Assembly (NCBI GenBank): GCA_009773205.1
Contig: WPAE01000003.1
Location: 1-64,000, forward strand
Reading direction: 5' to 3'
DNA length: 64,000 bases
DNA from: Ignavibacteria bacterium
GTDB taxonomy: Bacteria > Bacteroidota > Ignavibacteria > Ignavibacteriales > Melioribacteraceae
The position numbers were made by a program, and so were the translations under genes. The notes beneath the pieces were generated by a model that searched no databases, was not told the origin of the DNA, and saw only the letters and a program-made list of their open reading frames with translations. Positions 1 to 64,000 of the stretch are shown here, one piece after another (within the stretch, counting starts at the first letter, position 1; every line of letters begins with the position of its first letter).

Positions 1-94
1 CTTGTCGGGGTTAACCCCGAAAGTAAAATGTTTAGAAATAACATTTTACTTTCGGCCTTCGGCAAAAAATTCAGTTTCTAATGAATTTTTTGGG
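1..94. repeat. mini-element B, partial copy cut by the window start
   Basis: Positions 1-94 match, in inverted orientation, the half of the element at 59122-59286 that starts with CTTGTCGGGGTTAACCCCG and ends in TTTTTTGGG. Its inside is strongly palindromic (AAAGTAAAATG ... CATTTTACTTT). It sits inside a copy of mini-element A: the bases just after it (TTTAA, 95-99) are the expected 5 bp target duplication and continue into element A sequence. No coding potential. Confidence 0.8.
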
Positions 95-169
95 TTTAAA
101 ATATTTCACGCTAAGAACACAAAGAAAAAGGAAAGCCCGCAAAGGAAATTGATATTTTTAGAGGCGCCC
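95..169. repeat. mini-element A, right part
   Basis: This stretch matches the right half of the elements at 9808-10065, 21110-21190 (inverted) and 55129-55225 (inverted), and ends in the terminal repeat TTTTTAGAGGCGCCC at 155-169. Its left half lies beyond the window start because element B is inserted in it. TTAA at 170-173 would be the right target duplication. Confidence 0.75.
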
Positions 170-327
170 TTAAGCTAAATTGTAACGCAGATTGAACGCC
201 CGCCCGGCTGCTCGACGAAGCTGTCGTTGTTCGAAGCAAGGGTTTACTATGATTTCCGCAGATAGCCTTTTGAATAATTGCTTTTAGCTTCATTCTATCT
301 TGTTTCTTTTCTAATCTCACAACAGGT
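170..327. other. intergenic, no gene seen
   Basis: Non-coding sequence between element A and the nadC stop codon. It has a GC-rich patch around 205-235 but no gene, RNA or clear terminator that I can support. Confidence 0.5.
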
Positions 328-1170
328 TTAGGTTTTTAGTATGATGTACATTGCAATATCAAGCGCTTTTACTGAGTGGGTTACAGCACCTACAGAAATA
401 AAATCAACACCTGTAAAAGCAATTTTTCTAGCGTTGTTTAAAGTAATGCCGCCGGATGCTTCCACTTTGCATTTGCCATTAATAAGCCTTACAGCCTTTT
501 TCATTGAGGACAGGCTCATATTGTCAAGCATAATTATATCTACGCCGCACAAAAGTGCTTCTTTAACCTCTTCCAAATTTGTTGTCTCTACTTCAATCAG
601 CAATTTATTTTGCTTTTGCATCATCGCTTTTTTAACAGCTTCGGTTATGCTGCCGGCAGCAGTAATGTGGTTTTCTTTTATTAAAATCATATCGAACAAA
701 CCGATGCGATGATTTGTGCCTCCTCCAATCTTAACTGCATATTTATCCAAATGTCTATGACCAGGCGCTGTTTTTCTTGTATCAAGCAGTACTGTTTTTG
801 TACCAGAAAGTTTTTTAACAAATTCGTTTGCTGCAGTTGCTATGCCAGACATTCTCTGCATAAAGTTTAACATCGTTCTTTCAATTGTTAGAATTGAAGC
901 GTAGTTTCCATTAAGTTCTGCTATCGTTTGATTAGCTGTAACAACATCGCCATCGTTTACAAAAGGTTCAATTTTTATTCTCTTGTCAAAAGTACGGCAG
1001 ATATATTTTACTGTCTCTATACCGCAGATAATTCCATTTGTTTTTGCAACTATAGTTGCAATCCCTTTGAGTTTACTATCTACAATCAGACTTGTTGTAA
1101 TATCCCGCTTACCAATATCTTCGGTAAGCGCGAGGGTAATTAACATTTTGGTTTGTTCATTTAGTTTCAT
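328..1170 (-). CDS. nadC: nicotinate-nucleotide pyrophosphorylase (carboxylating)
   Basis: Quinolinate phosphoribosyltransferase, cytosolic. It converts quinolinate and PRPP to nicotinate mononucleotide, CO2 and pyrophosphate in de novo NAD synthesis. The 280 residues are the normal family length. Visible family motifs are TEDIGKRDITT near the start, the DTRKTAPGHRHLDKYAV active-site segment followed by GGGTNHR, IKENH, and the C-terminal EASGGI and SVGA barrel motifs. It is the last gene of the minus-strand operon. Its ATG lies 14 bases inside the nadB reading frame, so translation is probably coupled. nadA is not in the window. Confidence 0.96.
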   Translation of the reverse strand: MKLNEQTKMLITLALTEDIGKRDITTSLIVDSKLKGIATIVAKTNGIICGIETVKYICRTFDKRIKIEPFVNDGDVVTANQTIAELNGNYASILTIERTMLNFMQRMSGIATAANEFVKKLSGTKTVLLDTRKTAPGHRHLDKYAVKIGGGTNHRIGLFDMILIKENHITAAGSITEAVKKAMMQKQNKLLIEVETTNLEEVKEALLCGVDIIMLDNMSLSSMKKAVRLINGKCKVEASGGITLNNARKIAFTGVDFISVGAVTHSVKALDIAMYIILKT

Positions 1171-2719
1171 AAAAGAGTTTTATGTTTTTTGTTTGAATAG
1201 ATGAAGCGCGGAATTTTGATTTAGGGTTTGGATAATCACTGCGGTAATGGCATCCTCTGCTTTCTTTTCTTACTAATGCAGCTTTAACAATTAAGTTTGC
1301 AAGCTTAATTAAATTTTGAGTTTGTAAAAAATAAAATTCGTTTTGCACTCCTAAATATTTCTTTTCAAGATTGTTCAAAACTGTAATGCACCGTTCCATT
1401 TGTTTTTGATTGCGGATAATGCCAACATTTTCCCAAAGCAGCTTTGCTATCTCTTTTCTAACTTCATAATATTTCGATGCGTTTCTTTCTGCAAATATTA
1501 ACTCAATTGGTTCGATATGGTTGAATACTTTTTTTACTTTCTGTTTTCTGGAATGATTTACTGCCCGCTTGGCAAAAACTAAACACTCAAGTAAAGAATT
1601 GCTTGCTAACCTATTAGCGCCATGAACGCCAGTTGAAGCCGCTTCGCCTATAGCATAAAGTCCTTTTACATTACTGCTTCCATTTAAGTCGGTTTTTATT
1701 CCGCCAACAGAATAATGCGCAGCCGGGCTAATTGGAATTTTTTGTTTAGTAATGTCTGTGTCAAATTTTTTGAGTGATATATAAATCGAGCAGTATTTCT
1801 TAGTTATAAGTTTCTTGTCTAACTTTTCAAGACTAAGATAAATATTTATTTTCTTGTTCTGTATAATATTGCAAAAAATTGCCTTGCTCAATTCATCTCT
1901 AGGAGAGAGTTCATTGATTAAAGAATTTTCAAAAACTCTCTTTCCATTATAATCAACAATTACTGCTCCATCCCCGCGTAATGCTTCGCTTAACAGTAAT
2001 GCCGGAATGTTAGCTTTGTTAAGGGCAGTCGGGTGGAACTGAACAAACTCCATATTTTCTAAATAAGCGCCGGCATTATAAGCGGCAACAATTCCTTCGC
2101 CTATTGTTGTGTTTGGATTTGTTGTACGCTGGTATATTCCTGTAAAGCCGCCTGTAGCTAGTATTATGTTATTTGAAAGTAGATTATGTACTTTTTTCTT
2201 TTTTAGATCAATAAGACGTACGCCTTTAGCAAACTCTTTTTCTGTGAGGACCTCTAAAAGCAAAGTGTTGTTAAATTGATAAATATTGTTTCTTTCTGAA
2301 ATTAATTTTGAAAAAAAACGAACCAATTCTTTGCCTGTAGCAATTCCTTTTGCGTGTAATACTCTACATTTTGAATGACCACCTTCAAGACTAACAGCCA
2401 ATTCAGAGTCTTTAGAATCAAACTTCATTCCTAATTGAATAATCTCTTTTATTATTTCAGCACCTTCTTTAACAAGAACTTTAACGGCTTTATCATCACA
2501 AAGTCCTTTTCCAGCCTTTATTGTATCGTTATAATGAATCAATGGTGAATCGTTGCCCGAAATTGCAGCAGCTACACCGCCTTGGGCTAAATATGAATTG
2601 CTGATTTTTCTATTCTCTTTAGAAATAATTGCGACCGACCCAAATTCCGAAGCATAAAAAGCAGCTGCTAAACCCGCTAAACCTTGCCCTACAATTATGT
2701 AATCGTAAATATTTTTCAT
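1157..2719 (-). CDS. nadB: L-aspartate oxidase
   Basis: FAD enzyme that oxidises L-aspartate to iminoaspartate, the first step of de novo NAD synthesis. The product is passed to quinolinate synthase (NadA), not encoded here. The 520 residues show an N-terminal dinucleotide fold ([10 protein letters not shown], about residues 11-20), [43 protein letters not shown] and the C-terminal [16 protein letters not shown] and the preserved Glu/His context fit aspartate oxidase better than succinate dehydrogenase, as does the neighbouring nadC. It overlaps panD by 4 bases and nadC by 14. Confidence 0.95.
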
Positions 2720-3072
2720 TTAACAATAATTTCTTTAATAAAATTATTATCATCAAGAAGAACAACTATTGGTCTATGTGTTTCAGCTTCCTCTTTATCA
2801 AATAAAGCGTAGCAAGCAATTATAATTTTATCTCCGGCATGAACAAGCCGAGCAGCTGCGCCGTTTAAACTTATTTCATTCTTGCTGCCATAAATAACAT
2901 AAGTAGAAAAACGATTGCCGTTGTTAATATTATAAATTTCTACTTTCTCAAACTCGGCAAGGTCTGCTTTAGCGCAAAGCTCTTTATCAATTGCGATAGA
3001 GCCTTCATAATTTAAATCGCTGCCTGTTACTGTAGCGCCGTGTATTTTTGATTTCAACATTATCTTATGCAT
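2716..3072 (-). CDS. panD: aspartate 1-decarboxylase precursor
   Basis: Pyruvoyl enzyme that makes beta-alanine from L-aspartate for pantothenate. The 118 residues are the usual size. The self-cleavage site is visible as Gly24-Ser25 in NYEGSIAID, where Ser25 becomes the pyruvoyl group. Later motifs are [16 protein letters not shown] and the C-terminal VVLLDDNN. It lies between coaX and nadB, so two aspartate-consuming enzymes (PanD for CoA, NadB for NAD) are made from adjacent, overlapping genes. Confidence 0.96.
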
Positions 3073-3081
3073 TAAATTTCC

Positions 3082-3861
3082 TTACTCGGAGTTGTTATTA
3101 ATTCTATAAGCATTAAGCAGTCCTTTCAATACCAGAGTAGGAAGAGTTAAATCAAACAGATTCTCACTTTCGAACAAACTGCTAAATCCGCCGGTGCCAA
3201 TTATTACTGGCGTTTCATCACTAAAAACTTCATTAATAATTTTATTTTTAATTTCGCGCACAGTTCCTACTTGTCCATAAAACAATCCGGACTGGATACT
3301 TTCCACTGTAGATCTTCCAACAACATTTTCCGGTTTTTTTATTTCTACGCTTGGCAGTTGCGCAGCTTTTGTTTCCAACACTTCCATTGAAATTCTGATC
3401 CCCGGCAGGATAATTCCGCCTAAATAATCTTTTGTTTTGCTAATTGCACAAAATGTAGTGGCGGTTCCAAAATCTATCACAATAATATTTTTATTTGGAA
3501 ATAAGGAAGTAGCAGCAATTGCATTTGCAATTCTGTCTGTCCCAACTTCTAATGGATTTCTGTACTTTATTTTTAATCCAGTTTTAACTCCGGCTTTCAA
3601 GAAGAAGGGTTCAATTCTAAAATATTTTATGCAGCCGTTTCTAATTGAGTGATTTAAATCTGGCACAACACTACAAATTGAAATACCGTAAATAGTATTT
3701 GGTGCAATATCATTTTCTCGTAAAACCATTTTAAGAAACAACCCAATTTCATCCGATGAGAATTGCTGGCGCGATGTTTTACGGAATTGCATAATTAATT
3801 CATCTTCGTTAAAGACACCGCCGTGTATTTGCGAGTTCCCAATATCAATGCAAAGTATCAT
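3082..3861 (-). CDS. coaX: type III pantothenate kinase
   Basis: Phosphorylates pantothenate with ATP, the first committed step from pantothenate to CoA. The protein has 259 residues with the ASKHA phosphate loop CIDIGNSQIHGGVF at the N-terminus, PLEVGTDRIANAIAA in the middle and the second nucleotide motif IDFGTATTF, all typical of CoaX and unlike CoaA. Its start overlaps the coaBC stop by 4 bases. Confidence 0.95.
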   Translation of the reverse strand: MILCIDIGNSQIHGGVFNEDELIMQFRKTSRQQFSSDEIGLFLKMVLRENDIAPNTIYGISICSVVPDLNHSIRNGCIKYFRIEPFFLKAGVKTGLKIKYRNPLEVGTDRIANAIAATSLFPNKNIIVIDFGTATTFCAISKTKDYLGGIILPGIRISMEVLETKAAQLPSVEIKKPENVVGRSTVESIQSGLFYGQVGTVREIKNKIINEVFSDETPVIIGTGGFSSLFESENLFDLTLPTLVLKGLLNAYRINNNSE

Positions 3862-5084
3862 AAATTATTCTCCAAGATTATCTCCATTTCCTTAGCAAGT
3901 TCTACTACTGTAGTGCATTCTTTTCTATTCATTAGTTTATCATAAACTGTAAAATATGTTTGCTCATTTGTTGTTGTTCTACTAACCAAATCGTTATGAA
4001 CAACATAGACACAGTCTGCCTCACTAAAGAGCTTATTAACGGCTTTTAAGTTTTCGGGTTCATTTCTGTTGTTGGTCAATTTAAAACCGATAACTTTTAT
4101 TTCTTTGTTTTTTGAGACGGACTTTAGTTGAGAAATTATTTTCGGGTTCTTTTTAAGCACAACTTTAATTGTATCTATTTCTGAATTAAGTTTTGACTTC
4201 AGCGGCAAACGACTTACTTGATCATCGTATTCGAGTTTAGTCGGTGTGTAATCGCTCAAAGCGGCTAAATGAATTACAGCATCAAAATCTTGTTCAGAAA
4301 GCAACTTGAATATTTCTTTTTTGTATTCATCAAAAGTACCGTAAGTAACTTCATCATTTTTAAGTTTAGAAACCAAAGAACTCTTTGAACGAAGTACGCT
4401 AACTTTATGCCCACAAGCAGCAAGCTGCTCTGCAATAGCAGCACCGGTTTTTCCAGTACTAATGTTGGTAATTGTTCTTACACCATCTAAACTTTCTGAT
4501 GTGCCGCCATAAGTAATCAAAACATTTTTCCCACTTTTTGAAATCGAAGTTATTGATGATATAATTTTCTCGTAAATCAAATCGGTGTCTAATAGCTTTC
4601 CTTCGCCAACATCGCCACATGCTAAGTAACCAATATCTGTTGGCAGAATTGTTGCGCCCCAGCTTGCTAATTTGTTCATAGCTTCTTGAGTAGCCGGATG
4701 TTTGAACATATTTGTGTTCATTGCAGGTGCAATTAAATAGGGCTTAGTCCAATCATGTGCCAAAAACAATGATGTTAGAAGCGAATCTCCTGCTCCTGAA
4801 GCAAGTTTATTTATTGTATTGGCAGTTGCAGGAGCTACTATTACTAAATCAGCCCATTTCACAAGGTTAATATGGCTCATCATTTCACCTTCGGCGAAAG
4901 AATCTGTTAAGACTTTATTTCCGGTTAATCCTTCAAATGTGGCGTTGCCTGCAAACTTTAATGCACTTTCTGTGGCAACAACTTTCACTTTGCAACCTGC
5001 TTGAACTAACTTAGAAATAATTATTGCGCTTTTATATACCGCAATAGAACCGGTAATCTTAAACAAAATATTATAGTTTAACAT
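3858..5084 (-). CDS. coaBC: bifunctional phosphopantothenoylcysteine decarboxylase / phosphopantothenate-cysteine ligase
   Basis: Carries out two successive CoA steps: joining of phosphopantothenate to cysteine, then decarboxylation to phosphopantetheine. The N-terminal FMN-binding CoaC half (about residues 1-185) shows ITGSIAVYKS, MSHINL with the catalytic His, PAMNTNM and ACGDVGEGKL with the catalytic Cys. The C-terminal CoaB half has ITYGGTSESLDGVRTITNISTG and AALSDYTP. At 408 residues it is a full-length fusion. It overlaps panC by 14 bases and coaX by 4. Confidence 0.96.
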   Translation of the reverse strand: MLNYNILFKITGSIAVYKSAIIISKLVQAGCKVKVVATESALKFAGNATFEGLTGNKVLTDSFAEGEMMSHINLVKWADLVIVAPATANTINKLASGAGDSLLTSLFLAHDWTKPYLIAPAMNTNMFKHPATQEAMNKLASWGATILPTDIGYLACGDVGEGKLLDTDLIYEKIISSITSISKSGKNVLITYGGTSESLDGVRTITNISTGKTGAAIAEQLAACGHKVSVLRSKSSLVSKLKNDEVTYGTFDEYKKEIFKLLSEQDFDAVIHLAALSDYTPTKLEYDDQVSRLPLKSKLNSEIDTIKVVLKKNPKIISQLKSVSKNKEIKVIGFKLTNNRNEPENLKAVNKLFSEADCVYVVHNDLVSRTTTNEQTYFTVYDKLMNRKECTTVVELAKEMEIILENNL

Positions 5085-5832
5085 TATCTATTAACCTCAC
5101 TTTGCCTAAATATACTGCTCCAAATCTTCTATTGTGTAAATCTTCTATGTAGTCAATTATAAAACCAAAATTTACCAGCTCTTCTTCTGTTTTTTTAATG
5201 GTATAGGGTTGACTAAGAATTTTATAAAAATGTGGTGCTGTTTCTCGTTCTTGTTTAGTTAGTAATAAATTTCGGCTGCTCATAGCTAAGCCATCAACTT
5301 CTCTAACAGTAGGGCATTTAATAATATCTACATCGAGAAAAAATGACTGACACATATTTTTGATTAATAAGTATTGCTGGTAATCTTTTTCACCAAAGTA
5401 AGCCCGTTTTGGGTTAACAATATTTAACAGTTTCATCACCACTGTTAGTACACCTTCAAAATGCCCTTCGCGCGTTCTGCCGCATAGAGTTTTACTGAAT
5501 AAATACTCGTTAATTCTATAGTTATAATTATCAGGGTAGATAACTTCATAATTTGGCAGAAAGAGAACATCAACACCGGATTGCTCTAAAATCTCGACAT
5601 CCTTTTCAATATTAATAGGGTAGTTTGCGTAATCGCTTCTGTCATTAAATTGAGTACTGTTCACAAAAATGCTTACAATCGTTACATCGTTTTCAACAAG
5701 AGATTTTTGAAATAATGATTTGTGCCCGCTGTGCAAAGCGCCCATAGTTGGAACAAATCCAACATCTTTTTTAGCTTCTATAAATTTTTTTCTAAGGAGT
5801 TTTAGCTCATCTGCTGTTTTAATTATAATCAT
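5071..5832 (-). CDS. panC: pantothenate synthetase
   Basis: ATP-dependent joining of pantoate and beta-alanine to pantothenate through pantoyl-adenylate. The nucleotidyltransferase HIGH-type motif is visible in PTMGALHSGHKSL, followed by FVNSTQFN, FGEKDYQQ and the AMSSRN signature. The 253 residues are somewhat shorter than the common 280 or so, mainly at the C-terminus, with the catalytic core complete. It overlaps panB by 4 bases and coaBC by 14. Confidence 0.95.
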   Translation of the reverse strand: MIIIKTADELKLLRKKFIEAKKDVGFVPTMGALHSGHKSLFQKSLVENDVTIVSIFVNSTQFNDRSDYANYPINIEKDVEILEQSGVDVLFLPNYEVIYPDNYNYRINEYLFSKTLCGRTREGHFEGVLTVVMKLLNIVNPKRAYFGEKDYQQYLLIKNMCQSFFLDVDIIKCPTVREVDGLAMSSRNLLLTKQERETAPHFYKILSQPYTIKKTEEELVNFGFIIDYIEDLHNRRFGAVYLGKVRLIDNVKL

Positions 5833-6620
5833 GTAAAGCTCTCATCATCAGTAGGAAATTTCAATTCTACAACATCTTTGTGATAGCTGTTTAAAGCTCT
5901 TAAAGTTGCTTCATAACCATTCAAATATTTTTTAACAAATTTGGGATTAAAATCTTCATTCATTCCAAGCAAATCTTGAAGTACCAAAACTTGTCCATCT
6001 GTTCCATTACCAGCGCCAATTCCTATTGTCGGAATTTTAATTTTACTTGTTATTTCAGAAGCTAAATTTTTTGGTATAAGCTCAAGCACAATTGCAAAAC
6101 AGCCGGCGTTTTCTAATTCTACCGCTTGTTCAATAATAAGTTCTGCTTCAGAGCTTTTTCTTCCTTGTACTTTATAGCTCCCAATCGCATTAATTGATTG
6201 CGGCGTTAACCCAAGATGCCCCATAACCGGAATTCCAGCTTTAGTGAGAGTTTCAATTAAATTTAGATTTCCAAACGCTCCCTCAATTTTAACTGCATGT
6301 GCGCCGCTTTTCATAATTTTATCTATGGATGAAATTGTATCGCTGGTACTTTTTTTATGTTCAAGAAAGGGCAAATCGGCAATAATAATTTTGTCTTTTA
6401 TTGCACGCTTAACAGCGTTTATATGGTAGCACATCATTTGGATTTCGGCATGAACTGTATTTTCGAAACCGTGCATTACCATTGCTGCACTGTCTCCAAC
6501 CAAAACTGCATCTATATCGCTTTTGCTTATAATTCTTGCCGAAGTATAATCGTAGCAGGTAACTAAAGAAATTTTTTCGCTCTTAAGTTTCTTCAAAGAA
6601 AACTCGCTTACATACTTCAT
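5829..6620 (-). CDS. panB: 3-methyl-2-oxobutanoate hydroxymethyltransferase
   Basis: Ketopantoate hydroxymethyltransferase; transfers a hydroxymethyl group from methylene-tetrahydrofolate to 2-oxoisovalerate. Family motifs are SLVTCYDYTSARI, DAVLVGDS, AVKIEGA, MGHLGLTPQSI and IGIGAGNGTDGQVLV. I place the start at the ATG at 6620 (MKYVSEF...) and not at the upstream in-frame codon at 6671. A GGAG ribosome site lies 8 bases before it and homologues begin near here, giving 263 residues. It is the first gene of the pan-coa-nad operon. The next step, ketopantoate reductase (panE), is not in the window. Confidence 0.94.
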   Translation of the reverse strand: MKYVSEFSLKKLKSEKISLVTCYDYTSARIISKSDIDAVLVGDSAAMVMHGFENTVHAEIQMMCYHINAVKRAIKDKIIIADLPFLEHKKSTSDTISSIDKIMKSGAHAVKIEGAFGNLNLIETLTKAGIPVMGHLGLTPQSINAIGSYKVQGRKSSEAELIIEQAVELENAGCFAIVLELIPKNLASEITSKIKIPTIGIGAGNGTDGQVLVLQDLLGMNEDFNPKFVKKYLNGYEATLRALNSYHKDVVELKFPTDDESFT

Positions 6621-6926
6621 AGCAGTTTCTCCAGAGTATTCTGATCGAAATAATGAAGAAGGATAAAACAAGGTGTGACTAATGAAGTGGCAGCTGTGGT
6701 TGAGTAGTAACCGAAAAGAAATAAAATATAAAAGTTTTGGGTCAGCATTGAGGTACCTGTCAATTGATCAAGTCCTAATAAAATTTATTGTTATTTTGTA
6801 ACCGTCCTACATGGATCGATTCATATTTCAACTCTAATATACAACATTATTCGCCTATTGAGAAAATTTCTAAAAATTGCCTAATTAAATCGAAAAGGAA
6901 GACTTCGGTAAGTTATTCAAGTAATC
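6621..6926. other. divergent intergenic region, promoter of the pan-coa-nad operon expected
   Basis: About 300 AT-rich bases between panB (minus) and the first Pho-type promoter (plus). No gene is supported. The minus-strand operon must start here. A weak TATATTTT can be seen on the minus strand near 6725, but it lacks a convincing partner box. Confidence 0.4.
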
Positions 6927-6982
6927 TTTACAGATTCTTAACTGACACTTAATTCTTGTGTAATACTGCTCGGCTATTTTTG
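6927..6982 (+). promoter_or_regulatory. Pho-box-like promoter 1 (four 11-bp units plus -7 box)
   Basis: Four pentamers sit exactly 11 bp apart: TTTAC (6927), TTAAC (6938), TTAAT (6949), GTAAT (6960). Ten bases after the last one is TATTTTTG (6975-6982), a perfect TAnnTTTG -7 element. The start codon of the next gene is at 7004. The same layout recurs at four other places in the window. Family knowledge: PhoB-type activators bind 11-bp direct repeats that stand in for a -35 box, and cyanobacterial Pho boxes use TTAA cores. Binding here is inferred. Confidence 0.7.
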
Positions 6983-7003
6983 TATAAACAATTGTGAGAT
7001 GCT

Positions 7004-7213
7004 ATGGAATATAATGTAGGTAACAAAATAAAATATACTTTCCCAATTTCTACAAAAACTAAAGAGCAAGTATTTATAGGTATCGTTGAGTCTGTTGCTT
7101 CTAGCTTCGTAGTTGTAAGGGATATTAATAACATAATTTTAAAAGTAACTTTTAAAAATTTTAATAATATTGAAGTAATTAGTCGGTTGGATCAATGCTC
7201 GGACTCGACATAG
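7004..7213 (+). CDS. small hypothetical protein, Pho-type promoter
   Basis: A 69-residue protein of unknown function, without signal peptide or membrane segment. Alternating hydrophobic stretches (QVFIGIVESV, SFVVVRDI, NIILKVTF) suggest a small all-beta fold. A gene this short would be doubtful alone. It is supported by the Pho-box-like promoter whose last repeat ends 40 bases before the ATG, the same distance as for two other genes here. The ribosome site (GTGAGATGCT) is weak. A second Pho-type promoter follows it, so it may be a single-gene transcript. Confidence 0.55.
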   Translation: MEYNVGNKIKYTFPISTKTKEQVFIGIVESVASSFVVVRDINNIILKVTFKNFNNIEVISRLDQCSDST

Positions 7214-7236
7214 TGAAGCAAATTCAATTTAATTTC

Positions 7237-7292
7237 TTAACAAAAGCTTAATGATTCGTTCATCTTAAGTTAATACACGTTTCTTAATATTG
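7237..7292 (+). promoter_or_regulatory. Pho-box-like promoter 2, before the olsF operon
   Basis: Units TTAAC (7237), TTAAT (7248), TTCAT (7259) and TTAAT (7270) are at exact 11 bp steps. Ten bases later is TAATATTG (7285-7292), one mismatch from TAnnTTTG. The ATG of the first operon gene is at 7316, 42 bases after the last unit, with an AAGGG ribosome site. Confidence 0.72.
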
Positions 7293-7315
7293 CCCAGCAA
7301 TAAAAAAGGGTAATT

Positions 7316-7543
7316 ATGTTTGGGCTCTATTATGCAATTATAGGTTTGGTTTCAGGAGCAATTTGTTCGGTAATTGCTTATAGCAAATATAGAAACCAGA
7401 AAGATTGGTTTACTTTGGGACAAGTTTTACCTGGATTATCAATATTAATTCTACTTTTTCTTTCAAGCAAAAGTGAAGAAAAGAAAAACAAAATAGCCGA
7501 TAACGAAATTTCGGCAAATTCGCTCGTGGATTCCTGGGTTTAA
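7316..7543 (+). CDS. small two-span membrane protein, unknown
   Basis: 75 residues with two hydrophobic segments (about 3-22, YYAIIGLVSGAICSVIAY, and about 36-50, LGQVLPGLSILILLFL). A lysine-rich stretch, KSEEKKNK, follows the second. No family recognised. It has a good ribosome site (AAAAAAGGG) and is the first gene after Pho-type promoter 2. It is in line with the next two genes (11 bases to the next start), so it probably acts in the inner membrane alongside the olsF-like enzyme. Confidence 0.7.
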   Translation: MFGLYYAIIGLVSGAICSVIAYSKYRNQKDWFTLGQVLPGLSILILLFLSSKSEEKKNKIADNEISANSLVDSWV

Positions 7544-7554
7544 GCAGGCATAGA

Positions 7555-7902
7555 ATGTCGCAGATAAACTTTGATATTGTATTATACAGCTCTCCTTACT
7601 TCGAGAATCTTGTTAGTGAACTATATCGTATTAGCAGGTACAAAAGGAATATTTATAAGAAAATAAGAACAGAAGATGAATTCTCTAAAAAACTTTCCAG
7701 CGAGGAAAGGACAATTCTTAAATACCTATCCGAAAAAGAGAACCAAATTTTGATTGAGATATTAGCGAACAAACAATGGTTGATTAAACAAAAAACTGAT
7801 AATTGTGTATTAGGCAAATATGTGCTTAATTCAGAAAAATTTGAACTGCTAACTTCTGTTTACGAAGAGAGAATGTTTCAACAGGATATTAAAGAAATAT
7901 GA
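7555..7902 (+). CDS. hypothetical protein in the olsF operon
   Basis: 115 residues, soluble, rich in Lys and Glu and mostly predicted helical. No motif or family recognised. Its stop overlaps the start of the acyltransferase gene in an ATGA arrangement (7899-7902), which implies co-translation with it. No ribosome site stands out before its own ATG. Confidence 0.7.
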   Translation: MSQINFDIVLYSSPYFENLVSELYRISRYKRNIYKKIRTEDEFSKKLSSEERTILKYLSEKENQILIEILANKQWLIKQKTDNCVLGKYVLNSEKFELLTSVYEERMFQQDIKEI

Positions 7903-9650
7903 ACAACAAAATGAGCGAATTAATTTTCTTGAAAATTAATTTTGGTGAAACATATATTGGGAAAGCGGCAAAGAAAGTAGTGACTGGCATTTTAACCAAA
8001 ATACTTTATCTAAACAGAATCGAAAACTTTATAAAAGCGAATGAACATCTGGATGAGAAACAGTTTATTGGACATTTATTTGATGATCTAAATTTTTCTT
8101 ATTTGATTTCTAGTAGAGACTTTGAAAAAATTCCTTCGCATGGAAAAATTATATGTGTTGCAAACCATCCAATTGGCAGTCTTGATGCACTTTCAATACT
8201 TAAAGCTGTGCTTGAAATCAGAAAAGATGTAAAAGTTGTTGCTAACGAAGTATTGAGTAATATTGAGCAGCTAAGAACAATGTTTATTCCACTAAAACTA
8301 GATTCCAAGCACGCACAGAAGAATGCTATTCTGGCTGTTCAGAAGGCGCTTCACAATGAACAAATGGTTATCATCTTTCCTGCTGCAACAGTATCAAGGC
8401 TTAATGGAATTAAGATAACCGATTCCAGATGGCATAAAGGTGCAGTCCATTTTGCCAAAAGATTTTCGGCGCCAATTCTGCCTGTATTTATTGAAGCGAG
8501 AAACTCTTTTCTGTTTTATTTTACTTCTATTGTTAGCAAAAAATTATCTACATTTTTGCTGGCTCACGAGCTTTTTAACAAAAGAAATAAAACTATTCAA
8601 TTAAAAATTGGGGATGTAATTCCTGCCAAAGTATTCACAGCCTCGATCATTGATGAGAATTATCAAACGATGCTGCTGAGGAAACATGTTTATCTTCTAG
8701 GCAAAAATAGAAAAGGAATTTATTCGACAGAGAAGAATGTGATTCACCCTGTGGACCGCAAAGCTATTAAACTTGAACTTGCAAGTTCCCGGCTGCTTGG
8801 AATAACACATAACAATATGAAAATTTATTTAACTACCAAAATCGAATCCCCCCAGACCGTAAATGAAATTGCAAGACTAAGAGAATTAACATTTAGAAAA
8901 GTTGGTGAAGGTACCGGAAGAAAATTAGACATTGATAAGTTTGATTCTCATTATTCGCATTTAGTAGTTTGGGATGAAAATGAACTTGAGATAATTGGGG
9001 CTTACAGAATTGGTTCGGGTAATTATATTATGGATAAAATTGGTGAAAACGGATTTTATACCTCTACACTTTTTAATTTTAGTAAAGATTTTAGTTCCGG
9101 TTATTTAAAAGACTCAATTGAACTTGGAAGAAGCTTTGTTCAAAGCAAATATTGGAACTCTAACGCCTTGAATTATCTTTGGCAGGGGATTGGGGCGTAT
9201 TTACAACACTATCCATCCGTAAGATATTTGTTTGGCGGCGTTAGTATAAGCAATAATTATCCTAATTCTGCAAAAGAAATGATTATAACATACTTTAACA
9301 AATGGTATGGTTACAATAACGGGTTGGTAGAATCTAAAAGAAAGTTTGTTATGTCTGAAGCTACTCACGCCGAGTATTTTAGTATGTTTGTTGGCGAGAG
9401 TGCAAAAGATGATTATAGAATTCTGAAGACTATGTTAAAACCATTAGGATTTAAAGTTCCAGTTTTATATAAACATTATTCGGAATTATGCGAAGCTGGC
9501 GGAGTTAAGTTTCTTGATTTCGGTATTGACCCCGATTTTGAAAATTGTGTAGATGGATTAATTCTTGTTGACATAAGTTTAATCAAGGAAGAAAAAAAAC
9601 AAAAGTTTATTGCTTCAAATTCTTTTTCAATATTAAGAGCTACGGCTTAA
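7899..9650 (+). CDS. olsF: bifunctional acyltransferase, OlsF-like ornithine lipid synthase
   Basis: 583 residues with two fused acyltransferase domains. The N-terminal part (about 75-260) is a PlsC-like lysophospholipid acyltransferase domain, with the His/Asp motif in NHPIGSLDAL and a later FPAATVSR block. The C-terminal part (about 310-540) is the GNAT-like domain of OlsB-type proteins, with LRELTFRKVGEGTG, ELGRSFVQSKYW and YLFGGVSISNNYP. This order matches OlsF, in which the GNAT half N-acylates ornithine and the PlsC half adds the second acyl chain. Ornithine lipids contain no phosphorus and replace phospholipids during phosphate starvation in several bacteria, which fits the Pho-type promoter. 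Substrate is inferred; another amino acid is possible. Confidence 0.72.
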   Translation: MNNKMSELIFLKINFGETYIGKAAKKVVTGILTKILYLNRIENFIKANEHLDEKQFIGHLFDDLNFSYLISSRDFEKIPSHGKIICVANHPIGSLDALSILKAVLEIRKDVKVVANEVLSNIEQLRTMFIPLKLDSKHAQKNAILAVQKALHNEQMVIIFPAATVSRLNGIKITDSRWHKGAVHFAKRFSAPILPVFIEARNSFLFYFTSIVSKKLSTFLLAHELFNKRNKTIQLKIGDVIPAKVFTASIIDENYQTMLLRKHVYLLGKNRKGIYSTEKNVIHPVDRKAIKLELASSRLLGITHNNMKIYLTTKIESPQTVNEIARLRELTFRKVGEGTGRKLDIDKFDSHYSHLVVWDENELEIIGAYRIGSGNYIMDKIGENGFYTSTLFNFSKDFSSGYLKDSIELGRSFVQSKYWNSNALNYLWQGIGAYLQHYPSVRYLFGGVSISNNYPNSAKEMIITYFNKWYGYNNGLVESKRKFVMSEATHAEYFSMFVGESAKDDYRILKTMLKPLGFKVPVLYKHYSELCEAGGVKFLDFGIDPDFENCVDGLILVDISLIKEEKKQKFIASNSFSILRATA

Positions 9651-9807
9651 GCTTTTAAAAAAATTATTACTGCCCACCAAAAAGTTCGTATGAAAAAGCA
9701 AATTTAATTAGCTGAATACTTCCTGCTTGCTGTAGCCAGTAGTAAACAAAGTATAAATAGAAGCGCCTGTCGAAGTAATTTTGCCATAATATTCCCATTG
9801 TTATAAT

Positions 9808-10065
9808 GGGCGCCTCTAAAAACTTTTGTTTTAACCCAAATTTTCCATTAGGAAAACCTGCCTGCGGTAGGCAGGTTTGCCATACGGGCCGACAAGCCCG
9901 CCTGCTACGGGCCGACAAGCATTAAGCCATTTATAGTAAATAACTTATGTAAGATTTTTAATTTATAAAGACAATTAAAATCTTACCATGCTTGTCGGGG
10001 TTAACCCCGTCCCGATTTTCGGGACGGAAAGCCCACAAAGGAAATTGATATTTTTAGAAGCGCCC
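9808..10065. mobile_element. mini-element A, composite copy carrying element B
   Basis: Begins with GGGCGCCTCTAAAAA and ends with TTTTTAGAAGCGCCC, near-perfect terminal inverted repeats. It is flanked by a 4 bp direct repeat TAAT (9804-9807 and 10066-10069). Inside, the left arm of A runs to TTTTAA at 9834, then element B sequence follows, then the right arm of A (GAAAGCCCACAAAGG...). Intact outer ends and their own target duplication show that the loaded element moved as a unit. No open reading frame. Confidence 0.82.
9835..10015. repeat. mini-element B nested in element A
   Basis: Starts CCCAAATTTTCCATTAGG, as do the copies at 10076 and (reverse strand) 59286. It also contains CGACAAGCATTAAG, ATTTATAGTAAATAACTTA and CTTGTCGGGGTTAACCCCG in the same order. 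It follows TTTAA (9830-9834), the 5 bp that reappears on the other side of the B copy at the window start. The right end of B is missing here. Confidence 0.75.
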
Positions 10066-10075
10066 TAATATTAAG

Positions 10076-10323
10076 CCCAAATTTTCATTAGGAAAGGACC
10101 GCCAAGTCCGCCAAACCATCCATAAAACGGCGGACAAGCCCGCCTGCTGCAGGCATTAAATCATTTATGAGCCTACTCTATAAAGCCATGATCATTATTA
10201 AAAAATTTTGTTTTCGACTTTAAATCGTAACCAGATATTGTCAAAATGACCTTTCCTGCCCGCTATGTTTGGTCTAAAGAGGCATGCGGGTTAGATTCGG
10301 CTCATTTATAGTAAATAGCTTAT
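10076..10323. repeat. mini-element B, copy interrupted by element C
   Basis: CCCAAATTTTCATTAGG begins at 10076 and the B-type core CATTAAATCATTTAT ... AGTAAATAGCTTA continues after an insertion at 10169-10303. The other B copies (about 9930 and 59240) show the uninterrupted CATTTATAGTAAATA, so they serve as empty-site controls for element C. Confidence 0.72.
10169..10303. mobile_element. mini-element C, 135 bp form
   Basis: Begins GAGCCTACTCTATAAAGCC and ends GCGGGTTAGATTCGGCTC. The ends are imperfect inverted repeats (10 of the first 12 bases match). It is flanked by 6 bp direct repeats ATTTAT (10163-10168, 10304-10309). The target is mini-element B, whose uninterrupted copies carry a single ATTTAT. 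No coding potential. Confidence 0.82.
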
Positions 10324-10337
10324 GAGCATCTCTAATA

Positions 10338-10380
10338 ACTGTCATTCTGAATCCGCTTTAGCGGATGAAGGATCTTCGTT
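10338..10380. repeat. short hairpin repeat
   Basis: GTCATTCTGAATCCGCTTTAGCGGAT... forms an ATCCGCT/AGCGGAT stem, followed by GAAGGATCT. It resembles dispersed palindromes found in many genomes of this group. No second copy is in this window, so the repeat status rests on general knowledge. Confidence 0.4.
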
Positions 10381-10620
10381 TAGCTTTTAGAAAGAAAAAT
10401 GGAGATTCTTCCCGCAAGGCAGGGCTTGTCAGAGTTCGGCATCCCGATTTGCTACAAAATCGGGACAGTTTCTAATCAATTCTTTTTGTTAAAGCCCCTT
10501 CTGCCTAAGGAAGGGAATTTTATTATGGTTGTGTGGCACTGTTGCAATGTCGGAGATAATTGCATTGCACTTACTCACAACAACAAATGGCTCTTTAACA
10601 CGCGCAAGTGTTAAGAACTG

Positions 10621-11523
10621 TTAACCAACTAACTTTTGAGAATTTCTGAATTTGCGCATCTTAGTTAGGTTTTTCATTTCCTCTGTGTATACTTTTTTTT
10701 TGCCGTCGCCCAGTGCTTTTTCAATGTCTCTTATATTTTTAACAAGCTGAAACATTCCATTCACTTCAACAGACGCAGCCTGATCAGTTCCCCACATAGC
10801 CCTATCAAGTGTAATATGTCTTTCCACAAAGGCTGCTCCTAACGCTACAGCTGCTAATGTGGGCGCAAGTCCTGTTTCATGACCGCTGTATCCGATAGGG
10901 ATGTTGGGGTACAGCTTCTTATAAGTCTCAATCATCTTTAGATTTAATTCATTTTCTTTGCATGGATAACTAGAAGTTGACTGAGCAAGAAGTAAATTTT
11001 TTTCCCCAAGCGTATTTACTGCTACTCCTATTTCTTCCATTGTGGACATACCGGTTGAAAGCATTACAGGTTTATTTGTTGATTTGATCTTAATAAGCAA
11101 ATCTTCGTCTGTTAAAGTAGCCGAAGCTATTTTGTAGGCAATCGGATTGAACTGTTCAATAAACTCAACTGACTCCTCATCCCACGCAGAAACAAACCAG
11201 TCTATTCCTTTATGTTTGCAATACTCATCTATCTGCTCATATTCGGAAAAACCAAACTCAATCTTATGCTTGTATTCAAGATAAGTGATTCTTCCCCAAG
11301 GAGTGTCTCTTTCCATTTTCCACTGGTCTTGAGGAACACATAGCTCTGGAGTTCTCTTTTGAAACTTTACAGCATCGCAGCCGGAAAATACGGCCCCATC
11401 AATTAATTTTTTTGCTAAAGCAAGAGAACCATTGTGATTAATTCCAACTTCGGCAATAACATATACAGGTTCATCTTGACCTATGAACCTTGACCCTACT
11501 TTTACTTTTGCACTCATAACCAT
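10621..11523 (-). CDS. N-acetylneuraminate synthase family protein (NeuB-like), lacking a SAF domain
   Basis: The 300 residues form a NeuB-type barrel that condenses phosphoenolpyruvate with an amino sugar: YVIAEVGINHNGS, CDAVKFQKRTPE, YKIASATLTDEDLL, PVMLSTGMST, QSTSSYP, IGYSGHETG and VERHITLD. It ends about 40 residues after the barrel (EEMKNLTKMRKFRNSQKLVG), without the C-terminal antifreeze-like SAF domain of full NeuB (about 345 residues). No other sialic-acid-like sugar genes are beside it, so the exact product is unknown. It has its own Pho-type promoter on the minus strand and is divergent from a metallophosphoesterase. Confidence 0.85.
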   Translation of the reverse strand: MVMSAKVKVGSRFIGQDEPVYVIAEVGINHNGSLALAKKLIDGAVFSGCDAVKFQKRTPELCVPQDQWKMERDTPWGRITYLEYKHKIEFGFSEYEQIDEYCKHKGIDWFVSAWDEESVEFIEQFNPIAYKIASATLTDEDLLIKIKSTNKPVMLSTGMSTMEEIGVAVNTLGEKNLLLAQSTSSYPCKENELNLKMIETYKKLYPNIPIGYSGHETGLAPTLAAVALGAAFVERHITLDRAMWGTDQAASVEVNGMFQLVKNIRDIEKALGDGKKKVYTEEMKNLTKMRKFRNSQKLVG

Positions 11524-11539
11524 CTCCTTGTTTGCAAAG

Positions 11540-11595
11540 CAAATATCGTATCAGAGTGTTATCTCACAATTAATCTATCGTTAATAAATTGTTAA
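11540..11595 (-). promoter_or_regulatory. Pho-box-like promoter 3, before the NeuB-like gene
   Basis: On the minus strand: TTAAC (11595-11591), TTAAC (11584-11580), TTAAT (11573-11569), ATAAC (11562-11558), at exact 11 bp steps. Ten bases later comes GATATTTG (11547-11540), one mismatch from TAnnTTTG. The ATG is at 11523, 35 bases after the last unit. Confidence 0.7.
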
Positions 11596-11611
11596 AAGTG
11601 ATTTGGTTTTA

Positions 11612-11667
11612 TTTATTGTTTGTTAATCTTGTCTTAATAATCTGATAACATTGCAAAACTAAATTTT
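11612..11667 (+). promoter_or_regulatory. Pho-box-like promoter 4, before the metallophosphoesterase
   Basis: Units TTTAT (11612), TTAAT (11623), TTAAT (11634) and ATAAC (11645) are at 11 bp steps, followed by 10 bases and TAAATTTT (11660-11667), one mismatch from TAnnTTTG. The ATG is at 11689, 40 bases after the last unit. It lies back to back with promoter 3 and 16 bases from it. Confidence 0.68.
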
Positions 11668-11688
11668 CTTATACTTTTTTGAGAAGCC

Positions 11689-12594
11689 ATGAGAATTGCA
11701 CATTTTTCAGATTTGCATTTATGCTCGAATTTCAAAAAGAGCAATAGAAATAAGATTAAAGAGGTTCTTGATCATGCTCTAGAAAACGGAGCTCAACATT
11801 TTGTGTTTACAGGTGATATTACCGATAATGCAGAAGAAAGAGAATTCGTGTATTTCAGAGAACTTTTGCAGAGCTACAATTTGCTTAGCAGTGATAAATC
11901 TACAGTTATCATAGGAAATCACGATATTTTTGGCGGACCGCAGACAGCGCAGGATGTTGCTAATTTTCCTTTTAAATGTCTCAATATAAACTATCAGGAG
12001 AGGGTCTCTAAGTTCGTTTCTTACTTTCGCGAACTTTTTGAAAACACAATTCATCCGCACGAAGAAATATACTTCCCATTTGCCAAAGAGCTAAAGAGCG
12101 TTGTATTAGTTGGATTAAATTCTATTGATGAATATTCTCCTTTCAAAAATCCATTTGCTTCCAACGGAAAAATTGGTAAAATTCAAAGAAGAATTGTTGA
12201 GAACCTTCTATTACTTCCAAAGTTCAAGGATAAGCTGAAGATTGTTTTAGTTCATCACCACTTTTATCATAAATCTGATATATCCAAAAGTTCGGAAAGC
12301 AGTTTATGGAGTAAAATAGAAAGCTTTACAATGAAACTCAGGGGTAAAAAGAAATTGATAAACTTATTTGAAGCGAACGATGTAAGTATTGTATTGCATG
12401 GTCACAGTCACGAAATGTGCGAATATTTCCGTAAGAAAATAAGATTTGTGAACGCAGGTGCCTCTATGGAAGGTAATGAACCATCATACTTCTTGATTGA
12501 TGCATTTCCTTTTGATGTAAGTGTGAGTTTACAAAAATTTTCTGTAGCAAAAGAAAAATTTGCTGAAGCGGAAATTGCCTCCATAGCTGTTTAG
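11689..12594 (+). CDS. calcineurin-like metallophosphoesterase
   Basis: 301 residues of the two-metal phosphoesterase family. All metal-binding blocks are present in order: IAHFSDLHLCS, FTGDITD, IIGNHD, LVHHHFYH and LHGHSH. There is no signal peptide or membrane segment, so it is probably cytosolic. The substrate (cyclic nucleotide, nucleotide or phospholipid headgroup) cannot be read from the sequence. The upstream Pho-type promoter suggests phosphate scavenging or turnover of phosphorylated compounds. Its stop overlaps the stop of the convergent PstS-like gene by 4 bases. Confidence 0.88.
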   Translation: MRIAHFSDLHLCSNFKKSNRNKIKEVLDHALENGAQHFVFTGDITDNAEEREFVYFRELLQSYNLLSSDKSTVIIGNHDIFGGPQTAQDVANFPFKCLNINYQERVSKFVSYFRELFENTIHPHEEIYFPFAKELKSVVLVGLNSIDEYSPFKNPFASNGKIGKIQRRIVENLLLLPKFKDKLKIVLVHHHFYHKSDISKSSESSLWSKIESFTMKLRGKKKLINLFEANDVSIVLHGHSHEMCEYFRKKIRFVNAGASMEGNEPSYFLIDAFPFDVSVSLQKFSVAKEKFAEAEIASIAV

Positions 12595-13424
12595 TCTAGT
12601 GAGTAATTAAACAAAGCGTAAAATCCTTCTTCTTCAATAATGTTTTGTCCTTTAGGGCTCAAAACCCAGTTAATAAATTTTTTAATTTCGTCTTCAGGCT
12701 GCTTCAAAGTGTACAAGTGCAAATATCTCGAAAGTGGATAATAGCCTCGTAGTACGTTTGTACTGTCGGGAGAAATATTTTCGATAGACACTATTTTGCA
12801 ATTAGAATTTTTTACGAAACCAGAAAAAGTTATCGAGTAAATATCGTTTGCAACTGCTTGCTGCAGGCTTTCGTTTGAATTAAACTGCTTTGATGAACTA
12901 ACGAACTGCTCATTTTCTAAAACTAATTTCTGAAAAAGCTGCAGTGTGCCGGATGTGCCGTTTCTTAGGTAAACATTTATGGGGTTATCTATCCATCCAA
13001 GCTCGTTCCAATTGGTAATTTGCCCTAAGAAAATTTTCTTTATCTCTTGTATTGTTAGAGATTCAAGAGGATTATCTCTATTTACATAAATGCAAAGAGC
13101 GTCTTTTGCTATTGAAGTGGAAACGCCTATTGACCCGTATTTATCCGAAACTAATTTAATTTCCTCTGGCTCTAAGTTTCTTGAAGCAGTTGAAATCATT
13201 ATTTCGTTTGCAACTAATGCTTTAAATCCTGCTGCAGTTCCTCCAGCTTCAACTACAAAATTTATTTTGGGATTTTCCTTTGAATACTCTAATGCTAATC
13301 TATTTGTTAGAATAAGCATCGTTTCCGACCCTTTAATTTTAATCACTACTTTATCGTTATAAAGAAAAGTACATCCGCCTGCAATCATTAATGTTAGATA
13401 TAAGAAAAATTGTTTTCTTTTCAC
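12591..13424 (-). CDS. PstS-like phosphate-binding lipoprotein
   Basis: 277 residues. The N-terminus MKRKQFFLYLTLMIAGGC ends in a lipobox, so the protein is probably a lipid-anchored periplasmic protein. The rest is a PstS-type binding fold: IKGSETMLILTNRLA, GGTAAGFKALV, TASRNLEPEE, ITNWNELG and RNGTSGTLQLF. It is a paralogue of the protein at 19781-20614, which has the phosphate-loop sequence GGGSGTG where this one has GGTAAG, so its ligand could differ. The GTG start overlaps the M28 peptidase stop (GTGA), so the two are translated together. Confidence 0.87.
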   Translation of the reverse strand: MKRKQFFLYLTLMIAGGCTFLYNDKVVIKIKGSETMLILTNRLALEYSKENPKINFVVEAGGTAAGFKALVANEIMISTASRNLEPEEIKLVSDKYGSIGVSTSIAKDALCIYVNRDNPLESLTIQEIKKIFLGQITNWNELGWIDNPINVYLRNGTSGTLQLFQKLVLENEQFVSSSKQFNSNESLQQAVANDIYSITFSGFVKNSNCKIVSIENISPDSTNVLRGYYPLSRYLHLYTLKQPEDEIKKFINWVLSPKGQNIIEEEGFYALFNYSLD

Positions 13425-15064
13425 TTTAATCTCTTTTGAGAAAGTATTCTAGCATATCTAAAAGGTGAATTAAAATTCCATTCCGGTTTATTCTCTGAGT
13501 TTACAAGTTCATCAATCACGCCAAAAATAAAATCTATGTGTTGTTTTACTGCATCATAATTTATTGTCTGTGTCAGGTCATCAAAAGGAGAGTGATAAAT
13601 GTTTCTTGCAAACTCAATCAACTTCGCGATACCTTCTTCGCTGCTGATATTTTCGTAATCTGTTCCTTCCGTAATTAGAATAGAAGGTATGCCGGCTTTG
13701 GCAAATGAAAATTGATCTGATTTTGCGAATGAATTTTCTCTCTTAAATTTTTCTGAAATTTCAGTTCGCTTAAGTCCTCGTATTTCTGCTGCATTATTTA
13801 CAAAACTTTGAATACTGGAAAACTCTGCTCCGAGAGCCACGTACGATTTGAATCTGTCATAAGAAGCTATACCATCTATGTTTATGTTAGCAACAGTTTT
13901 GTAAAGAGGAAGAATTGGATTTTGTATATAATACTCAGACCCAAGCAAACCGTACTCTTCCGCAGTAAGCAGAAGGAAAATAATTGAGCGTCTTTTATAA
14001 TAAGCTGTATCCGAAAACACTCGTGCAATTTCTAATAGTGCAGATACTCCGGCAGCATTATCAAATACGCCATTATAAATTGAATCACCTTTTACAGCCG
14101 TGCCAATTCCAAGATGATCGTAGTGTGCGCTTACAATAACATAAGTGTCTTTGTGATTTGCATCATCACCTTCAACTATCCCAATAATATTTGGGCTTAC
14201 AAAATCTCTTTGCTTAAAACTGCCTTGAAAAGTTAGAAGTCCGTTCAGCGGGAATGATTTCACTCTAGTGCTACTTTGCATTTCTAAAAGTTCATTCAGT
14301 GTGTAACCGCTTCCGGTAAAAAGCAGTCCGGCAATTTGAGGATTAATTATAATATCGAAATTAGTTGAAGGTGAAGTTGCTAAGGTTAAATTCTCGAAAG
14401 AAAAATCATGCACGGCTTTTTCCCAATCATCACTTTTTATATTTGAGTAAAGTGGAATTAAAATACTTCCTCTTGCGCCGCGTGAAAGAGCAATCCTCTG
14501 CTTGGATTCCGGTAAACTATATATTGAAGGTAAAGCTCCATTAAAATAATCTGGGTCTTCAGAGTATGGCTCCCCATCTAAGAAAACAACAATTTTTCCT
14601 TCTACATCTAAATCATGATAATCATTATAATCAAATTCCGGCGCAGAAATTCCATATCCTGCAAAAACCATTGGTGTTTCATTCGGAATAAATACAGGGT
14701 TGTTGGTATTATACATTAAGAAATCTTCTTTTAATCTGAACCCGATTGCTTCGCTTCCAAAACGGATGTTCAGCTTCGAATTGTAAAGCGCTTTACTTCC
14801 ATGGAAAGGAATGTGTTGATAATATTTTGTCTTGCTGCTAAACTGCTTTAGATGAATCTTTGCAAATTCATTTGCTAAGTATTTAGCCGCAAGATTTCCG
14901 CCGGGCGTTCCGGGCGCTCTTCCTTCTAAACTATCGCTGCCAAGTTTACTTAGATGTTGAGTAAATAGTTTCATATCGAACATGCTGGTTTTAAGTGCTT
15001 CTTGAGCATGCAGATAATAAAAAGCACCTAAGAGAGCTATTAGTATTTGTATAATTGCTTTCAC
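13421..15064 (-). CDS. M28 family zinc peptidase, secreted
   Basis: Exported aminopeptidase-like enzyme. Metal and catalytic blocks are visible: VSAHYDHLG, YNGVFDNAAGVSALLEIAR, LLTAEEYGLLGSEYY and ILITEGTDYEN. A PA-type insert (about residues 120-300, with FAGYGISAPEFDYNDY and GKIVVFLDGEP) lies before the catalytic part. I choose the GTG at 15064 because it opens a clean signal peptide (MKAIIQILIALLGAFYYLHA) with a GGAAG ribosome site. The longer frame to 15163 begins with TTG inside the Pho-type promoter of the neighbouring gene. About 547 residues. It is co-translated with the PstS-like lipoprotein. Confidence 0.87.
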   Translation of the reverse strand: MKAIIQILIALLGAFYYLHAQEALKTSMFDMKLFTQHLSKLGSDSLEGRAPGTPGGNLAAKYLANEFAKIHLKQFSSKTKYYQHIPFHGSKALYNSKLNIRFGSEAIGFRLKEDFLMYNTNNPVFIPNETPMVFAGYGISAPEFDYNDYHDLDVEGKIVVFLDGEPYSEDPDYFNGALPSIYSLPESKQRIALSRGARGSILIPLYSNIKSDDWEKAVHDFSFENLTLATSPSTNFDIIINPQIAGLLFTGSGYTLNELLEMQSSTRVKSFPLNGLLTFQGSFKQRDFVSPNIIGIVEGDDANHKDTYVIVSAHYDHLGIGTAVKGDSIYNGVFDNAAGVSALLEIARVFSDTAYYKRRSIIFLLLTAEEYGLLGSEYYIQNPILPLYKTVANINIDGIASYDRFKSYVALGAEFSSIQSFVNNAAEIRGLKRTEISEKFKRENSFAKSDQFSFAKAGIPSILITEGTDYENISSEEGIAKLIEFARNIYHSPFDDLTQTINYDAVKQHIDFIFGVIDELVNSENKPEWNFNSPFRYARILSQKRLK

Positions 15065-15156
15065 AACTGTAGAACTTCCAAAGTCCTCATTTTTTGCATA
15101 ACAACTTATAAATGCTGAAAAAAACAAACAAACATCTTTTAACAAGATAATAAAAC

Positions 15157-15212
15157 TTAACAATTATTTAACGCAGCTTTAACTTTCTGTTAATACGCGA
15201 AATCTAAATTCG
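15157..15212 (+). promoter_or_regulatory. Pho-box-like promoter 5, before the TonB receptor
   Basis: The best of the five arrays: TTAAC (15157), TTAAC (15168), TTAAC (15179) and TTAAT (15190), exactly 11 bp apart. Ten bases later is TAAATTCG (15205-15212), one mismatch from TAnnTTTG. The ATG of the receptor gene is at 15248, giving the longest leader of the five (54 bases from the last unit). Confidence 0.75.
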
Positions 15213-15247
15213 CATCAGAAAAATTTAATAATAAGAGAGAGAAGTAA

Positions 15248-18043
15248 ATGCGCAACGAATCAACCAAGAACTACACGAATAGTTCTTACAAATTTATCTG
15301 CACGTTTTTATTAATAATGTTTTCGTTCATAGGCAACACAGTTGCACAGCAAAAAGGCTCGATAAGCGGGAAAATTACCGATAAAACTAACAACGAAGAA
15401 TTAATTGGCGCTAGTGTTTTAATTGTTGGAACAACAACAGGTGCTTCAACAGATTTAGATGGAACTTTTTCTTTAAGAGGACTGGAAGCCGGGACTTACC
15501 AGTTACGGGTTTCTTACATTTCTTATCAGACCACATTAATAAATGATGTAGTAGTTAAAACCGGACAAAACAGCATCGTAAATATTCAGTTAGTTCCTTC
15601 AACAACAGAATTAAATGAAGTAGTTGTATCTGCCGAAGCATTGAAAGCAACGGAAGCTTCTGTTCTCAACATACAAAGAAACTCCTTAAATATTGTGGAT
15701 GGACAAAGCGCCGAACTGATAAGTAAAAACAATAGTTCGGATGGCACAGATGTATTGAAGCGCATGACAGGAGTAACAATTTCTGATGGTAAATACGCTT
15801 TCATACGCGGTGTTGGCGATAGATATAATAACACGATGCTAAATGGTTCCAACCTGCCAAGCGCTGATCCGGAAAAGAGAACTTTCGCTTACGACATGTT
15901 CCCTGCGAGCTTGATGGAAAATGTTCTTACTTCAAAAACATTTATACCAGATAAACCGGCAGACTTTACAGGCGGTTTGGTAGAAATTAACACCATAGAG
16001 TTTCCATCAAGATTCATTCTCGATTTAAGTTTATCAACCGCGTATAATTCTAACACTACTTTCAAACCCTTCAATACTTACATTGGCGGAGGAAAGGATT
16101 TTCTTGGTATTGATGACGGAACACGCAAACTGCCTTCGACAGTAAACAGTAATAAAGTTACTAAAGCAGCTTACAGCAGTGAACAGCTCCAAGCTATAGG
16201 TTTATCTTTCAATGATAATTGGCAGACAAAAAGATTAAACGCACCAATCAACTCAAGTTTTAGACTAAACATTGGCAATCAAACGGAATTTGAAGAAAGC
16301 AAACTTGGTTACATTGGCTCTTTAACTTATTCAAACTCGGCAGAAAACAAAGAACTGAATCAAGCATCTTATACATTTGAAGGACCTCGATTTGAATATG
16401 CCGGCAATAACTATAATATTAATGTTAACTGGGGTGCGCTTTTTAATGTAAGCTACAAAATTGGAAAAGCTCACAAGTTCAGCTTAAAGAATGTTTACAA
16501 TAATACCAGCGATAATGAGACAACTACTTACGAAGGTATTTACAATTACACACAGCAAATAAGAAGAGTAACAGCTCTTAGGTTTGTTTCAAGATCTTTA
16601 CAATCGCATCAGTTAATTGGTGAGCATCATTTTGCATTGTTAAGAGGTTCGCGGGTTGATTGGAATATAAACTTTGCGGCATCTGAACGAAACGAACCTG
16701 ATGCAAGAAGATACATCTATGCAAGAGGAATTGAAGAGACAAACCAGCCATTCAAATTTTTACTTGATCAATCAATTACCACTCGTTATTTCGGCAATTT
16801 AGATGATAAATCTTATGGAGGCAATTTTAACATAAAGATTAATCCTTTCGATAACGCAGCTTTGCCTTCATTAAAATTTGGATACACTTTCGATAAAAAG
16901 GAAAGAGATTTTATAGCTAGAATTTTCGGATTCAGAAATAATCCAGGCGGCAATTTCTTAGAGGAAGAGAAAACGCTTGTGCAATCGGTAGATAAAATTT
17001 TTACGCCGGCAAATATTAATCCAACATTTATAGAGATTATTGAAGTTACCCAGCCTACAGATAGCTATACATCGGACCAATCAATTTCTGCTGCTTATGT
17101 AATGACAGATTTTCAACCAGTTAAAAACATAAAAATTATTACTGGTGTTAGATATGAAAAATCAAAGCAGAACTTGTATAGTAAAACTAGAACAGGAGAA
17201 GCAGTTGAAGTACGCTCAAACTATAATGATTTGTTCCCAAGTGTAAATCTTATAATCGAAGCTACGGAATCTATCAATTTCAGATTAGCTTACAGCAGAA
17301 CAACTGCACGCCCCGAGTTTAGAGAAATAGCGCCTTTTACTTATTTCGATTTTGTTCAAAACGAGTTAGTTATAGGCAATACTAATCTTAAAAGAAGCTT
17401 GATTACTAATTACGATGTTAGATTTGAATATTATCCGGCTCCAAAAGAATTGCTTGCAGTTAGCGCCTATTATAAAAAATTTACCGATCCGATTGAGCAG
17501 GTACTCCTCTCATCTTCTTCCTTTGAACCGCTAAGATCTTACGATAATGCAAAAAGTGCAAACAATTTTGGAGTTGAGTTCGAAGCTAGAAAAGCGCTTG
17601 AGTTCTTATCAACTTCGCTATCAGATTTTTCATTCATTGGCAACCTTGCTTTGATTGATTCTAAAATTGAATTGAAGGATACTGGATTTCAAATTTCTGA
17701 ACGTCCGCTTCAAGGACAAGCTGATTTTATTCTTAATGCTGGCTTATACTACGAAGGTTTTGATAACGGTTACACAGCATCCATTATATATAACAAAGTC
17801 GGGCAAAAAATTGCAAAAGTTGGCTTTGCTAACTTAGGTGATGTTATCGAAAAACCTAGAGATCAAATTGATTTGTCTTTCTCAAAGAAAATATTCAATT
17901 CTCTCAATCTAAAATTTGTTGTTAAAGATTTACTTGCGCAGAACTACAAGTTCATTCAAAAAACTCCGAATGGAGATAAAGTTTCCGAGTTGTCGAAAAA
18001 AGGTCAAACTATTACGCTCAGCTTATCATATAAACTAAACTAA
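15248..18043 (+). CDS. TonB-dependent outer-membrane receptor
   Basis: 931 residues. A signal peptide (hydrophobic core about residues 17-32, ending NTVAQQ) is followed by a carboxypeptidase-regulatory-like beta domain (about 36-120, GKITDKTNNEELIGASV ... GTYQLRVSYISYQT). Then come a plug domain (about 140-270, GTDVLKRMTGVTISDGKYAFIRGVGDRYN) and a long beta barrel. TonB-driven transport across the outer membrane is expected. There is no SusD partner. The next gene is 26 bases on and encodes a T9SS-exported protein, followed by pstS and phoU. Together with the Pho-type promoter this suggests phosphate or a phosphate ester as substrate (inferred). Confidence 0.92.
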   Translation: MRNESTKNYTNSSYKFICTFLLIMFSFIGNTVAQQKGSISGKITDKTNNEELIGASVLIVGTTTGASTDLDGTFSLRGLEAGTYQLRVSYISYQTTLINDVVVKTGQNSIVNIQLVPSTTELNEVVVSAEALKATEASVLNIQRNSLNIVDGQSAELISKNNSSDGTDVLKRMTGVTISDGKYAFIRGVGDRYNNTMLNGSNLPSADPEKRTFAYDMFPASLMENVLTSKTFIPDKPADFTGGLVEINTIEFPSRFILDLSLSTAYNSNTTFKPFNTYIGGGKDFLGIDDGTRKLPSTVNSNKVTKAAYSSEQLQAIGLSFNDNWQTKRLNAPINSSFRLNIGNQTEFEESKLGYIGSLTYSNSAENKELNQASYTFEGPRFEYAGNNYNINVNWGALFNVSYKIGKAHKFSLKNVYNNTSDNETTTYEGIYNYTQQIRRVTALRFVSRSLQSHQLIGEHHFALLRGSRVDWNINFAASERNEPDARRYIYARGIEETNQPFKFLLDQSITTRYFGNLDDKSYGGNFNIKINPFDNAALPSLKFGYTFDKKERDFIARIFGFRNNPGGNFLEEEKTLVQSVDKIFTPANINPTFIEIIEVTQPTDSYTSDQSISAAYVMTDFQPVKNIKIITGVRYEKSKQNLYSKTRTGEAVEVRSNYNDLFPSVNLIIEATESINFRLAYSRTTARPEFREIAPFTYFDFVQNELVIGNTNLKRSLITNYDVRFEYYPAPKELLAVSAYYKKFTDPIEQVLLSSSSFEPLRSYDNAKSANNFGVEFEARKALEFLSTSLSDFSFIGNLALIDSKIELKDTGFQISERPLQGQADFILNAGLYYEGFDNGYTASIIYNKVGQKIAKVGFANLGDVIEKPRDQIDLSFSKKIFNSLNLKFVVKDLLAQNYKFIQKTPNGDKVSELSKKGQTITLSLSYKLN

Positions 18044-18069
18044 GATTATCACTAACAAAAGGAGAGTCT

Positions 18070-19701
18070 ATGAAGTTATTATCGAAAGTACTTGTTTTAC
18101 TACTATTATTTATTGGAACTCTTTCTGCTCAAGAGGCTTTGAGCGGAAATATTACAGCCAATACAACTCTAACATCCAATAAAACTTATGTACTAAAAGG
18201 AATTGTTAGAGTTATGTCTGGCGCTACTCTTACTATAGAACCGGGAACAACTATTTATGGCGAGGCGTCCTCTCAGGGTTCTTTAATAATTAAACCTGGC
18301 GCTAAGATTATGGCAGAAGGAACCGTGGATAAACCAATTGTATTTACAAGCGAATTTACAAAGCCGGGCTCAACCAAAGCACCTAACTACGGAGACTGGG
18401 GCGGAATTATAGTATTAGGGAATGCGCCGGTAAATGTTCCGGGCGGCAAAGCGCTAATTGAAGGACCCGGCGATGAATACGGCGGAACTGTTGTTGATGA
18501 TAACAGCGGCGTGCTGAAGTATATGAGAATAGAATATCCTGGTATTGCATACTCACTTAACAACGAAATAAATGGATTAACCTTTGGCGGCGTAGGCAAC
18601 AAAACTTTGGTAGAATATATCCAGGTTAGTTATTCTGGCGATGATTCTTTTGAGTGGTTTGGCGGTACAGTAAATGGTAAATACCTTATTGCTTACCGTG
18701 GCTGGGATGATTGTTTTGATACAGACTTTGGATACAATGGCAAGTTACAATTTTTACTTTCTGTAAGAGATCCTCAAATTGCAGATCAATCATCATCAAA
18801 TGGATTTGAAAGTGATAACGATGGAAGTGGTTCAACAAACTCTCCAAGGACAAGCCCAACATATTATAACGTAACATTAATAGGACCTGCTGCTGTAAAG
18901 ACTTCCGCATATAATTCTTTGTTCAGAAGAGGAATGCACTTAAGAAGATCATCACAAAACAAAATTGCAAATGCTTTAATAATGGGCTGGCCGGATGGTG
19001 TTCTGATAGATGGAACCAATGCAGTAGCAGATATGAAGAGCGGAACAACAGCATTCATAAAGAACAGCATAATAGCCGGTTCAGTACTCGGTGATTTCAA
19101 ATCAACAGATGCATCATTCCAAGCAGAAATGCCAGCTTGGTTTACTGCTCAAGGCGGCAGAACTTTTGCAACTAATGCAGAAGTAAATTTAATTGATCCT
19201 TTTAATCTTGCTAAGCCAAACCCAATGCCAAAATCAAATTCGCCGGTATTTACAGGCGCTGCAACTCCACCTTCAGATGGATTTTTTGATACTTCTGCTA
19301 GGTTTGTTGGAGCTTTTGGTTCAACAAACTGGGCTGATAGATGGAGCAGTTTATCTTTTACGGGAGTAAGCGTTGAAGAAAACGGCAGTGCATCTATCCC
19401 TACTAAGTTTGAATTGAGCCAGAACTATCCGAATCCGTTTAATCCAACAACAGCTATAAGTTACAAGGTACAAGTGCCAAGCCACGTAACACTTAAAGTT
19501 TACGATGTTTTAGGAAGAGTAGTTGCAACATTGGTTGATGAATTTCAACAAACAGGCATTTATAATTCTCAATTCTCAATTTCGCGCCTCGCTGGACGCG
19601 AGTCGGAGCGGGCCAATACTCAATTAAGCTCCGGTGTTTATTTCTACCAACTTAAAGCCGGAAGTTTTACTTCGACAAAAAAAATGAATTTGTTGAAGTA
19701 G
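18070..19701 (+). CDS. secreted protein with T9SS sorting domain, beta-rich
   Basis: 543 residues: signal peptide (about 1-20, LLFIGTLSAQ), a repetitive beta-rich body (about 25-430: TSNKTYVLKGIVRV, GATLTIEPGTTIYG, NYGDWGGIIVLGNAP, FEWFGGTVNGKYLIAYRGWDD), and a C-terminal type IX sorting domain. The sorting domain begins at FELSQNYPNPFNPTT and ends SSGVYFYQLKAG...KKMNLLK. It is probably exported across the outer membrane and cleaved or anchored by PorU. No enzyme motif is seen; pairing with the TonB receptor suggests a surface capture partner. An 11-codon GC-rich in-frame insert (19582-19614) interrupts the sorting domain. Confidence 0.85.
   Translation: MKLLSKVLVLLLLFIGTLSAQEALSGNITANTTLTSNKTYVLKGIVRVMSGATLTIEPGTTIYGEASSQGSLIIKPGAKIMAEGTVDKPIVFTSEFTKPGSTKAPNYGDWGGIIVLGNAPVNVPGGKALIEGPGDEYGGTVVDDNSGVLKYMRIEYPGIAYSLNNEINGLTFGGVGNKTLVEYIQVSYSGDDSFEWFGGTVNGKYLIAYRGWDDCFDTDFGYNGKLQFLLSVRDPQIADQSSSNGFESDNDGSGSTNSPRTSPTYYNVTLIGPAAVKTSAYNSLFRRGMHLRRSSQNKIANALIMGWPDGVLIDGTNAVADMKSGTTAFIKNSIIAGSVLGDFKSTDASFQAEMPAWFTAQGGRTFATNAEVNLIDPFNLAKPNPMPKSNSPVFTGAATPPSDGFFDTSARFVGAFGSTNWADRWSSLSFTGVSVEENGSASIPTKFELSQNYPNPFNPTTAISYKVQVPSHVTLKVYDVLGRVVATLVDEFQQTGIYNSQFSISRLAGRESERANTQLSSGVYFYQLKAGSFTSTKKMNLLK
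19582..19614. repeat. in-frame GC-rich hairpin insert in a sorting domain
   Basis: A 33-base GC-rich stretch in an otherwise AT-rich gene, containing CTCGCTGGACGCGAG (5 bp stem). It adds 11 codons between FSI and NTQLSSGVYFYQL. Without it the domain reads like other members of the family. The GH16 gene has a comparable insert near 60335-60369. Confidence 0.5.
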
Positions 19702-19711
19702 TTTCTCTCTC

Positions 19712-19755
19712 AAATCATTGGGCGTCTTTCGTGAGGCGCCCAATGATATTTATGT
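19712..19755. terminator. hairpin between the T9SS protein gene and pstS
   Basis: ATCATTGGGCG and CGCCCAATGAT form a perfect 11-bp stem around an 11-base loop. No T run follows, so it is not a standard intrinsic terminator. It may weaken read-through into pstS, or protect the 3' end of the upstream message. Confidence 0.5.
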
Positions 19756-19780
19756 AAAGAAATTGTTAAGGAAAATGTAT

Positions 19781-20614
19781 ATGAAGAAATATCTGTTGGT
19801 AATAGCTGCTTTGGTTTGTTTAACCGGGTTTTTCTCTCCAGAAGAAACTATAACTGTTAAAGGTTCCGATACAATGGTAATTCTTGCCCAACGTTGGGCA
19901 GAGCTATTTATGAAAGAAAATAAGAATGTTATTATACAAGTAACAGGCGGCGGTTCTGGAACCGGAATAGCAGCTTTGATAAACGGCTCAACCGATATAT
20001 GTAATTCATCCCGCCCAATGAAACAGAGTGAAAAAGAAAAACTAAAAGATAAGTATGGAACTCCAGGAGTTGAAATTAAAGTTGCTGTTGATGGGCTCAG
20101 CCTTTATGTAAACAAAGCAAATAAAAAAATAGCTGAGCTTACACTCGAACAAATAAAAAAAATCTATCAAGGGCAAATCACAAATTGGAAGGAAGTGGGC
20201 GGTAACGATGCAAAGATAATTATTTATGGTCGTGAAAATAGTTCCGGCACTTATGTCTATTTCAAAGAACACGTGCTTGAAAACCAAGACTTTAGTTCTA
20301 CATTACAAAGTCTTCCGGGGACAGCAGCAGTTGTTAATGCTGTAAGCAAAGATAAAAATGCAATTGGTTTTGGCGGTGCTGCTTATGCTAAGGGTATTAA
20401 AGATATAGCAGTTAAAATTGATGCAAACTCTAAAGCATATCTGCCTGCAAAGAAATTTATCGAATCAGGTGAGTACCCTATTTCTCGGTACTTATACATG
20501 TACACAAAAAAGAGACCAGAAGGAAATATTAAAAAATTTGTTGATTGGATTTTAAGCGATAAAGGGCAGAGCATTGTAACGGAAGTTGGCTATTTCCCAT
20601 TAAAGAAAAAATAA
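19781..20614 (+). CDS. pstS: phosphate ABC transporter substrate-binding protein
   Basis: Periplasmic phosphate-binding protein of about 277 residues. After the signal peptide MKKYLLVIAALVCLTGFFSP come VKGSDTMVILAQRWAE, GGGSGTGIAALINGSTDICNSSRPM, ITNWKEVGG and the phosphate-contact block YGRENSSGTYVYFKEHVL. I start it at 19781 and not at the upstream in-frame ATGs (19718, 19775), because an AAGGA ribosome site lies about 8 bases before and the signal peptide then has normal length. phoU follows after 10 bases. The permease and ATPase genes pstCAB are not in the window, so this protein works with a transporter encoded elsewhere. Confidence 0.92.
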   Translation: MKKYLLVIAALVCLTGFFSPEETITVKGSDTMVILAQRWAELFMKENKNVIIQVTGGGSGTGIAALINGSTDICNSSRPMKQSEKEKLKDKYGTPGVEIKVAVDGLSLYVNKANKKIAELTLEQIKKIYQGQITNWKEVGGNDAKIIIYGRENSSGTYVYFKEHVLENQDFSSTLQSLPGTAAVVNAVSKDKNAIGFGGAAYAKGIKDIAVKIDANSKAYLPAKKFIESGEYPISRYLYMYTKKRPEGNIKKFVDWILSDKGQSIVTEVGYFPLKKK

Positions 20615-20624
20615 GGAACTTCTT

Positions 20625-21399
20625 ATGCCTCATCAATTTGGTTTTGGTATGGAAGAACTTAAAGCTAATCTAACTCTAATGTCTTCGCTTGTTAATCATC
20701 AGGTTCAGCAAGCAGTTAATTCGCTCACACGTGCGAGCAGCAATATCTACAAAGAAATAAAATTAAAAGATGATGAAATTGATGCCTTCGATGAACTGCT
20801 TCAAGTTCAGTGCGAAAATATGTTTGCTCTCCAGCAGCCAATAGCAAATGACCTTCGATTTGTAATCACCTCTTTAATGATCAACAATCAGCTTGAACGA
20901 TGCGGAAATATTTCTGTTAGTATTGCCAACCGGACTAAAAAGATTAATGCACATAAAAATTTGATATTGGAAAGTGGCATAGTGGATATGGCTAAAGAAG
21001 CGCATAAAATGATTAGCCAAGTTATCGAAGCGTTCCTCAATTCCAATTTAGAGTTAGCAAACAATGTTATTGTAAAAGATGATAAAGTTGATGAACAGAA
21101 TTCTTTAGTGGGCGCCTCTAAAAATATCAATTTCCTTTGTCCCGCTTTGCGGGATGAAATATTTTAAAACAAAAGTTTTTAGAGGTGCCCTAGTGTTTAA
21201 CTACGTTACTCAAAAAATGAAATCTGAAACTAATCTTGTAGACCCGTTGGCGTACATACTTATTCTTGCAAGACAAATTGAACATCTTGCCGACCACGCC
21301 GCTAACATTGCAGAGCATGCACTATTTCTTATGGAAGCAAAAGCTGCTTTGCCCAGACAAGTTGCGACCGTGAAGTTAAACTCTACACAATCAAACTAA
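20625..21399 (+). pseudogene. phoU: PhoU phosphate regulator, split by mini-element A
   Basis: PhoU regulates the Pst transporter and the PhoR kinase; its loss usually leaves the Pho regulon on. The N-terminal part (about 162 residues) shows the PhoU pattern: KDDEIDAFDELL, ALQQPIANDLRFVITSLMINNQLERCGN and a second VKDDKVDEQ. At 21110 an 81-bp mini-element enters, flanked by TAGT. The frame then stops at 21165-21167. The C-terminal part (FNYVTQKMKSETNLVDPLAYILILARQIEHLADHAANIAE) continues in another frame to 21399. Removing the element and one TAGT joins the halves in frame as EQNSLVFNYVTQ, about 229 residues. Confidence 0.9.
21110..21190. mobile_element. mini-element A inserted in phoU
   Basis: 81 bp with terminal inverted repeats GGGCGCCTCTAAAAA and TTTTTAGAGGTGCCC (14 of 15 match). 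It is flanked by the 4 bp direct repeat TAGT (21106-21109, 21191-21194). The added 85 bp shift the frame. An ATG at 21154 inside the element opens the C-terminal phoU fragment. Confidence 0.9.
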
Positions 21400-21411
21400 T
21401 ATGAGGTTACA

Positions 21412-21609
21412 ATGGATGCTTGGAGAATCAAACTTGTTAATTCCGAAACGATTACTGTAAAAGCAAAGAAAAAAGATTTGCTAAAGCTAGATAAAACTCT
21501 ACTCTGTGTAAAAAAACTAGAAGATAACTCTGAAATTGAAATTCTTATTAACCGTAATAATGTACTTTGGTACGAAAGACAAGAAACCGCAGAAGCCATT
21601 AACGAATAA
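21412..21609 (+). CDS. small hypothetical protein between phoU and the response regulator
   Basis: 65 residues (MDAWRIKLVNSETITVKAKKKDLL...), charged, with alternating strands (WRIKLVNSETITVKA, SEIEILINRNNVLWYER) that suggest a small beta fold. No family recognised and no export signal. It is preceded by a GAGG ribosome site and lies 12 bases before the PhoB-like gene, so it is co-transcribed with the phosphate regulators. Confidence 0.72.
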   Translation: MDAWRIKLVNSETITVKAKKKDLLKLDKTLLCVKKLEDNSEIEILINRNNVLWYERQETAEAINE

Positions 21610-21621
21610 GTTTGGAGTATT

Positions 21622-22308
21622 ATGACTCAAAAAATATTAGTTGTTGATGATGAAAAGGATATAGTAGAACTTTTGGAGTATAACTTAACTCGTTTCGGTT
21701 ATAAGGTAATTACAGCTTCAAACGGAAAAGCTGCACTGGAAAAGCTCGCCGAGAAACCAGATCTTGTTATTCTCGATGTAATGATGCCTCAGATGAGCGG
21801 TTATGAAGTATGCACAATTATTAAGCAGAGCGATAAGTTCAAGCATATCCCTGTTATGTTTTTGACCGCTAAAACTTCTGAAACTGATGAAATTTATGGC
21901 TTAAATCTAGGCGCAAGTGATTTTATTCAGAAACCTATCTCTATAAATAAACTGCATGCAAGAGTTGCCTCTAACCTTAGAATGGCTGCTAATAACATAG
22001 TAGTTAACGGAAATATTAACATTGGTCCAATTTCAATAAGCCGCGATCATTATTCGGTTAAAGTAGAGAGCGTTAATGTAGAGTTTGCCAGAAAAGAATT
22101 TGAGATATTTTTCCTTTTGGCATCCAACCCGGGTAAAGTTTTTAAAAGAGAAAAAATATTAGCAGAGGTATGGGGTAAAGATGTTTTTGTGGTTGATAGA
22201 ACAGTTGATGTTCACTTGCTTAACGTTAGGAAAAAACTTGGCGCACATGCATACTTAATTGAGACCATCAAAGGTGTAGGTTATAAATTTAAGTATGAAA
22301 ATAGATGA
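21622..22308 (+). CDS. PhoB/OmpR-family response regulator
   Basis: 228 residues. The receiver domain (1-120) has VVDDEKD, the phospho-acceptor Asp in LVILDVMMPQMSGYEV, and Thr/Lys switch residues in MFLTAK and FIQKPI. It is followed by an OmpR/PhoB winged-helix DNA-binding domain (about 135-225, FARKEFEIFFLLASNPGKVFKREKIL, VVDRTVDVHLLNVRKKLG, ETIKGVGYKF). Its position after pstS and phoU makes it the natural candidate to bind the five 11-bp repeat promoters (inferred). No histidine kinase gene follows, so the PhoR partner is elsewhere. Confidence 0.9.
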   Translation: MTQKILVVDDEKDIVELLEYNLTRFGYKVITASNGKAALEKLAEKPDLVILDVMMPQMSGYEVCTIIKQSDKFKHIPVMFLTAKTSETDEIYGLNLGASDFIQKPISINKLHARVASNLRMAANNIVVNGNINIGPISISRDHYSVKVESVNVEFARKEFEIFFLLASNPGKVFKREKILAEVWGKDVFVVDRTVDVHLLNVRKKLGAHAYLIETIKGVGYKFKYENR

Positions 22309-22383
22309 GTCTTGAATTGCGCGTGAAAATTTGGGAAAAAAATTATGAGTGTAATTGTTTTATTTCTGATTTCTGAACAACAA

Positions 22384-22401
22384 TTTATTTTAGAAGTGCC
22401 C
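22384..22401. repeat. possible remnant of a mini-element A end
   Basis: ATTTTAGAAGTGCCC followed by TTAAG resembles the right terminal repeat of element A with one or two changes. No matching left end is seen in the 280-base gap after the response regulator, so it is probably a decayed copy. Confidence 0.4.
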
Positions 22402-22586
22402 TTAAGTCTAAAATATTATTTCATTGAGCGATTGCAAAAGCCCCGCAGTTTCTTTGTTGGAAAGCAAACTCGAAATTAGTGCTTTAATCCAACATTGATT
22501 TTACATGCTTCTCTTTTTCAGTTCTTCGTTTTACGTTCTTCACTCTACACTCTGCTGTGTTAATCTGTGCCGCAAAAATGCGGCGC

Positions 22587-23747
22587 TTACTTCTTAAATT
22601 TCAAAAGAAATTGCTTCATTATACCTAGGGATTGTGCAACTTCTTCAATTGTATTTTGATATCCAAAAGAAAATCTTAATGTACCTGAGGCATCTTCCGG
22701 CTTGTAGCCGCAGGCAAGTATAACGTGAGATGCCTTAATCGTTCCGCTTGTGCAAGCAGAGCCGCTCGAAACAGCTAATCCATTTATATCCAAATACATT
22801 ACCATAGAATCTGCATCGTTCTTGTATTTCTGAGAATCAAGCGTAATGCTAACGATGTAGGGAAGTGCATCATCTCCGCTATTCAAATAAATAAAATCGC
22901 AGTCTAAATTAATAATGCCTTCTACAAAAATTTTTCTTAGATGAGAAACATGCTCATAGAAATAATTCATGTTTTCTTTTCTTATGCTCACGGCTTCTGC
23001 TAAACCAACTATTCCGGAAATGTTTTCCGTTCCGCCGCGTCTGTTTCTTTCTTGCGAGCCGCCATAAAGCAGTGGAGAAAGCGGAGTTCCGCTTTTTGCA
23101 TAGGCAAAGCCAATTCCTTTTGGACCATTTATTTTATGAGCTGATGCGCTTAGTGCATCAATACCAAGCTCTATTACATTAACGGGTATTTTACCAAAGC
23201 TCTGCACAGCATCGGTATGAAAAATTATTTTTCTTGCTCTCAGAGGTGACGACAGTTCTTTTATATTATTTACTGAACCTGTTTCATTGTTTACGTGCAT
23301 AAAAGAAGCTAAAGAAGATTGTGGAGTAATAGACTCTAGGATTGAGTGAAGCTCTACTTTAGTTTGTTTGTTAACTGCAAGAAATGCTGCATTAAAATCA
23401 GATTTATTTAACTCTGCAAAAGTATCTAGTACGGCATGATGTTCTGCCTGTGCAGTTAATATTTCATTTCTTCGGCTTTCAACAAATTCTGTTTGCGCAA
23501 TTCCGCGAATAAGAAAATTGTTTGCCTCAGTGCCGCCGCTTGTAAAATAAATTTCGCTTGGATTAGCGCCAATAAAATCGGCAATATTTTCTCTTGCTTC
23601 TTCAATTGCAACACGCGCATTTCTTCCAAAAGAATGAATGGAAGAGGGATTTCCATATTCTTCTTCTAAAAATGGTTTCATCTTTTCAAATACTTTTGGA
23701 TGAACCGGCGTGGTTGCAGCGTTATCGAAGTAGATTGAACTTTTCAT
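22587..23747 (-). CDS. cysteine desulfurase, NifS/IscS type
   Basis: PLP enzyme that takes sulfur from cysteine for iron-sulfur clusters, thiamine or tRNA thiolation. 386 residues: N-terminal IYFDNAATTPVHP, GNPSSIHSFGR, FTSGGTEANNF, the HHAVLD His, MHVNNETG, the PLP lysine in SASAHKINGPKG, and the persulfide Cys in SGSACTSGT. No IscU, IscR or thiI gene is beside it. It begins one base after the birA stop, so the two are co-transcribed. Confidence 0.94.
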   Translation of the reverse strand: MKSSIYFDNAATTPVHPKVFEKMKPFLEEEYGNPSSIHSFGRNARVAIEEARENIADFIGANPSEIYFTSGGTEANNFLIRGIAQTEFVESRRNEILTAQAEHHAVLDTFAELNKSDFNAAFLAVNKQTKVELHSILESITPQSSLASFMHVNNETGSVNNIKELSSPLRARKIIFHTDAVQSFGKIPVNVIELGIDALSASAHKINGPKGIGFAYAKSGTPLSPLLYGGSQERNRRGGTENISGIVGLAEAVSIRKENMNYFYEHVSHLRKIFVEGIINLDCDFIYLNSGDDALPYIVSITLDSQKYKNDADSMVMYLDINGLAVSSGSACTSGTIKASHVILACGYKPEDASGTLRFSFGYQNTIEEVAQSLGIMKQFLLKFKK

Positions 23748-23748
23748 T

Positions 23749-24516
23749 TTATCTTAAACTTACATCTCCGTAATGTACTTTAACAATTTCATCTCCAACT
23801 TTGAGAATCATAAATCCATCTGTATCAATATCTACGAAAACGCCAAATCTGCTATTGGCTTCTTCAACAACTTTTACTTTTTCGCCAATCATTTTGCAGC
23901 GTGTGCGCCAATTATCAAGAATTTTTTGCGGCTTATTTTCGCTTAGCCCAATTGCTGTTTCAAAATTATTTAATATTTCACTCAACAATTTTTCGCGGCT
24001 TACTTCTACATGGAATTCTTTTCTAACAGAAGTTGGCGGAATATCAAACTTACCTGGGAAATTTGGCTGGTTTACGTTTATACCTATTCCAATTACAATT
24101 CTGTTAAGCTTATCGCCCTTAGATGTTGACTCAAGCAAAATACCGCAGATTTTTTTCTTGTGAATTAAAACATCATTAGGCCATTTCAGCTCAACATCAA
24201 GCTGAAAAAGATTTTCCAAAGCTTGAGCTACAGAAATTGCCGCACCGAGATTTATCAAGTTCACTTGCTCTTGGTTAAATTCTCCTTTAAGAAGGATTGA
24301 GAAAGTTAAGTTTTGCCCGGAATTGCTGTACCACTCGCGGTTTTTTCTTCCTCTTCCATGCTTTTGATGTTCGGCAAGTATCACAGTTCCGTGTGTGTTA
24401 AACTCACGACTGTTTAAGAGCATAGAATTTGTTGAGTCAACTTCATCGCAGTAAATAAAACTTCTTCCAATTATTTCGGTATCAAGCTTTATATCAAACT
24501 CTTCTATGTTAAACAC
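23749..24516 (-). CDS. birA: biotin--[acetyl-CoA-carboxylase] ligase
   Basis: Attaches biotin to carboxyl carrier proteins through biotinyl-AMP. 255 residues with the ligase motif HGRGRKNREW, LKWPNDVLI, KICGILLES and GIGINVNQPNFP. The N-terminal DNA-binding domain of Escherichia coli BirA is absent, so it is a ligase without a repressor role. It is the first gene of a two-gene minus-strand operon with the cysteine desulfurase. Confidence 0.94.
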   Translation of the reverse strand: MFNIEEFDIKLDTEIIGRSFIYCDEVDSTNSMLLNSREFNTHGTVILAEHQKHGRGRKNREWYSNSGQNLTFSILLKGEFNQEQVNLINLGAAISVAQALENLFQLDVELKWPNDVLIHKKKICGILLESTSKGDKLNRIVIGIGINVNQPNFPGKFDIPPTSVRKEFHVEVSREKLLSEILNNFETAIGLSENKPQKILDNWRTRCKMIGEKVKVVEEANSRFGVFVDIDTDGFMILKVGDEIVKVHYGDVSLR

Positions 24517-24677
24517 TAATCCTCCTGCTAAATAGGTATTTATGGCAAAAATTATGACGAAATTTATGAAGCACTGCTAAAATGCTTTATAGTCTGTCAA
24601 AATTTCCTAAAAAGATAATTATTACAAAAATCTTGGTAACTTCTTATAAATAATTGAGTTATAAGAGAATATAATCC

Positions 24678-24693
24678 TGGCACTCTTATTGTA
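24678..24693 (+). promoter_or_regulatory. possible sigma-54-like promoter before hsp20
   Basis: TGGCAC, five bases, then TTGTA, close to the sigma-54 consensus TGGCAC-N5-TTGCW with GC changed to GT. It lies about 40 bases before the hsp20 ATG. It could be chance: the GC doublet is imperfect and no activator site is evident. Confidence 0.3.
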
Positions 24694-24730
24694 TCTACTA
24701 AGACATCAAAATTAAAACAGGAGATAAGCC

Positions 24731-25165
24731 ATGACACTAATTAAGTTCGAACCTTTAAGAGAATTCGAAACAATCCATAACCGAATTCAAAGATACTTTG
24801 ATGATTTTACTTCTCATGGATTAACTTTTTCTGATTCCTTTTCACCAAGGATAGATATCTCGGAAGAAAAAAATCAAATAAACGTAACCGCAGAAATTCC
24901 TGGTGTAAAGAAAGAAAACATCAAAATTACTTTGCAAGATAACATTTTGACAGTTGAAGGGGAAAAGAAAAAAGAAACAGAACAAAAAGAAAAAAGTTGG
25001 TATAGAGCAGAAAGAGTTTACGGAACTTTCAAAAGAAGTTTTACACTACCGGCAGAAGTAGATTCTGAAACAGTTGAAGCAAAATTTGAAAACGGTATTC
25101 TTAATGTAACGCTCAAAAAATTGGATGCAAAAGTACAAAGCGAAAAAATAATTGAGCTGAAGTAA
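24731..25165 (+). CDS. Hsp20/alpha-crystallin small heat shock protein
   Basis: ATP-independent holdase chaperone of 144 residues. The alpha-crystallin domain (about 35-135) has ITAEIPGVKKENIKITLQDNIL in slightly variant form, RAERVYGTFKRSFTLP and the closing FENGILNVTLKK. An N-terminal arm contains FEPLREFETIHNRIQRYFDDF. It has a clear GGAG ribosome site. It is followed by dnaK and a second hsp20, a protein-folding cluster. Confidence 0.94.
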   Translation: MTLIKFEPLREFETIHNRIQRYFDDFTSHGLTFSDSFSPRIDISEEKNQINVTAEIPGVKKENIKITLQDNILTVEGEKKKETEQKEKSWYRAERVYGTFKRSFTLPAEVDSETVEAKFENGILNVTLKKLDAKVQSEKIIELK

Positions 25166-25206
25166 CCCTTAGCTCTTTCTCTCACTTATAAACAAGGAAA
25201 AATGAA

Positions 25207-27147
25207 ATGGGCAAAATTATAGGAATTGATTTAGGGACAACAAACTCGTGCGTTGCGGTTATGGAAGGTAACGAACCGGTTGTAATTCCAAATAGCGAAG
25301 GCGGAAGAACCACTCCTTCTGTTGTTGCTTTTACTAAAAGCGGAGAAAGATTAGTAGGGCAGCCCGCAAAAAGACAAGCTGTAACTAATCCAAAGAACAC
25401 TGTTTATTCAATCAAACGTTTTATGGGAAGATTGAGAAACGAGGTTGATAGAGAAACTACAGAAGTACCGTACGAAGTAGTTTCTGGCGATAATGGTTCT
25501 GCCCGAGCTAAGATTGGCGATCGTCTTTATTCACCACCAGAAATTTCTGCGTTAGTCCTTCAGAAAATGAAGAAGACTGCAGAAGATTATCTTGGGCAGG
25601 AAGTTACAGAAGCAGTGATAACCGTTCCGGCTTACTTTAACGATGCGCAAAGACAAGCTACCAAAGACGCTGGTGAAATTGCCGGTTTGCAGGTGAGAAG
25701 AATTATTAACGAGCCAACTGCAGCAGCTTTGGCTTATGGTTTAGATAAGAAACATAAAGACCAAATTGTTGCTGTTTACGATTTTGGCGGTGGCACTTTT
25801 GATATTTCAATTTTACAGTTGGGCGAAGGTGTGTTTGAAGTAAAATCTACAAACGGTGATACACACTTAGGCGGCGATGATTTCGACCAAAGATTGATAG
25901 ACTATTTAGCTGATGAATTCCAAAAGCAAGAGGGAATTGATTTACGCAAAGATCCAATGGCTTTACAGCGCTTGAAAGAAGCAGCAGAAAAAGCAAAGAT
26001 CGAATTATCATCTTCTGTTCAAACAGATGTTAACCTTCCATTTATTACTGCAACGCAAGATGGACCGAAACACTTGAACTTAAATATCAGCCGTTCAAAA
26101 TTTGAACAGTTGGTTGATGATTTGTTTGAAAGAACGAAAGGACCGTGCGAAAGAGCAATTAAAGATGCCGGTGTTGCCCCTTCTCAAATTGATGAGGTGA
26201 TTTTGGTCGGAGGTTCTACTCGCATTCCAAAAGTACAAGAACTTGTTAAGCAAGTGTTCGGGAAAGAACCGCACAAAGGTGTTAACCCGGATGAAGTTGT
26301 TGCTATCGGTGCTGCTATTCAAGGGGGTGTGTTAGCCGGAGATGTAAAGGATGTTCTCTTGCTTGATGTAACTCCTCTTTCACTTGGAATTGAAACTCTT
26401 GGAAGTGTGATGACTGTTCTTATTCCATCTAACACAACAATTCCAACAAAGAAAAGTGAAGTCTTTTCTACTGCTGCAGATAACCAGCCATCTGTTGAAA
26501 TTCACATTCTTCAAGGTGAGCGGCCAATGGCAAATGATAACAGAACACTTGGACGTTTTCATTTGGATGGAATTCCACCTGCACCGCGCGGAATACCACA
26601 AATTGAAGTTACATTTGATATTGATGCCAATGGTATTTTACATGTTTCTGCAAAAGATAAAGCGAGCGGAAAAGAACAGAGCATTCGTATTACATCTTCA
26701 AGTGGATTAAGCAAAGATGAAGTTGAAAAGATGAAGCAAAGCGCAAAAGAACACGCTGCCGAAGACAAGAAGAAAAAGGAGGAAGTTGAAACTAAGAACC
26801 AAGCCGATAATCTTGTCTTCCAAACAAAGAAACAGATGGAAGAATTAAAAGATAAAATTACGAGCGAACAAAGAACGCAATTGGAAAGCGAACTTCAGAA
26901 AGTTGAAGATGCCATTAAGACAAACAACACTGATGCAATTAAATCTGCTTCTGACAGTCTTACAAAACTGTGGAATGAAATCTCGCAGCAATTGTATCAG
27001 CAGCAAGGTCCGCAAGGCGCACAGCAGACTGGAGCGGATTCGAGTTCTGGTCAACATGCAGGTAAGCAAAAAACAGCTTCTCAAGAGCAAAAGAAAGATG
27101 ATAAAGAAGTGCAAGACGCTTCTTACGAAGTTGTGGATGATAAATGA
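25207..27147 (+). CDS. dnaK: chaperone DnaK (Hsp70)
   Basis: 646 residues. The nucleotide-binding domain begins [20 protein letters not shown] and contains [33 protein letters not shown] and [11 protein letters not shown]. The linker [15 protein letters not shown] leads to the substrate-binding domain and a helical lid ending in a Gln-rich tail and YEVVDDK. grpE and dnaJ are not adjacent. The stop TGA (27145-27147) is partly made of an inserted 39-bp mini-element; without the insert the stop would be TAA at the same codon, so the protein is unchanged. Confidence 0.97.
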
Positions 27148-27184
27148 GCCTACTCTAAAAAGCCAAGCGGGTTAGATTCGGCTC
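27146..27184. mobile_element. mini-element C, 39 bp minimal form at the dnaK stop
   Basis: GAGCCTACTCTAAAAAGCC joined directly to GCGGGTTAGATTCGGCTC, the two ends of the 135-bp form with the middle deleted. It is flanked by the 6 bp direct repeat ATAAAT (27140-27145, 27185-27190). Its first two bases complete the dnaK stop codon. It separates dnaK from the second hsp20 and can form a GAGCC/GGCTC hairpin. Confidence 0.82.
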
Positions 27185-27220
27185 ATAAATAAGTTTTAAT
27201 TAAAATGAATGGAGGCAGAA

Positions 27221-27613
27221 ATGTCTGAAGTAAAAGAAAAACTCGAAGTAACAAATAAAAACAGCTGGGATGAAGCGTTAGAAAAAGAATCTTGGATTGC
27301 ACCGCTCATAGATATCTACGAAACCCAGAACGATTACTTTTTAACAGCTCAAATGCCCGGAGTTAGAAAGGAAGATGTAAAAATCAAATTGGAAGAAGGA
27401 AATCTCGTAATTATGGGAAGAATTGATTACGAGCAGAACTTAAATAAAAAGTACATTCTTAAAGAAACAGAAATTGGGAACTTCTACCGCAGATTCAAAA
27501 TATCCGATAGTGTAGATGAAACTAAAATTGATGCTAAACTTGAGCATGGAATTCTGAATGTAAAACTTCCGAAGCATGACAGGCTTAAACCAAAAACAAT
27601 AGAAATAAAGTAA
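27221..27613 (+). CDS. Hsp20 family protein, second copy
   Basis: About 130 residues with an alpha-crystallin domain: APLIDIYETQNDYFLTAQMPGVRKEDVKIKLEEGNLVI, FYRRFKIS and LEHGILNVKLPKHD. It is divergent from the copy before dnaK (for example, FYRRF in place of FKRSF). I choose the ATG at 27221, six bases after a strong GGAGG, and not 27209, which would place the ribosome site inside the coding sequence. Confidence 0.92.
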   Translation: MSEVKEKLEVTNKNSWDEALEKESWIAPLIDIYETQNDYFLTAQMPGVRKEDVKIKLEEGNLVIMGRIDYEQNLNKKYILKETEIGNFYRRFKISDSVDETKIDAKLEHGILNVKLPKHDRLKPKTIEIK

Positions 27614-27634
27614 GCAGAGAGAAAAGCAGTAATG

Positions 27635-27666
27635 AAAAGCGGCATCCCAAGCCGCTTTTTCTTTTT
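27635..27666 (+). terminator. intrinsic terminator after the hsp20-dnaK-hsp20 cluster
   Basis: AAAAGCGGC, loop ATCCCAA, GCCGCTTTTT followed by CTTTTT: a stable stem with a T run, 21 bases after the hsp20 stop. It closes the heat-shock cluster. Confidence 0.88.
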
Positions 27667-27711
27667 AAATTCTTTTTGCTTCCCAAAACTTTAGAAATTA
27701 ATTTGCCAACC

Positions 27712-29691
27712 ATGAAAAAATACTTGTTTGTCCCTCTTATTCTTATTCTTTCTGCTGCGATGTTTCTTATTGATGATGTGAAATTTCCCAGCACAAATTT
27801 ACAATTTACTTCGGCAAACTTTTATACCGATGGAATTCTTAAAAGTGAGTTTGATAAAGTTACTAAAACAGCAAATTATGATTTTGATGTGATCTTCAGC
27901 GCTGAACAAAAAAAAATATACGTGAAAGAAAATATTGTATGGATAAACAAAACCAAACATTCAACTAAAGAAATTCATCTTCATTTATATCCTAATGCAT
28001 ATTCTAATAATAATACTTTGTTCGCTAAGGAATATCCATTAGAAGAACAAAACAAAACGCGGTTAGATATTTCGAAATGCGAAGTGAATGGTCTTAAGAA
28101 GAATCTGGAAATATTCTGGACAGATATACAAAATGAAAATGACAGTACTGTAGCTAAAATTAGTTTGGAACAGTGGGCAAATCCCGGAGATACTCTAAAA
28201 CTATATTTCGAATATTCGCTGAAAATCCCGGTTGGTGTTACGAGTTTTGGATCTGCAAGAGGAAGAAATTTCTTTTTCATTTCGCAATGGTTTCCCAAAG
28301 TAGGAGTATTCGAAAATGGAAGCTGGGTATGCAGCCAGTATCATCCTAATCAAAATTTTTATTCAAACTTTGGAGACTACAAAGCGAGAATTGTAGTTCC
28401 CAAAAACTACAAGGTTGCAGCAACGGGTGTAATTTATTCTAAAAGCGCAGGTAACAACACAACAGTTTACAACATTTCACAATCTGGAGTTCATGATTTT
28501 GCATGGGCAGCTACAGATGAAATCTTAGAGCGGTCAATTATTTATACAAGAAAAGATGGCACGCAGATACAGATTAATGCTTTTGTTCAGCCGGAAAGGG
28601 AAAACTATTTTGAACGTTATTTCCAGATTGTAAAAGACTGCCTCCGTTACTTTGAAGAGAATATCGGAATCTATCCATATAAAGTTATTACACTTGCTGA
28701 TGTACCAAGAACATCTGCTTCTTGTGGAATGGCGTTTCCTACTTTGTTTACAGTTAGCGCAGAATTGTTTGCCAGAAAAAATACCGGCTTGCCAGAGTAT
28801 TTAGTAACGCACCAATTTTCTCATCAATATTTCCAAGGATTGATTGCTAACAATGAAGTATATGAAGCGTGGCTTGATGAAGGTTTTGCTTCTTACACTG
28901 CTACAAAAATTATGTACAAGTATCATTCGCCTATTTTAGAAAATTTTAAAGTGGCACAGTATGTTCCAATTTTTGGTTTGAATTTCCTTTCTTACAACGA
29001 CATTCCAATTATTTACATACTTTCCGATATATTTGTTACAGAGGGAACTAGAGCAATAACAAATTATTACGAAAATCTAAACGTGGGAACAATTGCAGAC
29101 ACATCTTATAAACTTCCAACGAGATTATCTTACGCTGTAAACTCATACAACAAACCAGAGCTTATGCTTCTAACATTAGAAAGATATTTAGGCGAAGATA
29201 AAATGATGATGATTCTTAAAGAATACTATGAATTATTCAAGTATAAGCATCCTAAAGCAGAAGATTTTATTTCTATTGTTAACAGAATTAGCAGAGAAGA
29301 TATGAATTGGTTCTTTGATGAATTCTACCGTTCATCAAAAAGTTTTGATTACCGTGTTACTTCTGTGAAGAAGACTACTGAAACCGAGTACGAAGTTTTA
29401 GTTGAAAGATTAGGCGATGGTGTTTTCAAAACTGAAATTGCATTGGTTACAGATAAAAACACACAAGTACGTAAATGGGATGGCAAAGAGAAGTGGAAGA
29501 TTTTTAAGTTTACTACAGTAAATAAAGTAATTGCCGCCGAAATAGACCCGGACAGAAAAAATTTATTAGATATAAACTTTGCCAACAATTCATACACTCT
29601 TGAAGAAAAAAGTTATGCAGCGTTATCAATTTCTTCGAGGTGGTTTTTTTGGGTACAGAATGCACTAATGATCTTGGGAAGCATTGGATGA
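27712..29691 (+). CDS. M1-family peptidase-like protein with lost catalytic residues
   Basis: About 659 residues with an N-terminal signal or anchor (MKKYLFVPLILILSAAMFLI), an M1-type beta domain and a catalytic-like domain. The zinc ligands seem present (His367, His371 and Glu390 in AWLDEGF, correct spacing). The catalytic Glu of HExxH is Gln368 (THQFSHQYF), and the GxMEN-type motif reads SCGMAFPTLF, with Ala341 where Glu is expected. It is therefore probably a pseudo-peptidase or has a binding role. I start it at 27712, since the upstream ATG at 27676 only adds residues before the signal peptide. It overlaps the next gene by ATGA. Confidence 0.82.
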   Translation: MKKYLFVPLILILSAAMFLIDDVKFPSTNLQFTSANFYTDGILKSEFDKVTKTANYDFDVIFSAEQKKIYVKENIVWINKTKHSTKEIHLHLYPNAYSNNNTLFAKEYPLEEQNKTRLDISKCEVNGLKKNLEIFWTDIQNENDSTVAKISLEQWANPGDTLKLYFEYSLKIPVGVTSFGSARGRNFFFISQWFPKVGVFENGSWVCSQYHPNQNFYSNFGDYKARIVVPKNYKVAATGVIYSKSAGNNTTVYNISQSGVHDFAWAATDEILERSIIYTRKDGTQIQINAFVQPERENYFERYFQIVKDCLRYFEENIGIYPYKVITLADVPRTSASCGMAFPTLFTVSAELFARKNTGLPEYLVTHQFSHQYFQGLIANNEVYEAWLDEGFASYTATKIMYKYHSPILENFKVAQYVPIFGLNFLSYNDIPIIYILSDIFVTEGTRAITNYYENLNVGTIADTSYKLPTRLSYAVNSYNKPELMLLTLERYLGEDKMMMILKEYYELFKYKHPKAEDFISIVNRISREDMNWFFDEFYRSSKSFDYRVTSVKKTTETEYEVLVERLGDGVFKTEIALVTDKNTQVRKWDGKEKWKIFKFTTVNKVIAAEIDPDRKNLLDINFANNSYTLEEKSYAALSISSRWFFWVQNALMILGSIG

Positions 29692-30578
29692 TTGTTACAA
29701 TTAACAATACTTTGGTGCAAGGAACTCGTACAGTATTCCATAATATTAAGCTGGTCTTTTTGATGTGGGCTTTTAATGCCGCCACTGCTTTTATGCTTAC
29801 TGTTCCAATCTATAATCTATTGATAGTTAATTTATCGCACTCAGTAATGAGTGATAAACTAATGCAGAATTTTGATTATATGTGGTTCTTACAATTTAGG
29901 CATTTGTACCAAATTCAATTAGATCAGATCCCGCTTAGTATTTACGCACTTGTTGTTATTTATACTTTGCTCCAAACTTTCTTCCTTGGAGGATTAGTTT
30001 CTGTTTTTAATAATCCGGATAAAAATCATATTGTTGATTTTTTCTACGGCGGTGTAAGATATTTTTCCCGCTTCGTTAAAGTGTTGTTCATCTCTTTGCT
30101 CTTCTTTGCTTTGGCTTTCAAGATTTACGATTGGTTAGGTGAATTAATAACGTGGGGATACCAAGATTCTGAAAATGTTTGGATGGATTTTATTCTTAAA
30201 ACTGTAAGATATGTTCTTCTGGTTTTCTTGATCGGCGTTGTTACCTTACTGTCGGATTACTCAAAAGTATCGTTAGCTATTAGAGATAGAACAAAGTTTT
30301 TTAGAGAATTTTACCACGCAGTAATTTTTATCAAGGATCATTTCACAAAAGTTTTTACTGTCTTTTTAGTTGTTGCCGTAATTGGCGCAATTGGAGTATT
30401 AGTTTATAATATTATAGGAAAATTTATACCGCGCACACCTGCTTATTTTTTCTTACTCACGTTTGTACTTCAGCAAATGTTAATTATCTTTCGCCTGCTT
30501 ATTCGAATGCTTTTCTGTTCTACAGAAGTAATCCTATATAAAGATTTAAGCGCGGAAGAAATTCATTTAGAAAATTAA
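29688..30578 (+). CDS. multi-span membrane protein, unknown
   Basis: About 296 residues with six or so hydrophobic spans (for example FLMWAFNAATAFMLTVPIY, LSIYALVVIYTLLQTFFLGG, VLFISLLFFALAF, YVLLVFLIGVVTLL, VFTVFLVVAVIGAIGVLVY). No family recognised. The start at 29688 forms an ATGA overlap with the M1-like gene, which fits better than the ORF maximum at 29640. The tight coupling suggests the two form a membrane-bound pair. def follows after 5 bases. Confidence 0.8.
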   Translation: MIVTINNTLVQGTRTVFHNIKLVFLMWAFNAATAFMLTVPIYNLLIVNLSHSVMSDKLMQNFDYMWFLQFRHLYQIQLDQIPLSIYALVVIYTLLQTFFLGGLVSVFNNPDKNHIVDFFYGGVRYFSRFVKVLFISLLFFALAFKIYDWLGELITWGYQDSENVWMDFILKTVRYVLLVFLIGVVTLLSDYSKVSLAIRDRTKFFREFYHAVIFIKDHFTKVFTVFLVVAVIGAIGVLVYNIIGKFIPRTPAYFFLLTFVLQQMLIIFRLLIRMLFCSTEVILYKDLSAEEIHLEN

Positions 30579-30583
30579 TTACT

Positions 30584-31129
30584 ATGGCAATTATACCAAT
30601 TACTGTTTACGGCGATAAAATATTAAGGCAAAAAGCTAAGCCTATTAATCAAGTTACCGATGAAATTATTGTAAAGATTAAGAACATGTTAGATACAATG
30701 CATAATGCTTATGGCGTAGGTTTGGCTGCTAATCAAGTTGGATATTCTGAATCTATGTTTGTTGTAGATTTAAATGGTGTTGATGGTTACAAAGATTTTA
30801 AGCCCGTAGTTATGATTAATCCTGAAGTTCTGTTAGAATCAGATGAAAAAGTTATTTACGAAGAAGGCTGTTTAAGCTTACCTACTCTAAGAGCAGATGT
30901 AGAGCGTGCAGAGATAATTAAGATTAGGTTTCTTGATACAGATGAGAATGTAAAAGAAATTGAGGCAGATGATTTTTTTGCGCGCGTTATTCTGCACGAG
31001 TATGATCATCTAAATGGTAAAATGATTCCAGATAGAGTTGCAGCTTCGGTAAAGAAAAAACTTCAAACTGAGCTTAATAAAATTACAAACCGCGAAGTTG
31101 AGATTGATTACGAAATAACAGAAAAATAA
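30584..31129 (+). CDS. def: peptide deformylase
   Basis: Metal enzyme that removes the formyl group from nascent proteins. 181 residues containing all three signatures: GVGLAANQVG, EGCLSLP (metal Cys) and HEYDHLNGKM (two metal His and the catalytic Glu). fmt follows, the usual def-fmt pair, so formylation and deformylation are made together. Confidence 0.96.
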   Translation: MAIIPITVYGDKILRQKAKPINQVTDEIIVKIKNMLDTMHNAYGVGLAANQVGYSESMFVVDLNGVDGYKDFKPVVMINPEVLLESDEKVIYEEGCLSLPTLRADVERAEIIKIRFLDTDENVKEIEADDFFARVILHEYDHLNGKMIPDRVAASVKKKLQTELNKITNREVEIDYEITEK

Positions 31130-31165
31130 ACTCATCATTGCTCACTCCTTTTTTATTGGTATTAA

Positions 31166-32074
31166 ATGAAAATAGTTTTTATGGGCACGCCGGAATTTGC
31201 TATTCCTTCTTTGAAGAAAATTATTGAAAGCAAGCATGAAGCAGTGTTAGTTGTTTCTGCTCCGGATAAAGAACGGGGAAGAGGAAGACATATTTCATTT
31301 ACTCCAGTTAAAGAATTTGCTCTAAAAAATAATTTAGAAGTTTTAACTCCGACTTCTCTTAACGATGAAAAATTTATTGCCCGTCTAAAAGCAGTTAATG
31401 CTGATTTATTTGTAGTTGTTGCTTTCAGAATTCTTCCTAAAGAGGTTCACACTATTCCTAAATCTGGCTCTTTCAATCTGCACGGATCACTGCTTCCAAA
31501 ATATAGAGGCGCAGCGCCAATTCAGTGGTCTATAATTAATGGAGAAAAAGAAACCGGTGTAACTACTTTCTTTCTAGAAGATAAAGTTGATACCGGAAAC
31601 ATTATCCTTCAACAAAAAATTGAAGTTACGGATGAAGACGATCTCGGAACTGTTTATGAAAAACTAATGAATTTAGGAGCTGATTTAGTAATTGAAACTA
31701 TTGACAATATAGAAACGGGTTCAATCCAGCTTAAAACACAAGATGAATCTATTGCCTGCCCTGCGCCAAAGATTACGAAAGATATTTGTAAAATAAATTG
31801 GAACTTAGCTGCAGAAAAAATTCACAACTTAGTTCGCGGACTTTCACCTTACCCTGCAGCTTTTTTCGAACATGAAGGAAAAAATTACAAAGTATATAAA
31901 TCTTGTATTGATAAATCGGTAAAAACATTTTCAGATAAAGCTGGAGTTCTCTCTACAACAAAGACTGAAATATTTGTCCAAACTCAAAGTGGAGTTTTAC
32001 AGCTATTAGAACTACAGCCTGAAGGACGAAAGAGAATGACAGCCGAAGAATTTTTACGTGGTTACAATTTTTAG
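31166..32074 (+). CDS. fmt: methionyl-tRNA formyltransferase
   Basis: Adds a formyl group from 10-formyl-tetrahydrofolate to initiator Met-tRNA. 302 residues, beginning MKIVFMGTPEFAIPSLKK. The catalytic Asn/His/Asp region is visible as SFNLHGSLLPKYRGAAPIQWSI and EDKVDTG, with the C-terminal tRNA-binding domain from about residue 205. It lies 36 bases after def. Confidence 0.96.
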   Translation: MKIVFMGTPEFAIPSLKKIIESKHEAVLVVSAPDKERGRGRHISFTPVKEFALKNNLEVLTPTSLNDEKFIARLKAVNADLFVVVAFRILPKEVHTIPKSGSFNLHGSLLPKYRGAAPIQWSIINGEKETGVTTFFLEDKVDTGNIILQQKIEVTDEDDLGTVYEKLMNLGADLVIETIDNIETGSIQLKTQDESIACPAPKITKDICKINWNLAAEKIHNLVRGLSPYPAAFFEHEGKNYKVYKSCIDKSVKTFSDKAGVLSTTKTEIFVQTQSGVLQLLELQPEGRKRMTAEEFLRGYNF

Positions 32075-32085
32075 GAAGTGTATCA

Positions 32086-33060
32086 ATGACAAAAAAGCAT
32101 AACAATATTCTTGATGCAATCGGTAATACTCCGCTTGTTAAATTAAATCACATAACTAAAGGTTTAAAGGCTAATATATACGTTAAGTTAGAGTTTGCAA
32201 ATCCAGGCGGAAGCATTAAGGATAGAATTGCTCTGTACATGATAGATAAAGCTGAGCGTGAAGGAAAAATAAAGCCAGGGGATACAATTGTAGAAAACTC
32301 CTCCGGCAATACGGCTATGGGATTGGCAATTGTTTGCAGACACAAAGGTTATAAACTAAAAATAGTTATTCGCGATACCACAAGTAAAGAAAAAATTAAA
32401 ATGTTAGAAGTTCTTGGCGTTGATGTTATAAAAGTTGATGCAAGCCTGCCGCCGGAACATCCGGATTCTTACAATAACTATACTGTAAATTTGTGTGCGA
32501 AAAACCCAAGCCTTTATTACATAGACCAGCATAACAATCTCGATAACAACGAAACACATTATATGTGGACTGGTCCAGAAATTTGGGAACAGTTAGATGG
32601 TAAAATAGATTATCTAATTGGCGCAATTGGCACTGGTGGAACAGTAACCGGCGCAGGAAAATTTTTGAGAGAGAAAAATCCAAATCTAAAAGTAATTGGC
32701 ATAGATCCGGTAGGTTCAATCTTCTATGATTATTTTAAGCGCAAAGAACTAATTAAACCGGAAAAGTATCTGCTCGAAGGCATGGGTGATGAGTTTTTAA
32801 TTAATACAGCGCAGTTAGAATTGCTTGATGACATGTATCAAGTTGATGAAAAGAAAGCATTTGGCTGGACTAAGAAATTCGCTTTTGAAGAGGGAATTAT
32901 TGTTGGCGGTTCTAGCGGTGCAAATATTTGGGGCGCTGTAAAACTTGCTAAAGAAATTGACCGCGAAGCTAATATAGTAACTATTTTGTGCGATAGCGGT
33001 TATAAGTATTTCTCTACAATTTATAACGATGACTGGATGAACAAAAATAAGTTTGTCTAA
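32086..33060 (+). CDS. cysteine synthase / cystathionine beta-synthase family PLP enzyme
   Basis: 324 residues of fold-type II PLP enzyme: GNTPLVKLN, the PLP lysine in NPGGSIKDRI, ENSSGNTAMGLA, GTGGTVTGAGKFL and GGSSGANIWGA. The length and DSGYKYFSTIYNDDWM ending resemble CBS without regulatory domains. With the neighbouring gamma-lyase-like gene it would form a reverse transsulfuration route from homocysteine to cysteine. O-acetylserine sulfhydrylase activity is an alternative. Confidence 0.88.
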   Translation: MTKKHNNILDAIGNTPLVKLNHITKGLKANIYVKLEFANPGGSIKDRIALYMIDKAEREGKIKPGDTIVENSSGNTAMGLAIVCRHKGYKLKIVIRDTTSKEKIKMLEVLGVDVIKVDASLPPEHPDSYNNYTVNLCAKNPSLYYIDQHNNLDNNETHYMWTGPEIWEQLDGKIDYLIGAIGTGGTVTGAGKFLREKNPNLKVIGIDPVGSIFYDYFKRKELIKPEKYLLEGMGDEFLINTAQLELLDDMYQVDEKKAFGWTKKFAFEEGIIVGGSSGANIWGAVKLAKEIDREANIVTILCDSGYKYFSTIYNDDWMNKNKFV

Positions 33061-33143
33061 TATTCTTGATTAAGTATTGGGGAACGCAAATTGGATACTG
33101 ATTTCTTTTAATTATTTTTCTGTAACAGAAAATTGGAATTACT

Positions 33144-34463
33144 ATGTCAAGCACTACATCAAAAAAGAAAAATGCTAATTTAGAAGAATCTAAGTACTCA
33201 ATGGATACTCACTTAATTTATGGAAAAGATGTAACTGATAAGTGGGATTATGCTCACCACGTAACAGCACCAATTTCCTCTTCAACTACTTTCAGATTAG
33301 ATTCGGTTGACCGCGGAGCACAAGGATTTATGCAGTTTGCAAACCAAGAAGCCGGTGACACAACTCCAATATTTATTTATGATAGGTTAGGAGAACCAAA
33401 CAAAGATATTCTAGAAGAAAATTTAGCTTATGTAGAAAAAGGAGAAATGGCTGTAAGCTTTTCTTCTGGTATGGGCGCAATCTCTTCTGTTTTAGGCGTC
33501 TTAGCAAAATCTGATGAAGAAATTATTGCTCACCATACTTTGTACGGTTGTACTTTTTCTCTTTTTACAAATTGGTATCCACGCTATAACATCAAGGTTA
33601 ATCAAGTTGATTTGACGGATATAAATAACTTGTACAATGCTGTGAATGAGAAGACAAGAGTTATCTATTTCGAGACTCCGGCAAATCCGAATATTGAAAT
33701 TGTAGATATTCAAGTTATTGTTGATGCTGTAAAAGAAATAAATAAGCAGCGTAAGCCGGAACAAAAAATTTACACGGTAGTTGATAACACTTTTGCAACT
33801 CCTTTCTGTCAGCGCCCAATCGAATATGGAATTGATTTTGTTGTTCATTCACTTACAAAGGGTATTGGCGGTTTTGGTACTGATATGGGAGGCGTTGTAA
33901 TTGGCCCAAAGAAATTTCGCGATTTAATTCTTTTGTTTCGCAAAGATTTTGGAGCAGTTTTAAATACCAAAAGTGCTTGGGCAATTTTAACCTATGGTTT
34001 GCCTACACTTGGTCTGCGTCAGCGTCATCAAATAAACTCGGCAACTAAAATTGCAGAGTATCTTAATCAGAATCCAAAGATTGGCTATGTTAATTATCCC
34101 GGCTTACCAAGTTTCAAATTTTATGAAATTGCTAAGAAACAGATGAGAGATTTCAACGGCAATTTTGCACCTGGCAGTTTAATATTCTTTGGGTTGAAAG
34201 GTGAAACTGCTTCTGAGACTAAAACCAATGGTAAAAAGTTTATGGATTTTGTTGCTGATAATTCTTACACAATGACTCTCGCTGTTAGCTTAGGACATAC
34301 AAGAACATTGATCGAACATCCAGCTTCAATGACTCACTCTGCAATTCCGGCAGAAAAATTATTTGATCACGGGATTGACCCCGGTGGAGTTAGACTTGCT
34401 ATTGGATTGGAGAACCCTGATGATATTATTACAGATCTTGAAGAAGCGTTAAAAATAATTTAA
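33144..34463 (+). CDS. cystathionine/methionine gamma-lyase family PLP enzyme
   Basis: 439 residues of the Cys/Met metabolism family: YDRLGEPNKDILEENLAYVE, SFSSGMGAISSVL, FETPANPNIEIVDI, VVDNTFATPFCQRP, the PLP lysine in VVHSLTKGIGGFGTDMGG, and the C-terminal SLGHTRTLIEHPASMTHS. It is longer than the usual 400 residues through an N-terminal extension and an insert near 290-350. The substrate could be cystathionine, methionine or O-acetylhomoserine; the CBS-like neighbour favours cystathionine. Confidence 0.88.
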   Translation: MSSTTSKKKNANLEESKYSMDTHLIYGKDVTDKWDYAHHVTAPISSSTTFRLDSVDRGAQGFMQFANQEAGDTTPIFIYDRLGEPNKDILEENLAYVEKGEMAVSFSSGMGAISSVLGVLAKSDEEIIAHHTLYGCTFSLFTNWYPRYNIKVNQVDLTDINNLYNAVNEKTRVIYFETPANPNIEIVDIQVIVDAVKEINKQRKPEQKIYTVVDNTFATPFCQRPIEYGIDFVVHSLTKGIGGFGTDMGGVVIGPKKFRDLILLFRKDFGAVLNTKSAWAILTYGLPTLGLRQRHQINSATKIAEYLNQNPKIGYVNYPGLPSFKFYEIAKKQMRDFNGNFAPGSLIFFGLKGETASETKTNGKKFMDFVADNSYTMTLAVSLGHTRTLIEHPASMTHSAIPAEKLFDHGIDPGGVRLAIGLENPDDIITDLEEALKII

Positions 34464-34494
34464 CATCAACAGAATTTTGTAAGGGAAATTTTCA

Positions 34495-35232
34495 ATGAAC
34501 ATTATTCGTGCAAAAATTTTTGAAAAATTTCCCTTTGTTAATTTTGGCTTTAGTTCTAAACTTGGTTACGAAAGACAATATCCATTTTATTTCAATATGT
34601 CTTTAACAGTTGGCGATGATGCAAACATTGTTAAAGAAAACAGGGAAGTGTTTCTCAATCAAATTGGATTAACAACTTCGCAAGTTGCTTTTCAGAAGCA
34701 AATTCACTCCAATATTATAACTGTTGTTGATAAACCTGGAGTTGTTGGTGAGTCTGATTCATTAATAACTACTAAACTAAATATTGGGCTGGCAATATCG
34801 GCTGCTGATTGCGCTTCTGTTTTTATCTACGATAGCACAAAGCAAATAATTGCAGGCATTCATTCAGGCTGGCGCGGCACTCAGAAGCAGATTGTTCTCA
34901 AAACTCTACAAAAACTTGCTAAAGATTTTAACTCTCAAGCTGATGATTTGTTTGTATATGTTGGACCATCAATCTCTCAAATGAAATATGAAGTTGGTTC
35001 CGAAGTTGCAGATTTGTTCAACACAGCTTATGTACTAAACAAAAATGGAAAACTGTATCTCGATGTTTTAAGTGCTAATGTTGATATGCTTGAAGAATTT
35101 GGTGTTCCAGTTGATCAAATCGAAATCTCGCCATATTGCAGCTTCCAAGAAAAAGATTTACTTCATTCTTTTCGTAGAGATGGAAAACATTCTGGCAGGC
35201 ATCTTGGTGTTATTTCATTAAAAGGAGTTTAG
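34495..35232 (+). CDS. pgeF: peptidoglycan editing factor PgeF (YfiH/laccase-domain family)
   Basis: 245 residues of the multicopper-oxidase-like family now known to include the editing factor PgeF and purine nucleoside phosphorylases. Key blocks are QKQIHSN, ADCASVFIYD, AGIHSGWRGTQK, VGPSISQMKYEV and the C-terminal FRRDGKHSGRHLGVISL. It is cytosolic. It ends directly before a TTG-started transporter gene. Confidence 0.9.
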   Translation: MNIIRAKIFEKFPFVNFGFSSKLGYERQYPFYFNMSLTVGDDANIVKENREVFLNQIGLTTSQVAFQKQIHSNIITVVDKPGVVGESDSLITTKLNIGLAISAADCASVFIYDSTKQIIAGIHSGWRGTQKQIVLKTLQKLAKDFNSQADDLFVYVGPSISQMKYEVGSEVADLFNTAYVLNKNGKLYLDVLSANVDMLEEFGVPVDQIEISPYCSFQEKDLLHSFRRDGKHSGRHLGVISLKGV

Positions 35233-36147
35233 TTGTTTTCTGAAAATCTTAAAATTACTCTTGCTTACATTTTAATCTGCTTGCTTTGGGGTTCAACATG
35301 GCTTGCAATTCGATTAGGACTAGATTCTCTTACGCCAATTTTTTCTGCTGGAATTAGATTTACTTTTGCGTCCATGCTCATTTTAATTATTATGAAGTAC
35401 AAAAAAATTGAATTACAGAAAGATCCGCTTTCTGTTAAACTTTATTTAATTCTTGCTTATTTCTCATTTGTAATACCATTTGGTTTAGTTTATTGGGCTG
35501 AGCAGTTTATTCCTTCTAGTCTGGCTTCAATCATTTTTGCAGTTATGCCATTCTTTGTGATTTTGTTTTCTGTATTTGCCTTTAAAGACCAGAAAATTAT
35601 GCCTGCACAAGTGTTTGGTGTAATATTAGGATTTGTTGGAATTTTAGTAATCTTTTCTGAAGATTTATTTGTTGATCTAAAAAATGATTTATTGGGGATG
35701 GCAGCCGTTTTGGTAAGCTCGGTTATGCAAGCCGGCATTGCAGTTACTATGAAAAAATATGGGAAGAATCTAAATCCGGTTTCAATGAATTTTGTACCGT
35801 TACTTTTAGCTGGATTAACCATGATGCTTTTCGGTCTCTTGTTTGAAGAATATTCTAAAAACAAATTTGATCTGAATGCTTTAATATCCGTTGGTTATTT
35901 AGCTTTATTTGGAACTGTGCTAACATTTACAACCTATTACTGGCTGATGAAAAAAATCAATATTGTACTTTTGTCAATATCTACTTTCATTACTCCAATA
36001 ATAGCGGTAATTCTCGGATGGGCTGTTCTTGGAGAAAAATTTACTTCACAAATTATTGCGGGCAGTTCTTTAGTGCTTGTTGGAATTTTATTTGCTAATT
36101 TTAATGCACTTAAAAATTATTTTGTATTTGCAAAAAGAGAAAAATGA
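35233..36147 (+). CDS. EamA/DMT family transporter
   Basis: 304 residues with ten hydrophobic spans in two EamA repeats. LLWGSTWLAIRLGLDSLTPIFSAGIRF opens the first, and the second ends LSISTFITPIIAVILGWAVLGEKFT. It is an inner-membrane carrier for a metabolite that cannot be named from sequence. The start is TTG at 35233, immediately after the pgeF stop, with AAAGGAG 7 bases before it. It overlaps folB by 4 bases. Confidence 0.88.
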   Translation: MFSENLKITLAYILICLLWGSTWLAIRLGLDSLTPIFSAGIRFTFASMLILIIMKYKKIELQKDPLSVKLYLILAYFSFVIPFGLVYWAEQFIPSSLASIIFAVMPFFVILFSVFAFKDQKIMPAQVFGVILGFVGILVIFSEDLFVDLKNDLLGMAAVLVSSVMQAGIAVTMKKYGKNLNPVSMNFVPLLLAGLTMMLFGLLFEEYSKNKFDLNALISVGYLALFGTVLTFTTYYWLMKKINIVLLSISTFITPIIAVILGWAVLGEKFTSQIIAGSSLVLVGILFANFNALKNYFVFAKREK

Positions 36148-36509
36148 CTAATATTATAAGAATAAAGAATGCTGCTTTTTACGCTTATCATGGAGCTTTA
36201 GAAGAAGAACAGAATATTGGCGGTAAGTTTGAAGCCGATGTAGATATCTATACTAATTTTACTTCTGCTGCTGAACACGATGATCTAAACAAGACAATAG
36301 ATTACAATAAAGTTTACAAATTCATTAATAAACTTGTTCATTCAAAAAAATTCAAACTTATTGAGACTTTGGCTTGCGAACTTGCAGATGAAATTATAAA
36401 GAATTTTCCCGGTATCGAGAAAATTGCTGTAAGAGTTAGAAAACACCACGTGCCTGTTGGCGGCGTTCTAGATTACGTAGAAGCAGAGGTTATAAAACAT
36501 AATGATTGA
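36144..36509 (+). CDS. folB: dihydroneopterin aldolase
   Basis: Folate pathway enzyme that forms 6-hydroxymethyl-dihydropterin. 121 residues with IKNAAFYAYHGALEEEQNIGGKFEAD, TIDYNKVY, LIETLACELAD and VRVRKHHVPVGG. It overlaps the transporter by 4 bases and folK by 8, so FolB and FolK, which act in sequence, are made together. Confidence 0.94.
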   Translation: MTNIIRIKNAAFYAYHGALEEEQNIGGKFEADVDIYTNFTSAAEHDDLNKTIDYNKVYKFINKLVHSKKFKLIETLACELADEIIKNFPGIEKIAVRVRKHHVPVGGVLDYVEAEVIKHND

Positions 36510-37008
36510 CAAAATTTATCTTGGTATAGGCTCTAATCTTGGGAATAGATTAACAAATCTTAAGTTTGCTGTTGAAGAGATAAACAAAAACGAAAAATGC
36601 CGAGTGCTTAAAAGTTCGGCTGTTTATGAAACAACACCGTATGGTGAAGTGCAGCAAGATAATTTTTACAATGCAATAATTGAAATAGAAACTGCGCTTG
36701 GCTTTTTTGATCTTTTTCGTTTGTTAAAATCTATTGAAAGAAGAGCCGGCAGAAATGAAGAACCAAAAGTAAAATGGGGACCGCGCGAGTTAGACATTGA
36801 TATAATTTTTTATAACGAGTTCATTTACGATGGTGAACTGCTTTCGATACCCCACAAAGAATACAATAAACGAGATTTTGTTTTAACACCTTTGCTTGAA
36901 CTTGCGCAAGAGTTTAAACATCCTGTGTTAAAGAAAAAACTGCGTGATATTAAATATGAAGATGTAGAGCGGCACATTGTTTCAAAAGTCAATGAATCAC
37001 TACTATGA
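36502..37008 (+). CDS. folK: 2-amino-4-hydroxy-6-hydroxymethyldihydropteridine pyrophosphokinase
   Basis: Transfers pyrophosphate from ATP to the FolB product. 168 residues, with IYLGIGSNLGNRLTNL, SAVYETTPYGEVQQDNFYNAII, ERRAGRNEEPKVKWGPRELDIDIIFY and PHKEYNKRDFVLTPLLELA. The last bases overlap the start region of the deoxynucleoside kinase gene. Confidence 0.95.
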   Translation: MIDKIYLGIGSNLGNRLTNLKFAVEEINKNEKCRVLKSSAVYETTPYGEVQQDNFYNAIIEIETALGFFDLFRLLKSIERRAGRNEEPKVKWGPRELDIDIIFYNEFIYDGELLSIPHKEYNKRDFVLTPLLELAQEFKHPVLKKKLRDIKYEDVERHIVSKVNESLL

Positions 37009-37660
37009 GAATAAAGTGGCAGAATTACGTTACATAGCAATAGAAGGTGTTATTGGAGCCGGAAAAACTTCTTTAGCAAGAATGTTATCCGAAAAATTAA
37101 ATGCAGACCTGATTTTAGAACAGTTTGAAGAAAATCCTTTTTTAGAAAAATTTTATGATGATAGAAAAAGATTTGCTTTCCAAACTCAAATGTTCTTTCT
37201 TATCAACCGTTACAAACAACAGCAGCAATTAAAGCAGCAGAATTTGTTTTCCAGCATAACAGTTTCCGATTACATTTTCGACAAGGATAAAATCTTTGCT
37301 TACCTTAATCTTAGCCAAGAAGAAGTTAAACTTTACGAAAACATTTTCCCTCTTCTGGAAAGAGATATTCCTAAGCCGGATCTTGTAATCTTTCTCCAGA
37401 GCAGCATAGATAGGTTAATGACAAACATTAAGCAGCGGGGAAGAAAGTTCGAGAAAAATTTAACGAGACAATACCTTACTGAACTTTCTGAAGCTTACAA
37501 CAACTTTTTCTTCAAGTATAATAATACGCCGTTGTTAATTGTTAACAATTCAGATATTGATTTTGTAAACAGCGAATCAGATTTCAAAGAACTTTATAAT
37601 CAAATTTTCCGGGAAGATAGAGGATTTATAGAATACTTTAATCCGGAACCGAAAGGATAA
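36992..37660 (+). CDS. deoxynucleoside kinase
   Basis: About 222 residues of the dNK/dGK family: P-loop YIAIEGVIGAGKTSLA, FQTQMFFLINRYKQ, VSDYIFDKDKIFAYLNL and the LID region IKQRGRKFEKNL. It phosphorylates deoxyribonucleosides for salvage. The start is uncertain: a TTG at 36977 and a GTG at 37016 are also in frame. The ATG at 36992 overlaps folK by 17 bases and has only a weak ribosome site. Confidence 0.88.
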   Translation: MNHYYENKVAELRYIAIEGVIGAGKTSLARMLSEKLNADLILEQFEENPFLEKFYDDRKRFAFQTQMFFLINRYKQQQQLKQQNLFSSITVSDYIFDKDKIFAYLNLSQEEVKLYENIFPLLERDIPKPDLVIFLQSSIDRLMTNIKQRGRKFEKNLTRQYLTELSEAYNNFFFKYNNTPLLIVNNSDIDFVNSESDFKELYNQIFREDRGFIEYFNPEPKG

Positions 37661-37663
37661 GTT

Positions 37664-37873
37664 GTGTTACGCTTAATAATTGCTTCAATTATCTTTTATT
37701 TGGTCTTTAAATTTTTGAAAGGACTTGCATACTTTACTACCGCCGCAAAAAAACAAAGAAATGCCTCGTATCAAAAGAGCGGCAAAACTAAATCTAACAT
37801 CAATACTAAAATAGATCAGAAAGACATTGTAGAAGCTGAGTTTGTAGAAATTAAAAACAGAGAAGAGAAGTAA
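37664..37873 (+). CDS. small membrane-anchored hypothetical protein
   Basis: 69 residues, GTG start 3 bases after the kinase stop. A single N-terminal hydrophobic span (LRLIIASIIFYLVFKFL) is followed by a Lys-rich linker and an acidic end, DIVEAEFVEIKNREEK. This architecture is seen in small unnamed proteins of Bacteroidota-related genomes. Function unknown. It is in line with the glycosyltransferase that follows after 6 bases. Confidence 0.7.
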   Translation: MLRLIIASIIFYLVFKFLKGLAYFTTAAKKQRNASYQKSGKTKSNINTKIDQKDIVEAEFVEIKNREEK

Positions 37874-37879
37874 TAATAA

Positions 37880-38968
37880 ATGCCGGCGCGAGAATTTTTT
37901 AGATTTGTCAATTCTTCCTTGCTCAGCTCATTTCTTGCTGTCAAAGATCCGGATAAATCCTTTCCAATTGAACCGCAAAAATTTTTAGTAATTAGGCAGC
38001 ATAATCAGTTTGGTGATATGCTTGCTAGTGTTTCTTTATTAAGAGCAATTAAAGAAACATATCCAAACTCTTATACTGTTTTATTAGCCAGTCCAGAAAA
38101 TTACTTTGCTATCGAAAAAAATCCTTACATAGATGAATTATTTGTTTTTGAAAAGAAAAGAATTTTTACAAAAGATTATTTCAAGAAGTTTCGAAAAGTT
38201 TTAAGACAAAATTATGATGTAGCTGTTGTACCTGCCACTGTTGCAGTTTCAAACACAAGTTGTTTGTTAGCTTCATTTACTGATGCAAAATTTAAGGTTG
38301 GTCCAGCTTCGTTAAATGGAATTGAGAACAAATTGCGCAAGTTGTTTCATGGGAGAATTAAATTGAATTGGCAAAAGTATCCAGATGCGCATGTTTCAGA
38401 TTTCATTTTGGATGTAGTTAGACCTTATGGTATAACAACTAAAAACTATAATTCTTGTGTTTTGTATGATGAACAAGACAAAAAATTTACACAAGATTTT
38501 TTAGATAGCATTCGAAGCGGCAAAGAGAACAAAGTGTTTGGTTTTCATGTTGGAGCTGCAAAACCGCAAAATAGATGGTCGCTTCAAAAATATGCGGAAA
38601 CCATAATTTCACTTAAACAAAAAATTAGTTTCGATCTCTATTTTACCGGGAGTAATTCCGATGAAGAGCAGCTTACTTTTATACGTAGGCATTTTCCAAA
38701 CGCCGGTTACTTTCTTAATAACACAATTCCTCAATTGGCTGCTGTAATAGAGAAGAGTGATTTATTTATTACAAACGATACAGGTGTAATGCACGTTGCT
38801 GGAACAACAAACACGCCGCAGATTTCAATATTTGGTCCAACTAATCCTTTCAATTGGGCGCCGCTTGGCAAAAATAAATTCTTTTTACGAAAATCTGAAT
38901 TGATTGATGATGTAAAGCCCAACGATGTTGTAAGTTTGGCTATATATTTACTCGAAAATTATGCATAA
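37880..38968 (+). CDS. glycosyltransferase family 9 (heptosyltransferase-like)
   Basis: 362 residues of the GT-B type GT9 family: LVIRQHNQFGDMLASVSLLRAI at the N-terminus, FGFHVGAAKPQNRWSLQKYAE in the donor-binding half and LFITNDTGVMHVAGTTNTPQISIFGPTNP. It probably transfers a heptose or related sugar in lipopolysaccharide core assembly on the inner side of the membrane. No other LPS genes are nearby, so the acceptor is unknown. It overlaps the next gene by 8 bases. Confidence 0.88.
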   Translation: MPAREFFRFVNSSLLSSFLAVKDPDKSFPIEPQKFLVIRQHNQFGDMLASVSLLRAIKETYPNSYTVLLASPENYFAIEKNPYIDELFVFEKKRIFTKDYFKKFRKVLRQNYDVAVVPATVAVSNTSCLLASFTDAKFKVGPASLNGIENKLRKLFHGRIKLNWQKYPDAHVSDFILDVVRPYGITTKNYNSCVLYDEQDKKFTQDFLDSIRSGKENKVFGFHVGAAKPQNRWSLQKYAETIISLKQKISFDLYFTGSNSDEEQLTFIRRHFPNAGYFLNNTIPQLAAVIEKSDLFITNDTGVMHVAGTTNTPQISIFGPTNPFNWAPLGKNKFFLRKSELIDDVKPNDVVSLAIYLLENYA

Positions 38969-39905
38969 TGATTTATCAAATAGAACAATAGCCGCATTAG
39001 ACTTAGGTTCAAACTCGTTTCACTTATTAATTGCTTCAGTTAATTATGGTGCTATAAATAAATTACACCGAGAAAGGCATCTATTACGTTTACGCGGTGA
39101 AGGTGAAAATTATATTATAAGTGAGGAGAAAATTAGTGAAGCAATTTCTGTAATTGCAAAATTTAAAGTTGTTTGCGAACAATTTTCAGCCAGAATTTAT
39201 GCAGTTGCTACAAGCGCTATCCGCGATTCTTGTAACAGAGAAGAATTTGTTGCCAGAATTGAAAAGGAAACTGGTGTTAGAGTAAATATAATTACAGGCG
39301 AAGAAGAAGCAGAATTATCTCTACTATCACTTAAATATTCTTTCCCAAATCTTCCAGAAAAATATTTGCTTTTTGATTTAGGTGGAGGAAGCACAGAATT
39401 TATTTTTGTAGAGAATGCTCAAATAATCAAAAAATTTAGCCTGCAAATTGGCGCTGTTAGGTTTGCAAATAAATACTGTAATTCAGAAGGTAACATTATA
39501 AATAAAGATGAATTTATATCTGTTCTGAAAAAACTATTGTACGATGTTAAGCTCTTTCTGGATAAACAAAATATTTATGAATGTTTTGGAATGGGTGGGA
39601 CTATTTCTGCAACCGCTAATTTGATTGAGAGGAATATCAACAAGAAAGCATTGAAGTTTGATGAGCTGAAAGGGAGAACTTTTATTTTATCAGAACTGCT
39701 TCTATTGAAAGAAATTGTTGATACTGCATCAACTCTTAATGAAAAGAAAAAGATTTCAGGATTAGTAGAAACGCGCGCAGATATTATTTCTGCCGGAATC
39801 CAGATACTGGAAGTATTTTTTAACGAACTAAGTATTACTAAAATTTCTTTTGCTGGAAGCGGATTGCGTGAAGGGATAATTATGAATTCCTTAAAAACTA
39901 TTTAA
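38961..39905 (+). CDS. Ppx/GppA family phosphatase
   Basis: 314 residues of the ASKHA exopolyphosphatase / guanosine pentaphosphatase family: AALDLGSNSFHLLIASV, YAVATSAIRDSCN, ITGEEEAELSLLS, LLFDLGGGSTEF and FGMGGTISATANL. It is the short form without the C-terminal HD-like domain of E. coli Ppx. It hydrolyses polyphosphate or pppGpp; which one cannot be told. No Pho-type box precedes it. Confidence 0.9.
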   Translation: MHNDLSNRTIAALDLGSNSFHLLIASVNYGAINKLHRERHLLRLRGEGENYIISEEKISEAISVIAKFKVVCEQFSARIYAVATSAIRDSCNREEFVARIEKETGVRVNIITGEEEAELSLLSLKYSFPNLPEKYLLFDLGGGSTEFIFVENAQIIKKFSLQIGAVRFANKYCNSEGNIINKDEFISVLKKLLYDVKLFLDKQNIYECFGMGGTISATANLIERNINKKALKFDELKGRTFILSELLLLKEIVDTASTLNEKKKISGLVETRADIISAGIQILEVFFNELSITKISFAGSGLREGIIMNSLKTI

Positions 39906-39922
39906 CCATATCTAACTCTAAT

Positions 39923-39953
39923 TTTGCATTTAGAAACCGCTTCTTTATATTTG
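39923..39953 (+). promoter_or_regulatory. Bacteroidota-type promoter of asnS-nuoJKLMN
   Basis: TTTG (39923-39926), 19 bases, then TATATTTG (39946-39953), a perfect match to the TTTG / TAnnTTTG promoter of Bacteroidota primary sigma factor. It lies 22 bases before the asnS ATG. It supports both the lineage assignment and the -7 boxes seen in the Pho-type promoters. Confidence 0.65.
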
Positions 39954-39975
39954 CTCGTCAATTTTAGAAAAAGGT

Positions 39976-41280
39976 ATGAGCCAAAAACCAGAAGTTTACA
40001 TTAACGATTTGAAAAATCATGTTGGGGAAGAAGTTACACTTAAAGGCTGGCTTTACAATAAAAGATCTAGCGGAAAACTTAAATTTTTGATTTTGCGCGA
40101 CGGTACTGGTTACGTTCAGTGTGTTGTGTTTAAGGGAAATGTATCCGATGAACTTTTTGAAGCTGCCGAAAAACTCACGCAAGAATCTTCTTTTGAAGTT
40201 AGAGGAAAAGTTAAAGTAGAACCACGCTCTGTAGGCGGATTTGAGCTTGACGTTTTAGATATGAAAACAATTTCTATTGCTCACGAATATCCAATAACAC
40301 CTAAAGAACACGGAATTGAATTTTTGATTGACAACCGCCATTTGTGGGTTCGCTCAAAGAGACAAGTTGCAATTTTAAAAATTCGTGCTCGTGTGGTAAA
40401 AGCGATTAGAGATTTCTTCGATTCGCGCGGCTTTGTTCTTTTCGATCCGCCAATAATTACTCCAAATGCGTGCGAAGGAACTTCTACACTTTTTGAAATG
40501 GAATATTTTGACCTTGGCAAAGCTTATCTTACTCAGAGCGGGCAGCTTTACGAAGAAAGCGGAGCTTTTGCACTTGGCAAAGTTTATTCTTTCGGTCCAA
40601 CTTTCCGTGCAGAAAAATCTAAAACCCGCAGACATTTAACTGAGTTTTGGATGGTTGAACCAGAAATGGCTTTCTACGATTTAGACGATGATATGGATTT
40701 GGCAGAAGAATTTATTGAATACATTGTTAAAACTGTATTAACGGATTGCCAAGTTGAGTTAAAAGAACTTGAAAGAGATACAACTAAGCTAGAAAATATT
40801 AAGAGACCTTTCCCAAGAATTTCTTACACAGAAGCAGTCGAAATTCTAAAAAGGAAAGGAGTAGATTTTCAGTGGGGAAATGATCTCGGCGGCGCTGATG
40901 AAACAATTATAGGCGAAGAATTTGACCGCCCGGTAATGATTCACCGATACCCAGCTGAAGTAAAAGCGTTTTACATGAAACGCGATCCGGAAAATCCTAA
41001 AGTTGCTCTTGCTGTAGATGTTATTGCGCCGGAAGGTTACGGAGAAATTATAGGTGGTAGCCAGCGCGAAGATAATTTAGATTACCTTCTCGAAAGAATT
41101 AAAGAGCACAATCTGCCGCAGTCTTTTTTTGAATGGTATTTAGATTTGAGAAGATTTGGATCGGTTCCTCACGCCGGCTTTGGTTTGGGTTTAGAAAGAA
41201 CTGTAAGCTGGATCTGCGGATTAGAACATTTACGCGAAGCTATTCCGTTTCCTAGAATGATTTATAGGAACACTCCTTAA
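39976..41280 (+). CDS. asnS: asparaginyl-tRNA synthetase
   Basis: Class II synthetase of 434 residues. The N-terminal OB-fold anticodon domain (about 8-110, [27 protein letters not shown]) precedes class II motifs: motif 2 [30 protein letters not shown] and motif 3 [27 protein letters not shown]. The active-site context ([29 protein letters not shown]) and PFPRMIYR fit AsnRS better than AspRS. The stop TAA shares a base with the nuoJ ATG, so a synthetase heads the respiratory operon. Confidence 0.93.
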
Positions 41281-41795
41281 TGAACATTCAACTAATTCTA
41301 TTTTTTATTTTAGCTGCAATTGCCGCTGTTACTTCGGTTATGATGATTACACGAAAGAATGCTGTGCTAAGTGCGGTTTTTCTTGTGCTTAATTTCTTTT
41401 CTTTAGCAGGATTGTATTTACTTTTGAACGCTCAGTTTATTGCAGTAGCCCAAGTTATTGTTTACGCCGGCGCTATAATGGTGCTTTTCCTTTTCGTACT
41501 AATGCTGCTGAACACTGATACCGAACACAAATTATTTATTGATAAAAAAGCAATTAAGTTTTTTGCTATCCTTGTTTCCATTTTCGTTTTTGTACAATTG
41601 GCATTTTTGATTTTCAAAAGCAATCCATCACGTACATTAACTCCAGATGAAGAAGCCAGCATTAATGCCGGAACCATTCAATCAATTGGGCATATGCTCT
41701 ACACAGATTACATAATTCCTTTTGAAGTTGCCGGCTTCTTACTGCTTGCAGCTACAATTGGAGCTTTAGTTTTAGCAAAGAAAAAATTCGAGTAG
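41280..41795 (+). CDS. nuoJ: NADH-quinone oxidoreductase subunit J
   Basis: Membrane subunit of complex I, 171 residues with five hydrophobic spans: LILFFILAAIAAVTSVMMI, VFLVLNFFSLAGLYLLLNAQFIAVAQVIVYAGAIMVLFLFVLMLL, FAILVSIFVFVQLAFLIF and FEVAGFLLLAATIGALVLAKKK. The QVIVYAGAIMVLFLFVLMLL segment is the NuoJ signature. Start overlaps the asnS stop by one base; nuoK follows after 3. Confidence 0.95.
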   Translation: MNIQLILFFILAAIAAVTSVMMITRKNAVLSAVFLVLNFFSLAGLYLLLNAQFIAVAQVIVYAGAIMVLFLFVLMLLNTDTEHKLFIDKKAIKFFAILVSIFVFVQLAFLIFKSNPSRTLTPDEEASINAGTIQSIGHMLYTDYIIPFEVAGFLLLAATIGALVLAKKKFE

Positions 41796-41798
41796 AAG

Positions 41799-42107
41799 AT
41801 GTCAAACGTTCCAATGGAATATTATTTAATTCTCAGTGCGTTTATGTTTTGCGTAGGCGTTGCAGGAGTGTTAATTAGAAGAAACGCAATCGTTGTTTTT
41901 ATGTGCATCGAGTTGATGCTTAACTCGGCTAATCTTACTTTGGTTACTTTTTCATCTTACTTAGGTAATTCCATTGGGCAGGTGTTTGTTTTCTTTGTAA
42001 TGACTGTAGCCGCAGCCGAAGCGGCAGTCGGGTTAGCTATAATCATTGCGATGTTCAGAAACAAAATGACAGTTAATATTGACGAGATAAATATATTTAA
42101 GTGGTAA
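41799..42107 (+). CDS. nuoK: NADH-quinone oxidoreductase subunit K
   Basis: Complex I membrane subunit of 102 residues with three spans. It carries the conserved [14 protein letters not shown] helix (Glu in the membrane proton path) and [23 protein letters not shown]. Stop and the nuoL ATG overlap as TAATG. Confidence 0.96.
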
Positions 42108-44068
42108 TGATAAATCTAATATACATCACAGTACTTTTGCCGCTAATCGGTTTTTTGATTAACGGATTGTTCGGAAGAAAAATTAAGAACGCATTTCCCG
42201 GCTCCAGCGGGGAAAAAATTATTGGTACAATTGGCTCGGCTACAGTTGGTATTTCTTTCTTAATTGTAGTTGGGGCTTTTTTCCAAACGATTTCTTTACC
42301 AGTTGAACAAAGATCGAATACTGTAGAGCTTTTTACTTGGCTTAGTGTTGGTGGGCTTAATGTTAAGTTTGCTTATTTAGTTGATCAGCTTTCTCTTACA
42401 ATGGCTTTAATTGTAACTGGTGTTGGTTTTTTGATCCACGTTTATTCAATCGGTTACATGCACGGAGATAAAAGTTTCTGGAGATTCTTTGCTTATCTAA
42501 ATCTCTTCATCTTCGCAATGATGAATCTGATTCTTGGCGATAATTTTATAGTTCTTTTTTTAGGCTGGGAAGGTGTAGGACTTTGCTCTTATCTCTTAAT
42601 TGGATTTTGGTATGATAGGAATTTTGAGAAAGGAACAACATCTCAAGCAGCAAAGAAAGCCTTTGTTGTTAATAGAATTGGCGATTTCGGTTTTCTTCTT
42701 GGAATGTTTCTAATTTACCAAACTTTTGATTCTCTCAATTTCACTGAAGTTTTATCTAAAGCCGCTACATTTCCTGTAGCAGAAGCAACATTTGGATTGA
42801 TTGCAATTTTCTTATTCATTGGCGCTATCGGAAAGTCGGCGCAAATTCCATTATTTGTTTGGCTGCCGGATGCAATGGCAGGCCCAACTCCGGTTTCTGC
42901 ATTAATTCACGCTGCTACAATGGTTACAGCCGGCGTTTATATGGTTAGCCGTACATCAATCATTTTTGCCAGTGCACCAGCAGTTATGATGATTGTTGCA
43001 GTTGTTGGATTGCTTACTGCAATTATGGCAGCTTCAATAGGTCTTGTACAAAACGATATTAAAAAAGTTTTAGCTTACTCAACTGTAAGCCAGCTTGGCT
43101 ATATGTTTTTAGCGGCGGGAATGGGCGCTTTCAGCGCTTCAATTTTTCATGTGATGACACACGCTTTCTTCAAAGCTTTGTTGTTCCTTGCTGCAGGCTC
43201 TGTAATTCACGGTATGCACGAAGAGCAAAATATTCAAAAGTATGGCGGCTTGAAAAAATACATGCCGCGTACTTACTTAACTTTTTTCATAGCCACTTTG
43301 GCTATTGCAGGTGTGCCTGGACTTTCCGGTTTCTTTAGCAAAGACGAAATTCTTTGGTACTCGTATGCAAACGGCAGTTTCATTTTCTGGCTTATTGGAA
43401 TGTTAACCGCAATGATGACAGCTTTCTACATGTTTCGTTTGCTTTCTCTTACTTTCTATGGAAAGGAGCGTTTCGATCATCATCACGTTCATCCGCACGA
43501 ATCTCCATCTGTAATGACTGTTCCGCTTATCGTGCTTGCTTTCTTCTCTTTAGTTGGCGGATATGTTGGATTGCCGAAAGTTTTCGTTGGCGAGAGCGGC
43601 AATCTAATTGATAGCTGGCTTAAACCAATTTATGCCCCGGCAATGAACAAGCTTGCTCTCTATGGCTCTCACTCGCACTTTGAAGAAATTTTGTTGATGG
43701 CTGCTTCTGTAGCTTTGGCACTTAGCGCAATTTACTTTGCTTTACATGTTTACACTAAGAAACCAGAAATTGCAGAAAATCTTTCTGTAAAATTTAAAGG
43801 CTTGTACAATCTTCTTCTAAACAAATATTTTATTGATGAAGCATACGAAGCTGCAGTAGTGCAGCCAATTCAAAAGGGAAGTGAAAAACTTCTTTGGAAA
43901 GTTGCTGATGTAGTTTTAATAGATGGAGCAGTAAACGGATTAGCAAAATTAATTGATAAGTTTTCCGCAGGCATCCGTAAAATACAAACCGGTGCAACAC
44001 ATGCTTATGCAGTAATGATGCTGACCGGAATTGCACTAGCTCTTTTGTGGTTAATACTTAGTTTATAA
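42107..44068 (+). CDS. nuoL: NADH-quinone oxidoreductase subunit L
   Basis: Antiporter-like proton-pumping subunit of complex I, about 653 residues. Its many membrane spans contain VDQLSLTMALIVTGVGFLIHVYSIGYM, LFLGWEGVGLCSYLLIGFW, FVVNRIGDFGF, PLFVWLPDAMAGPTPVSALIHAATMVTAGVYMVSR and FFKALLFLAAGSVIHGMHEEQ. A long C-terminal lateral helix region follows. I place the start at ATG 42107 (TAATG overlap) and not at GTG 42101. Nothing suggests a sodium-pumping relative such as Mrp. Confidence 0.95.
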   Translation: MINLIYITVLLPLIGFLINGLFGRKIKNAFPGSSGEKIIGTIGSATVGISFLIVVGAFFQTISLPVEQRSNTVELFTWLSVGGLNVKFAYLVDQLSLTMALIVTGVGFLIHVYSIGYMHGDKSFWRFFAYLNLFIFAMMNLILGDNFIVLFLGWEGVGLCSYLLIGFWYDRNFEKGTTSQAAKKAFVVNRIGDFGFLLGMFLIYQTFDSLNFTEVLSKAATFPVAEATFGLIAIFLFIGAIGKSAQIPLFVWLPDAMAGPTPVSALIHAATMVTAGVYMVSRTSIIFASAPAVMMIVAVVGLLTAIMAASIGLVQNDIKKVLAYSTVSQLGYMFLAAGMGAFSASIFHVMTHAFFKALLFLAAGSVIHGMHEEQNIQKYGGLKKYMPRTYLTFFIATLAIAGVPGLSGFFSKDEILWYSYANGSFIFWLIGMLTAMMTAFYMFRLLSLTFYGKERFDHHHVHPHESPSVMTVPLIVLAFFSLVGGYVGLPKVFVGESGNLIDSWLKPIYAPAMNKLALYGSHSHFEEILLMAASVALALSAIYFALHVYTKKPEIAENLSVKFKGLYNLLLNKYFIDEAYEAAVVQPIQKGSEKLLWKVADVVLIDGAVNGLAKLIDKFSAGIRKIQTGATHAYAVMMLTGIALALLWLILSL

Positions 44069-44148
44069 TCTCTGTGTCTATGCGTCTCAGCGGTTAATCT
44101 TTTCTTTTCACCGCAGAGGCACAGAACGCAAAGGAAACGAACACAAAA
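44069..44148. repeat. imperfect inverted repeat between nuoL and nuoM
   Basis: The gap contains CTCTGTGTCTATGCGTCTC and, facing it, CACCGCAGAGGCACAG, an imperfect inverted repeat around CTTTTCTTTT. Similar CGCAGAG/CTCTGCG sequences are widespread dispersed palindromes in environmental genomes of this kind. It is the only gap above 5 bases within nuoJKLMN. Confidence 0.4.
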
Positions 44149-45720
44149 ATGATTAATAGCGAAATTTTAACATATTTACTTTTGACTCCAATAATCAGCA
44201 GTATTCTTGTTTTGTTATTCAAGAACGAGCAAGCGAAATTAATACGTTGGTTTGGAGTTGCTGCATCATTAATTGCATTTGTAATTTCACTTGTAGCTTA
44301 CACTCAGTTCGATCAAGCTAATCCGTTATTTCAGCTAACACATCAAGTAGTTTGGATTAAGAGCTTAAATGTTTCTTACTTTGTTGGCGTTGATGGAATT
44401 TCGATGCTGTTGATTCTTCTTACAACTTTCTTAACTCCGCTTACATTGCTCTCAACATGGAATGCAATTGAAAAGAATCTTAGAATGTTCACATTCTCAA
44501 TGTTGCTGCTTGAAGCAGGAATGTTGGGCGTGTTTATGTCTTTAGACCTTTTCCTTTTCTACATTTTCTGGGAAGCCATGCTTATTCCGATGTATTTCAT
44601 AATAGGTATTTGGGGCGGCGAAAGAAGAATTTATGCTTCAATTAAGTTTTTTATATTCACAATGTTTGGCAGTTTGTTAATGCTTGTTGCTATTATCTGG
44701 CTCGCTGTTTATGCTTCATCTATTACAGGATTCTTTACAACAAACTTGTTAGATCTTTACAAAGTAGGTCCAACAGTTCCTCATCAAATACAAGCGTGGA
44801 TGTTCGGCGCGTTCTTCTTAAGCTTTGCTATTAAAGTTCCATTGTTTCCGCTTCATACTTGGCTGCCGGATGCACACGTAGAAGCGCCAACTGCAGGTTC
44901 TGTTATCCTTGCCGGCGTTTTGCTTAAAATGGGAACTTATGGTTTAGTTAGATTTTGCCTGCCATTGTTTCCGCAATCATCTGTGGAGTACGCTCCAATT
45001 ATTTCTGTCTTTGCAGTAATTGGAATAATCTACGGCGCACTTGTTTCTATGGTTCAAACAGATATGAAAAAACTCGTTGCTTACTCATCTGTTTCCCACT
45101 TGGGTTTTGTTGTACTTGGAATTTTTGCTATGACAATTGAATCTGTTCAGGGCGCGGTTATTCAAATGGTAAATCACGGGCTTTCAACCGGCGCATTGTT
45201 CCTTTTGGTTGGGATTGCTTACGAAAGGACACACAGACGCGATATTGCTTTCTATGGCGGAATTGCTAAACTCGTTCCCGTTTATTCTGTTGCATTGATG
45301 ATCGCAGTATTATCTTCAGTTGGGTTACCCGGTCTTAACGGTTTTGTTGGCGAGTTTTTGATTTTACTTGGTTCTTATAAATCTAATGTATTAGGCTCTG
45401 TTTGGTTTACCGTATTTGCCGCAACAGGTGTAATTTTTGCTGCAGTTTATTTGCTCTGGATGTACCAGCGTGTAGTTTTTGGAAAAGTTACAAATCACGA
45501 GTTGGAACATGAACTAACCGATATGAACAAACGCGAAATTCTTTTTCTCGCACCAATTTTCTTGTTCATTGTTTGGATTGGTGTTTATCCAAGCACATTT
45601 TTGAATATGACAGAAGTTTCTGTTCAAACTATTTTACAGCAGGTTTCTGCTATATTTTTTGTTAATGCCTTACATCGTAATTGGTGTTGGTATTGTTTTA
45701 TCTGTTATAATAGAAATTAG
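44149..45720 (+). CDS. nuoM: NADH-quinone oxidoreductase subunit M
   Basis: Second antiporter-like subunit of complex I, 523 residues as read. Signatures are FVGVDGISMLLILLTTFLTPL, FYIFWEAMLIPMYFIIGIWGG, KVPLFPLHTWLPDAHVEAPTAGSVILAGVLLKMGTYG and HGLSTGALFLLVGI. The last 20 or so residues (NALHRNWCWYCFICYNRN) are nuoN's start region read in another frame, not family-like. Either an extra T or two fewer T in the T run near 45654-45659 would end the gene at a TAA overlapping the nuoN ATG. The run-on may be a real mutation or a sequence error. Confidence 0.93.
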   Translation: MINSEILTYLLLTPIISSILVLLFKNEQAKLIRWFGVAASLIAFVISLVAYTQFDQANPLFQLTHQVVWIKSLNVSYFVGVDGISMLLILLTTFLTPLTLLSTWNAIEKNLRMFTFSMLLLEAGMLGVFMSLDLFLFYIFWEAMLIPMYFIIGIWGGERRIYASIKFFIFTMFGSLLMLVAIIWLAVYASSITGFFTTNLLDLYKVGPTVPHQIQAWMFGAFFLSFAIKVPLFPLHTWLPDAHVEAPTAGSVILAGVLLKMGTYGLVRFCLPLFPQSSVEYAPIISVFAVIGIIYGALVSMVQTDMKKLVAYSSVSHLGFVVLGIFAMTIESVQGAVIQMVNHGLSTGALFLLVGIAYERTHRRDIAFYGGIAKLVPVYSVALMIAVLSSVGLPGLNGFVGEFLILLGSYKSNVLGSVWFTVFAATGVIFAAVYLLWMYQRVVFGKVTNHELEHELTDMNKREILFLAPIFLFIVWIGVYPSTFLNMTEVSVQTILQQVSAIFFVNALHRNWCWYCFICYNRN

Positions 45721-47062
45721 CACGAAGAAAAGCAAAGAAATTCTGCCTTGGTTTTCTGTGCTATTGTTTATGGGTACAGCTATTTATTCGATAGTTAATG
45801 TAAGTCAAAGTTTTGTATTATTCAGCGGAATGTTAGAAGTGGGTGGTAAGTCCGCTATATTTAACGCAATATTTAATTTCAGCGCAGCTCTTATTGTTCT
45901 CTCATCAATAGATTACTTAAAGAAATACGAAGCTTATTACGGCGAATACTACATTCTTATTCAGTCCTCTGTTTTGGGTATGATGGTTATGGCAAGCGCT
46001 CAAGATATTTTTATGGTTTTTATGGGACTTGAGCTAATGTCAATTTGTTTTTACGCGCTTGTTGGCATAAACCGTAAAAGACTAAGCGCAAACGAAGCTT
46101 CGCTTAAATATTTCTTATTAGGCGCTTTTGCAACAGGTTTTATTGTTTACGGTATCGCTTTAATTTATGGTAGCGCCGGTTCTACCAGTATTCAAAACTT
46201 AGTTGAGAATTTTGTTAGTTACAGTTCTAACATAATTTTTGTTTTAGGGTTACTCATTTTCTTTGTCGGCTTTAGTTTTAAAATTGCAGCAGTACCGTTT
46301 CATATGTGGGTGCCGGATGTTTACGAAGGCTCAGCAACAACAGTAACCGGATTTATGTCCACCGCAGGAAAAGCTGCTGCTTTTAGTGTTTTCATTATAA
46401 TGCTTTCTGCTGTTGTTAGTTATAATGCGCCAAACTTTTTTAAGAACTACTTCGCTGTCATATCGGCTCTATCAATGGTTTTGGGAAGTGTAGTTGCAAT
46501 TTCTCAAGACAATCTTAAGAGAATGCTCGCATACTCTTCAATTTCACATGCTGGCTATATGGTTATCGGTTTAGCTGCAGGAAATCTGTACAGCATAGCA
46601 GGAATTATTTTTTACTTAGCAGTTTATTCTTTTATAAATATTGGCGCATTTTCTGTAATCTCAGCAATTGAAGGAAAAGATGAATCTCGAATTGATATTA
46701 AATCTTATGCAGGATTGCATAGTAAAAGCCCATTCCTCGCTGCAATGATTTCTCTTTTCATGTTTGCTTTAGCTGGCATTCCGCCTCTTGCTGGATTCTT
46801 TGGCAAGTACTATGTTTTTTTTGGTGCTATTCAGGCGGATTTAACTTGGTTAGCAATTGTGGGCGTATTATCGAGTGTAATTAGTGTTTACTTTTACATA
46901 CGTGTAGTTGTGTATGCTTATTTCAAAAACTCAGAAGAAAATTTTACCATTCAAACTTCTGTTGGAACATACTCTGCAATAATTGTTAGCGCGGCTTTAG
47001 TGATTATTTGCGGCTTCTTCCCCGATCTACTTCTTGGAATAATTACTACTGCCGTTAAATAA
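45665..47062 (+). CDS. nuoN: NADH-quinone oxidoreductase subunit N
   Basis: Third antiporter-like subunit, 465 residues: MGLELMSICFYALVGI, LKYFLLGAFATGFIVYGIALIYG, FKIAAVPFHMWVPDVYEGSATTVTGFMSTAGKAAAFSV and AYSSISHAGYMVIGLAAG. The start ATG at 45665 is preferred over the in-frame TTG at 45659. It lies inside the apparent nuoM tail. Subunits A-I of complex I are not in the window, so the peripheral arm is encoded elsewhere. Confidence 0.95.
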   Translation: MPYIVIGVGIVLSVIIEISTKKSKEILPWFSVLLFMGTAIYSIVNVSQSFVLFSGMLEVGGKSAIFNAIFNFSAALIVLSSIDYLKKYEAYYGEYYILIQSSVLGMMVMASAQDIFMVFMGLELMSICFYALVGINRKRLSANEASLKYFLLGAFATGFIVYGIALIYGSAGSTSIQNLVENFVSYSSNIIFVLGLLIFFVGFSFKIAAVPFHMWVPDVYEGSATTVTGFMSTAGKAAAFSVFIIMLSAVVSYNAPNFFKNYFAVISALSMVLGSVVAISQDNLKRMLAYSSISHAGYMVIGLAAGNLYSIAGIIFYLAVYSFINIGAFSVISAIEGKDESRIDIKSYAGLHSKSPFLAAMISLFMFALAGIPPLAGFFGKYYVFFGAIQADLTWLAIVGVLSSVISVYFYIRVVVYAYFKNSEENFTIQTSVGTYSAIIVSAALVIICGFFPDLLLGIITTAVK

Positions 47063-47131
47063 CTTTTGAACTTAGTGTAGCTGTATTTTCCCCTTTCTTG
47101 TTATTTTTGTGAAACAAAAAATTATGCGCAA

Positions 47132-48694
47132 ATGATTACATTATTTTCTGCAGAAGAAACACGTAATGCTGATGTTTATGCTCTCAATAAGCTTGGAATT
47201 CCATCTATAGTCTTGATGGAAAATGCAGCACGAAGCGTTTACGAGATAATGTTGAAGTACTCTGATTACTTTGTGAACAAAAACATTGGAATTATATGCG
47301 GAAAGGGAAACAATGGAGGCGATGGATTTGCACTCGCTCGCCATCTACTTATCAATGGGTTTTATGTAAATATTGTTTCAATTGGTAAAGAAAGTGAGTT
47401 GAAAGGTGACGCACTTACAAATTATTTGATAATAAAAAATATTTTGACAGAAAAGATTACATGCAAATTAACTCACTTCCAAACTATCAACGATTTAAAA
47501 ACATTTAAGAATTGCTCCGTTATTATTGATTCTGTTTTAGGAACAGGAAGTAAAGGCAAATTATCTGAGCCGCTCGCTGAAATTATAAAATATATAAACT
47601 CGCTCAATGCTTTCAAGATTGCTATAGATTTACCAACCGGATTAGAACTTGAAACTTCTTCCGGCGTAGAAATCTTTCAGGCAGACTTAACAATCACACT
47701 AAGCGAATTAAAAACAGGTTTGTTTTTCGGTAAAGGTTATGTTTATTCTGGTATTGTTGAAAAAGGTTCGATTGGAATTGGGCATGATTATTACGATAAA
47801 CTTATTACAAGTGCTTATCTAATTGAACCAGAAGACGCATTAAGAGGATTGCCAGTAAAGAAAAAAGATTCTCAAAAGTATTCCGCCGGAAAAGTTTTGG
47901 TAATTGCCGGAAGCGGGCAATATCCAGGTGCGGCGTGTTTTACAGCTAATGCAGTTCTTAAAAGCGGAGCTGGTGCATGTTTCTTAGCTTTCCCAAAATC
48001 TGTTAAGCATGTAGCGCAAAAGAAACTTGATGCAGCAATTACATTTCCTTACGAGGATAACAAGACAGAAATGCTTCGTGAATTGAATTTCGATGAACTC
48101 AAACCTAAATTGGAATGGGCGGACGTAATTGTTATTGGGCCAGGTTTAGGAAGAGAAAAATCAGCATTAGCATCTGCAAGAAAGATAATCAGTAGTTTCA
48201 AAAACAAATACTTTGTTATTGATGCTGATGCGATTTACACATTAACTAACGAAGTTTATAAAAAGATAAACCTAAAAAAGAAAACCCTTACACCCCATCA
48301 TAAAGAATTTGCTGACTTAATTGGAATATCGCTTCAAGAACTTGAGAGTAACATTCCATTCTACGGAAAGAGATTTGCCGTGGAGAATAAGTGCTTGTTG
48401 GTATTGAAAGGTGCGCCATCAATTATTTTTACTCAAAAAGGAAAGATGTTAATAAATTCTGCTGGCAATCCTGGAATGGCAAAGTTTGGTACCGGTGATG
48501 CTTTAACTGGTATTATTGCTGCCTTTGCAGCTCAATCAAAAGAGGTTGAAAACAGTTTAATAGCTGCTGTTTATCTACACAGTTTATCGGCAGATTTATT
48601 AGTAGAAACTAAGACAGAATATTCATTCACAGCAACTGACATTATTGAAAACTTACCTAATGCAATCAAATTTATTCGTAATTCGCTTATATAA
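47132..48694 (+). CDS. nnr: bifunctional NAD(P)H-hydrate epimerase / ADP-dependent dehydratase
   Basis: Repairs hydrated NADH and NADPH. 520 residues: N-terminal YjeF epimerase domain (about 1-210, GIPSIVLMENAARSV, ICGKGNNGGDGFALARHL, DSVLGTGSKG) and C-terminal ribokinase-like dehydratase domain (about 225-515, GKVLVIAGSGQYPGAACFTANAVLKSGAG, VIGPGLGREK, DADAIY, TPHHKEFADL, NPGMAKFGTGDALTGIIAAF). It follows the NADH dehydrogenase operon by 69 bases. Confidence 0.95.
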   Translation: MITLFSAEETRNADVYALNKLGIPSIVLMENAARSVYEIMLKYSDYFVNKNIGIICGKGNNGGDGFALARHLLINGFYVNIVSIGKESELKGDALTNYLIIKNILTEKITCKLTHFQTINDLKTFKNCSVIIDSVLGTGSKGKLSEPLAEIIKYINSLNAFKIAIDLPTGLELETSSGVEIFQADLTITLSELKTGLFFGKGYVYSGIVEKGSIGIGHDYYDKLITSAYLIEPEDALRGLPVKKKDSQKYSAGKVLVIAGSGQYPGAACFTANAVLKSGAGACFLAFPKSVKHVAQKKLDAAITFPYEDNKTEMLRELNFDELKPKLEWADVIVIGPGLGREKSALASARKIISSFKNKYFVIDADAIYTLTNEVYKKINLKKKTLTPHHKEFADLIGISLQELESNIPFYGKRFAVENKCLLVLKGAPSIIFTQKGKMLINSAGNPGMAKFGTGDALTGIIAAFAAQSKEVENSLIAAVYLHSLSADLLVETKTEYSFTATDIIENLPNAIKFIRNSLI

Positions 48695-49097
48695 TATTCT
48701 CAGGGAAAAAAAAGTACTGTTTGTCTATGTACCTTTGGCTGTATATTGGGCAGTTATTTTTATAGCAACATCACTTCCAACAGTATCAATGCCCAGGCTG
48801 TTTGATGCCCAAGATAAATTAGAACACTTCGCTGCTTATTTTATTTTAGAAGTCCTTTTAGCTCTTACGCTGCACTTTCAGAATAAATATGCTGCGTTAA
48901 AGCAGAGACCCTTATTATTCTCTTTTATTTTCTTAATACTATACGCTGCTTTCGATGAAATACATCAATATTTTATACCAGGAAGATACGCCGACATATT
49001 GGATTGGGCTGCAGATGTTGTTGGCGGTTTAGCAGCAGTATTTTTAGTAAAGATATTTTTGAATAAAGCTTCAGCTTTGCATTCAACTGTAAAATAA
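48660..49097 (+). CDS. VanZ family membrane protein
   Basis: About 145 residues with four hydrophobic spans and the VanZ pattern: VPLAVYWAVIFIATSLPT, DKLEHFAAYFILEVLLALTL, FDEIHQYFIPGRYADILDWAADVVGGLAAVFL. Function in most bacteria is unknown; the founding member gives low-level teicoplanin resistance. The start is uncertain because it overlaps nnr by about 35 bases and has no clear ribosome site. A TTG at 48645 is also in frame. Confidence 0.82.
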   Translation: MQSNLFVIRLYNILREKKVLFVYVPLAVYWAVIFIATSLPTVSMPRLFDAQDKLEHFAAYFILEVLLALTLHFQNKYAALKQRPLLFSFIFLILYAAFDEIHQYFIPGRYADILDWAADVVGGLAAVFLVKIFLNKASALHSTVK

Positions 49098-49157
49098 TTT
49101 TACTACACAAGTTCACTGTAAATCTTTATATATTTACTCAAAAAAATTGAGGAAAGA

Positions 49158-50492
49158 ATGGGCAATAAATTCTTTTTTGTTCTCATTTTAATAGTAAGTG
49201 TTGTTTCTGCTCAAACCCCAGAACTAACTATAAGCTTAGAACGTGCAATAAAGACTGCACTTGAAAACAACCACGATCTAAAACAGACTAAACTTGAGAA
49301 ACAGAAAGCAGATGAACAAGTAAGGCAAACATTTGGCGAATTCGTGCTCCCATCAATTGAAGGTTCTGCTGTTTATTCGAGAGCTTTGAAACGTTCGGTA
49401 TTTTTCCTTGAAACACCTTTTTTCAGCGGAACATTTCCCTCAGGTACTTACAATAATATAATAGCTGGAGTGCAAGTTGATCAACCAATTGCTACGCCTT
49501 CTATGTTCTTAGCTACAAAAATTTCTAAAACTTACAGCGAATTGGCATATTTAGTCCAACAGTATTCCGAATTGGAATTAGTAGCTAAAGTAAAAGATAA
49601 TTACTATACGTATCTTCTTGCAAAAGAATATGTTAGTGTAGCTGAGCTACAGTTTAGAAGAGCTGAAGAAAATTTAAAAAATACAAAAGCAATGTTTGCT
49701 GTTGGAAGAGTTTCTGAGTATGATCAAATAAGGGCAAATGTTCAATACCAAAACAGCATTCCCGCCGTAACTGAAGCAAAAAACCAACTTGAGTTAGCTA
49801 AAAACAATTTCAAACTAATTCTTGGTTTAGAATTATATGCCGAGCTTGAAATTAGTGGTAAATTGGAATACAACAAAAAAGGGAGCACGCCAAAGGATAC
49901 TGAATTTCAAAAACTGAAAAGCTCAAACATTTTATTAAAGCAGGCAGAAACACAAACAAAACTTAATGAGTTATCTACAGACTTTCAGCACTCTCAGCAT
50001 TTCCCGGAGCTAAGAGCTTTTGGTAATTGGCAGTTACAGTCTCAAGAAAACGATGAGCGCTCTTTGACAAATTGGAGATTTATTAACTCAGTTACGTTAG
50101 GATTAAACTTGCGTGTGCCAATCTTCAAAGGATTTTCGATTGATTCAAAATATCAGCAGGCCAAAATTGATTACGAAAAATCTGTAGAAGTACTTGCAAA
50201 AACTAGAAAAGAATTGACAGGGGATTATGAAAATACTTTAGCTTCGATTAAAAAGTCTGAAGATCAGATAGCTTCATACAAAAGTGCGGTTGAAGAAACA
50301 GAAAGAGGCTATCAAATTGCGCAAAAAAGATATTCTTCCGGCTTGTCAACACAAATTGAAATTACAGACGCGCTTGTTTCTGTCTCGCAGGCAAAGTATA
50401 ATTACTTTAACTCTGTTTATGTTTATAATATTTTATTAGCCAGAATGGATTTATTGCTTGGCAAGTCTCTTGATGAAATTCTTAATCAGTAA
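49158..50492 (+). CDS. TolC family outer-membrane efflux protein
   Basis: 444 residues with signal peptide (about 1-18, FVLILIVSVVSAQ) and the outer membrane efflux repeat: ISLERAIKTALENNHDL, long coiled-coil helices, and LRVPIFKGFSIDSKYQQAKIDYEKS. It would form the outer-membrane channel of an export pump. No membrane fusion protein or RND/MFS pump gene is next to it; the following gene is an import-type ABC ATPase. Confidence 0.9.
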   Translation: MGNKFFFVLILIVSVVSAQTPELTISLERAIKTALENNHDLKQTKLEKQKADEQVRQTFGEFVLPSIEGSAVYSRALKRSVFFLETPFFSGTFPSGTYNNIIAGVQVDQPIATPSMFLATKISKTYSELAYLVQQYSELELVAKVKDNYYTYLLAKEYVSVAELQFRRAEENLKNTKAMFAVGRVSEYDQIRANVQYQNSIPAVTEAKNQLELAKNNFKLILGLELYAELEISGKLEYNKKGSTPKDTEFQKLKSSNILLKQAETQTKLNELSTDFQHSQHFPELRAFGNWQLQSQENDERSLTNWRFINSVTLGLNLRVPIFKGFSIDSKYQQAKIDYEKSVEVLAKTRKELTGDYENTLASIKKSEDQIASYKSAVEETERGYQIAQKRYSSGLSTQIEITDALVSVSQAKYNYFNSVYVYNILLARMDLLLGKSLDEILNQ

Positions 50493-50504
50493 TTAGTGAA
50501 ATAG

Positions 50505-51302
50505 TTGAGTGAAATTAAGCTAAATAACCTAAGCTTCACTTATTTGCAGCAAAAAAATGGCGAAGGATTCAAACTTTCGATCGAGAATTTTGTTGTAAGC
50601 GAAGGTGAATTTATTAGCATTATTGGTCCAAACGGATGCGGTAAATCTACTTTGCTCAAACTTATTGCGGGCTTGTTAGGCGCAACTGAAGGAACAATTG
50701 AAGTCTTTGGGCATAAATCGCGTAAAGAAAATTTTAAGCATTATGCAAAATTAATTTCCTACGTGCCGCAGATGAGTTATTCGGTTTTCCCATTTTCTGT
50801 TTACGAAATAGTTATGATGGGAAGAACACCTTACTTAAATATGCTCGGGTTTGAAAAAGAAGCAGATGTAAAAGCAGTTAACGAAGCTCTTGATAGACTT
50901 GAAATTGAGCATTTAGCAAAGAAAGGAATTAATGAAATTTCCGGCGGTGAAGCGCAGCGTGTTTTTATTGCTAGAGCATTAGCTCAAGATGCTAAAATTA
51001 TTCTGCTCGATGAACCCAACGCACACTTAGATCTCGAGCATCAGATTACAATTTTTGAACTGCTTAAAAAAATTAATATCGAAGAGCGTAAAACTGTACT
51101 CACAATTTCTCACGATCTTAACCTTGTTGGTATTTATTCAAACCGTGTAGTTATTATGGAAAAGGGAACTGTGGCAGCCGACGGCGAGAAAAAATTAATT
51201 TTAACAAAAGAAAATATTAAAAACAGTTTTCGTGTTGATGCCGATGTGATTAGCCGAGTTGATGATTCTATTAATGTGCTGATAAATCCTGTTCATAAAT
51301 AA
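50505..51302 (+). CDS. ABC transporter ATP-binding protein, iron-chelate/cobalamin type
   Basis: 265 residues: Walker A IGPNGCGKSTLLKLIAGL, Q-loop YVPQMSY, signature ISGGEAQRVFIARALAQD, Walker B IILLDEPNAHLDLEHQ and the switch His in TISHDLNLV. DEPNAHLDL and the spacing are typical of FecE/BtuD ATPases. No permease or binding protein lies nearby. The start is TTG at 50505, 10 bases after the tolC stop, without a strong ribosome site. Confidence 0.88.
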   Translation: MSEIKLNNLSFTYLQQKNGEGFKLSIENFVVSEGEFISIIGPNGCGKSTLLKLIAGLLGATEGTIEVFGHKSRKENFKHYAKLISYVPQMSYSVFPFSVYEIVMMGRTPYLNMLGFEKEADVKAVNEALDRLEIEHLAKKGINEISGGEAQRVFIARALAQDAKIILLDEPNAHLDLEHQITIFELLKKINIEERKTVLTISHDLNLVGIYSNRVVIMEKGTVAADGEKKLILTKENIKNSFRVDADVISRVDDSINVLINPVHK

Positions 51303-52336
51303 TGAGAAAAAGACGCTCTAACGGGAACAATAAATTTGGAATAATCCTCGCTGGATTGCTTGGCATTCTTTACTTCTTTTTCTTAATCTTCCTAAAGTAT
51401 CATCTTAATGGAATTCCCATTAGAGAGATTCGCTTTGATTATGCCGGCAATGTTATGAATGGAATCTTAGCATTCTCTTTAGTTTCTTCTGTTATAGTGG
51501 CTTACTTTGTAAAGCGTACATTAGAAACGAGGAGAATCTTATTTATAAATACTCTCCTCACACTATCAATTGCGCTTCTTTTATTTGTTTATTTGTTGAA
51601 CAAGTTAAACATTCTTAACACAGAAGAACTTGTTTTCAATTTTCCGTTACAGAAAGTATTAATGGGTACCGCCTATACTTTAAGTTTTTCTTTTCAGTTA
51701 TACTCTACGCTTTATTTGTGGAGCTGGCTGGCTAAGAGTGAAACTTTTTTAGAGCTAAGAAGCATAATAAGAAGCGTAATTGGAATTGTTGTCTTATTGA
51801 TATTCAGTTTAATATTAGTATGGAATGTGAAAGCTTACTCTCAAGAGAGAATTGAGGACAAAACTTTTGAATATGGCTGCATACCAGGAGCGGCAGTTTA
51901 CAGTAAGGGAAGACCAAGCCCAATTTTTGAAGCAAGAATTAAGAAGACACTAGAACTTTATAGAAAAAATATAATTGAGAATATTATTTTAACCGGTGGA
52001 AATGCCCCGGGTGAGTTAACCGAAGCAGAAGCGGCAAAAAGATATCTGATAAATCTTGGCGTGGCTAAGAAAAATATCATAACAGAAAATCATTCTACTA
52101 CAACCACAGAACAGATCGAATATTTAAGCCGAGAGTTTGGGAGAGAAACTTCTTCAAATCAAATATTGATTGTATCTGATGGATTTCATTTATCGCGCAT
52201 TTCGGAGATAGCCAAATTCTATAGAGTCAATGCTGTAGGTGTAGCATCTGATTACTCTTTATCTTTCGAGAAAACAATTTTTTATCGAACAAGAGAAAGC
52301 GTAGCTCTTTTATTATTTTGGCTTTTTGCTGTTTAA
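51302..52336 (+). CDS. ElyC/SanA/YdcF (DUF218) family membrane protein
   Basis: 344 residues. Four or five hydrophobic spans occupy about 1-185 (GIILAGLLGILYFFFLIFL, GILAFSLVSSVIVAYFV, ILLVWNVKAYSQ). A DUF218 domain follows (about 195-330, GCIPGAAVYSKGRPSPIFEARIKKTLELY, ENIILTGGN, EAAKRYLINLGV, TTTTEQIEYLSREF, VSDGFHLSRI). Relatives act in cell-envelope maintenance. The start overlaps the ABC ATPase stop by one base. Confidence 0.87.
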   Translation: MRKRRSNGNNKFGIILAGLLGILYFFFLIFLKYHLNGIPIREIRFDYAGNVMNGILAFSLVSSVIVAYFVKRTLETRRILFINTLLTLSIALLLFVYLLNKLNILNTEELVFNFPLQKVLMGTAYTLSFSFQLYSTLYLWSWLAKSETFLELRSIIRSVIGIVVLLIFSLILVWNVKAYSQERIEDKTFEYGCIPGAAVYSKGRPSPIFEARIKKTLELYRKNIIENIILTGGNAPGELTEAEAAKRYLINLGVAKKNIITENHSTTTTEQIEYLSREFGRETSSNQILIVSDGFHLSRISEIAKFYRVNAVGVASDYSLSFEKTIFYRTRESVALLLFWLFAV

Positions 52337-52456
52337 CAAAAAGAAAATTAGAGATTATTTGTTCTCCAAGTCCCTTTTTTATAATTTTCGACCCGAAAAT
52401 GAAAACAATGTTATTTGAAATATTTCTTACAGATTGCACCAACTATTAACGTAAAT

Positions 52457-52933
52457 ATGAAATCAAACAGAAGAATACTAAGAGAGAAGGTACTTCAAGT
52501 TCTTTACGCTTATGAGCTTAATGGAGATGGATTAACCGTTTTGATGAATGGAATATTAGCAGACATAACAAGCCAAGCCGAACTAGAATTCGCAAAACAA
52601 TTAGTTACTAAAGTTGCTGCTAACAAAAAATCTCTCGAAACTGAAATTCACACTAAATTAGCCAATTGGGATATGGATAGAATTGCTCTAATAGATAAAT
52701 TACTGCTCCAAATTGGCATTGCAGAATTATTATATTTCCCAGACATTCCCCCAAAAGTATCTATAAATGAAGTAATAGAAATTGCTAAAGATTATTCCAC
52801 TTTAAATAGTGGTAAGTTTATCAATGGAATTCTCGATGCGATTCTTTCCGAATTAAAAGAAAGTGGAAAACTTAACAAATCCGGAAGAGGTTTGATTGGG
52901 GAATCCTTACCCAAAAATAATATCCAAAATTAA
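52457..52933 (+). CDS. nusB: transcription antitermination factor NusB
   Basis: About 158 residues: RRILREKVLQVLYAYELNGDG at the start, NWDMDRIALIDKLLLQIGIAELLYFPDIPPKVSINEVIEIAKDYS and SGKFINGILDAI. It binds BoxA RNA with S10 in rRNA antitermination. I choose the ATG at 52457 because the upstream extension to 52415 is not family-like. It overlaps the MFS gene by about 38 bases. Confidence 0.94.
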   Translation: MKSNRRILREKVLQVLYAYELNGDGLTVLMNGILADITSQAELEFAKQLVTKVAANKKSLETEIHTKLANWDMDRIALIDKLLLQIGIAELLYFPDIPPKVSINEVIEIAKDYSTLNSGKFINGILDAILSELKESGKLNKSGRGLIGESLPKNNIQN

Positions 52934-54200
52934 AGACCAAGAAAAATTCAAAATTTTTGTCTGGTCTCTTTTCGATTTTGCTAACACTTCATATTCAATT
53001 GTTGTAGTTACTTTTTTATATGCAGTTTATTTTAAGCAGACAGTTTTAGGCGGAGAGCCAGTAGGCGATTTTTACTGGAGTATTGGCACTAGCATTTCTA
53101 TGCTGATTACAGCATTTATTTCTCCAGTACTTGGAGCTATTGCAGATTATTCTGCCGGAAAAAAAAGATTTCTTTTAATATTTACTGTACTCTGCATTAC
53201 TTCTACAGCACTCCTTTATTTTGTAGGGAAAGGAGATGTTTTGCTTGGCTTAACTCTTTTTGTTATTGCGAATGTTGGTTTTGAAGCAGGTTTAGTTTTT
53301 TATGATTCCTTCCTTCCCGAAATTACAGAGCCTAAAAATTTTGGAAGAGTGAGCGGTTATGGCTTTGCAATGGGTTATCTTGGTTCTTTATCTACTCTTG
53401 CTGTTGTCTATCCTTTTATTTCTAACCAAATGATTAAGGAATCTTTTCCAGTAGCAGCGCTAATTTTTTTAGTTTTTAGCTTACCTCTTTTCTTTTTCTT
53501 GAAAGATTCAAGAATGAAACGCGAAGTTAAAGAGTCATACATAATGATTGGGCTTTCTAGAGTGTTTAATACTATTACCAACCTTAAGAACTACAAAAAC
53601 CTCTCATTATTCCTTTTTTCGTTTTTTCTCTACATCGAAGGCGTTAATACTGTAATCTTCTTTTCCGGTAACTATGCAACTACTACGCTTCACTTTTCAC
53701 TTGGTGAGTTAATTGTTTTTTTCATCATAGTTCAATCAACAGCAATTGCAGGCTCAATAGTTTTTGGAATTGTTGCAGATTCATACGGGCAAAAGAGAAC
53801 TTTAATGGCTTCTCTTTATGTGTGGATATTTACTATTCTATTTGCATACTTAACGAGCGATCATACCGGATTCTTAACAATATTTCTTTCCGAATTGTTT
53901 AATCTATCAGTTTTTGATGTAGTGAAAAATAGTTTTTATGTGGTTGGATTATTAGCAGGCAGCGTTATGGGCGCTACTCAATCTACAAGCAGAAGTTTAA
54001 TGTCTAAGCTTACTCCTTTCGATAAAAAAACAGAATTTTTCGGGTTCTATTCTTTCTTTGGTAAGAGTTCTGCAATTCTAGGTCCTTTGGTTTTTGGATT
54101 AGTGAGCTTTCTAACCGGAGCCCAGAGATTGGCAATTCTTACAATTGTTATTTTCTTTGTTGCTGGCATTATTGTTTTAAGAAAAGTTAAAGATGATTAG
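52896..54200 (+). CDS. MFS transporter, UMF1/Atg22-like
   Basis: 434 residues with 12 hydrophobic spans. FVWSLFDFANTSYSIVVVTFLYAVYF opens it, as in the UMF1 family, and QSTSRSLMSKLTPFDKKTEFFGFYSFFGKSSAILGP is the other hallmark. The substrate is unknown. No ATG exists near the start; a TTG at about 52896 after an AGAGG site is the best choice, inside the end of nusB. It meets the M50-like gene tail to tail with a 14-base overlap. Confidence 0.87.
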   Translation: MGNPYPKIISKIKDQEKFKIFVWSLFDFANTSYSIVVVTFLYAVYFKQTVLGGEPVGDFYWSIGTSISMLITAFISPVLGAIADYSAGKKRFLLIFTVLCITSTALLYFVGKGDVLLGLTLFVIANVGFEAGLVFYDSFLPEITEPKNFGRVSGYGFAMGYLGSLSTLAVVYPFISNQMIKESFPVAALIFLVFSLPLFFFLKDSRMKREVKESYIMIGLSRVFNTITNLKNYKNLSLFLFSFFLYIEGVNTVIFFSGNYATTTLHFSLGELIVFFIIVQSTAIAGSIVFGIVADSYGQKRTLMASLYVWIFTILFAYLTSDHTGFLTIFLSELFNLSVFDVVKNSFYVVGLLAGSVMGATQSTSRSLMSKLTPFDKKTEFFGFYSFFGKSSAILGPLVFGLVSFLTGAQRLAILTIVIFFVAGIIVLRKVKDD

Positions 54201-54876
54201 TCTTCTCTTTACGGTACGAATGTTTTAAAGTCAGCCAAATTAATAGAATACTTACAGCGATCCACACGAAGCTAATTATTACTTGATCTACTCCAATTAA
54301 ACCCGCAAGTATTTGTGCATCGCTTGCAAACTCTTTTGCAAGCATATCTTCTTTTATATCTATCAAAACATAAATAGCGCTAACCAGTGCAAACGATTTA
54401 GCAATCAGCTTTACAAATAGTATTCTTACGAAGAACGCAAAAAATACAAGCATTACTATTGTTATTAATCCAATTAAGATAAAATCTAAAGTAGGTGATG
54501 CAAGGACAGTAATGAGAAAGAAGGTAACAGCTAATACAAGAAAAATGTAGCGCCTAACTTTTTGTAAATCAGAGATTATAAATATCAATAATCCAAACAA
54601 TAAACTGCCTAAATATCCAGAGCTTGCAATGGCTATTTCATTTCCACCTAGGGCAGTAACTTTTCCGCCAAGATCAAACCCGAGTGAAATTTCGGCTATT
54701 CTTCCGCCTGTTAAAAGTATTGTTATTGCGTGGGATGATTCATGTAGAAAGACAACAAAAAGCTTAATTGGAAAAACTAAAAAAGTATTCCACAGTAAAA
54801 AAGAGAGTATTACAATTGAAAATACAAATGCTGTTTCTGCTGAACGGTTTTTTGCGGATGATTTGCTTTTCATCAA
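54187..54876 (-). CDS. M50-like integral membrane protein
   Basis: 229 residues with five or six hydrophobic spans. FLHESSHAITILLTGGRI carries an HExxH metal motif in the first-third membrane region, followed by LGFDLGGKVTALGG and IAIASSGYLGSLLFGLLIFI. This is the layout of M50B-type peptidases. A catalytic Asp-Gly pair (expected as NxxPxxxLDG) is not seen. It may be a protease or a non-catalytic relative. Confidence 0.78.
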   Translation of the reverse strand: MMKSKSSAKNRSAETAFVFSIVILSFLLWNTFLVFPIKLFVVFLHESSHAITILLTGGRIAEISLGFDLGGKVTALGGNEIAIASSGYLGSLLFGLLIFIISDLQKVRRYIFLVLAVTFFLITVLASPTLDFILIGLITIVMLVFFAFFVRILFVKLIAKSFALVSAIYVLIDIKEDMLAKEFASDAQILAGLIGVDQVIISFVWIAVSILLIWLTLKHSYRKEKTNHL

Positions 54877-55396
54877 TGATAATCTTTTTATAACAAATTA
54901 AACAAAATTCTTGAATTAGAATTAAGAGTAAACTAATTTTGTTGTGTTGCGGGCAGAGTGAAAGTTAATAAAGTGTTGTTTTGGTACATATTTTCCTCAA
55001 TCAAAATAGAATTAACTTTTCAGCAGTAATCTGAATACATCTCAAAACCGATATAGCAATGAGCATGGATATTCTCTGTTTCGTCCCTAGAGGGATTTTG
55101 GTTTATTTGCTGTTCTCTACTTATTGATGAGCACCTCTAAAAATATCAACTTCCTTTGTGAGCTTTGCTTTTTCTTTGCGAACTCCGCGTTAAAATTTTT
55201 AAAATACTAATTTTTAGAGGTGCCCTGATGTTTTATCCCGAAGGTGGCGGTCAAGCCACTAATTTGGTGAATTCTGTTGCTTATTAAACCCTTGATCATG
55301 TTAATATTTTTCCATCATAGTATTTTCTATATCGGTTTTGAGAATACAGATTTGATATTATTACTTCACAAACTTAATTTAACCAAACAAAATTCT
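54877..55396. other. intergenic region with a mini-element A copy
   Basis: 520 bases without a credible gene between the M50-like gene and the first tRNA-Glu. It contains mini-element A at 55129-55225. ATTCTC...ACCGATATAG near 55030-55050 and CTATATCGGTTTTGAGAAT near 55328-55347 are a long-range inverted repeat enclosing it. Confidence 0.55.
55129..55225. mobile_element. mini-element A, 97 bp
   Basis: Ends GAGCACCTCTAAAAA and TTTTTAGAGGTGCCC (one mismatch to the family at the left tip). It is flanked by the 4 bp direct repeat TGAT (55125-55128, 55226-55229). The inside matches the copies at 95-169 and 21110-21190 over the AAATATCAA...TTCCTTTG block. No coding potential. Confidence 0.85.
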
Positions 55397-55520
55397 GGCG
55401 CGTTCGTCTAGTGGTCCAGGACGCCGCCCTCTCAAGGCGGAGATCACGGGTTCGACCCCCGTACGCGCTACAAAGTAGTTAGAACATATATTCATCTGCG
55501 AAAATGAAAGAAGAGCAGAC
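55385..55520. repeat. left direct repeat of the restriction-modification module (tRNA-Glu plus ferredoxin 5' end)
   Basis: 136 bp, the same as 57488-57614 except for 9 extra bases (55484-55492). It contains a whole tRNA-Glu gene and then codons for HIFICENERRAD, the start of the ferredoxin family. After 55520 the sequence changes to module DNA, while after the right copy it continues as ferredoxin. Confidence 0.88.
55397..55470 (+). tRNA. tRNA-Glu (CUC), copy 1
   Basis: 74 bases that fold as a complete cloverleaf. The acceptor is GGCGCGT/ACGCGCT with G1-U72, the anticodon stem CCGCC/GGCGG with loop CTCTCAA (anticodon CTC), and the T stem ACGGG/CCCGT with loop TTCGACC. CCA is not encoded. An identical copy lies at 57500. 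Confidence 0.93.
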
Positions 55521-55585
55521 TTTAGTAGTTGTAGCAAGAAAGACAGAAAGATAACAACACGACTATCTTTAAAAAAGAAAGTATT

Positions 55586-56440
55586 ATGACACTTTGGAAT
55601 ATTGATACTGAAATTCAATTCTTTACCGAAGCACTTAAAAACTTTGCTTCTCCTGAACAATTATTTTATAATCTATAGGGCGGATACTTTGCTTATATAC
55701 CAAAAGGTTCAAGTGCAGAAGGGCATACTTTACAAAGCAGAAATTCACTTATAGGTCGGTTTACAGAAAAATGGAGTAAAACTCTCTTTGAACCGATTGC
55801 ACAAGAGCTTGGGCTTTTTGCTCTTAATAGTGTTGTCTGTGATGAATTAGGGTTATCAAAACAATCAAGTGCTGACCTTGCTTTTTGCACTACTGATCAG
55901 ACAATCCAAAAGCCAGAAAATATAAAACTACTTTTTGAAATAAAAATGAGCATTGTATCAAATTATAAATTTTCACAACCGAATAAAGTTGAATTTATAG
56001 GTGATTACAAACAACATAAAGGCAATCCTGCTTTGCTTCGTTCCGACTCAGTGCTAAAGGCTATTGGTAAAGCAATAAACATAAGAGTTTCTGGGATGCC
56101 CTCTACAAAAATACCCGTAATAGTTTTGGGTAATAGCCCAATTACAGATAGCTACATAAAAAAGGTTGATTTTCTTAAAACTTCAGGTGTAATTCAAGGA
56201 TTTTGGTCTTTGAATCCAAATCCGACCAAGTCAGACTATGTAAAAAATACATCGAAATTGGGTTTTCAAACTATGTTAGACAGAGAACAACTTCTTAACA
56301 ACTGCAAAGAGCTTGTAACTAACGATATGAATTATTTTTCTTCAATGATTTCGAAATTAAAACTTGGAGGGATAATCCGAATTGCAAGTCAAGAGACAAC
56401 GGACATTGCGAGAGCAGAAAAATTTTTAACCTTAATTTGA
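55586..56440 (+). pseudogene. type II restriction endonuclease with an in-frame amber stop
   Basis: An 284-codon frame starting MTLWNIDTEIQFFTEALKNF and running to 56440 is interrupted by TAG at 55676-55678 (codon 31, FYNL*GGYFAYIPKG). The rest reads on in the same frame without further stops. SLIGRFTEKW, Asp97 (SSADLAF) and FEIKMS (Glu118, Lys120) give a PD-(D/E)xK nuclease core. The next ATG (55946) lies after this core, so a restart would make no active enzyme. The neighbouring methyltransferase gene, 7 bases on, is intact. Confidence 0.8.
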
Positions 56441-56447
56441 ATCTAAA

Positions 56448-57365
56448 ATGAAAAGACAAAACGGAACAGAAACAAGTGCTTTCGGTACAAACGGAAGAAT
56501 TAATCACGATAGTTCAAAATTTTACAACTCTAAATTATATACAGAACTTAGTGAAAAAAAAATAATTGATAAAAACGAAAATCATTTCCCTGATAAATTA
56601 GAGAATAAATTTATTCTTGGTACTGCAGAAAATATGAAAGAATTGCCTGACAATTCAGTTCATTTAATGATTACTTCGCCACCTTATAATGTATCAAAAG
56701 AATATGATGAAGATTTGTCGTTAAAAGAGTATTTACAACTACTTGAAAGCTCTTTTAGAGAAACATTTAGAGTTCTTGTAAATGGTGGACGAGCTTGTAT
56801 TAATATTGCCAATCTTGGAAGGAAACCATACATTCCTTTATCGGACAATATTTCAAAAATTATGATAGAAATTGGCTTTAATATGCGCGGGGAGATTATT
56901 TGGAATAAAGCAGCTAGTGCAAGTCCTTCAACAGCGTGGGGAAGTTGGCAAAGTGCAGCTAACCCAATATTACGTGATATACACGAATATATTTTGATTT
57001 TTTCAAAAGGCGATTATAAAAGAGAAAAAGGGAAAAAAGAGAACACTATTTCAAAAGAACAATTTATGGAATGGACAAAATCCATTTGGACAATGAATGC
57101 TGAAAGTGCAAGAAGAATTGGGCACCCTGCTCCATTTCCAACAGAATTACCATATAGATTAATTCAACTTTACTCTTTTAAGGGAGATATAATTTTAGAC
57201 CCATTTATGGGTAGTGGGACTACAGCAGTTTCTGCTTTGAAAGCAGATAGAAAGTTTGTAGGTTATGACATTAGCAAAGAATATATTGACCTTGCAGAGA
57301 AGAGAATTGAACCACTTATTGAACAAACAAAGATAGTATTTAACCTGACTAAGATTGAAGAATAG
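56448..57365 (+). CDS. site-specific DNA methyltransferase, beta class (N4-cytosine or N6-adenine)
   Basis: 305 residues. The catalytic motif TSPPYN (residues about 76-81) comes before the SAM-binding motif LDPFMGSGTTAVSAL (about 250), which is the beta-class order. TSPPY is more common in N4-cytosine enzymes, but N6-adenine cannot be excluded. The N-terminus (SAFGTNGRINHDSSKFYNSKLY) is typical of type II companions. Its partner nuclease gene upstream carries a stop codon, so this may now be a solitary methylase or an antidote remnant. Confidence 0.92.
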   Translation: MKRQNGTETSAFGTNGRINHDSSKFYNSKLYTELSEKKIIDKNENHFPDKLENKFILGTAENMKELPDNSVHLMITSPPYNVSKEYDEDLSLKEYLQLLESSFRETFRVLVNGGRACINIANLGRKPYIPLSDNISKIMIEIGFNMRGEIIWNKAASASPSTAWGSWQSAANPILRDIHEYILIFSKGDYKREKGKKENTISKEQFMEWTKSIWTMNAESARRIGHPAPFPTELPYRLIQLYSFKGDIILDPFMGSGTTAVSALKADRKFVGYDISKEYIDLAEKRIEPLIEQTKIVFNLTKIEE

Positions 57366-57433
57366 CCAGAAAATGCAAACAAAGTGTATATTCCCTAACC
57401 GGGGAAAGCCAGAACCAAATAAGTACTCATAAT

Positions 57434-57475
57434 GAACCAAAATTAGGACTCTCTAGAGTTACAACTTTGGTTCTT
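57434..57475 (+). terminator. hairpin after the methyltransferase gene
   Basis: GAACCAAA and TTTGGTTC form an 8-bp stem, with ACTCT/AGAGT nested inside, and TTT follows. This is a plausible terminator between the module and the second tRNA-Glu. Confidence 0.55.
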
Positions 57476-57487
57476 TAGCAGTTCCCT

Positions 57488-57614
57488 AAACAAAATTCTG
57501 GCGCGTTCGTCTAGTGGTCCAGGACGCCGCCCTCTCAAGGCGGAGATCACGGGTTCGACCCCCGTACGCGCTACAAAGTAGTTAGACATCTGCGAAAATG
57601 AAAGAAGAGCAGAC
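57488..57614. repeat. right direct repeat of the restriction-modification module
   Basis: 127 bp copy of 55385-55520, lacking 9 bases after the tRNA. The two copies are 2103 bp apart and bound the nuclease and methyltransferase genes. This copy is continuous with the ferredoxin gene. Confidence 0.88.
57500..57573 (+). tRNA. tRNA-Glu (CUC), copy 2
   Basis: Identical in all 74 bases to the copy at 55397, anticodon CTC, no encoded CCA. It ends 13 bases before the ferredoxin-like frame becomes recognisable. Confidence 0.93.
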
Positions 57615-57887
57615 GATCAGCGAGGATGCTGCTCATCTAAAGGAGCAAAAGAGGTTCGTGATTTATTTAAGAAAAGAATTAAAGAACTTGGTCTTAGCGC
57701 CACAATTAGAGCTAACGGAACGGGATGCCTTAATGCATGCGCTTTTGGCTGTGCAGCAGTAGTTTATCCAGAACAAATTTGGTACGGCGGGCTAAAAACA
57801 GAAGACGTAGAAGAAATTATTCAAGAACACTTGATTAACGATAAACCTGTGGAAAGATTGATTCTAAAAGAGAAGAAATTTTTATAA
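57582..57887 (+). pseudogene. (2Fe-2S) ferredoxin-domain protein lacking a start codon
   Basis: The frame reads LDICENERRADDQRGCC and then SSKGAKEVRDLFKKRIKELG, GTGCLNACAFGCAAVVYPE and WYGGLKTEDVEEIIQEHL, a thioredoxin-like 2Fe-2S ferredoxin with its cluster cysteines. A TAG at 57579-57581 closes the frame on the left and no ATG, GTG or TTG occurs before the first cysteine. The usual N-terminus (HIFxC) is damaged by a 9-base loss compared with the left repeat. The rest is undamaged and its TAA overlaps the nth ATG by one base. It is probably broken by the module's insertion, or started from an unusual codon. Confidence 0.72.
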
Positions 57888-58549
57888 TGGCAACTGCTAA
57901 TGAAAAAACATTTGCAAAAAAAGTATTTGATAAACTTGCAGCGGTTTATCCCGAAGTTCAACCTGCACTGGAATACACTACTGCGTTTGAGCTTTTGATT
58001 GCCACTATACTTTCGGCTCAATGCACAGATGCACGCGTGAACATTGTTACAAAAAATCTTTTTAAGAAATACAAAAAACCGCAAGATTATATTTTGGTTA
58101 AGCATGAAGAATTGGAGAAAGATATTTTTTCTACAGGTTTTTATAAAATGAAAGCGAAAAATATTCAAGGTTGCTGCCGGGATTTAATCGAAAAGCACAA
58201 TGGCAAAGTTCCACAAAATTTTGATGAGCTTGTTAAACTGCCCGGCGTGGGAAGAAAAACTGCATCTGTTGTTGCTGGCAACGCGTTTGGCATTCCTGCT
58301 ATCGCTGTTGATACACATGTAATTAGACTTTCCAATCTACTTGGATTTGTAGAAACAAAGGACCAAACTAAAATCGAGTTTCGACTGAAAGAATTACTGC
58401 CTGAAAGCTGCTGGATTAACTCATCTCATTGGCTTGCAATGCACGGAAGAGAAGTTTGCTTTGCACGCAAACCAAATTGTCTTGAGTGTGTGATTGCTGA
58501 ACTATGTCCATCGTTTAATCCAGAATCAAACTTTAAAGGGAAAAAATGA
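57887..58549 (+). CDS. nth: endonuclease III
   Basis: DNA glycosylase and AP lyase for oxidised pyrimidines in base excision repair. 220 residues: helix-hairpin-helix LVKLPGVGRKTASVVAGNAFG with the catalytic Lys, the Asp in VDTHVIRLSNLLG, and the 4Fe-4S cysteines C-x6-C-x2-C-x5-C in HGREVCFARKPNCLECVIAELC. It overlaps the ferredoxin frame by one base and the next gene by 4. Confidence 0.96.
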   Translation: MATANEKTFAKKVFDKLAAVYPEVQPALEYTTAFELLIATILSAQCTDARVNIVTKNLFKKYKKPQDYILVKHEELEKDIFSTGFYKMKAKNIQGCCRDLIEKHNGKVPQNFDELVKLPGVGRKTASVVAGNAFGIPAIAVDTHVIRLSNLLGFVETKDQTKIEFRLKELLPESCWINSSHWLAMHGREVCFARKPNCLECVIAELCPSFNPESNFKGKK

Positions 58550-59115
58550 ATAATGGTTTTATGAGAGATAGAGAATTCTGTTTGGCGCTTCTTAAAGAGT
58601 ACACCAAGAGTGATAGTTTAGTAAAACACGCATACGCCGTAGAAACTTGCGTGCGTTCTTACGCAGAAAAGTTTGGCGAAGATGTTGAATATTGGGGTAA
58701 CATCGCGCTACTTCATGATTTTGATTATGAAATGTTTCCAACAGCCGAAGAACATCCTTACAAGGGAAATGAAATTTTAGCCGAAAAGGGTTTTGATGAT
58801 GATTTCAGAAAAGCAATTATGTCTCATGCAGATTACACACACATTCCACGCGAAACGAAACTAACAAAAACATTATTTGCCTGCGATGAGCTTGCAGGTT
58901 TTATTACAGCAGTTGCTTACGTCCGACCAAGTAAAAGCATTGATGAAGTTGAAGTAAAATCTGTAATCAAAAAAATGAAGGACAAAGCTTTTGCAAGAGC
59001 AGTAAACCGTGAGGATATTATTAAAGGCGCTGCCGAGTTGGGCGTAGAGTTAAACGAACATATAGGTCTTTGCATCAACGCCATGAAAAAGAACAAAGAA
59101 CTGCTTGGGTTATAA
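58546..59115 (+). CDS. HD-domain hydrolase
   Basis: 189 residues of the HD superfamily: KHAYAVETCVRSYAEKFG, then the HD pair in IALLHDFDYEMFP, HPYKGNEILAEKG, MSHADYTHIP and CDELAGFITAVAYVRP. It is probably a cytosolic metal-dependent phosphohydrolase acting on a nucleotide-like substrate. The ATG at 58546 overlaps nth by 4 bases; ATG 58561 is an alternative start. Confidence 0.88.
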   Translation: MNNGFMRDREFCLALLKEYTKSDSLVKHAYAVETCVRSYAEKFGEDVEYWGNIALLHDFDYEMFPTAEEHPYKGNEILAEKGFDDDFRKAIMSHADYTHIPRETKLTKTLFACDELAGFITAVAYVRPSKSIDEVEVKSVIKKMKDKAFARAVNREDIIKGAAELGVELNEHIGLCINAMKKNKELLGL

Positions 59116-59121
59116 AATTAA

Positions 59122-59286
59122 CCCAAAAAATTCATTAGAAACTGAATTTTTTGCCGAAGGCCGAAAGTAAAATGTTATTTCTAAACATTTTACTTTCGGG
59201 GTTAACCCCGACAAGTAAGTTATTTACTATAAATGACTTAATGCTTGTCGGCCCGTACGGCAAATTTTCCTAATGGAAAATTTGGG
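59122..59286. mobile_element. mini-element B, complete copy
   Basis: 165 bp with imperfect inverted ends (CCCAAAAAATTCATTAGAAA and TTTTCCTAATGGAAAATTTGGG). It is flanked by a 5 bp direct repeat ATTAA (59117-59121, 59287-59291). It lies in the gap between the HD hydrolase and GH16 genes and is inverted relative to the copy at the window start. Several internal palindromes (GGGGTTAACCCC; AGTAAAATGTTATTT...CATTTTACT) would fold strongly. No open frame. Confidence 0.82.
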
Positions 59287-59321
59287 ATTAAATTAACATT
59301 ATTAGCGATAGGGCAAGTTTA

Positions 59322-60404
59322 ATGAAAAAAATATTTCTATTGTTTTTGGTTATTGTTTCTCAAAATGTGAATGCTCAGAGCTGGAAATTAGTTTGGTCCG
59401 ATGAGTTTAACGGTAGTGCAATAAACACATCTGATTGGACATTTGAAACTGGGAATAATAACGGCTGGGGAAATAATGAGCTTCAATTCTATACAGGCAG
59501 ACCAGAAAATGCTACAATTGTGAAAGGAGAGCTTATTATAACTGCACGTGAAGAATCTTTCGGCGGAAGAAGCTACACATCTGCAAGAATGAAAACACAA
59601 GCGAAGAAAAATTTTAAGTATGGAAGGATTGAAGCATACATAAAAATACCCCTTGGCCAAGGTTCTTGGCCAGCATTCTGGATGCTTGGCGAAAATATTA
59701 GTACACTTGGATGGCCAAAGTGCGGCGAAATTGACATAATGGAACATATTAACAATGAAACTTTTATTCACGGAACCGTGCATTGGGCTAACAGTAGTGG
59801 GAGCCATACTTCAACAGGAACTAAAACTTCGTTTGATCCAAACATATACAATCTTTATGCAATTGAATGGACAGAGACACAAATAAGGTGGTACATTAAT
59901 TCAAGGCTTTATAACACATTTTATATAGTCAACAACATAAATAACACTGAAGCTTTTCATAAACCGTTCTTTATAATTCTCAATTTGGCAATTGGTGGAA
60001 GGTGGCCAGGAAGCCCTAACGGAACAATGCAGTTCCCTATCGAAATGAAAGTTGACTATGTACGCGTTTACGAAATGGTTACAAATGTTGAAGAGAATAA
60101 AACAATTCCTTTAGAGTTAGAATTACTGCAAAATTATCCAAATCCGTTTAATCCGGAAACAACGATCAGCTATCGGCTATCGGCTTTCAGCAAAGTCAGC
60201 TTAAAAGTTTATGATGTTTTTGGGCAAGAAGTTGCAACACTAGTGAATAAATTACAACCAGCTGGAACATATAACTTAAAACTCAATACTCATAATTATA
60301 AACTATCCAGCGGAGTTTATTTCTACCAACTGCGAGCGCTTGATCCTTCGGCTGGCTCGGGACAAGGCTTTGTTGAAACGAAAAAATTTGTTCTAATGAA
60401 ATAG
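59322..60404 (+). CDS. glycoside hydrolase family 16 beta-glucanase with T9SS sorting domain
   Basis: 360 residues: signal peptide (1-19, VIVSQNVNAQ), GH16 domain (about 20-252) and C-terminal sorting domain (about 270-360, LELLQNYPNPFNPETTISY ... SSGVYFYQL). The catalytic ExDxxE motif is Glu136-Asp138-Glu141 in GEIDIMEH. WKLVWSDEFNG, GRIEAYIKIPLGQGSWPAFWMLG and LNLAIGGRWPG are typical of laminarinases (beta-1,3-glucan). It is secreted through the type IX system to the surface or medium. A GC-rich in-frame insert (ALDPSAGSGQG) interrupts the last strand of the sorting domain. Confidence 0.93.
   Translation: MKKIFLLFLVIVSQNVNAQSWKLVWSDEFNGSAINTSDWTFETGNNNGWGNNELQFYTGRPENATIVKGELIITAREESFGGRSYTSARMKTQAKKNFKYGRIEAYIKIPLGQGSWPAFWMLGENISTLGWPKCGEIDIMEHINNETFIHGTVHWANSSGSHTSTGTKTSFDPNIYNLYAIEWTETQIRWYINSRLYNTFYIVNNINNTEAFHKPFFIILNLAIGGRWPGSPNGTMQFPIEMKVDYVRVYEMVTNVEENKTIPLELELLQNYPNPFNPETTISYRLSAFSKVSLKVYDVFGQEVATLVNKLQPAGTYNLKLNTHNYKLSSGVYFYQLRALDPSAGSGQGFVETKKFVLMK
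60335..60369. repeat. in-frame GC-rich insert in the GH16 sorting domain
   Basis: GCGCTTGATCCTTCGGCTGG and the following CTCGGGACAAGGC add about ten codons to FYQLRA..FVETKK. The ends CTTGATCC and GGGACAAG are an imperfect palindrome. It is comparable in position and base composition to the insert at 19582-19614. Confidence 0.5.
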
Positions 60405-60446
60405 CTTTTGAATTATTATAAAAAAAAATATGGTTTGAGGAATAAA

Positions 60447-60767
60447 ATGAAAATAGGAATTATTATAGAGACAAAAGAATTTGAGAAAGCATGGAATGCT
60501 TTCCGGTTTGCAGTTACAGCCAAAAAGCAAGAACATGAAGTAAAAATATTTTTGATGGGTGAAGCTGTTGAATGTGATGGTTTAATTCATCCAAGATTTA
60601 ATGTTGATGAACAATTAAAATTGTTTGTAAAAATTGGCGGAGAGATTCAAGCATGCGGAACATGTCTAACTTCACGCAATTTAGATGCAACTGAAACCTG
60701 TCCAATTTCTACAATGGTTGATTGTGTTAACCTTGTAACTTGGGCAGATAAAGTAGTTACATTTTAG
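60447..60767 (+). CDS. DsrE-family sulfur-relay-like protein
   Basis: 106 residues: MKIGIIIETKEFEKAWNAFRFAVTAKKQEHEVKIFLMGEAVEC, EIQACGTCLTSRNL and TMVDCVNLVTWADKVVTF. It has the DsrE/TusD fold, with conserved Cys in ACGTC. The start at 60447 is set by GAGGAATAAA before the ATG; the longer frame to 60408 has none. Role unknown; it may bind sulfane sulfur. Confidence 0.85.
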   Translation: MKIGIIIETKEFEKAWNAFRFAVTAKKQEHEVKIFLMGEAVECDGLIHPRFNVDEQLKLFVKIGGEIQACGTCLTSRNLDATETCPISTMVDCVNLVTWADKVVTF

Positions 60768-61069
60768 AAACATCAGAAATATTTACGCTAAGTCATGGTG
60801 AGTCTTCGACACAATCACTGCCTTCGCAGTGATTGGCTCAGACTGACACACAGCGTATTGCAACTTAATTTTTCAGAGGTCTCGATTGATTAATACCTAA
60901 GTAATGCAAGAAAATTAATGCACAAGAAAAACTATTTTATTGCCTTGACATTATTAGCGTATGTTCCATAAATTTTGCATAGAAATTTGGAGAAATAGTA
61001 TAGAGATTTTTTTTACCGCTTTTGAAATTCACTTATTGGACAAAGTTTTATAAATAACTCTAAAGCGTT
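60768..61069. other. intergenic region before porU
   Basis: 302 bases with no gene. It holds a perfect hairpin (AATCACTGC, loop CTTC, GCAGTGATT, 60813-60834) without a T run. Near 60945-60976 is a TTGACA ... TAAATTTT pair with 18 bp spacing that could be the porU promoter. Confidence 0.55.
60945..60976 (+). promoter_or_regulatory. possible promoter of porU
   Basis: TTGACA (60945-60950), 18 bases, then TAAATTTT (60969-60976), one mismatch from TAnnTTTG. It lies 93 bases before the porU ATG, so it implies a long leader. Weak evidence. Confidence 0.35.
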
Positions 61070-64000
61070 ATGAAAATTAAATTCTCGATAATGTTTCTCT
61101 TTTTTGTTTTAAATCTTGCTTTAACTGCACAAGATTTAAGAGTTCTTTCCTCAGACGCAAATTCAATTCTTGTTGAATACCGTCCTGTTATAAAAGACAC
61201 TCAAACAATAGCACACAATAATCTTTCTTTTATTCGGCTAAATATACCTGGGACAAGAAACGAGAATAGTTATAAAGCCGGTTTACCTCAAAAAGCTGTT
61301 AAACAAATTAATATAGGTGTTCCCTCTGAAACAGGTAACACAATTCAAGTTATTTCTTCGAGCTTTACTTTTCTATCGGGCAGATACATACCTAATCCAA
61401 CGTTGCTTAAAGACAGCACAGGCAATAATTTTGCTTACAATGTAATACCAGAGTATTATAAATCTGTAGAAGGTGATTTAGTTACTTTTGGAGATTTTGG
61501 TTTAGTTAGAAATTTACCTGTGCAGACAATCAAAGTTTATCCGGTTCATTTTGATGGAGCATCAAATCAAATAAAAATTTATAACAAAATTGTTTTTAGA
61601 ATAAATTTTTCAGCATCATCATCTAAAAAAACAATAGTAAACGATGAGTCTTTAAGTTCTTTAGTTCTTAACTGGCATATTGCAAAAAACTGGGGAGAGA
61701 ATCATCAGCCAATTTTGCAAAAAGTTTCTAACTCATTATTGGCATCTGGAATATGGTTTCGTTTTGAGACCAACGAAGAAGGTATTTATAGAATTGACAG
61801 AGCGTTCTTGCAGAACTTAGGCGCGGATGTTAATAATCTTGATCCGCGCACAATAAAAATTTACGGTTACGGCGGCATGCAGCTTCCCGAAAGTGTTTCT
61901 AAAAGTAATAACAAAGGCTTGATAGAAAACGCAATTAAAGTTTTTGGCGAAGAAGATGGCAAGTTTGATGCAGCCGATTATGTTTTGTTTTATGCGCGTC
62001 CAACAGATTTTTGGGAGTATGATTCTGATTATAAATCTATAAGAAGAAAAAAGAATTTTTATAGTAAAAAAAATTTTTACTGGCTTACTTTTGCAGGTGT
62101 TAATGGAAAAAGAATTATTGATAAACCTTCCTTAAATGCTGCAAATGCTGCACAGCAAACTTCAACAAAATCTTTTAGAGTTTACGAAAAAGACAGTGTG
62201 AACCTTGGCTTTACAGGCAGAGAATATTTTGGTGAGCAGCTAAGCTCAAGTTTAAGAACTAGAACTTTTATTAATTCTATTAACGGCTGGGTAATTGGCT
62301 CGCCAATTGAATACAAGATAAGAGTTGCACATACTTCTACATCAACTACTAGGTATAGAATTGAAGAGAGCGGCAGCCAGATATATACTAATTCAATATG
62401 GGGAATTGACCCGCATTATGATTACGGCGGAGAAGATACAGCAATTACTACTTACCGAGGAGGTATAACCGATGAACGGAGTGTACTAAGAATTTCTTTG
62501 CTAGATCCATCTGCAAATGCAAAGATGTATTTAGATTATATTGAAATTTCTTACAATAGAAATTTGCGTGCAGTTAACGATAATCTTCTAGTTTTCTCGA
62601 AAGATACTACGGCAGTGCTTGATTATACATTTACAAATTTTTCAAGCGGTGCAATACAAGTTTTTGATGTAACTGATTTTACTAATGTAAAATTAATTTC
62701 CAACTCGGTTATAAGCGGAGGGCAGGCGCGTTTTCAGGCATCTGAAAAAGCCGGTAATGCCAGCAAGTACTTGGCTGTAACTGCCAATGCTTACAAAGTA
62801 CCAACAAACGCAGTTAAAGTTGATAACTCTAACATTAGAGGAACAGTTGCAGGAAGTGAATTAATTATTATTTCTCCTAAAGAATTGAAAACGCAGGCAG
62901 AGCGTTACTTAAAATATCGTAGTTCAGAATCTCCTAATAAAATGACCGCTCAAATATTTTATGTAGATGAAATACTGAATGAATTTTCGGGCGGTGTTCT
63001 TGATCCGATGGCAATTAGAGATTTTATTAAATTTGCTTACGATACCTGGCAGGTAAAGCCATCTTATGTTTTGCTTTTTGGCGATGGATCCTTCGATTAT
63101 TTGAATACTGTAAAAAATAATATCAATTTTATTCCTACTTATCAAACTCAAGAGTCTTTGAACGAAATATATTCATATACTTCTGACGATTATTACGTTA
63201 GAGTTTCTGGAGATGATTACAAAGCAGATTTAGCAATTGGCAGAATTTGTGTTCAAACTACTAAAGAAGCCGATATTGCAATTGATAAAATTATCAGCTA
63301 TGAAACAGTTAAAAGTAAAGGTGATTGGAGAACAACAATTACTTTAGTTGCAGATGATGGTCCTACAAGCGATAGCGATGATGGAAGTTTGCATACAAGC
63401 CAATCCGAAACCATTGCTAATGAAATTATTCCTAAGTATTTCTTTCAGAACAAAATTTATCTTGTTGCATATCCAACTGCTTACGTTGGATTAGGAAGAA
63501 GAAAGCCTGAAGCAAACAAAGCCATAATTAATGCTATTAATAATGGAACTCTTGTGTTAAACTTCGTTGGGCACGGAAGTCCTGAACTTTGGACACACGA
63601 AAACGTTTTTGAAAAATCAACTTCAATTCCGCAATTAACTAACTCAAAATATTTCTTCTTAACTGCTGCTACTTGTAATTTTGGAATGTATGATGATCCG
63701 TTAGTTCAGAGTTCTACAGAAACAATGATGAATATGAAAGACGCTGGAACAATTTTAGCTTTTACCGCTGCTCGTGTAGTTTTCTCTCAAGACAATGCGG
63801 AGCTAAATGATTCTTTATATAAAAATTTGTTCCGCGTAAAAGATTCTGATAATAAACCGATAAGAGTTGGTAAGGCTTACTTTCTTACTAAACAATACAA
63901 TGTTAGCAGAGAAAATGATGAAAAGTTTCATTTATTTGGCGACCCAACAATTAGGCTAAATTTACCGGCGCTTCCTATTGCAATTGATTCTATAAACGGC
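61070..64000 (+). CDS. porU: type IX secretion system sortase PorU (C25-like), cut by the window end
   Basis: The first 977 codons are open without a stop, beginning MKIKFSIMFLFFVLNLALTAQ (signal peptide). Gingipain-type C25 peptidase features are visible: an N-terminal beta domain, and WFRFETNEEGIYRI. FVGHGSPELW holds the catalytic His (about 835), and FFLTAATCNFGMYDDP the catalytic Cys (about 869). PorU sits on the cell surface and removes sorting domains such as those at 18070 and 59322 while attaching cargo. The C-terminal part lies beyond the window. porV and other T9SS genes would be expected nearby. Confidence 0.9.
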   Translation, partial: MKIKFSIMFLFFVLNLALTAQDLRVLSSDANSILVEYRPVIKDTQTIAHNNLSFIRLNIPGTRNENSYKAGLPQKAVKQINIGVPSETGNTIQVISSSFTFLSGRYIPNPTLLKDSTGNNFAYNVIPEYYKSVEGDLVTFGDFGLVRNLPVQTIKVYPVHFDGASNQIKIYNKIVFRINFSASSSKKTIVNDESLSSLVLNWHIAKNWGENHQPILQKVSNSLLASGIWFRFETNEEGIYRIDRAFLQNLGADVNNLDPRTIKIYGYGGMQLPESVSKSNNKGLIENAIKVFGEEDGKFDAADYVLFYARPTDFWEYDSDYKSIRRKKNFYSKKNFYWLTFAGVNGKRIIDKPSLNAANAAQQTSTKSFRVYEKDSVNLGFTGREYFGEQLSSSLRTRTFINSINGWVIGSPIEYKIRVAHTSTSTTRYRIEESGSQIYTNSIWGIDPHYDYGGEDTAITTYRGGITDERSVLRISLLDPSANAKMYLDYIEISYNRNLRAVNDNLLVFSKDTTAVLDYTFTNFSSGAIQVFDVTDFTNVKLISNSVISGGQARFQASEKAGNASKYLAVTANAYKVPTNAVKVDNSNIRGTVAGSELIIISPKELKTQAERYLKYRSSESPNKMTAQIFYVDEILNEFSGGVLDPMAIRDFIKFAYDTWQVKPSYVLLFGDGSFDYLNTVKNNINFIPTYQTQESLNEIYSYTSDDYYVRVSGDDYKADLAIGRICVQTTKEADIAIDKIISYETVKSKGDWRTTITLVADDGPTSDSDDGSLHTSQSETIANEIIPKYFFQNKIYLVAYPTAYVGLGRRKPEANKAIINAINNGTLVLNFVGHGSPELWTHENVFEKSTSIPQLTNSKYFFLTAATCNFGMYDDPLVQSSTETMMNMKDAGTILAFTAARVVFSQDNAELNDSLYKNLFRVKDSDNKPIRVGKAYFLTKQYNVSRENDEKFHLFGDPTIRLNLPALPIAIDSING

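Follow-up and report, generated by a model that had tools for sequence, protein, structure and literature searches.

In Bacillus subtilis, the PhoP box consists of four TTAACA-like repeats above the -10 element. The five arrays described here, found in a 64,000-nucleotide stretch of DNA from an Ignavibacteria bacterium (positions 1 to 64,000 of contig WPAE01000003.1; hereafter the window), are alike in core, repeat number and period. A PhoP consensus for comparison was not found in our literature search. The cyanobacterial SphR Pho box, CTTAACCT, consists of at least three 8-bp repeats with a 3-bp linker (PMC1906773), and shares the TTAAC core and the 11-bp period with our arrays. The latter differ by having four repeats and a fixed distance to a TAnnTTTG box, and because in the wider set TTAAY is mostly followed by A(A/T)T rather than CT. 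In Escherichia coli, PhoB also uses 11-nt direct repeats, 10 bp from the -10 box, and has pst as a target (PMC4415409, PMC1906773). The core is CTGTCAT there, whereas in the window it is TTAA(C/T), as had been proposed in the preliminary description of this DNA, and all window promoters have four subsites and the Bacteroidota TAnnTTTG box. In design, the arrays follow the classical PhoB type, with TTAAC as their core. A search of PMC3348028 for the residue contacts of E. coli PhoB was unproductive.

Two Bacteroidota regulators can also be compared. In Riemerella anatipestifer, a PhoB/PhoP-family regulator binds a TTTAACA motif derived from DAP-seq, but with 583 peaks and a likeness drawn to ArcA; neither a four-repeat arrangement nor a rule on spacing is given in the account of PMC9603813. 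In Bacteroides fragilis, pst is PhoB-dependent and PhoB binds a 512-bp pstC promoter fragment, but the words “motif” and “consensus” do not occur in the main text of PMC3547664. A description of Pho-box architecture in Bacteroidota was not found in the literature searched.

Array anatomy and downstream genes

Each of the five arrays has four TTAAY-like pentamers at 11-bp steps, followed by 10 bp and a TAnnTTTG-like box. When all window positions were scored on both strands, the arrays took ranks 1–5 (scores 23–25 out of 26), and the next-best score, 21, overlapped one of the five array regions. The arrays first reported at 6927, 7237, 11595 (minus strand), 11612 and 15157 are thereby borne out, and the start codons lie 34–53 bp past the last pentamer, in close agreement with the 35–54 bp given earlier. 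The -7 box, as defined for Bacteroidota sigma-A (PMC9723704, PMC7366714), has five or six of its six fixed bases at all five sites, which supports its previous assignment.

Array A (6927..6982, plus strand; TTTAC/TTAAC/TTAAT/GTAAT, 10 bp, TATTTTTG; predicted start ~6987) precedes a small ORF of 69 aa (7004..7213, plus), and an orthologous array is present in genome G001. Array B (7237..7292, plus; TTAAC/TTAAT/TTCAT/TTAAT, 10 bp, TAATATTG; predicted start ~7297) stands before a likely operon (7316..9650, plus) of a 75-aa ORF (7316–7543), a 115-aa ORF (7555–7902), and OlsF, a bifunctional ornithine-lipid synthase (7899–9650; NF052615, 700.7 bits, cut-off 620). Behind array C (11540..11595, minus; TTAAC/TTAAC/TTAAT/ATAAC, 10 bp, GATATTTG; predicted start ~11535) lies a NeuB-family synthase (10621..11523, minus), which scores under the NeuB and PseI equivalog cut-offs. 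The weakest of the five, array D (11612..11667, plus; TTTAT/TTAAT/TTAAT/ATAAC, 10 bp, TAAATTTT; predicted start ~11672), is followed by a calcineurin-like phosphoesterase (11689..12594, plus), PlcP-like by its context alone, with homologues behind arrays at two other loci (L018 and L036).

Next come a PstS-type phosphate-binding protein (12591..13424, minus; TIGR02136, 206.9 bits, cut-off 206.6) and an M28 peptidase (13421..15163, minus), whose true start is probably about 50 codons within the ORF and for which no array of its own was identified. The top array of the five, E (15157..15212, plus; TTAAC/TTAAC/TTAAC/TTAAT, 10 bp, TAAATTCG; predicted start ~15217), opens a likely operon on the plus strand. 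Its first gene encodes a TonB-dependent receptor (15248..18043), with homologues behind arrays in relatives. It is followed by a protein with a T9SS sorting tail (18070..19701; TIGR04183 above cut-off), a PstS-type phosphate-binding protein (19718..20614; TIGR02136, 268.3 bits, cut-off 206.6), and a phoU-type gene in two pieces (20625..21342; TIGR02135 positions 7–157 and 163–210), which are separated by an inverted-repeat element (21110–21190). The last gene of the run encodes a second PhoB-type response regulator, PhoB2 (21622..22308).

Spacing, occurrence and phosphate context

Among 99 distinct arrays found through their repeats alone, a box with at least five of six fixed bases stands at spacing 10 in 54, and at any other spacing from 0 to 44 in at most four. 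Perfect boxes number 25 at spacing 10, and no more than two elsewhere. A 10-bp spacer through chance, already doubted in the preliminary description, is rejected by this peak; the spacer itself is the known PhoB rule, as given for E. coli (PMC1906773). A TTTG near -33 gave no consensus in the frequency table of the 54 sites, where repeat 3 and its tail occupy that place; this element was likewise not found in Flavobacterium johnsoniae (PMC7366714).

The matrix scan of the genome proposed earlier was replaced by a pattern scan tolerating up to three mismatches, with the reversed pattern as control. In the own genome (4.14 Mb), eight matches, corresponding to seven distinct sites, were obtained, against none for the reversed pattern and none when the repeat step was altered to 12 or 10 bp. 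Across 39 genomes, step 11 gave 109 matches versus eight reversed, some of the 109 being overlapping registers within one array or plain tandem repeats. Step 12 gave 19 (39 for its own reversed control) and step 10 gave nine (six reversed). These controls are non-zero in AT-rich genomes, therefore chance matches at three mismatches do happen. The 11-bp direct repeats, two or more of which characterize a Pho box, hold against the period controls. At one mismatch, matches were found in only 19 of 198 genomes of the phylum, part of them in a TTTAAT dialect. A “local” regulon, as first suggested, is not borne out, as contigs C132 and C152 have further sites and matches occur in 32 of the 39 genomes; the five sites being a local oddity is rejected by the same matches. 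In eight orthologous comparisons, bases were identical at 194/208 fixed motif positions, 108/160 between-repeat, 48/80 spacer and 79/160 upstream positions.

One new site in the own genome, on C152, lies upstream of a porin-pstSCAB-phoU run, in which PstB, PstA, PstC and PstS exceed the NCBIfam cut-offs. A further match ahead of pstCAB had been predicted, and this one has the identical 10-bp spacing. The proposed PhoB-type 11-bp direct repeats and phosphate regulon are supported as well. Since the four-part switch also precedes phosphate-uptake genes elsewhere in the genome, its candidate role is very probably that of an on-switch of the response to phosphate shortage. In relatives and named genomes, arrays precede TonB receptor, Porin_O_P, PstS-type and OlsF genes. 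In the Flavobacterium group, where nine array genes were scanned and two of 21 loci gave no line, they stand ahead of PhoU_div, PstS-type and MauG-like genes. Under phosphate depletion, F. johnsoniae upregulates a MauG-like gene in PhoX context (fold change 9.58), PlcP (8.59), and several TonB receptors (PMC8115612). Several observations count against the phosphate reading, among them that the Porin_O_P gene in the F. johnsoniae phoBR operon was not induced (fold change -1.3; PMC8115612), that a role in phosphate metabolism is established neither for the NeuB-like gene nor for the C132 operon, and that the array before one MauG-like gene (L260) is TTAAT-rich, with no clear Pho dialect.

Candidate regulators and proposed mechanism

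The own genome encodes two PhoB-type regulators, PhoB2 and one on contig C304. A histidine kinase follows the C304 regulator, and none was found adjoining PhoB2. For both proteins PhoB models are the top two matches, with scores below the equivalog cut-offs of 270 (NF053854) and 296.2 (TIGR02154): 227.7 and 207 for PhoB2, 238.5 and 221.4 for the C304 protein. The latter has the recognition helix RT(I/V)DVH(V/I)RKIREKL, the form seen in nine of the 12 PhoB-type proteins examined, and in PhoB2 it is altered to RTVDVHLLNVRKKL. The PhoB2 group received only moderate support (85/89; 12 PhoB-type and two CopR-like rows). Four genomes (G006, G013, G028, G038) have a single PhoB-type match each, with the C304-type helix, and carry arrays. 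Of the two, the C304 type is therefore the stronger candidate for reading the arrays. The earlier assignment of the 21622 protein holds in that it is PhoB-type, but it is one of two, and the one with the altered helix.

Occurrence of the arrays is tied to PhoB-type proteins. With presence called at E 1e-40, full matches were found in 32 of 35 genomes with such a protein versus none of four without (p = 0.0004). At a stricter 200-bit cut-off, these were 31/34 and 1/5 (G022). Three of the 35 (G009, G014, G020) have the protein and no array match, and in each of two PhoB-less genomes (G007, G030) a single array, lacking the box, was found through its repeats alone.

We infer with high confidence that the arrays are Pho boxes fused to sigma-A TAnnTTTG promoters, activated by a PhoB-type regulator under low phosphate. 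The phosphorylated regulator would bind the 11-bp repeats head-to-tail, 10 bp upstream of the -7 box, and recruit sigma-A RNA polymerase during phosphate shortage. The box would span -12 to -5, and the TTAAY subsites about -60 to -23, covering the place of the -33 element. At least seven promoters of this genome, which is of the Stygiobacter type, have the array. They would drive porin-pstSCAB-phoU, TonB receptor-T9SS protein-PstS-phoU-PhoB2, OlsF, the PlcP-like phosphoesterase, the NeuB-like gene, the 69-aa ORF and, on C132, a sugar/cytidylyl operon. Phosphate-controlled promoters in Bacteroidota would thereby become computable by rule, and for the little-studied Ignavibacteria a regulon of TonB-linked uptake and ornithine-lipid remodelling is predicted.

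The scaffold before other genes, and rival readings

In the public genomes sampled, 63 of the 114 genes behind exact matches encode OEP efflux proteins (39) or SulP permeases (24); the 114 come from 121 exact matches, seven of which have no downstream ORF, and their proteins were truncated to 350 aa for the scan. In the two such loci inspected, the gene comes after a response regulator-histidine kinase pair (L049) or a histidine kinase (L073), and the L049 regulator was nearest a heavy-metal model, under its cut-off. That every scaffold match means phosphate is rejected by these counts, and by the TTTAAT dialect of these arrays; the scaffold by itself is thus no proof of phosphate, and with this dialect it probably belongs to other two-component systems. 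Could our arrays be read by a different member of the OmpR/PhoB family, such as a CopR-like regulator, the phosphate genes being incidental? The efflux and permease loci would favor this, but their dialect differs: TTAAC makes up 14/248 of their repeats, versus 96/156 in arrays picked for phosphate-linked genes, and a T precedes the next TTAA in 162/186 versus 8/117 cases. Both sets were picked by hand via gene family, 18 of the 57 exact sequences belonging to neither the efflux nor the SulP group were left unclassified, and the phosphate-linked set holds weak members (L105 has no Pfam hit). The window arrays have C-ending repeats in 10/20 and a preceding T in 3/15 cases. With one array ahead of pstSCAB and full matches absent from the PhoB-less genomes, we regard such a regulator as quite improbable.

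It also seems unlikely that PhoB2 alone runs a separate local regulon, apart from the canonical PhoB regulon. PhoB2 does end the array-E run, its recognition helix is changed, and an A after the second repeat occurs in 0/13 arrays of the locus versus 34/46 others; in G006, which lacks PhoB2, the TonB-receptor and PlcP-like arrays have this A. However, the 13 arrays are not independent because they are five promoters seen across three genomes. Furthermore, G004 has PhoB2, yet its TonB-receptor array has the A, and G006 has arrays at these orthologous genes despite lacking PhoB2. Chance TTAA runs are scarcely conceivable: the window has only 35% GC and the 39-genome controls were non-zero, but the own-genome controls gave nothing, the spacing peaks at exactly 10, and both the conservation of motif positions above the spacer and the gene context speak against chance. 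Beyond the preferred reading of PhoB-activated Pho boxes, we tentatively suggest a Bacteroidota-wide, rigid OmpR/PhoB-family activation scaffold, whose four 11-bp subsites would span roughly -60 to -23, exactly 10 bp above TAnnTTTG. Its reader might be set by the TTAA flanks (TTAACA-type for PhoB; TTTAAT-type for CopR-like regulators, perhaps others), and Stygiobacter may add a Pho-driven second PhoB, whose altered helix fine-tunes or shifts how its own locus is read.

Three of the exact matches lack a Bacteroidota label, and these look doubtful. L117 consists of near-perfect 11-bp tandem repeats and, like L064, has no gene call downstream, and L131 lies upstream of a DAHP synthase gene.

Architecture and spacing of the arrays

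The five window arrays, A (6927), B (7237), C (11595, minus strand), D (11612) and E (15157), are the five top scores among all window positions on both strands. The arrays are real, and their reading as Pho boxes, with four TTAAY-like pentamers at 11-bp steps, 10 bp and a TAnnTTTG box, is strongly supported. In the own genome (4.14 Mb in 476 contigs, the window being C61:1-64000), the full pattern with at most three mismatches gave eight matches at seven distinct sites, and the reversed pattern none. The pattern scan placed two sites outside the window, at C132:153899 and C152:69569.

The spacing was evaluated in 39 genomes (own plus 38 relatives), scanned for the four repeats alone with at most one mismatch, and the box was scored at every distance in the flanking DNA. 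At distance 10, a box with at least five of the six fixed bases was present in 54 of the 99 distinct arrays, vs 0 to 4 of the 99 at each of the remaining 44 distances. Nineteen of these arrays lie within a stop-free frame of at least 150 codons, with the box in 5/19, vs 49/80 outside such frames. Repeat steps of 12 or 10 gave no match in the own genome. Across the 39 genomes, at up to three mismatches, there were 109 matches for step 11, 19 for step 12 and 9 for step 10; the reversed controls (8, 39 and 6, respectively) indicate that a chance background is present at this stringency.

When the window promoters were compared with genomes G001 (all five promoters) and G003 (three), identical positions amounted to 194/208 in the fixed motif, 108/160 between repeats, 48/80 in the spacer and 79/160 upstream. 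Such a profile is that of a binding site under selection, whose spacer is fixed in length and free in sequence.

TAnnTTTG occupies -12 to -5 (PMC9723704), and therefore the array covers about -60 to -23. Promoters of B. fragilis carry TTTG near -33 (PMC7366714); around this position, the arrays have repeat three and its tail. As in a PhoB-class promoter, the activator would take the place of the upstream element and recruit sigma to the box 10 bp below the array. PhoB binds head-to-tail on 11-nt repeats (PMC4415409), and the 10-bp spacing to the box, stated for E. coli PhoB promoters (PMC1906773), is the same as in the window arrays. A role for PhoB in Bacteroidota has been shown in B. fragilis (PMC3547664). 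Among the titles and abstracts of the open-licence papers listed for Pho boxes, PhoB motifs and TTAAC direct repeats in this phylum and beyond, none was found to describe this architecture, a weak absence; the nearest published motif is TTTAACA of Riemerella PhoP (PMC9603813).

Genes behind the arrays and the PhoB-type regulators

Array A precedes a 69-aa ORF, and array B two small ORFs followed by OlsF (NF052615, above cut-off). Array C leads to a NeuB-family gene, and array D to a calcineurin-like phosphoesterase, for which the label "PlcP-like" comes from context only. Behind array E are a TonB receptor, a T9SS-tailed protein, PstS, phoU pieces and a PhoB-type regulator. The preliminary description had predicted a further match before pstCAB with equal spacing, and this was found at the C152 site, which precedes a gene with a weak match to Porin_O_P (21.9 bits vs 20.9), PstS, PstC, PstA and PstB; next on the same strand is phoU, above the TIGR02135 cut-off. 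The C132 site leads to a Glyphos_transf-like gene, a cytidylyltransferase, two transketolase halves, a 118-aa ORF and an aminotransferase. The NeuB-like synthase (window 10621-11523) and the C132 operon could possibly make a phosphate-sparing surface glycan or glycolipid. The cytidylyltransferase of this operon (L237, from G000:C132:153899) is CMP-Kdo-like, and the transketolase is split. The M28 ORF (window 13421-15163), as listed, has a TTG start inside array E; its true start is probably downstream, because the G001 homologue aligns from residue 50 only.

A PhoB-type protein (E-value 1e-40 or better) was detected in 35 of the 39 genomes, and the full pattern matched in 32 of these 35, vs none of the four lacking the protein (G007, G024, G026 and G030). 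The chance of 0/4 is 0.0004 if genomes are independent, and the four fall in two families; G007 and G030 each have one repeats-only array with no box. At a stricter 200 bits, matches occurred in 31/34 genomes with a PhoB-type protein and 1/5 without (G022, one site with two mismatches).

The own genome encodes two PhoB-type proteins, 61% identical, PhoB2 at window 21622 and one at C304:27464-28144, the latter with a 338-aa histidine kinase next behind it. No kinase gene adjoins PhoB2 at its locus. PhoB2 and the corresponding proteins of G001 and G004 form one group (support 85/89) and share the recognition helix RTVDVHLL(N/K)(V/I)RKKL, while the other nine PhoB-type proteins examined have RT(I/V)DVH(V/I)RKIREKL and E. 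coli PhoB has RTVDVHIRRLRKAL. PhoB2 is probably Pho-driven, because the array-led run of TonB receptor, T9SS protein, PstS and PhoB2 recurs in G004. Directly behind the second TTAAY, 0/13 arrays at the window locus (five promoters in three genomes) have A, vs 34/46 elsewhere, but the TonB array of G004 does carry this A. In G006, which is without PhoB2, it is present in the TonB-receptor and PlcP-like arrays; in this genome a 250-aa ORF stands between the NeuB gene and its array. At L206 (G012) and L230 (G025, array with three mismatches), an array precedes a PlcP-like gene with a PhoB-type gene behind it, an order which suggests that PhoB itself is under Pho control in these genomes.

The local phoU is interrupted at window 21110-21190 by an element of 81 bp bounded by inverted repeats of 15 nt. 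Its G001 counterpart is an unbroken 221-aa ORF, and the own genome keeps an intact phoU on C152. The 15-nt arm, allowing three mismatches, has ten matches in the window (155, 2246, 9808, 10051, 10324, 21110, 21176, 22387, 55129 and 55211, those at 2246 and 10324 with three mismatches) vs 1.98 expected, and a MITE-like repeat family in the own genome is therefore likely.

Flavobacterium arrays

Among 61 Flavobacterium genomes, the genus of G224 (locus L154, Flavobacterium limnosediminis), eight matched at two mismatches, with 11 matches vs 2 in the control. The two promoter-near repeats plus box matched exactly in 10/61 genomes (10 matches, 0 in the control), and the far repeats are weaker. The Pfam scan covered nine downstream array genes, among them some but not all of those of 214-217 aa: four were PhoU_div/DUF47, three PstS-type, one MauG-like (CCP_MauG) and one without a Pfam hit. 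The gene behind L154 is PhoU_div. For F. johnsoniae under phosphate depletion, PMC8115612 (Table 1, with FC as column heading and log2FC in the running text) gives rises of 9.58 for a MauG-like gene in PhoX context, 8.59 for PlcP and 3.06 for PhoB. The same source has several TonB receptors and T9SS-domain proteins raised, and the Porin_O_P gene OprP not raised (-1.3). These data back, but do not define, a Flavobacterium regulon, because a full match at two mismatches is absent in 53/61 genomes and the MauG-like gene has a TTAAT-rich array in front of it.

The scaffold in the phylum and its dialects

An exact-pattern scan of genome_contigs (one genome per species, 84,980 species; a sample, not a census, run without a control) returned at least 120 matching stretches. 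By record title, 117 of the 120 listed belong to the Bacteroidota group, the rest being two proteobacterial MAGs and one other bacterium. The exact form is not universal, since at one mismatch only 19/198 genomes sampled from this phylum matched (28 matches, 1 in the control).

A downstream gene was called for 114 of the 121 exact matches listed. Among these, Pfam assigned 39 to OEP, 24 to SulP, 16 to CarbopepD_reg_2 (TonB-receptor type), 6 to Porin_O_P, 3 to PBP_like_2, 2 to response regulators and 1 to PhoU_div. Among the matches listed, TTAAC made up 14/248 in the efflux/SulP class vs 96/156 in the phosphate class, and T preceded the next TTAA in 162/186 vs 8/117. The classes differ in sequence, and there is thus one scaffold with at least two dialects. 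This split on one scaffold is surprising, as is a probably Pho-driven second PhoB.

Two OEP/SulP loci were opened: at L049 the OEP gene lies behind an RR and an HK, the RR matching the heavy-metal model best (242 bits vs a cut-off of 279), and at L073 the SulP gene follows an HK. From this position, we infer that CopR-like proteins read the efflux/SulP dialect. In Pedobacter, TTTAAT-dialect arrays stand before the OEP gene adjoining the RR-HK pair of L049 and before response regulator genes at L056, whose best match is the heavy-metal model, below cut-off, and at L143, which groups with L056 by BLAST. In Pedobacter hartonius, a distance of 2.4 kb separates two exact arrays (G234:C23:567584 and 569997).
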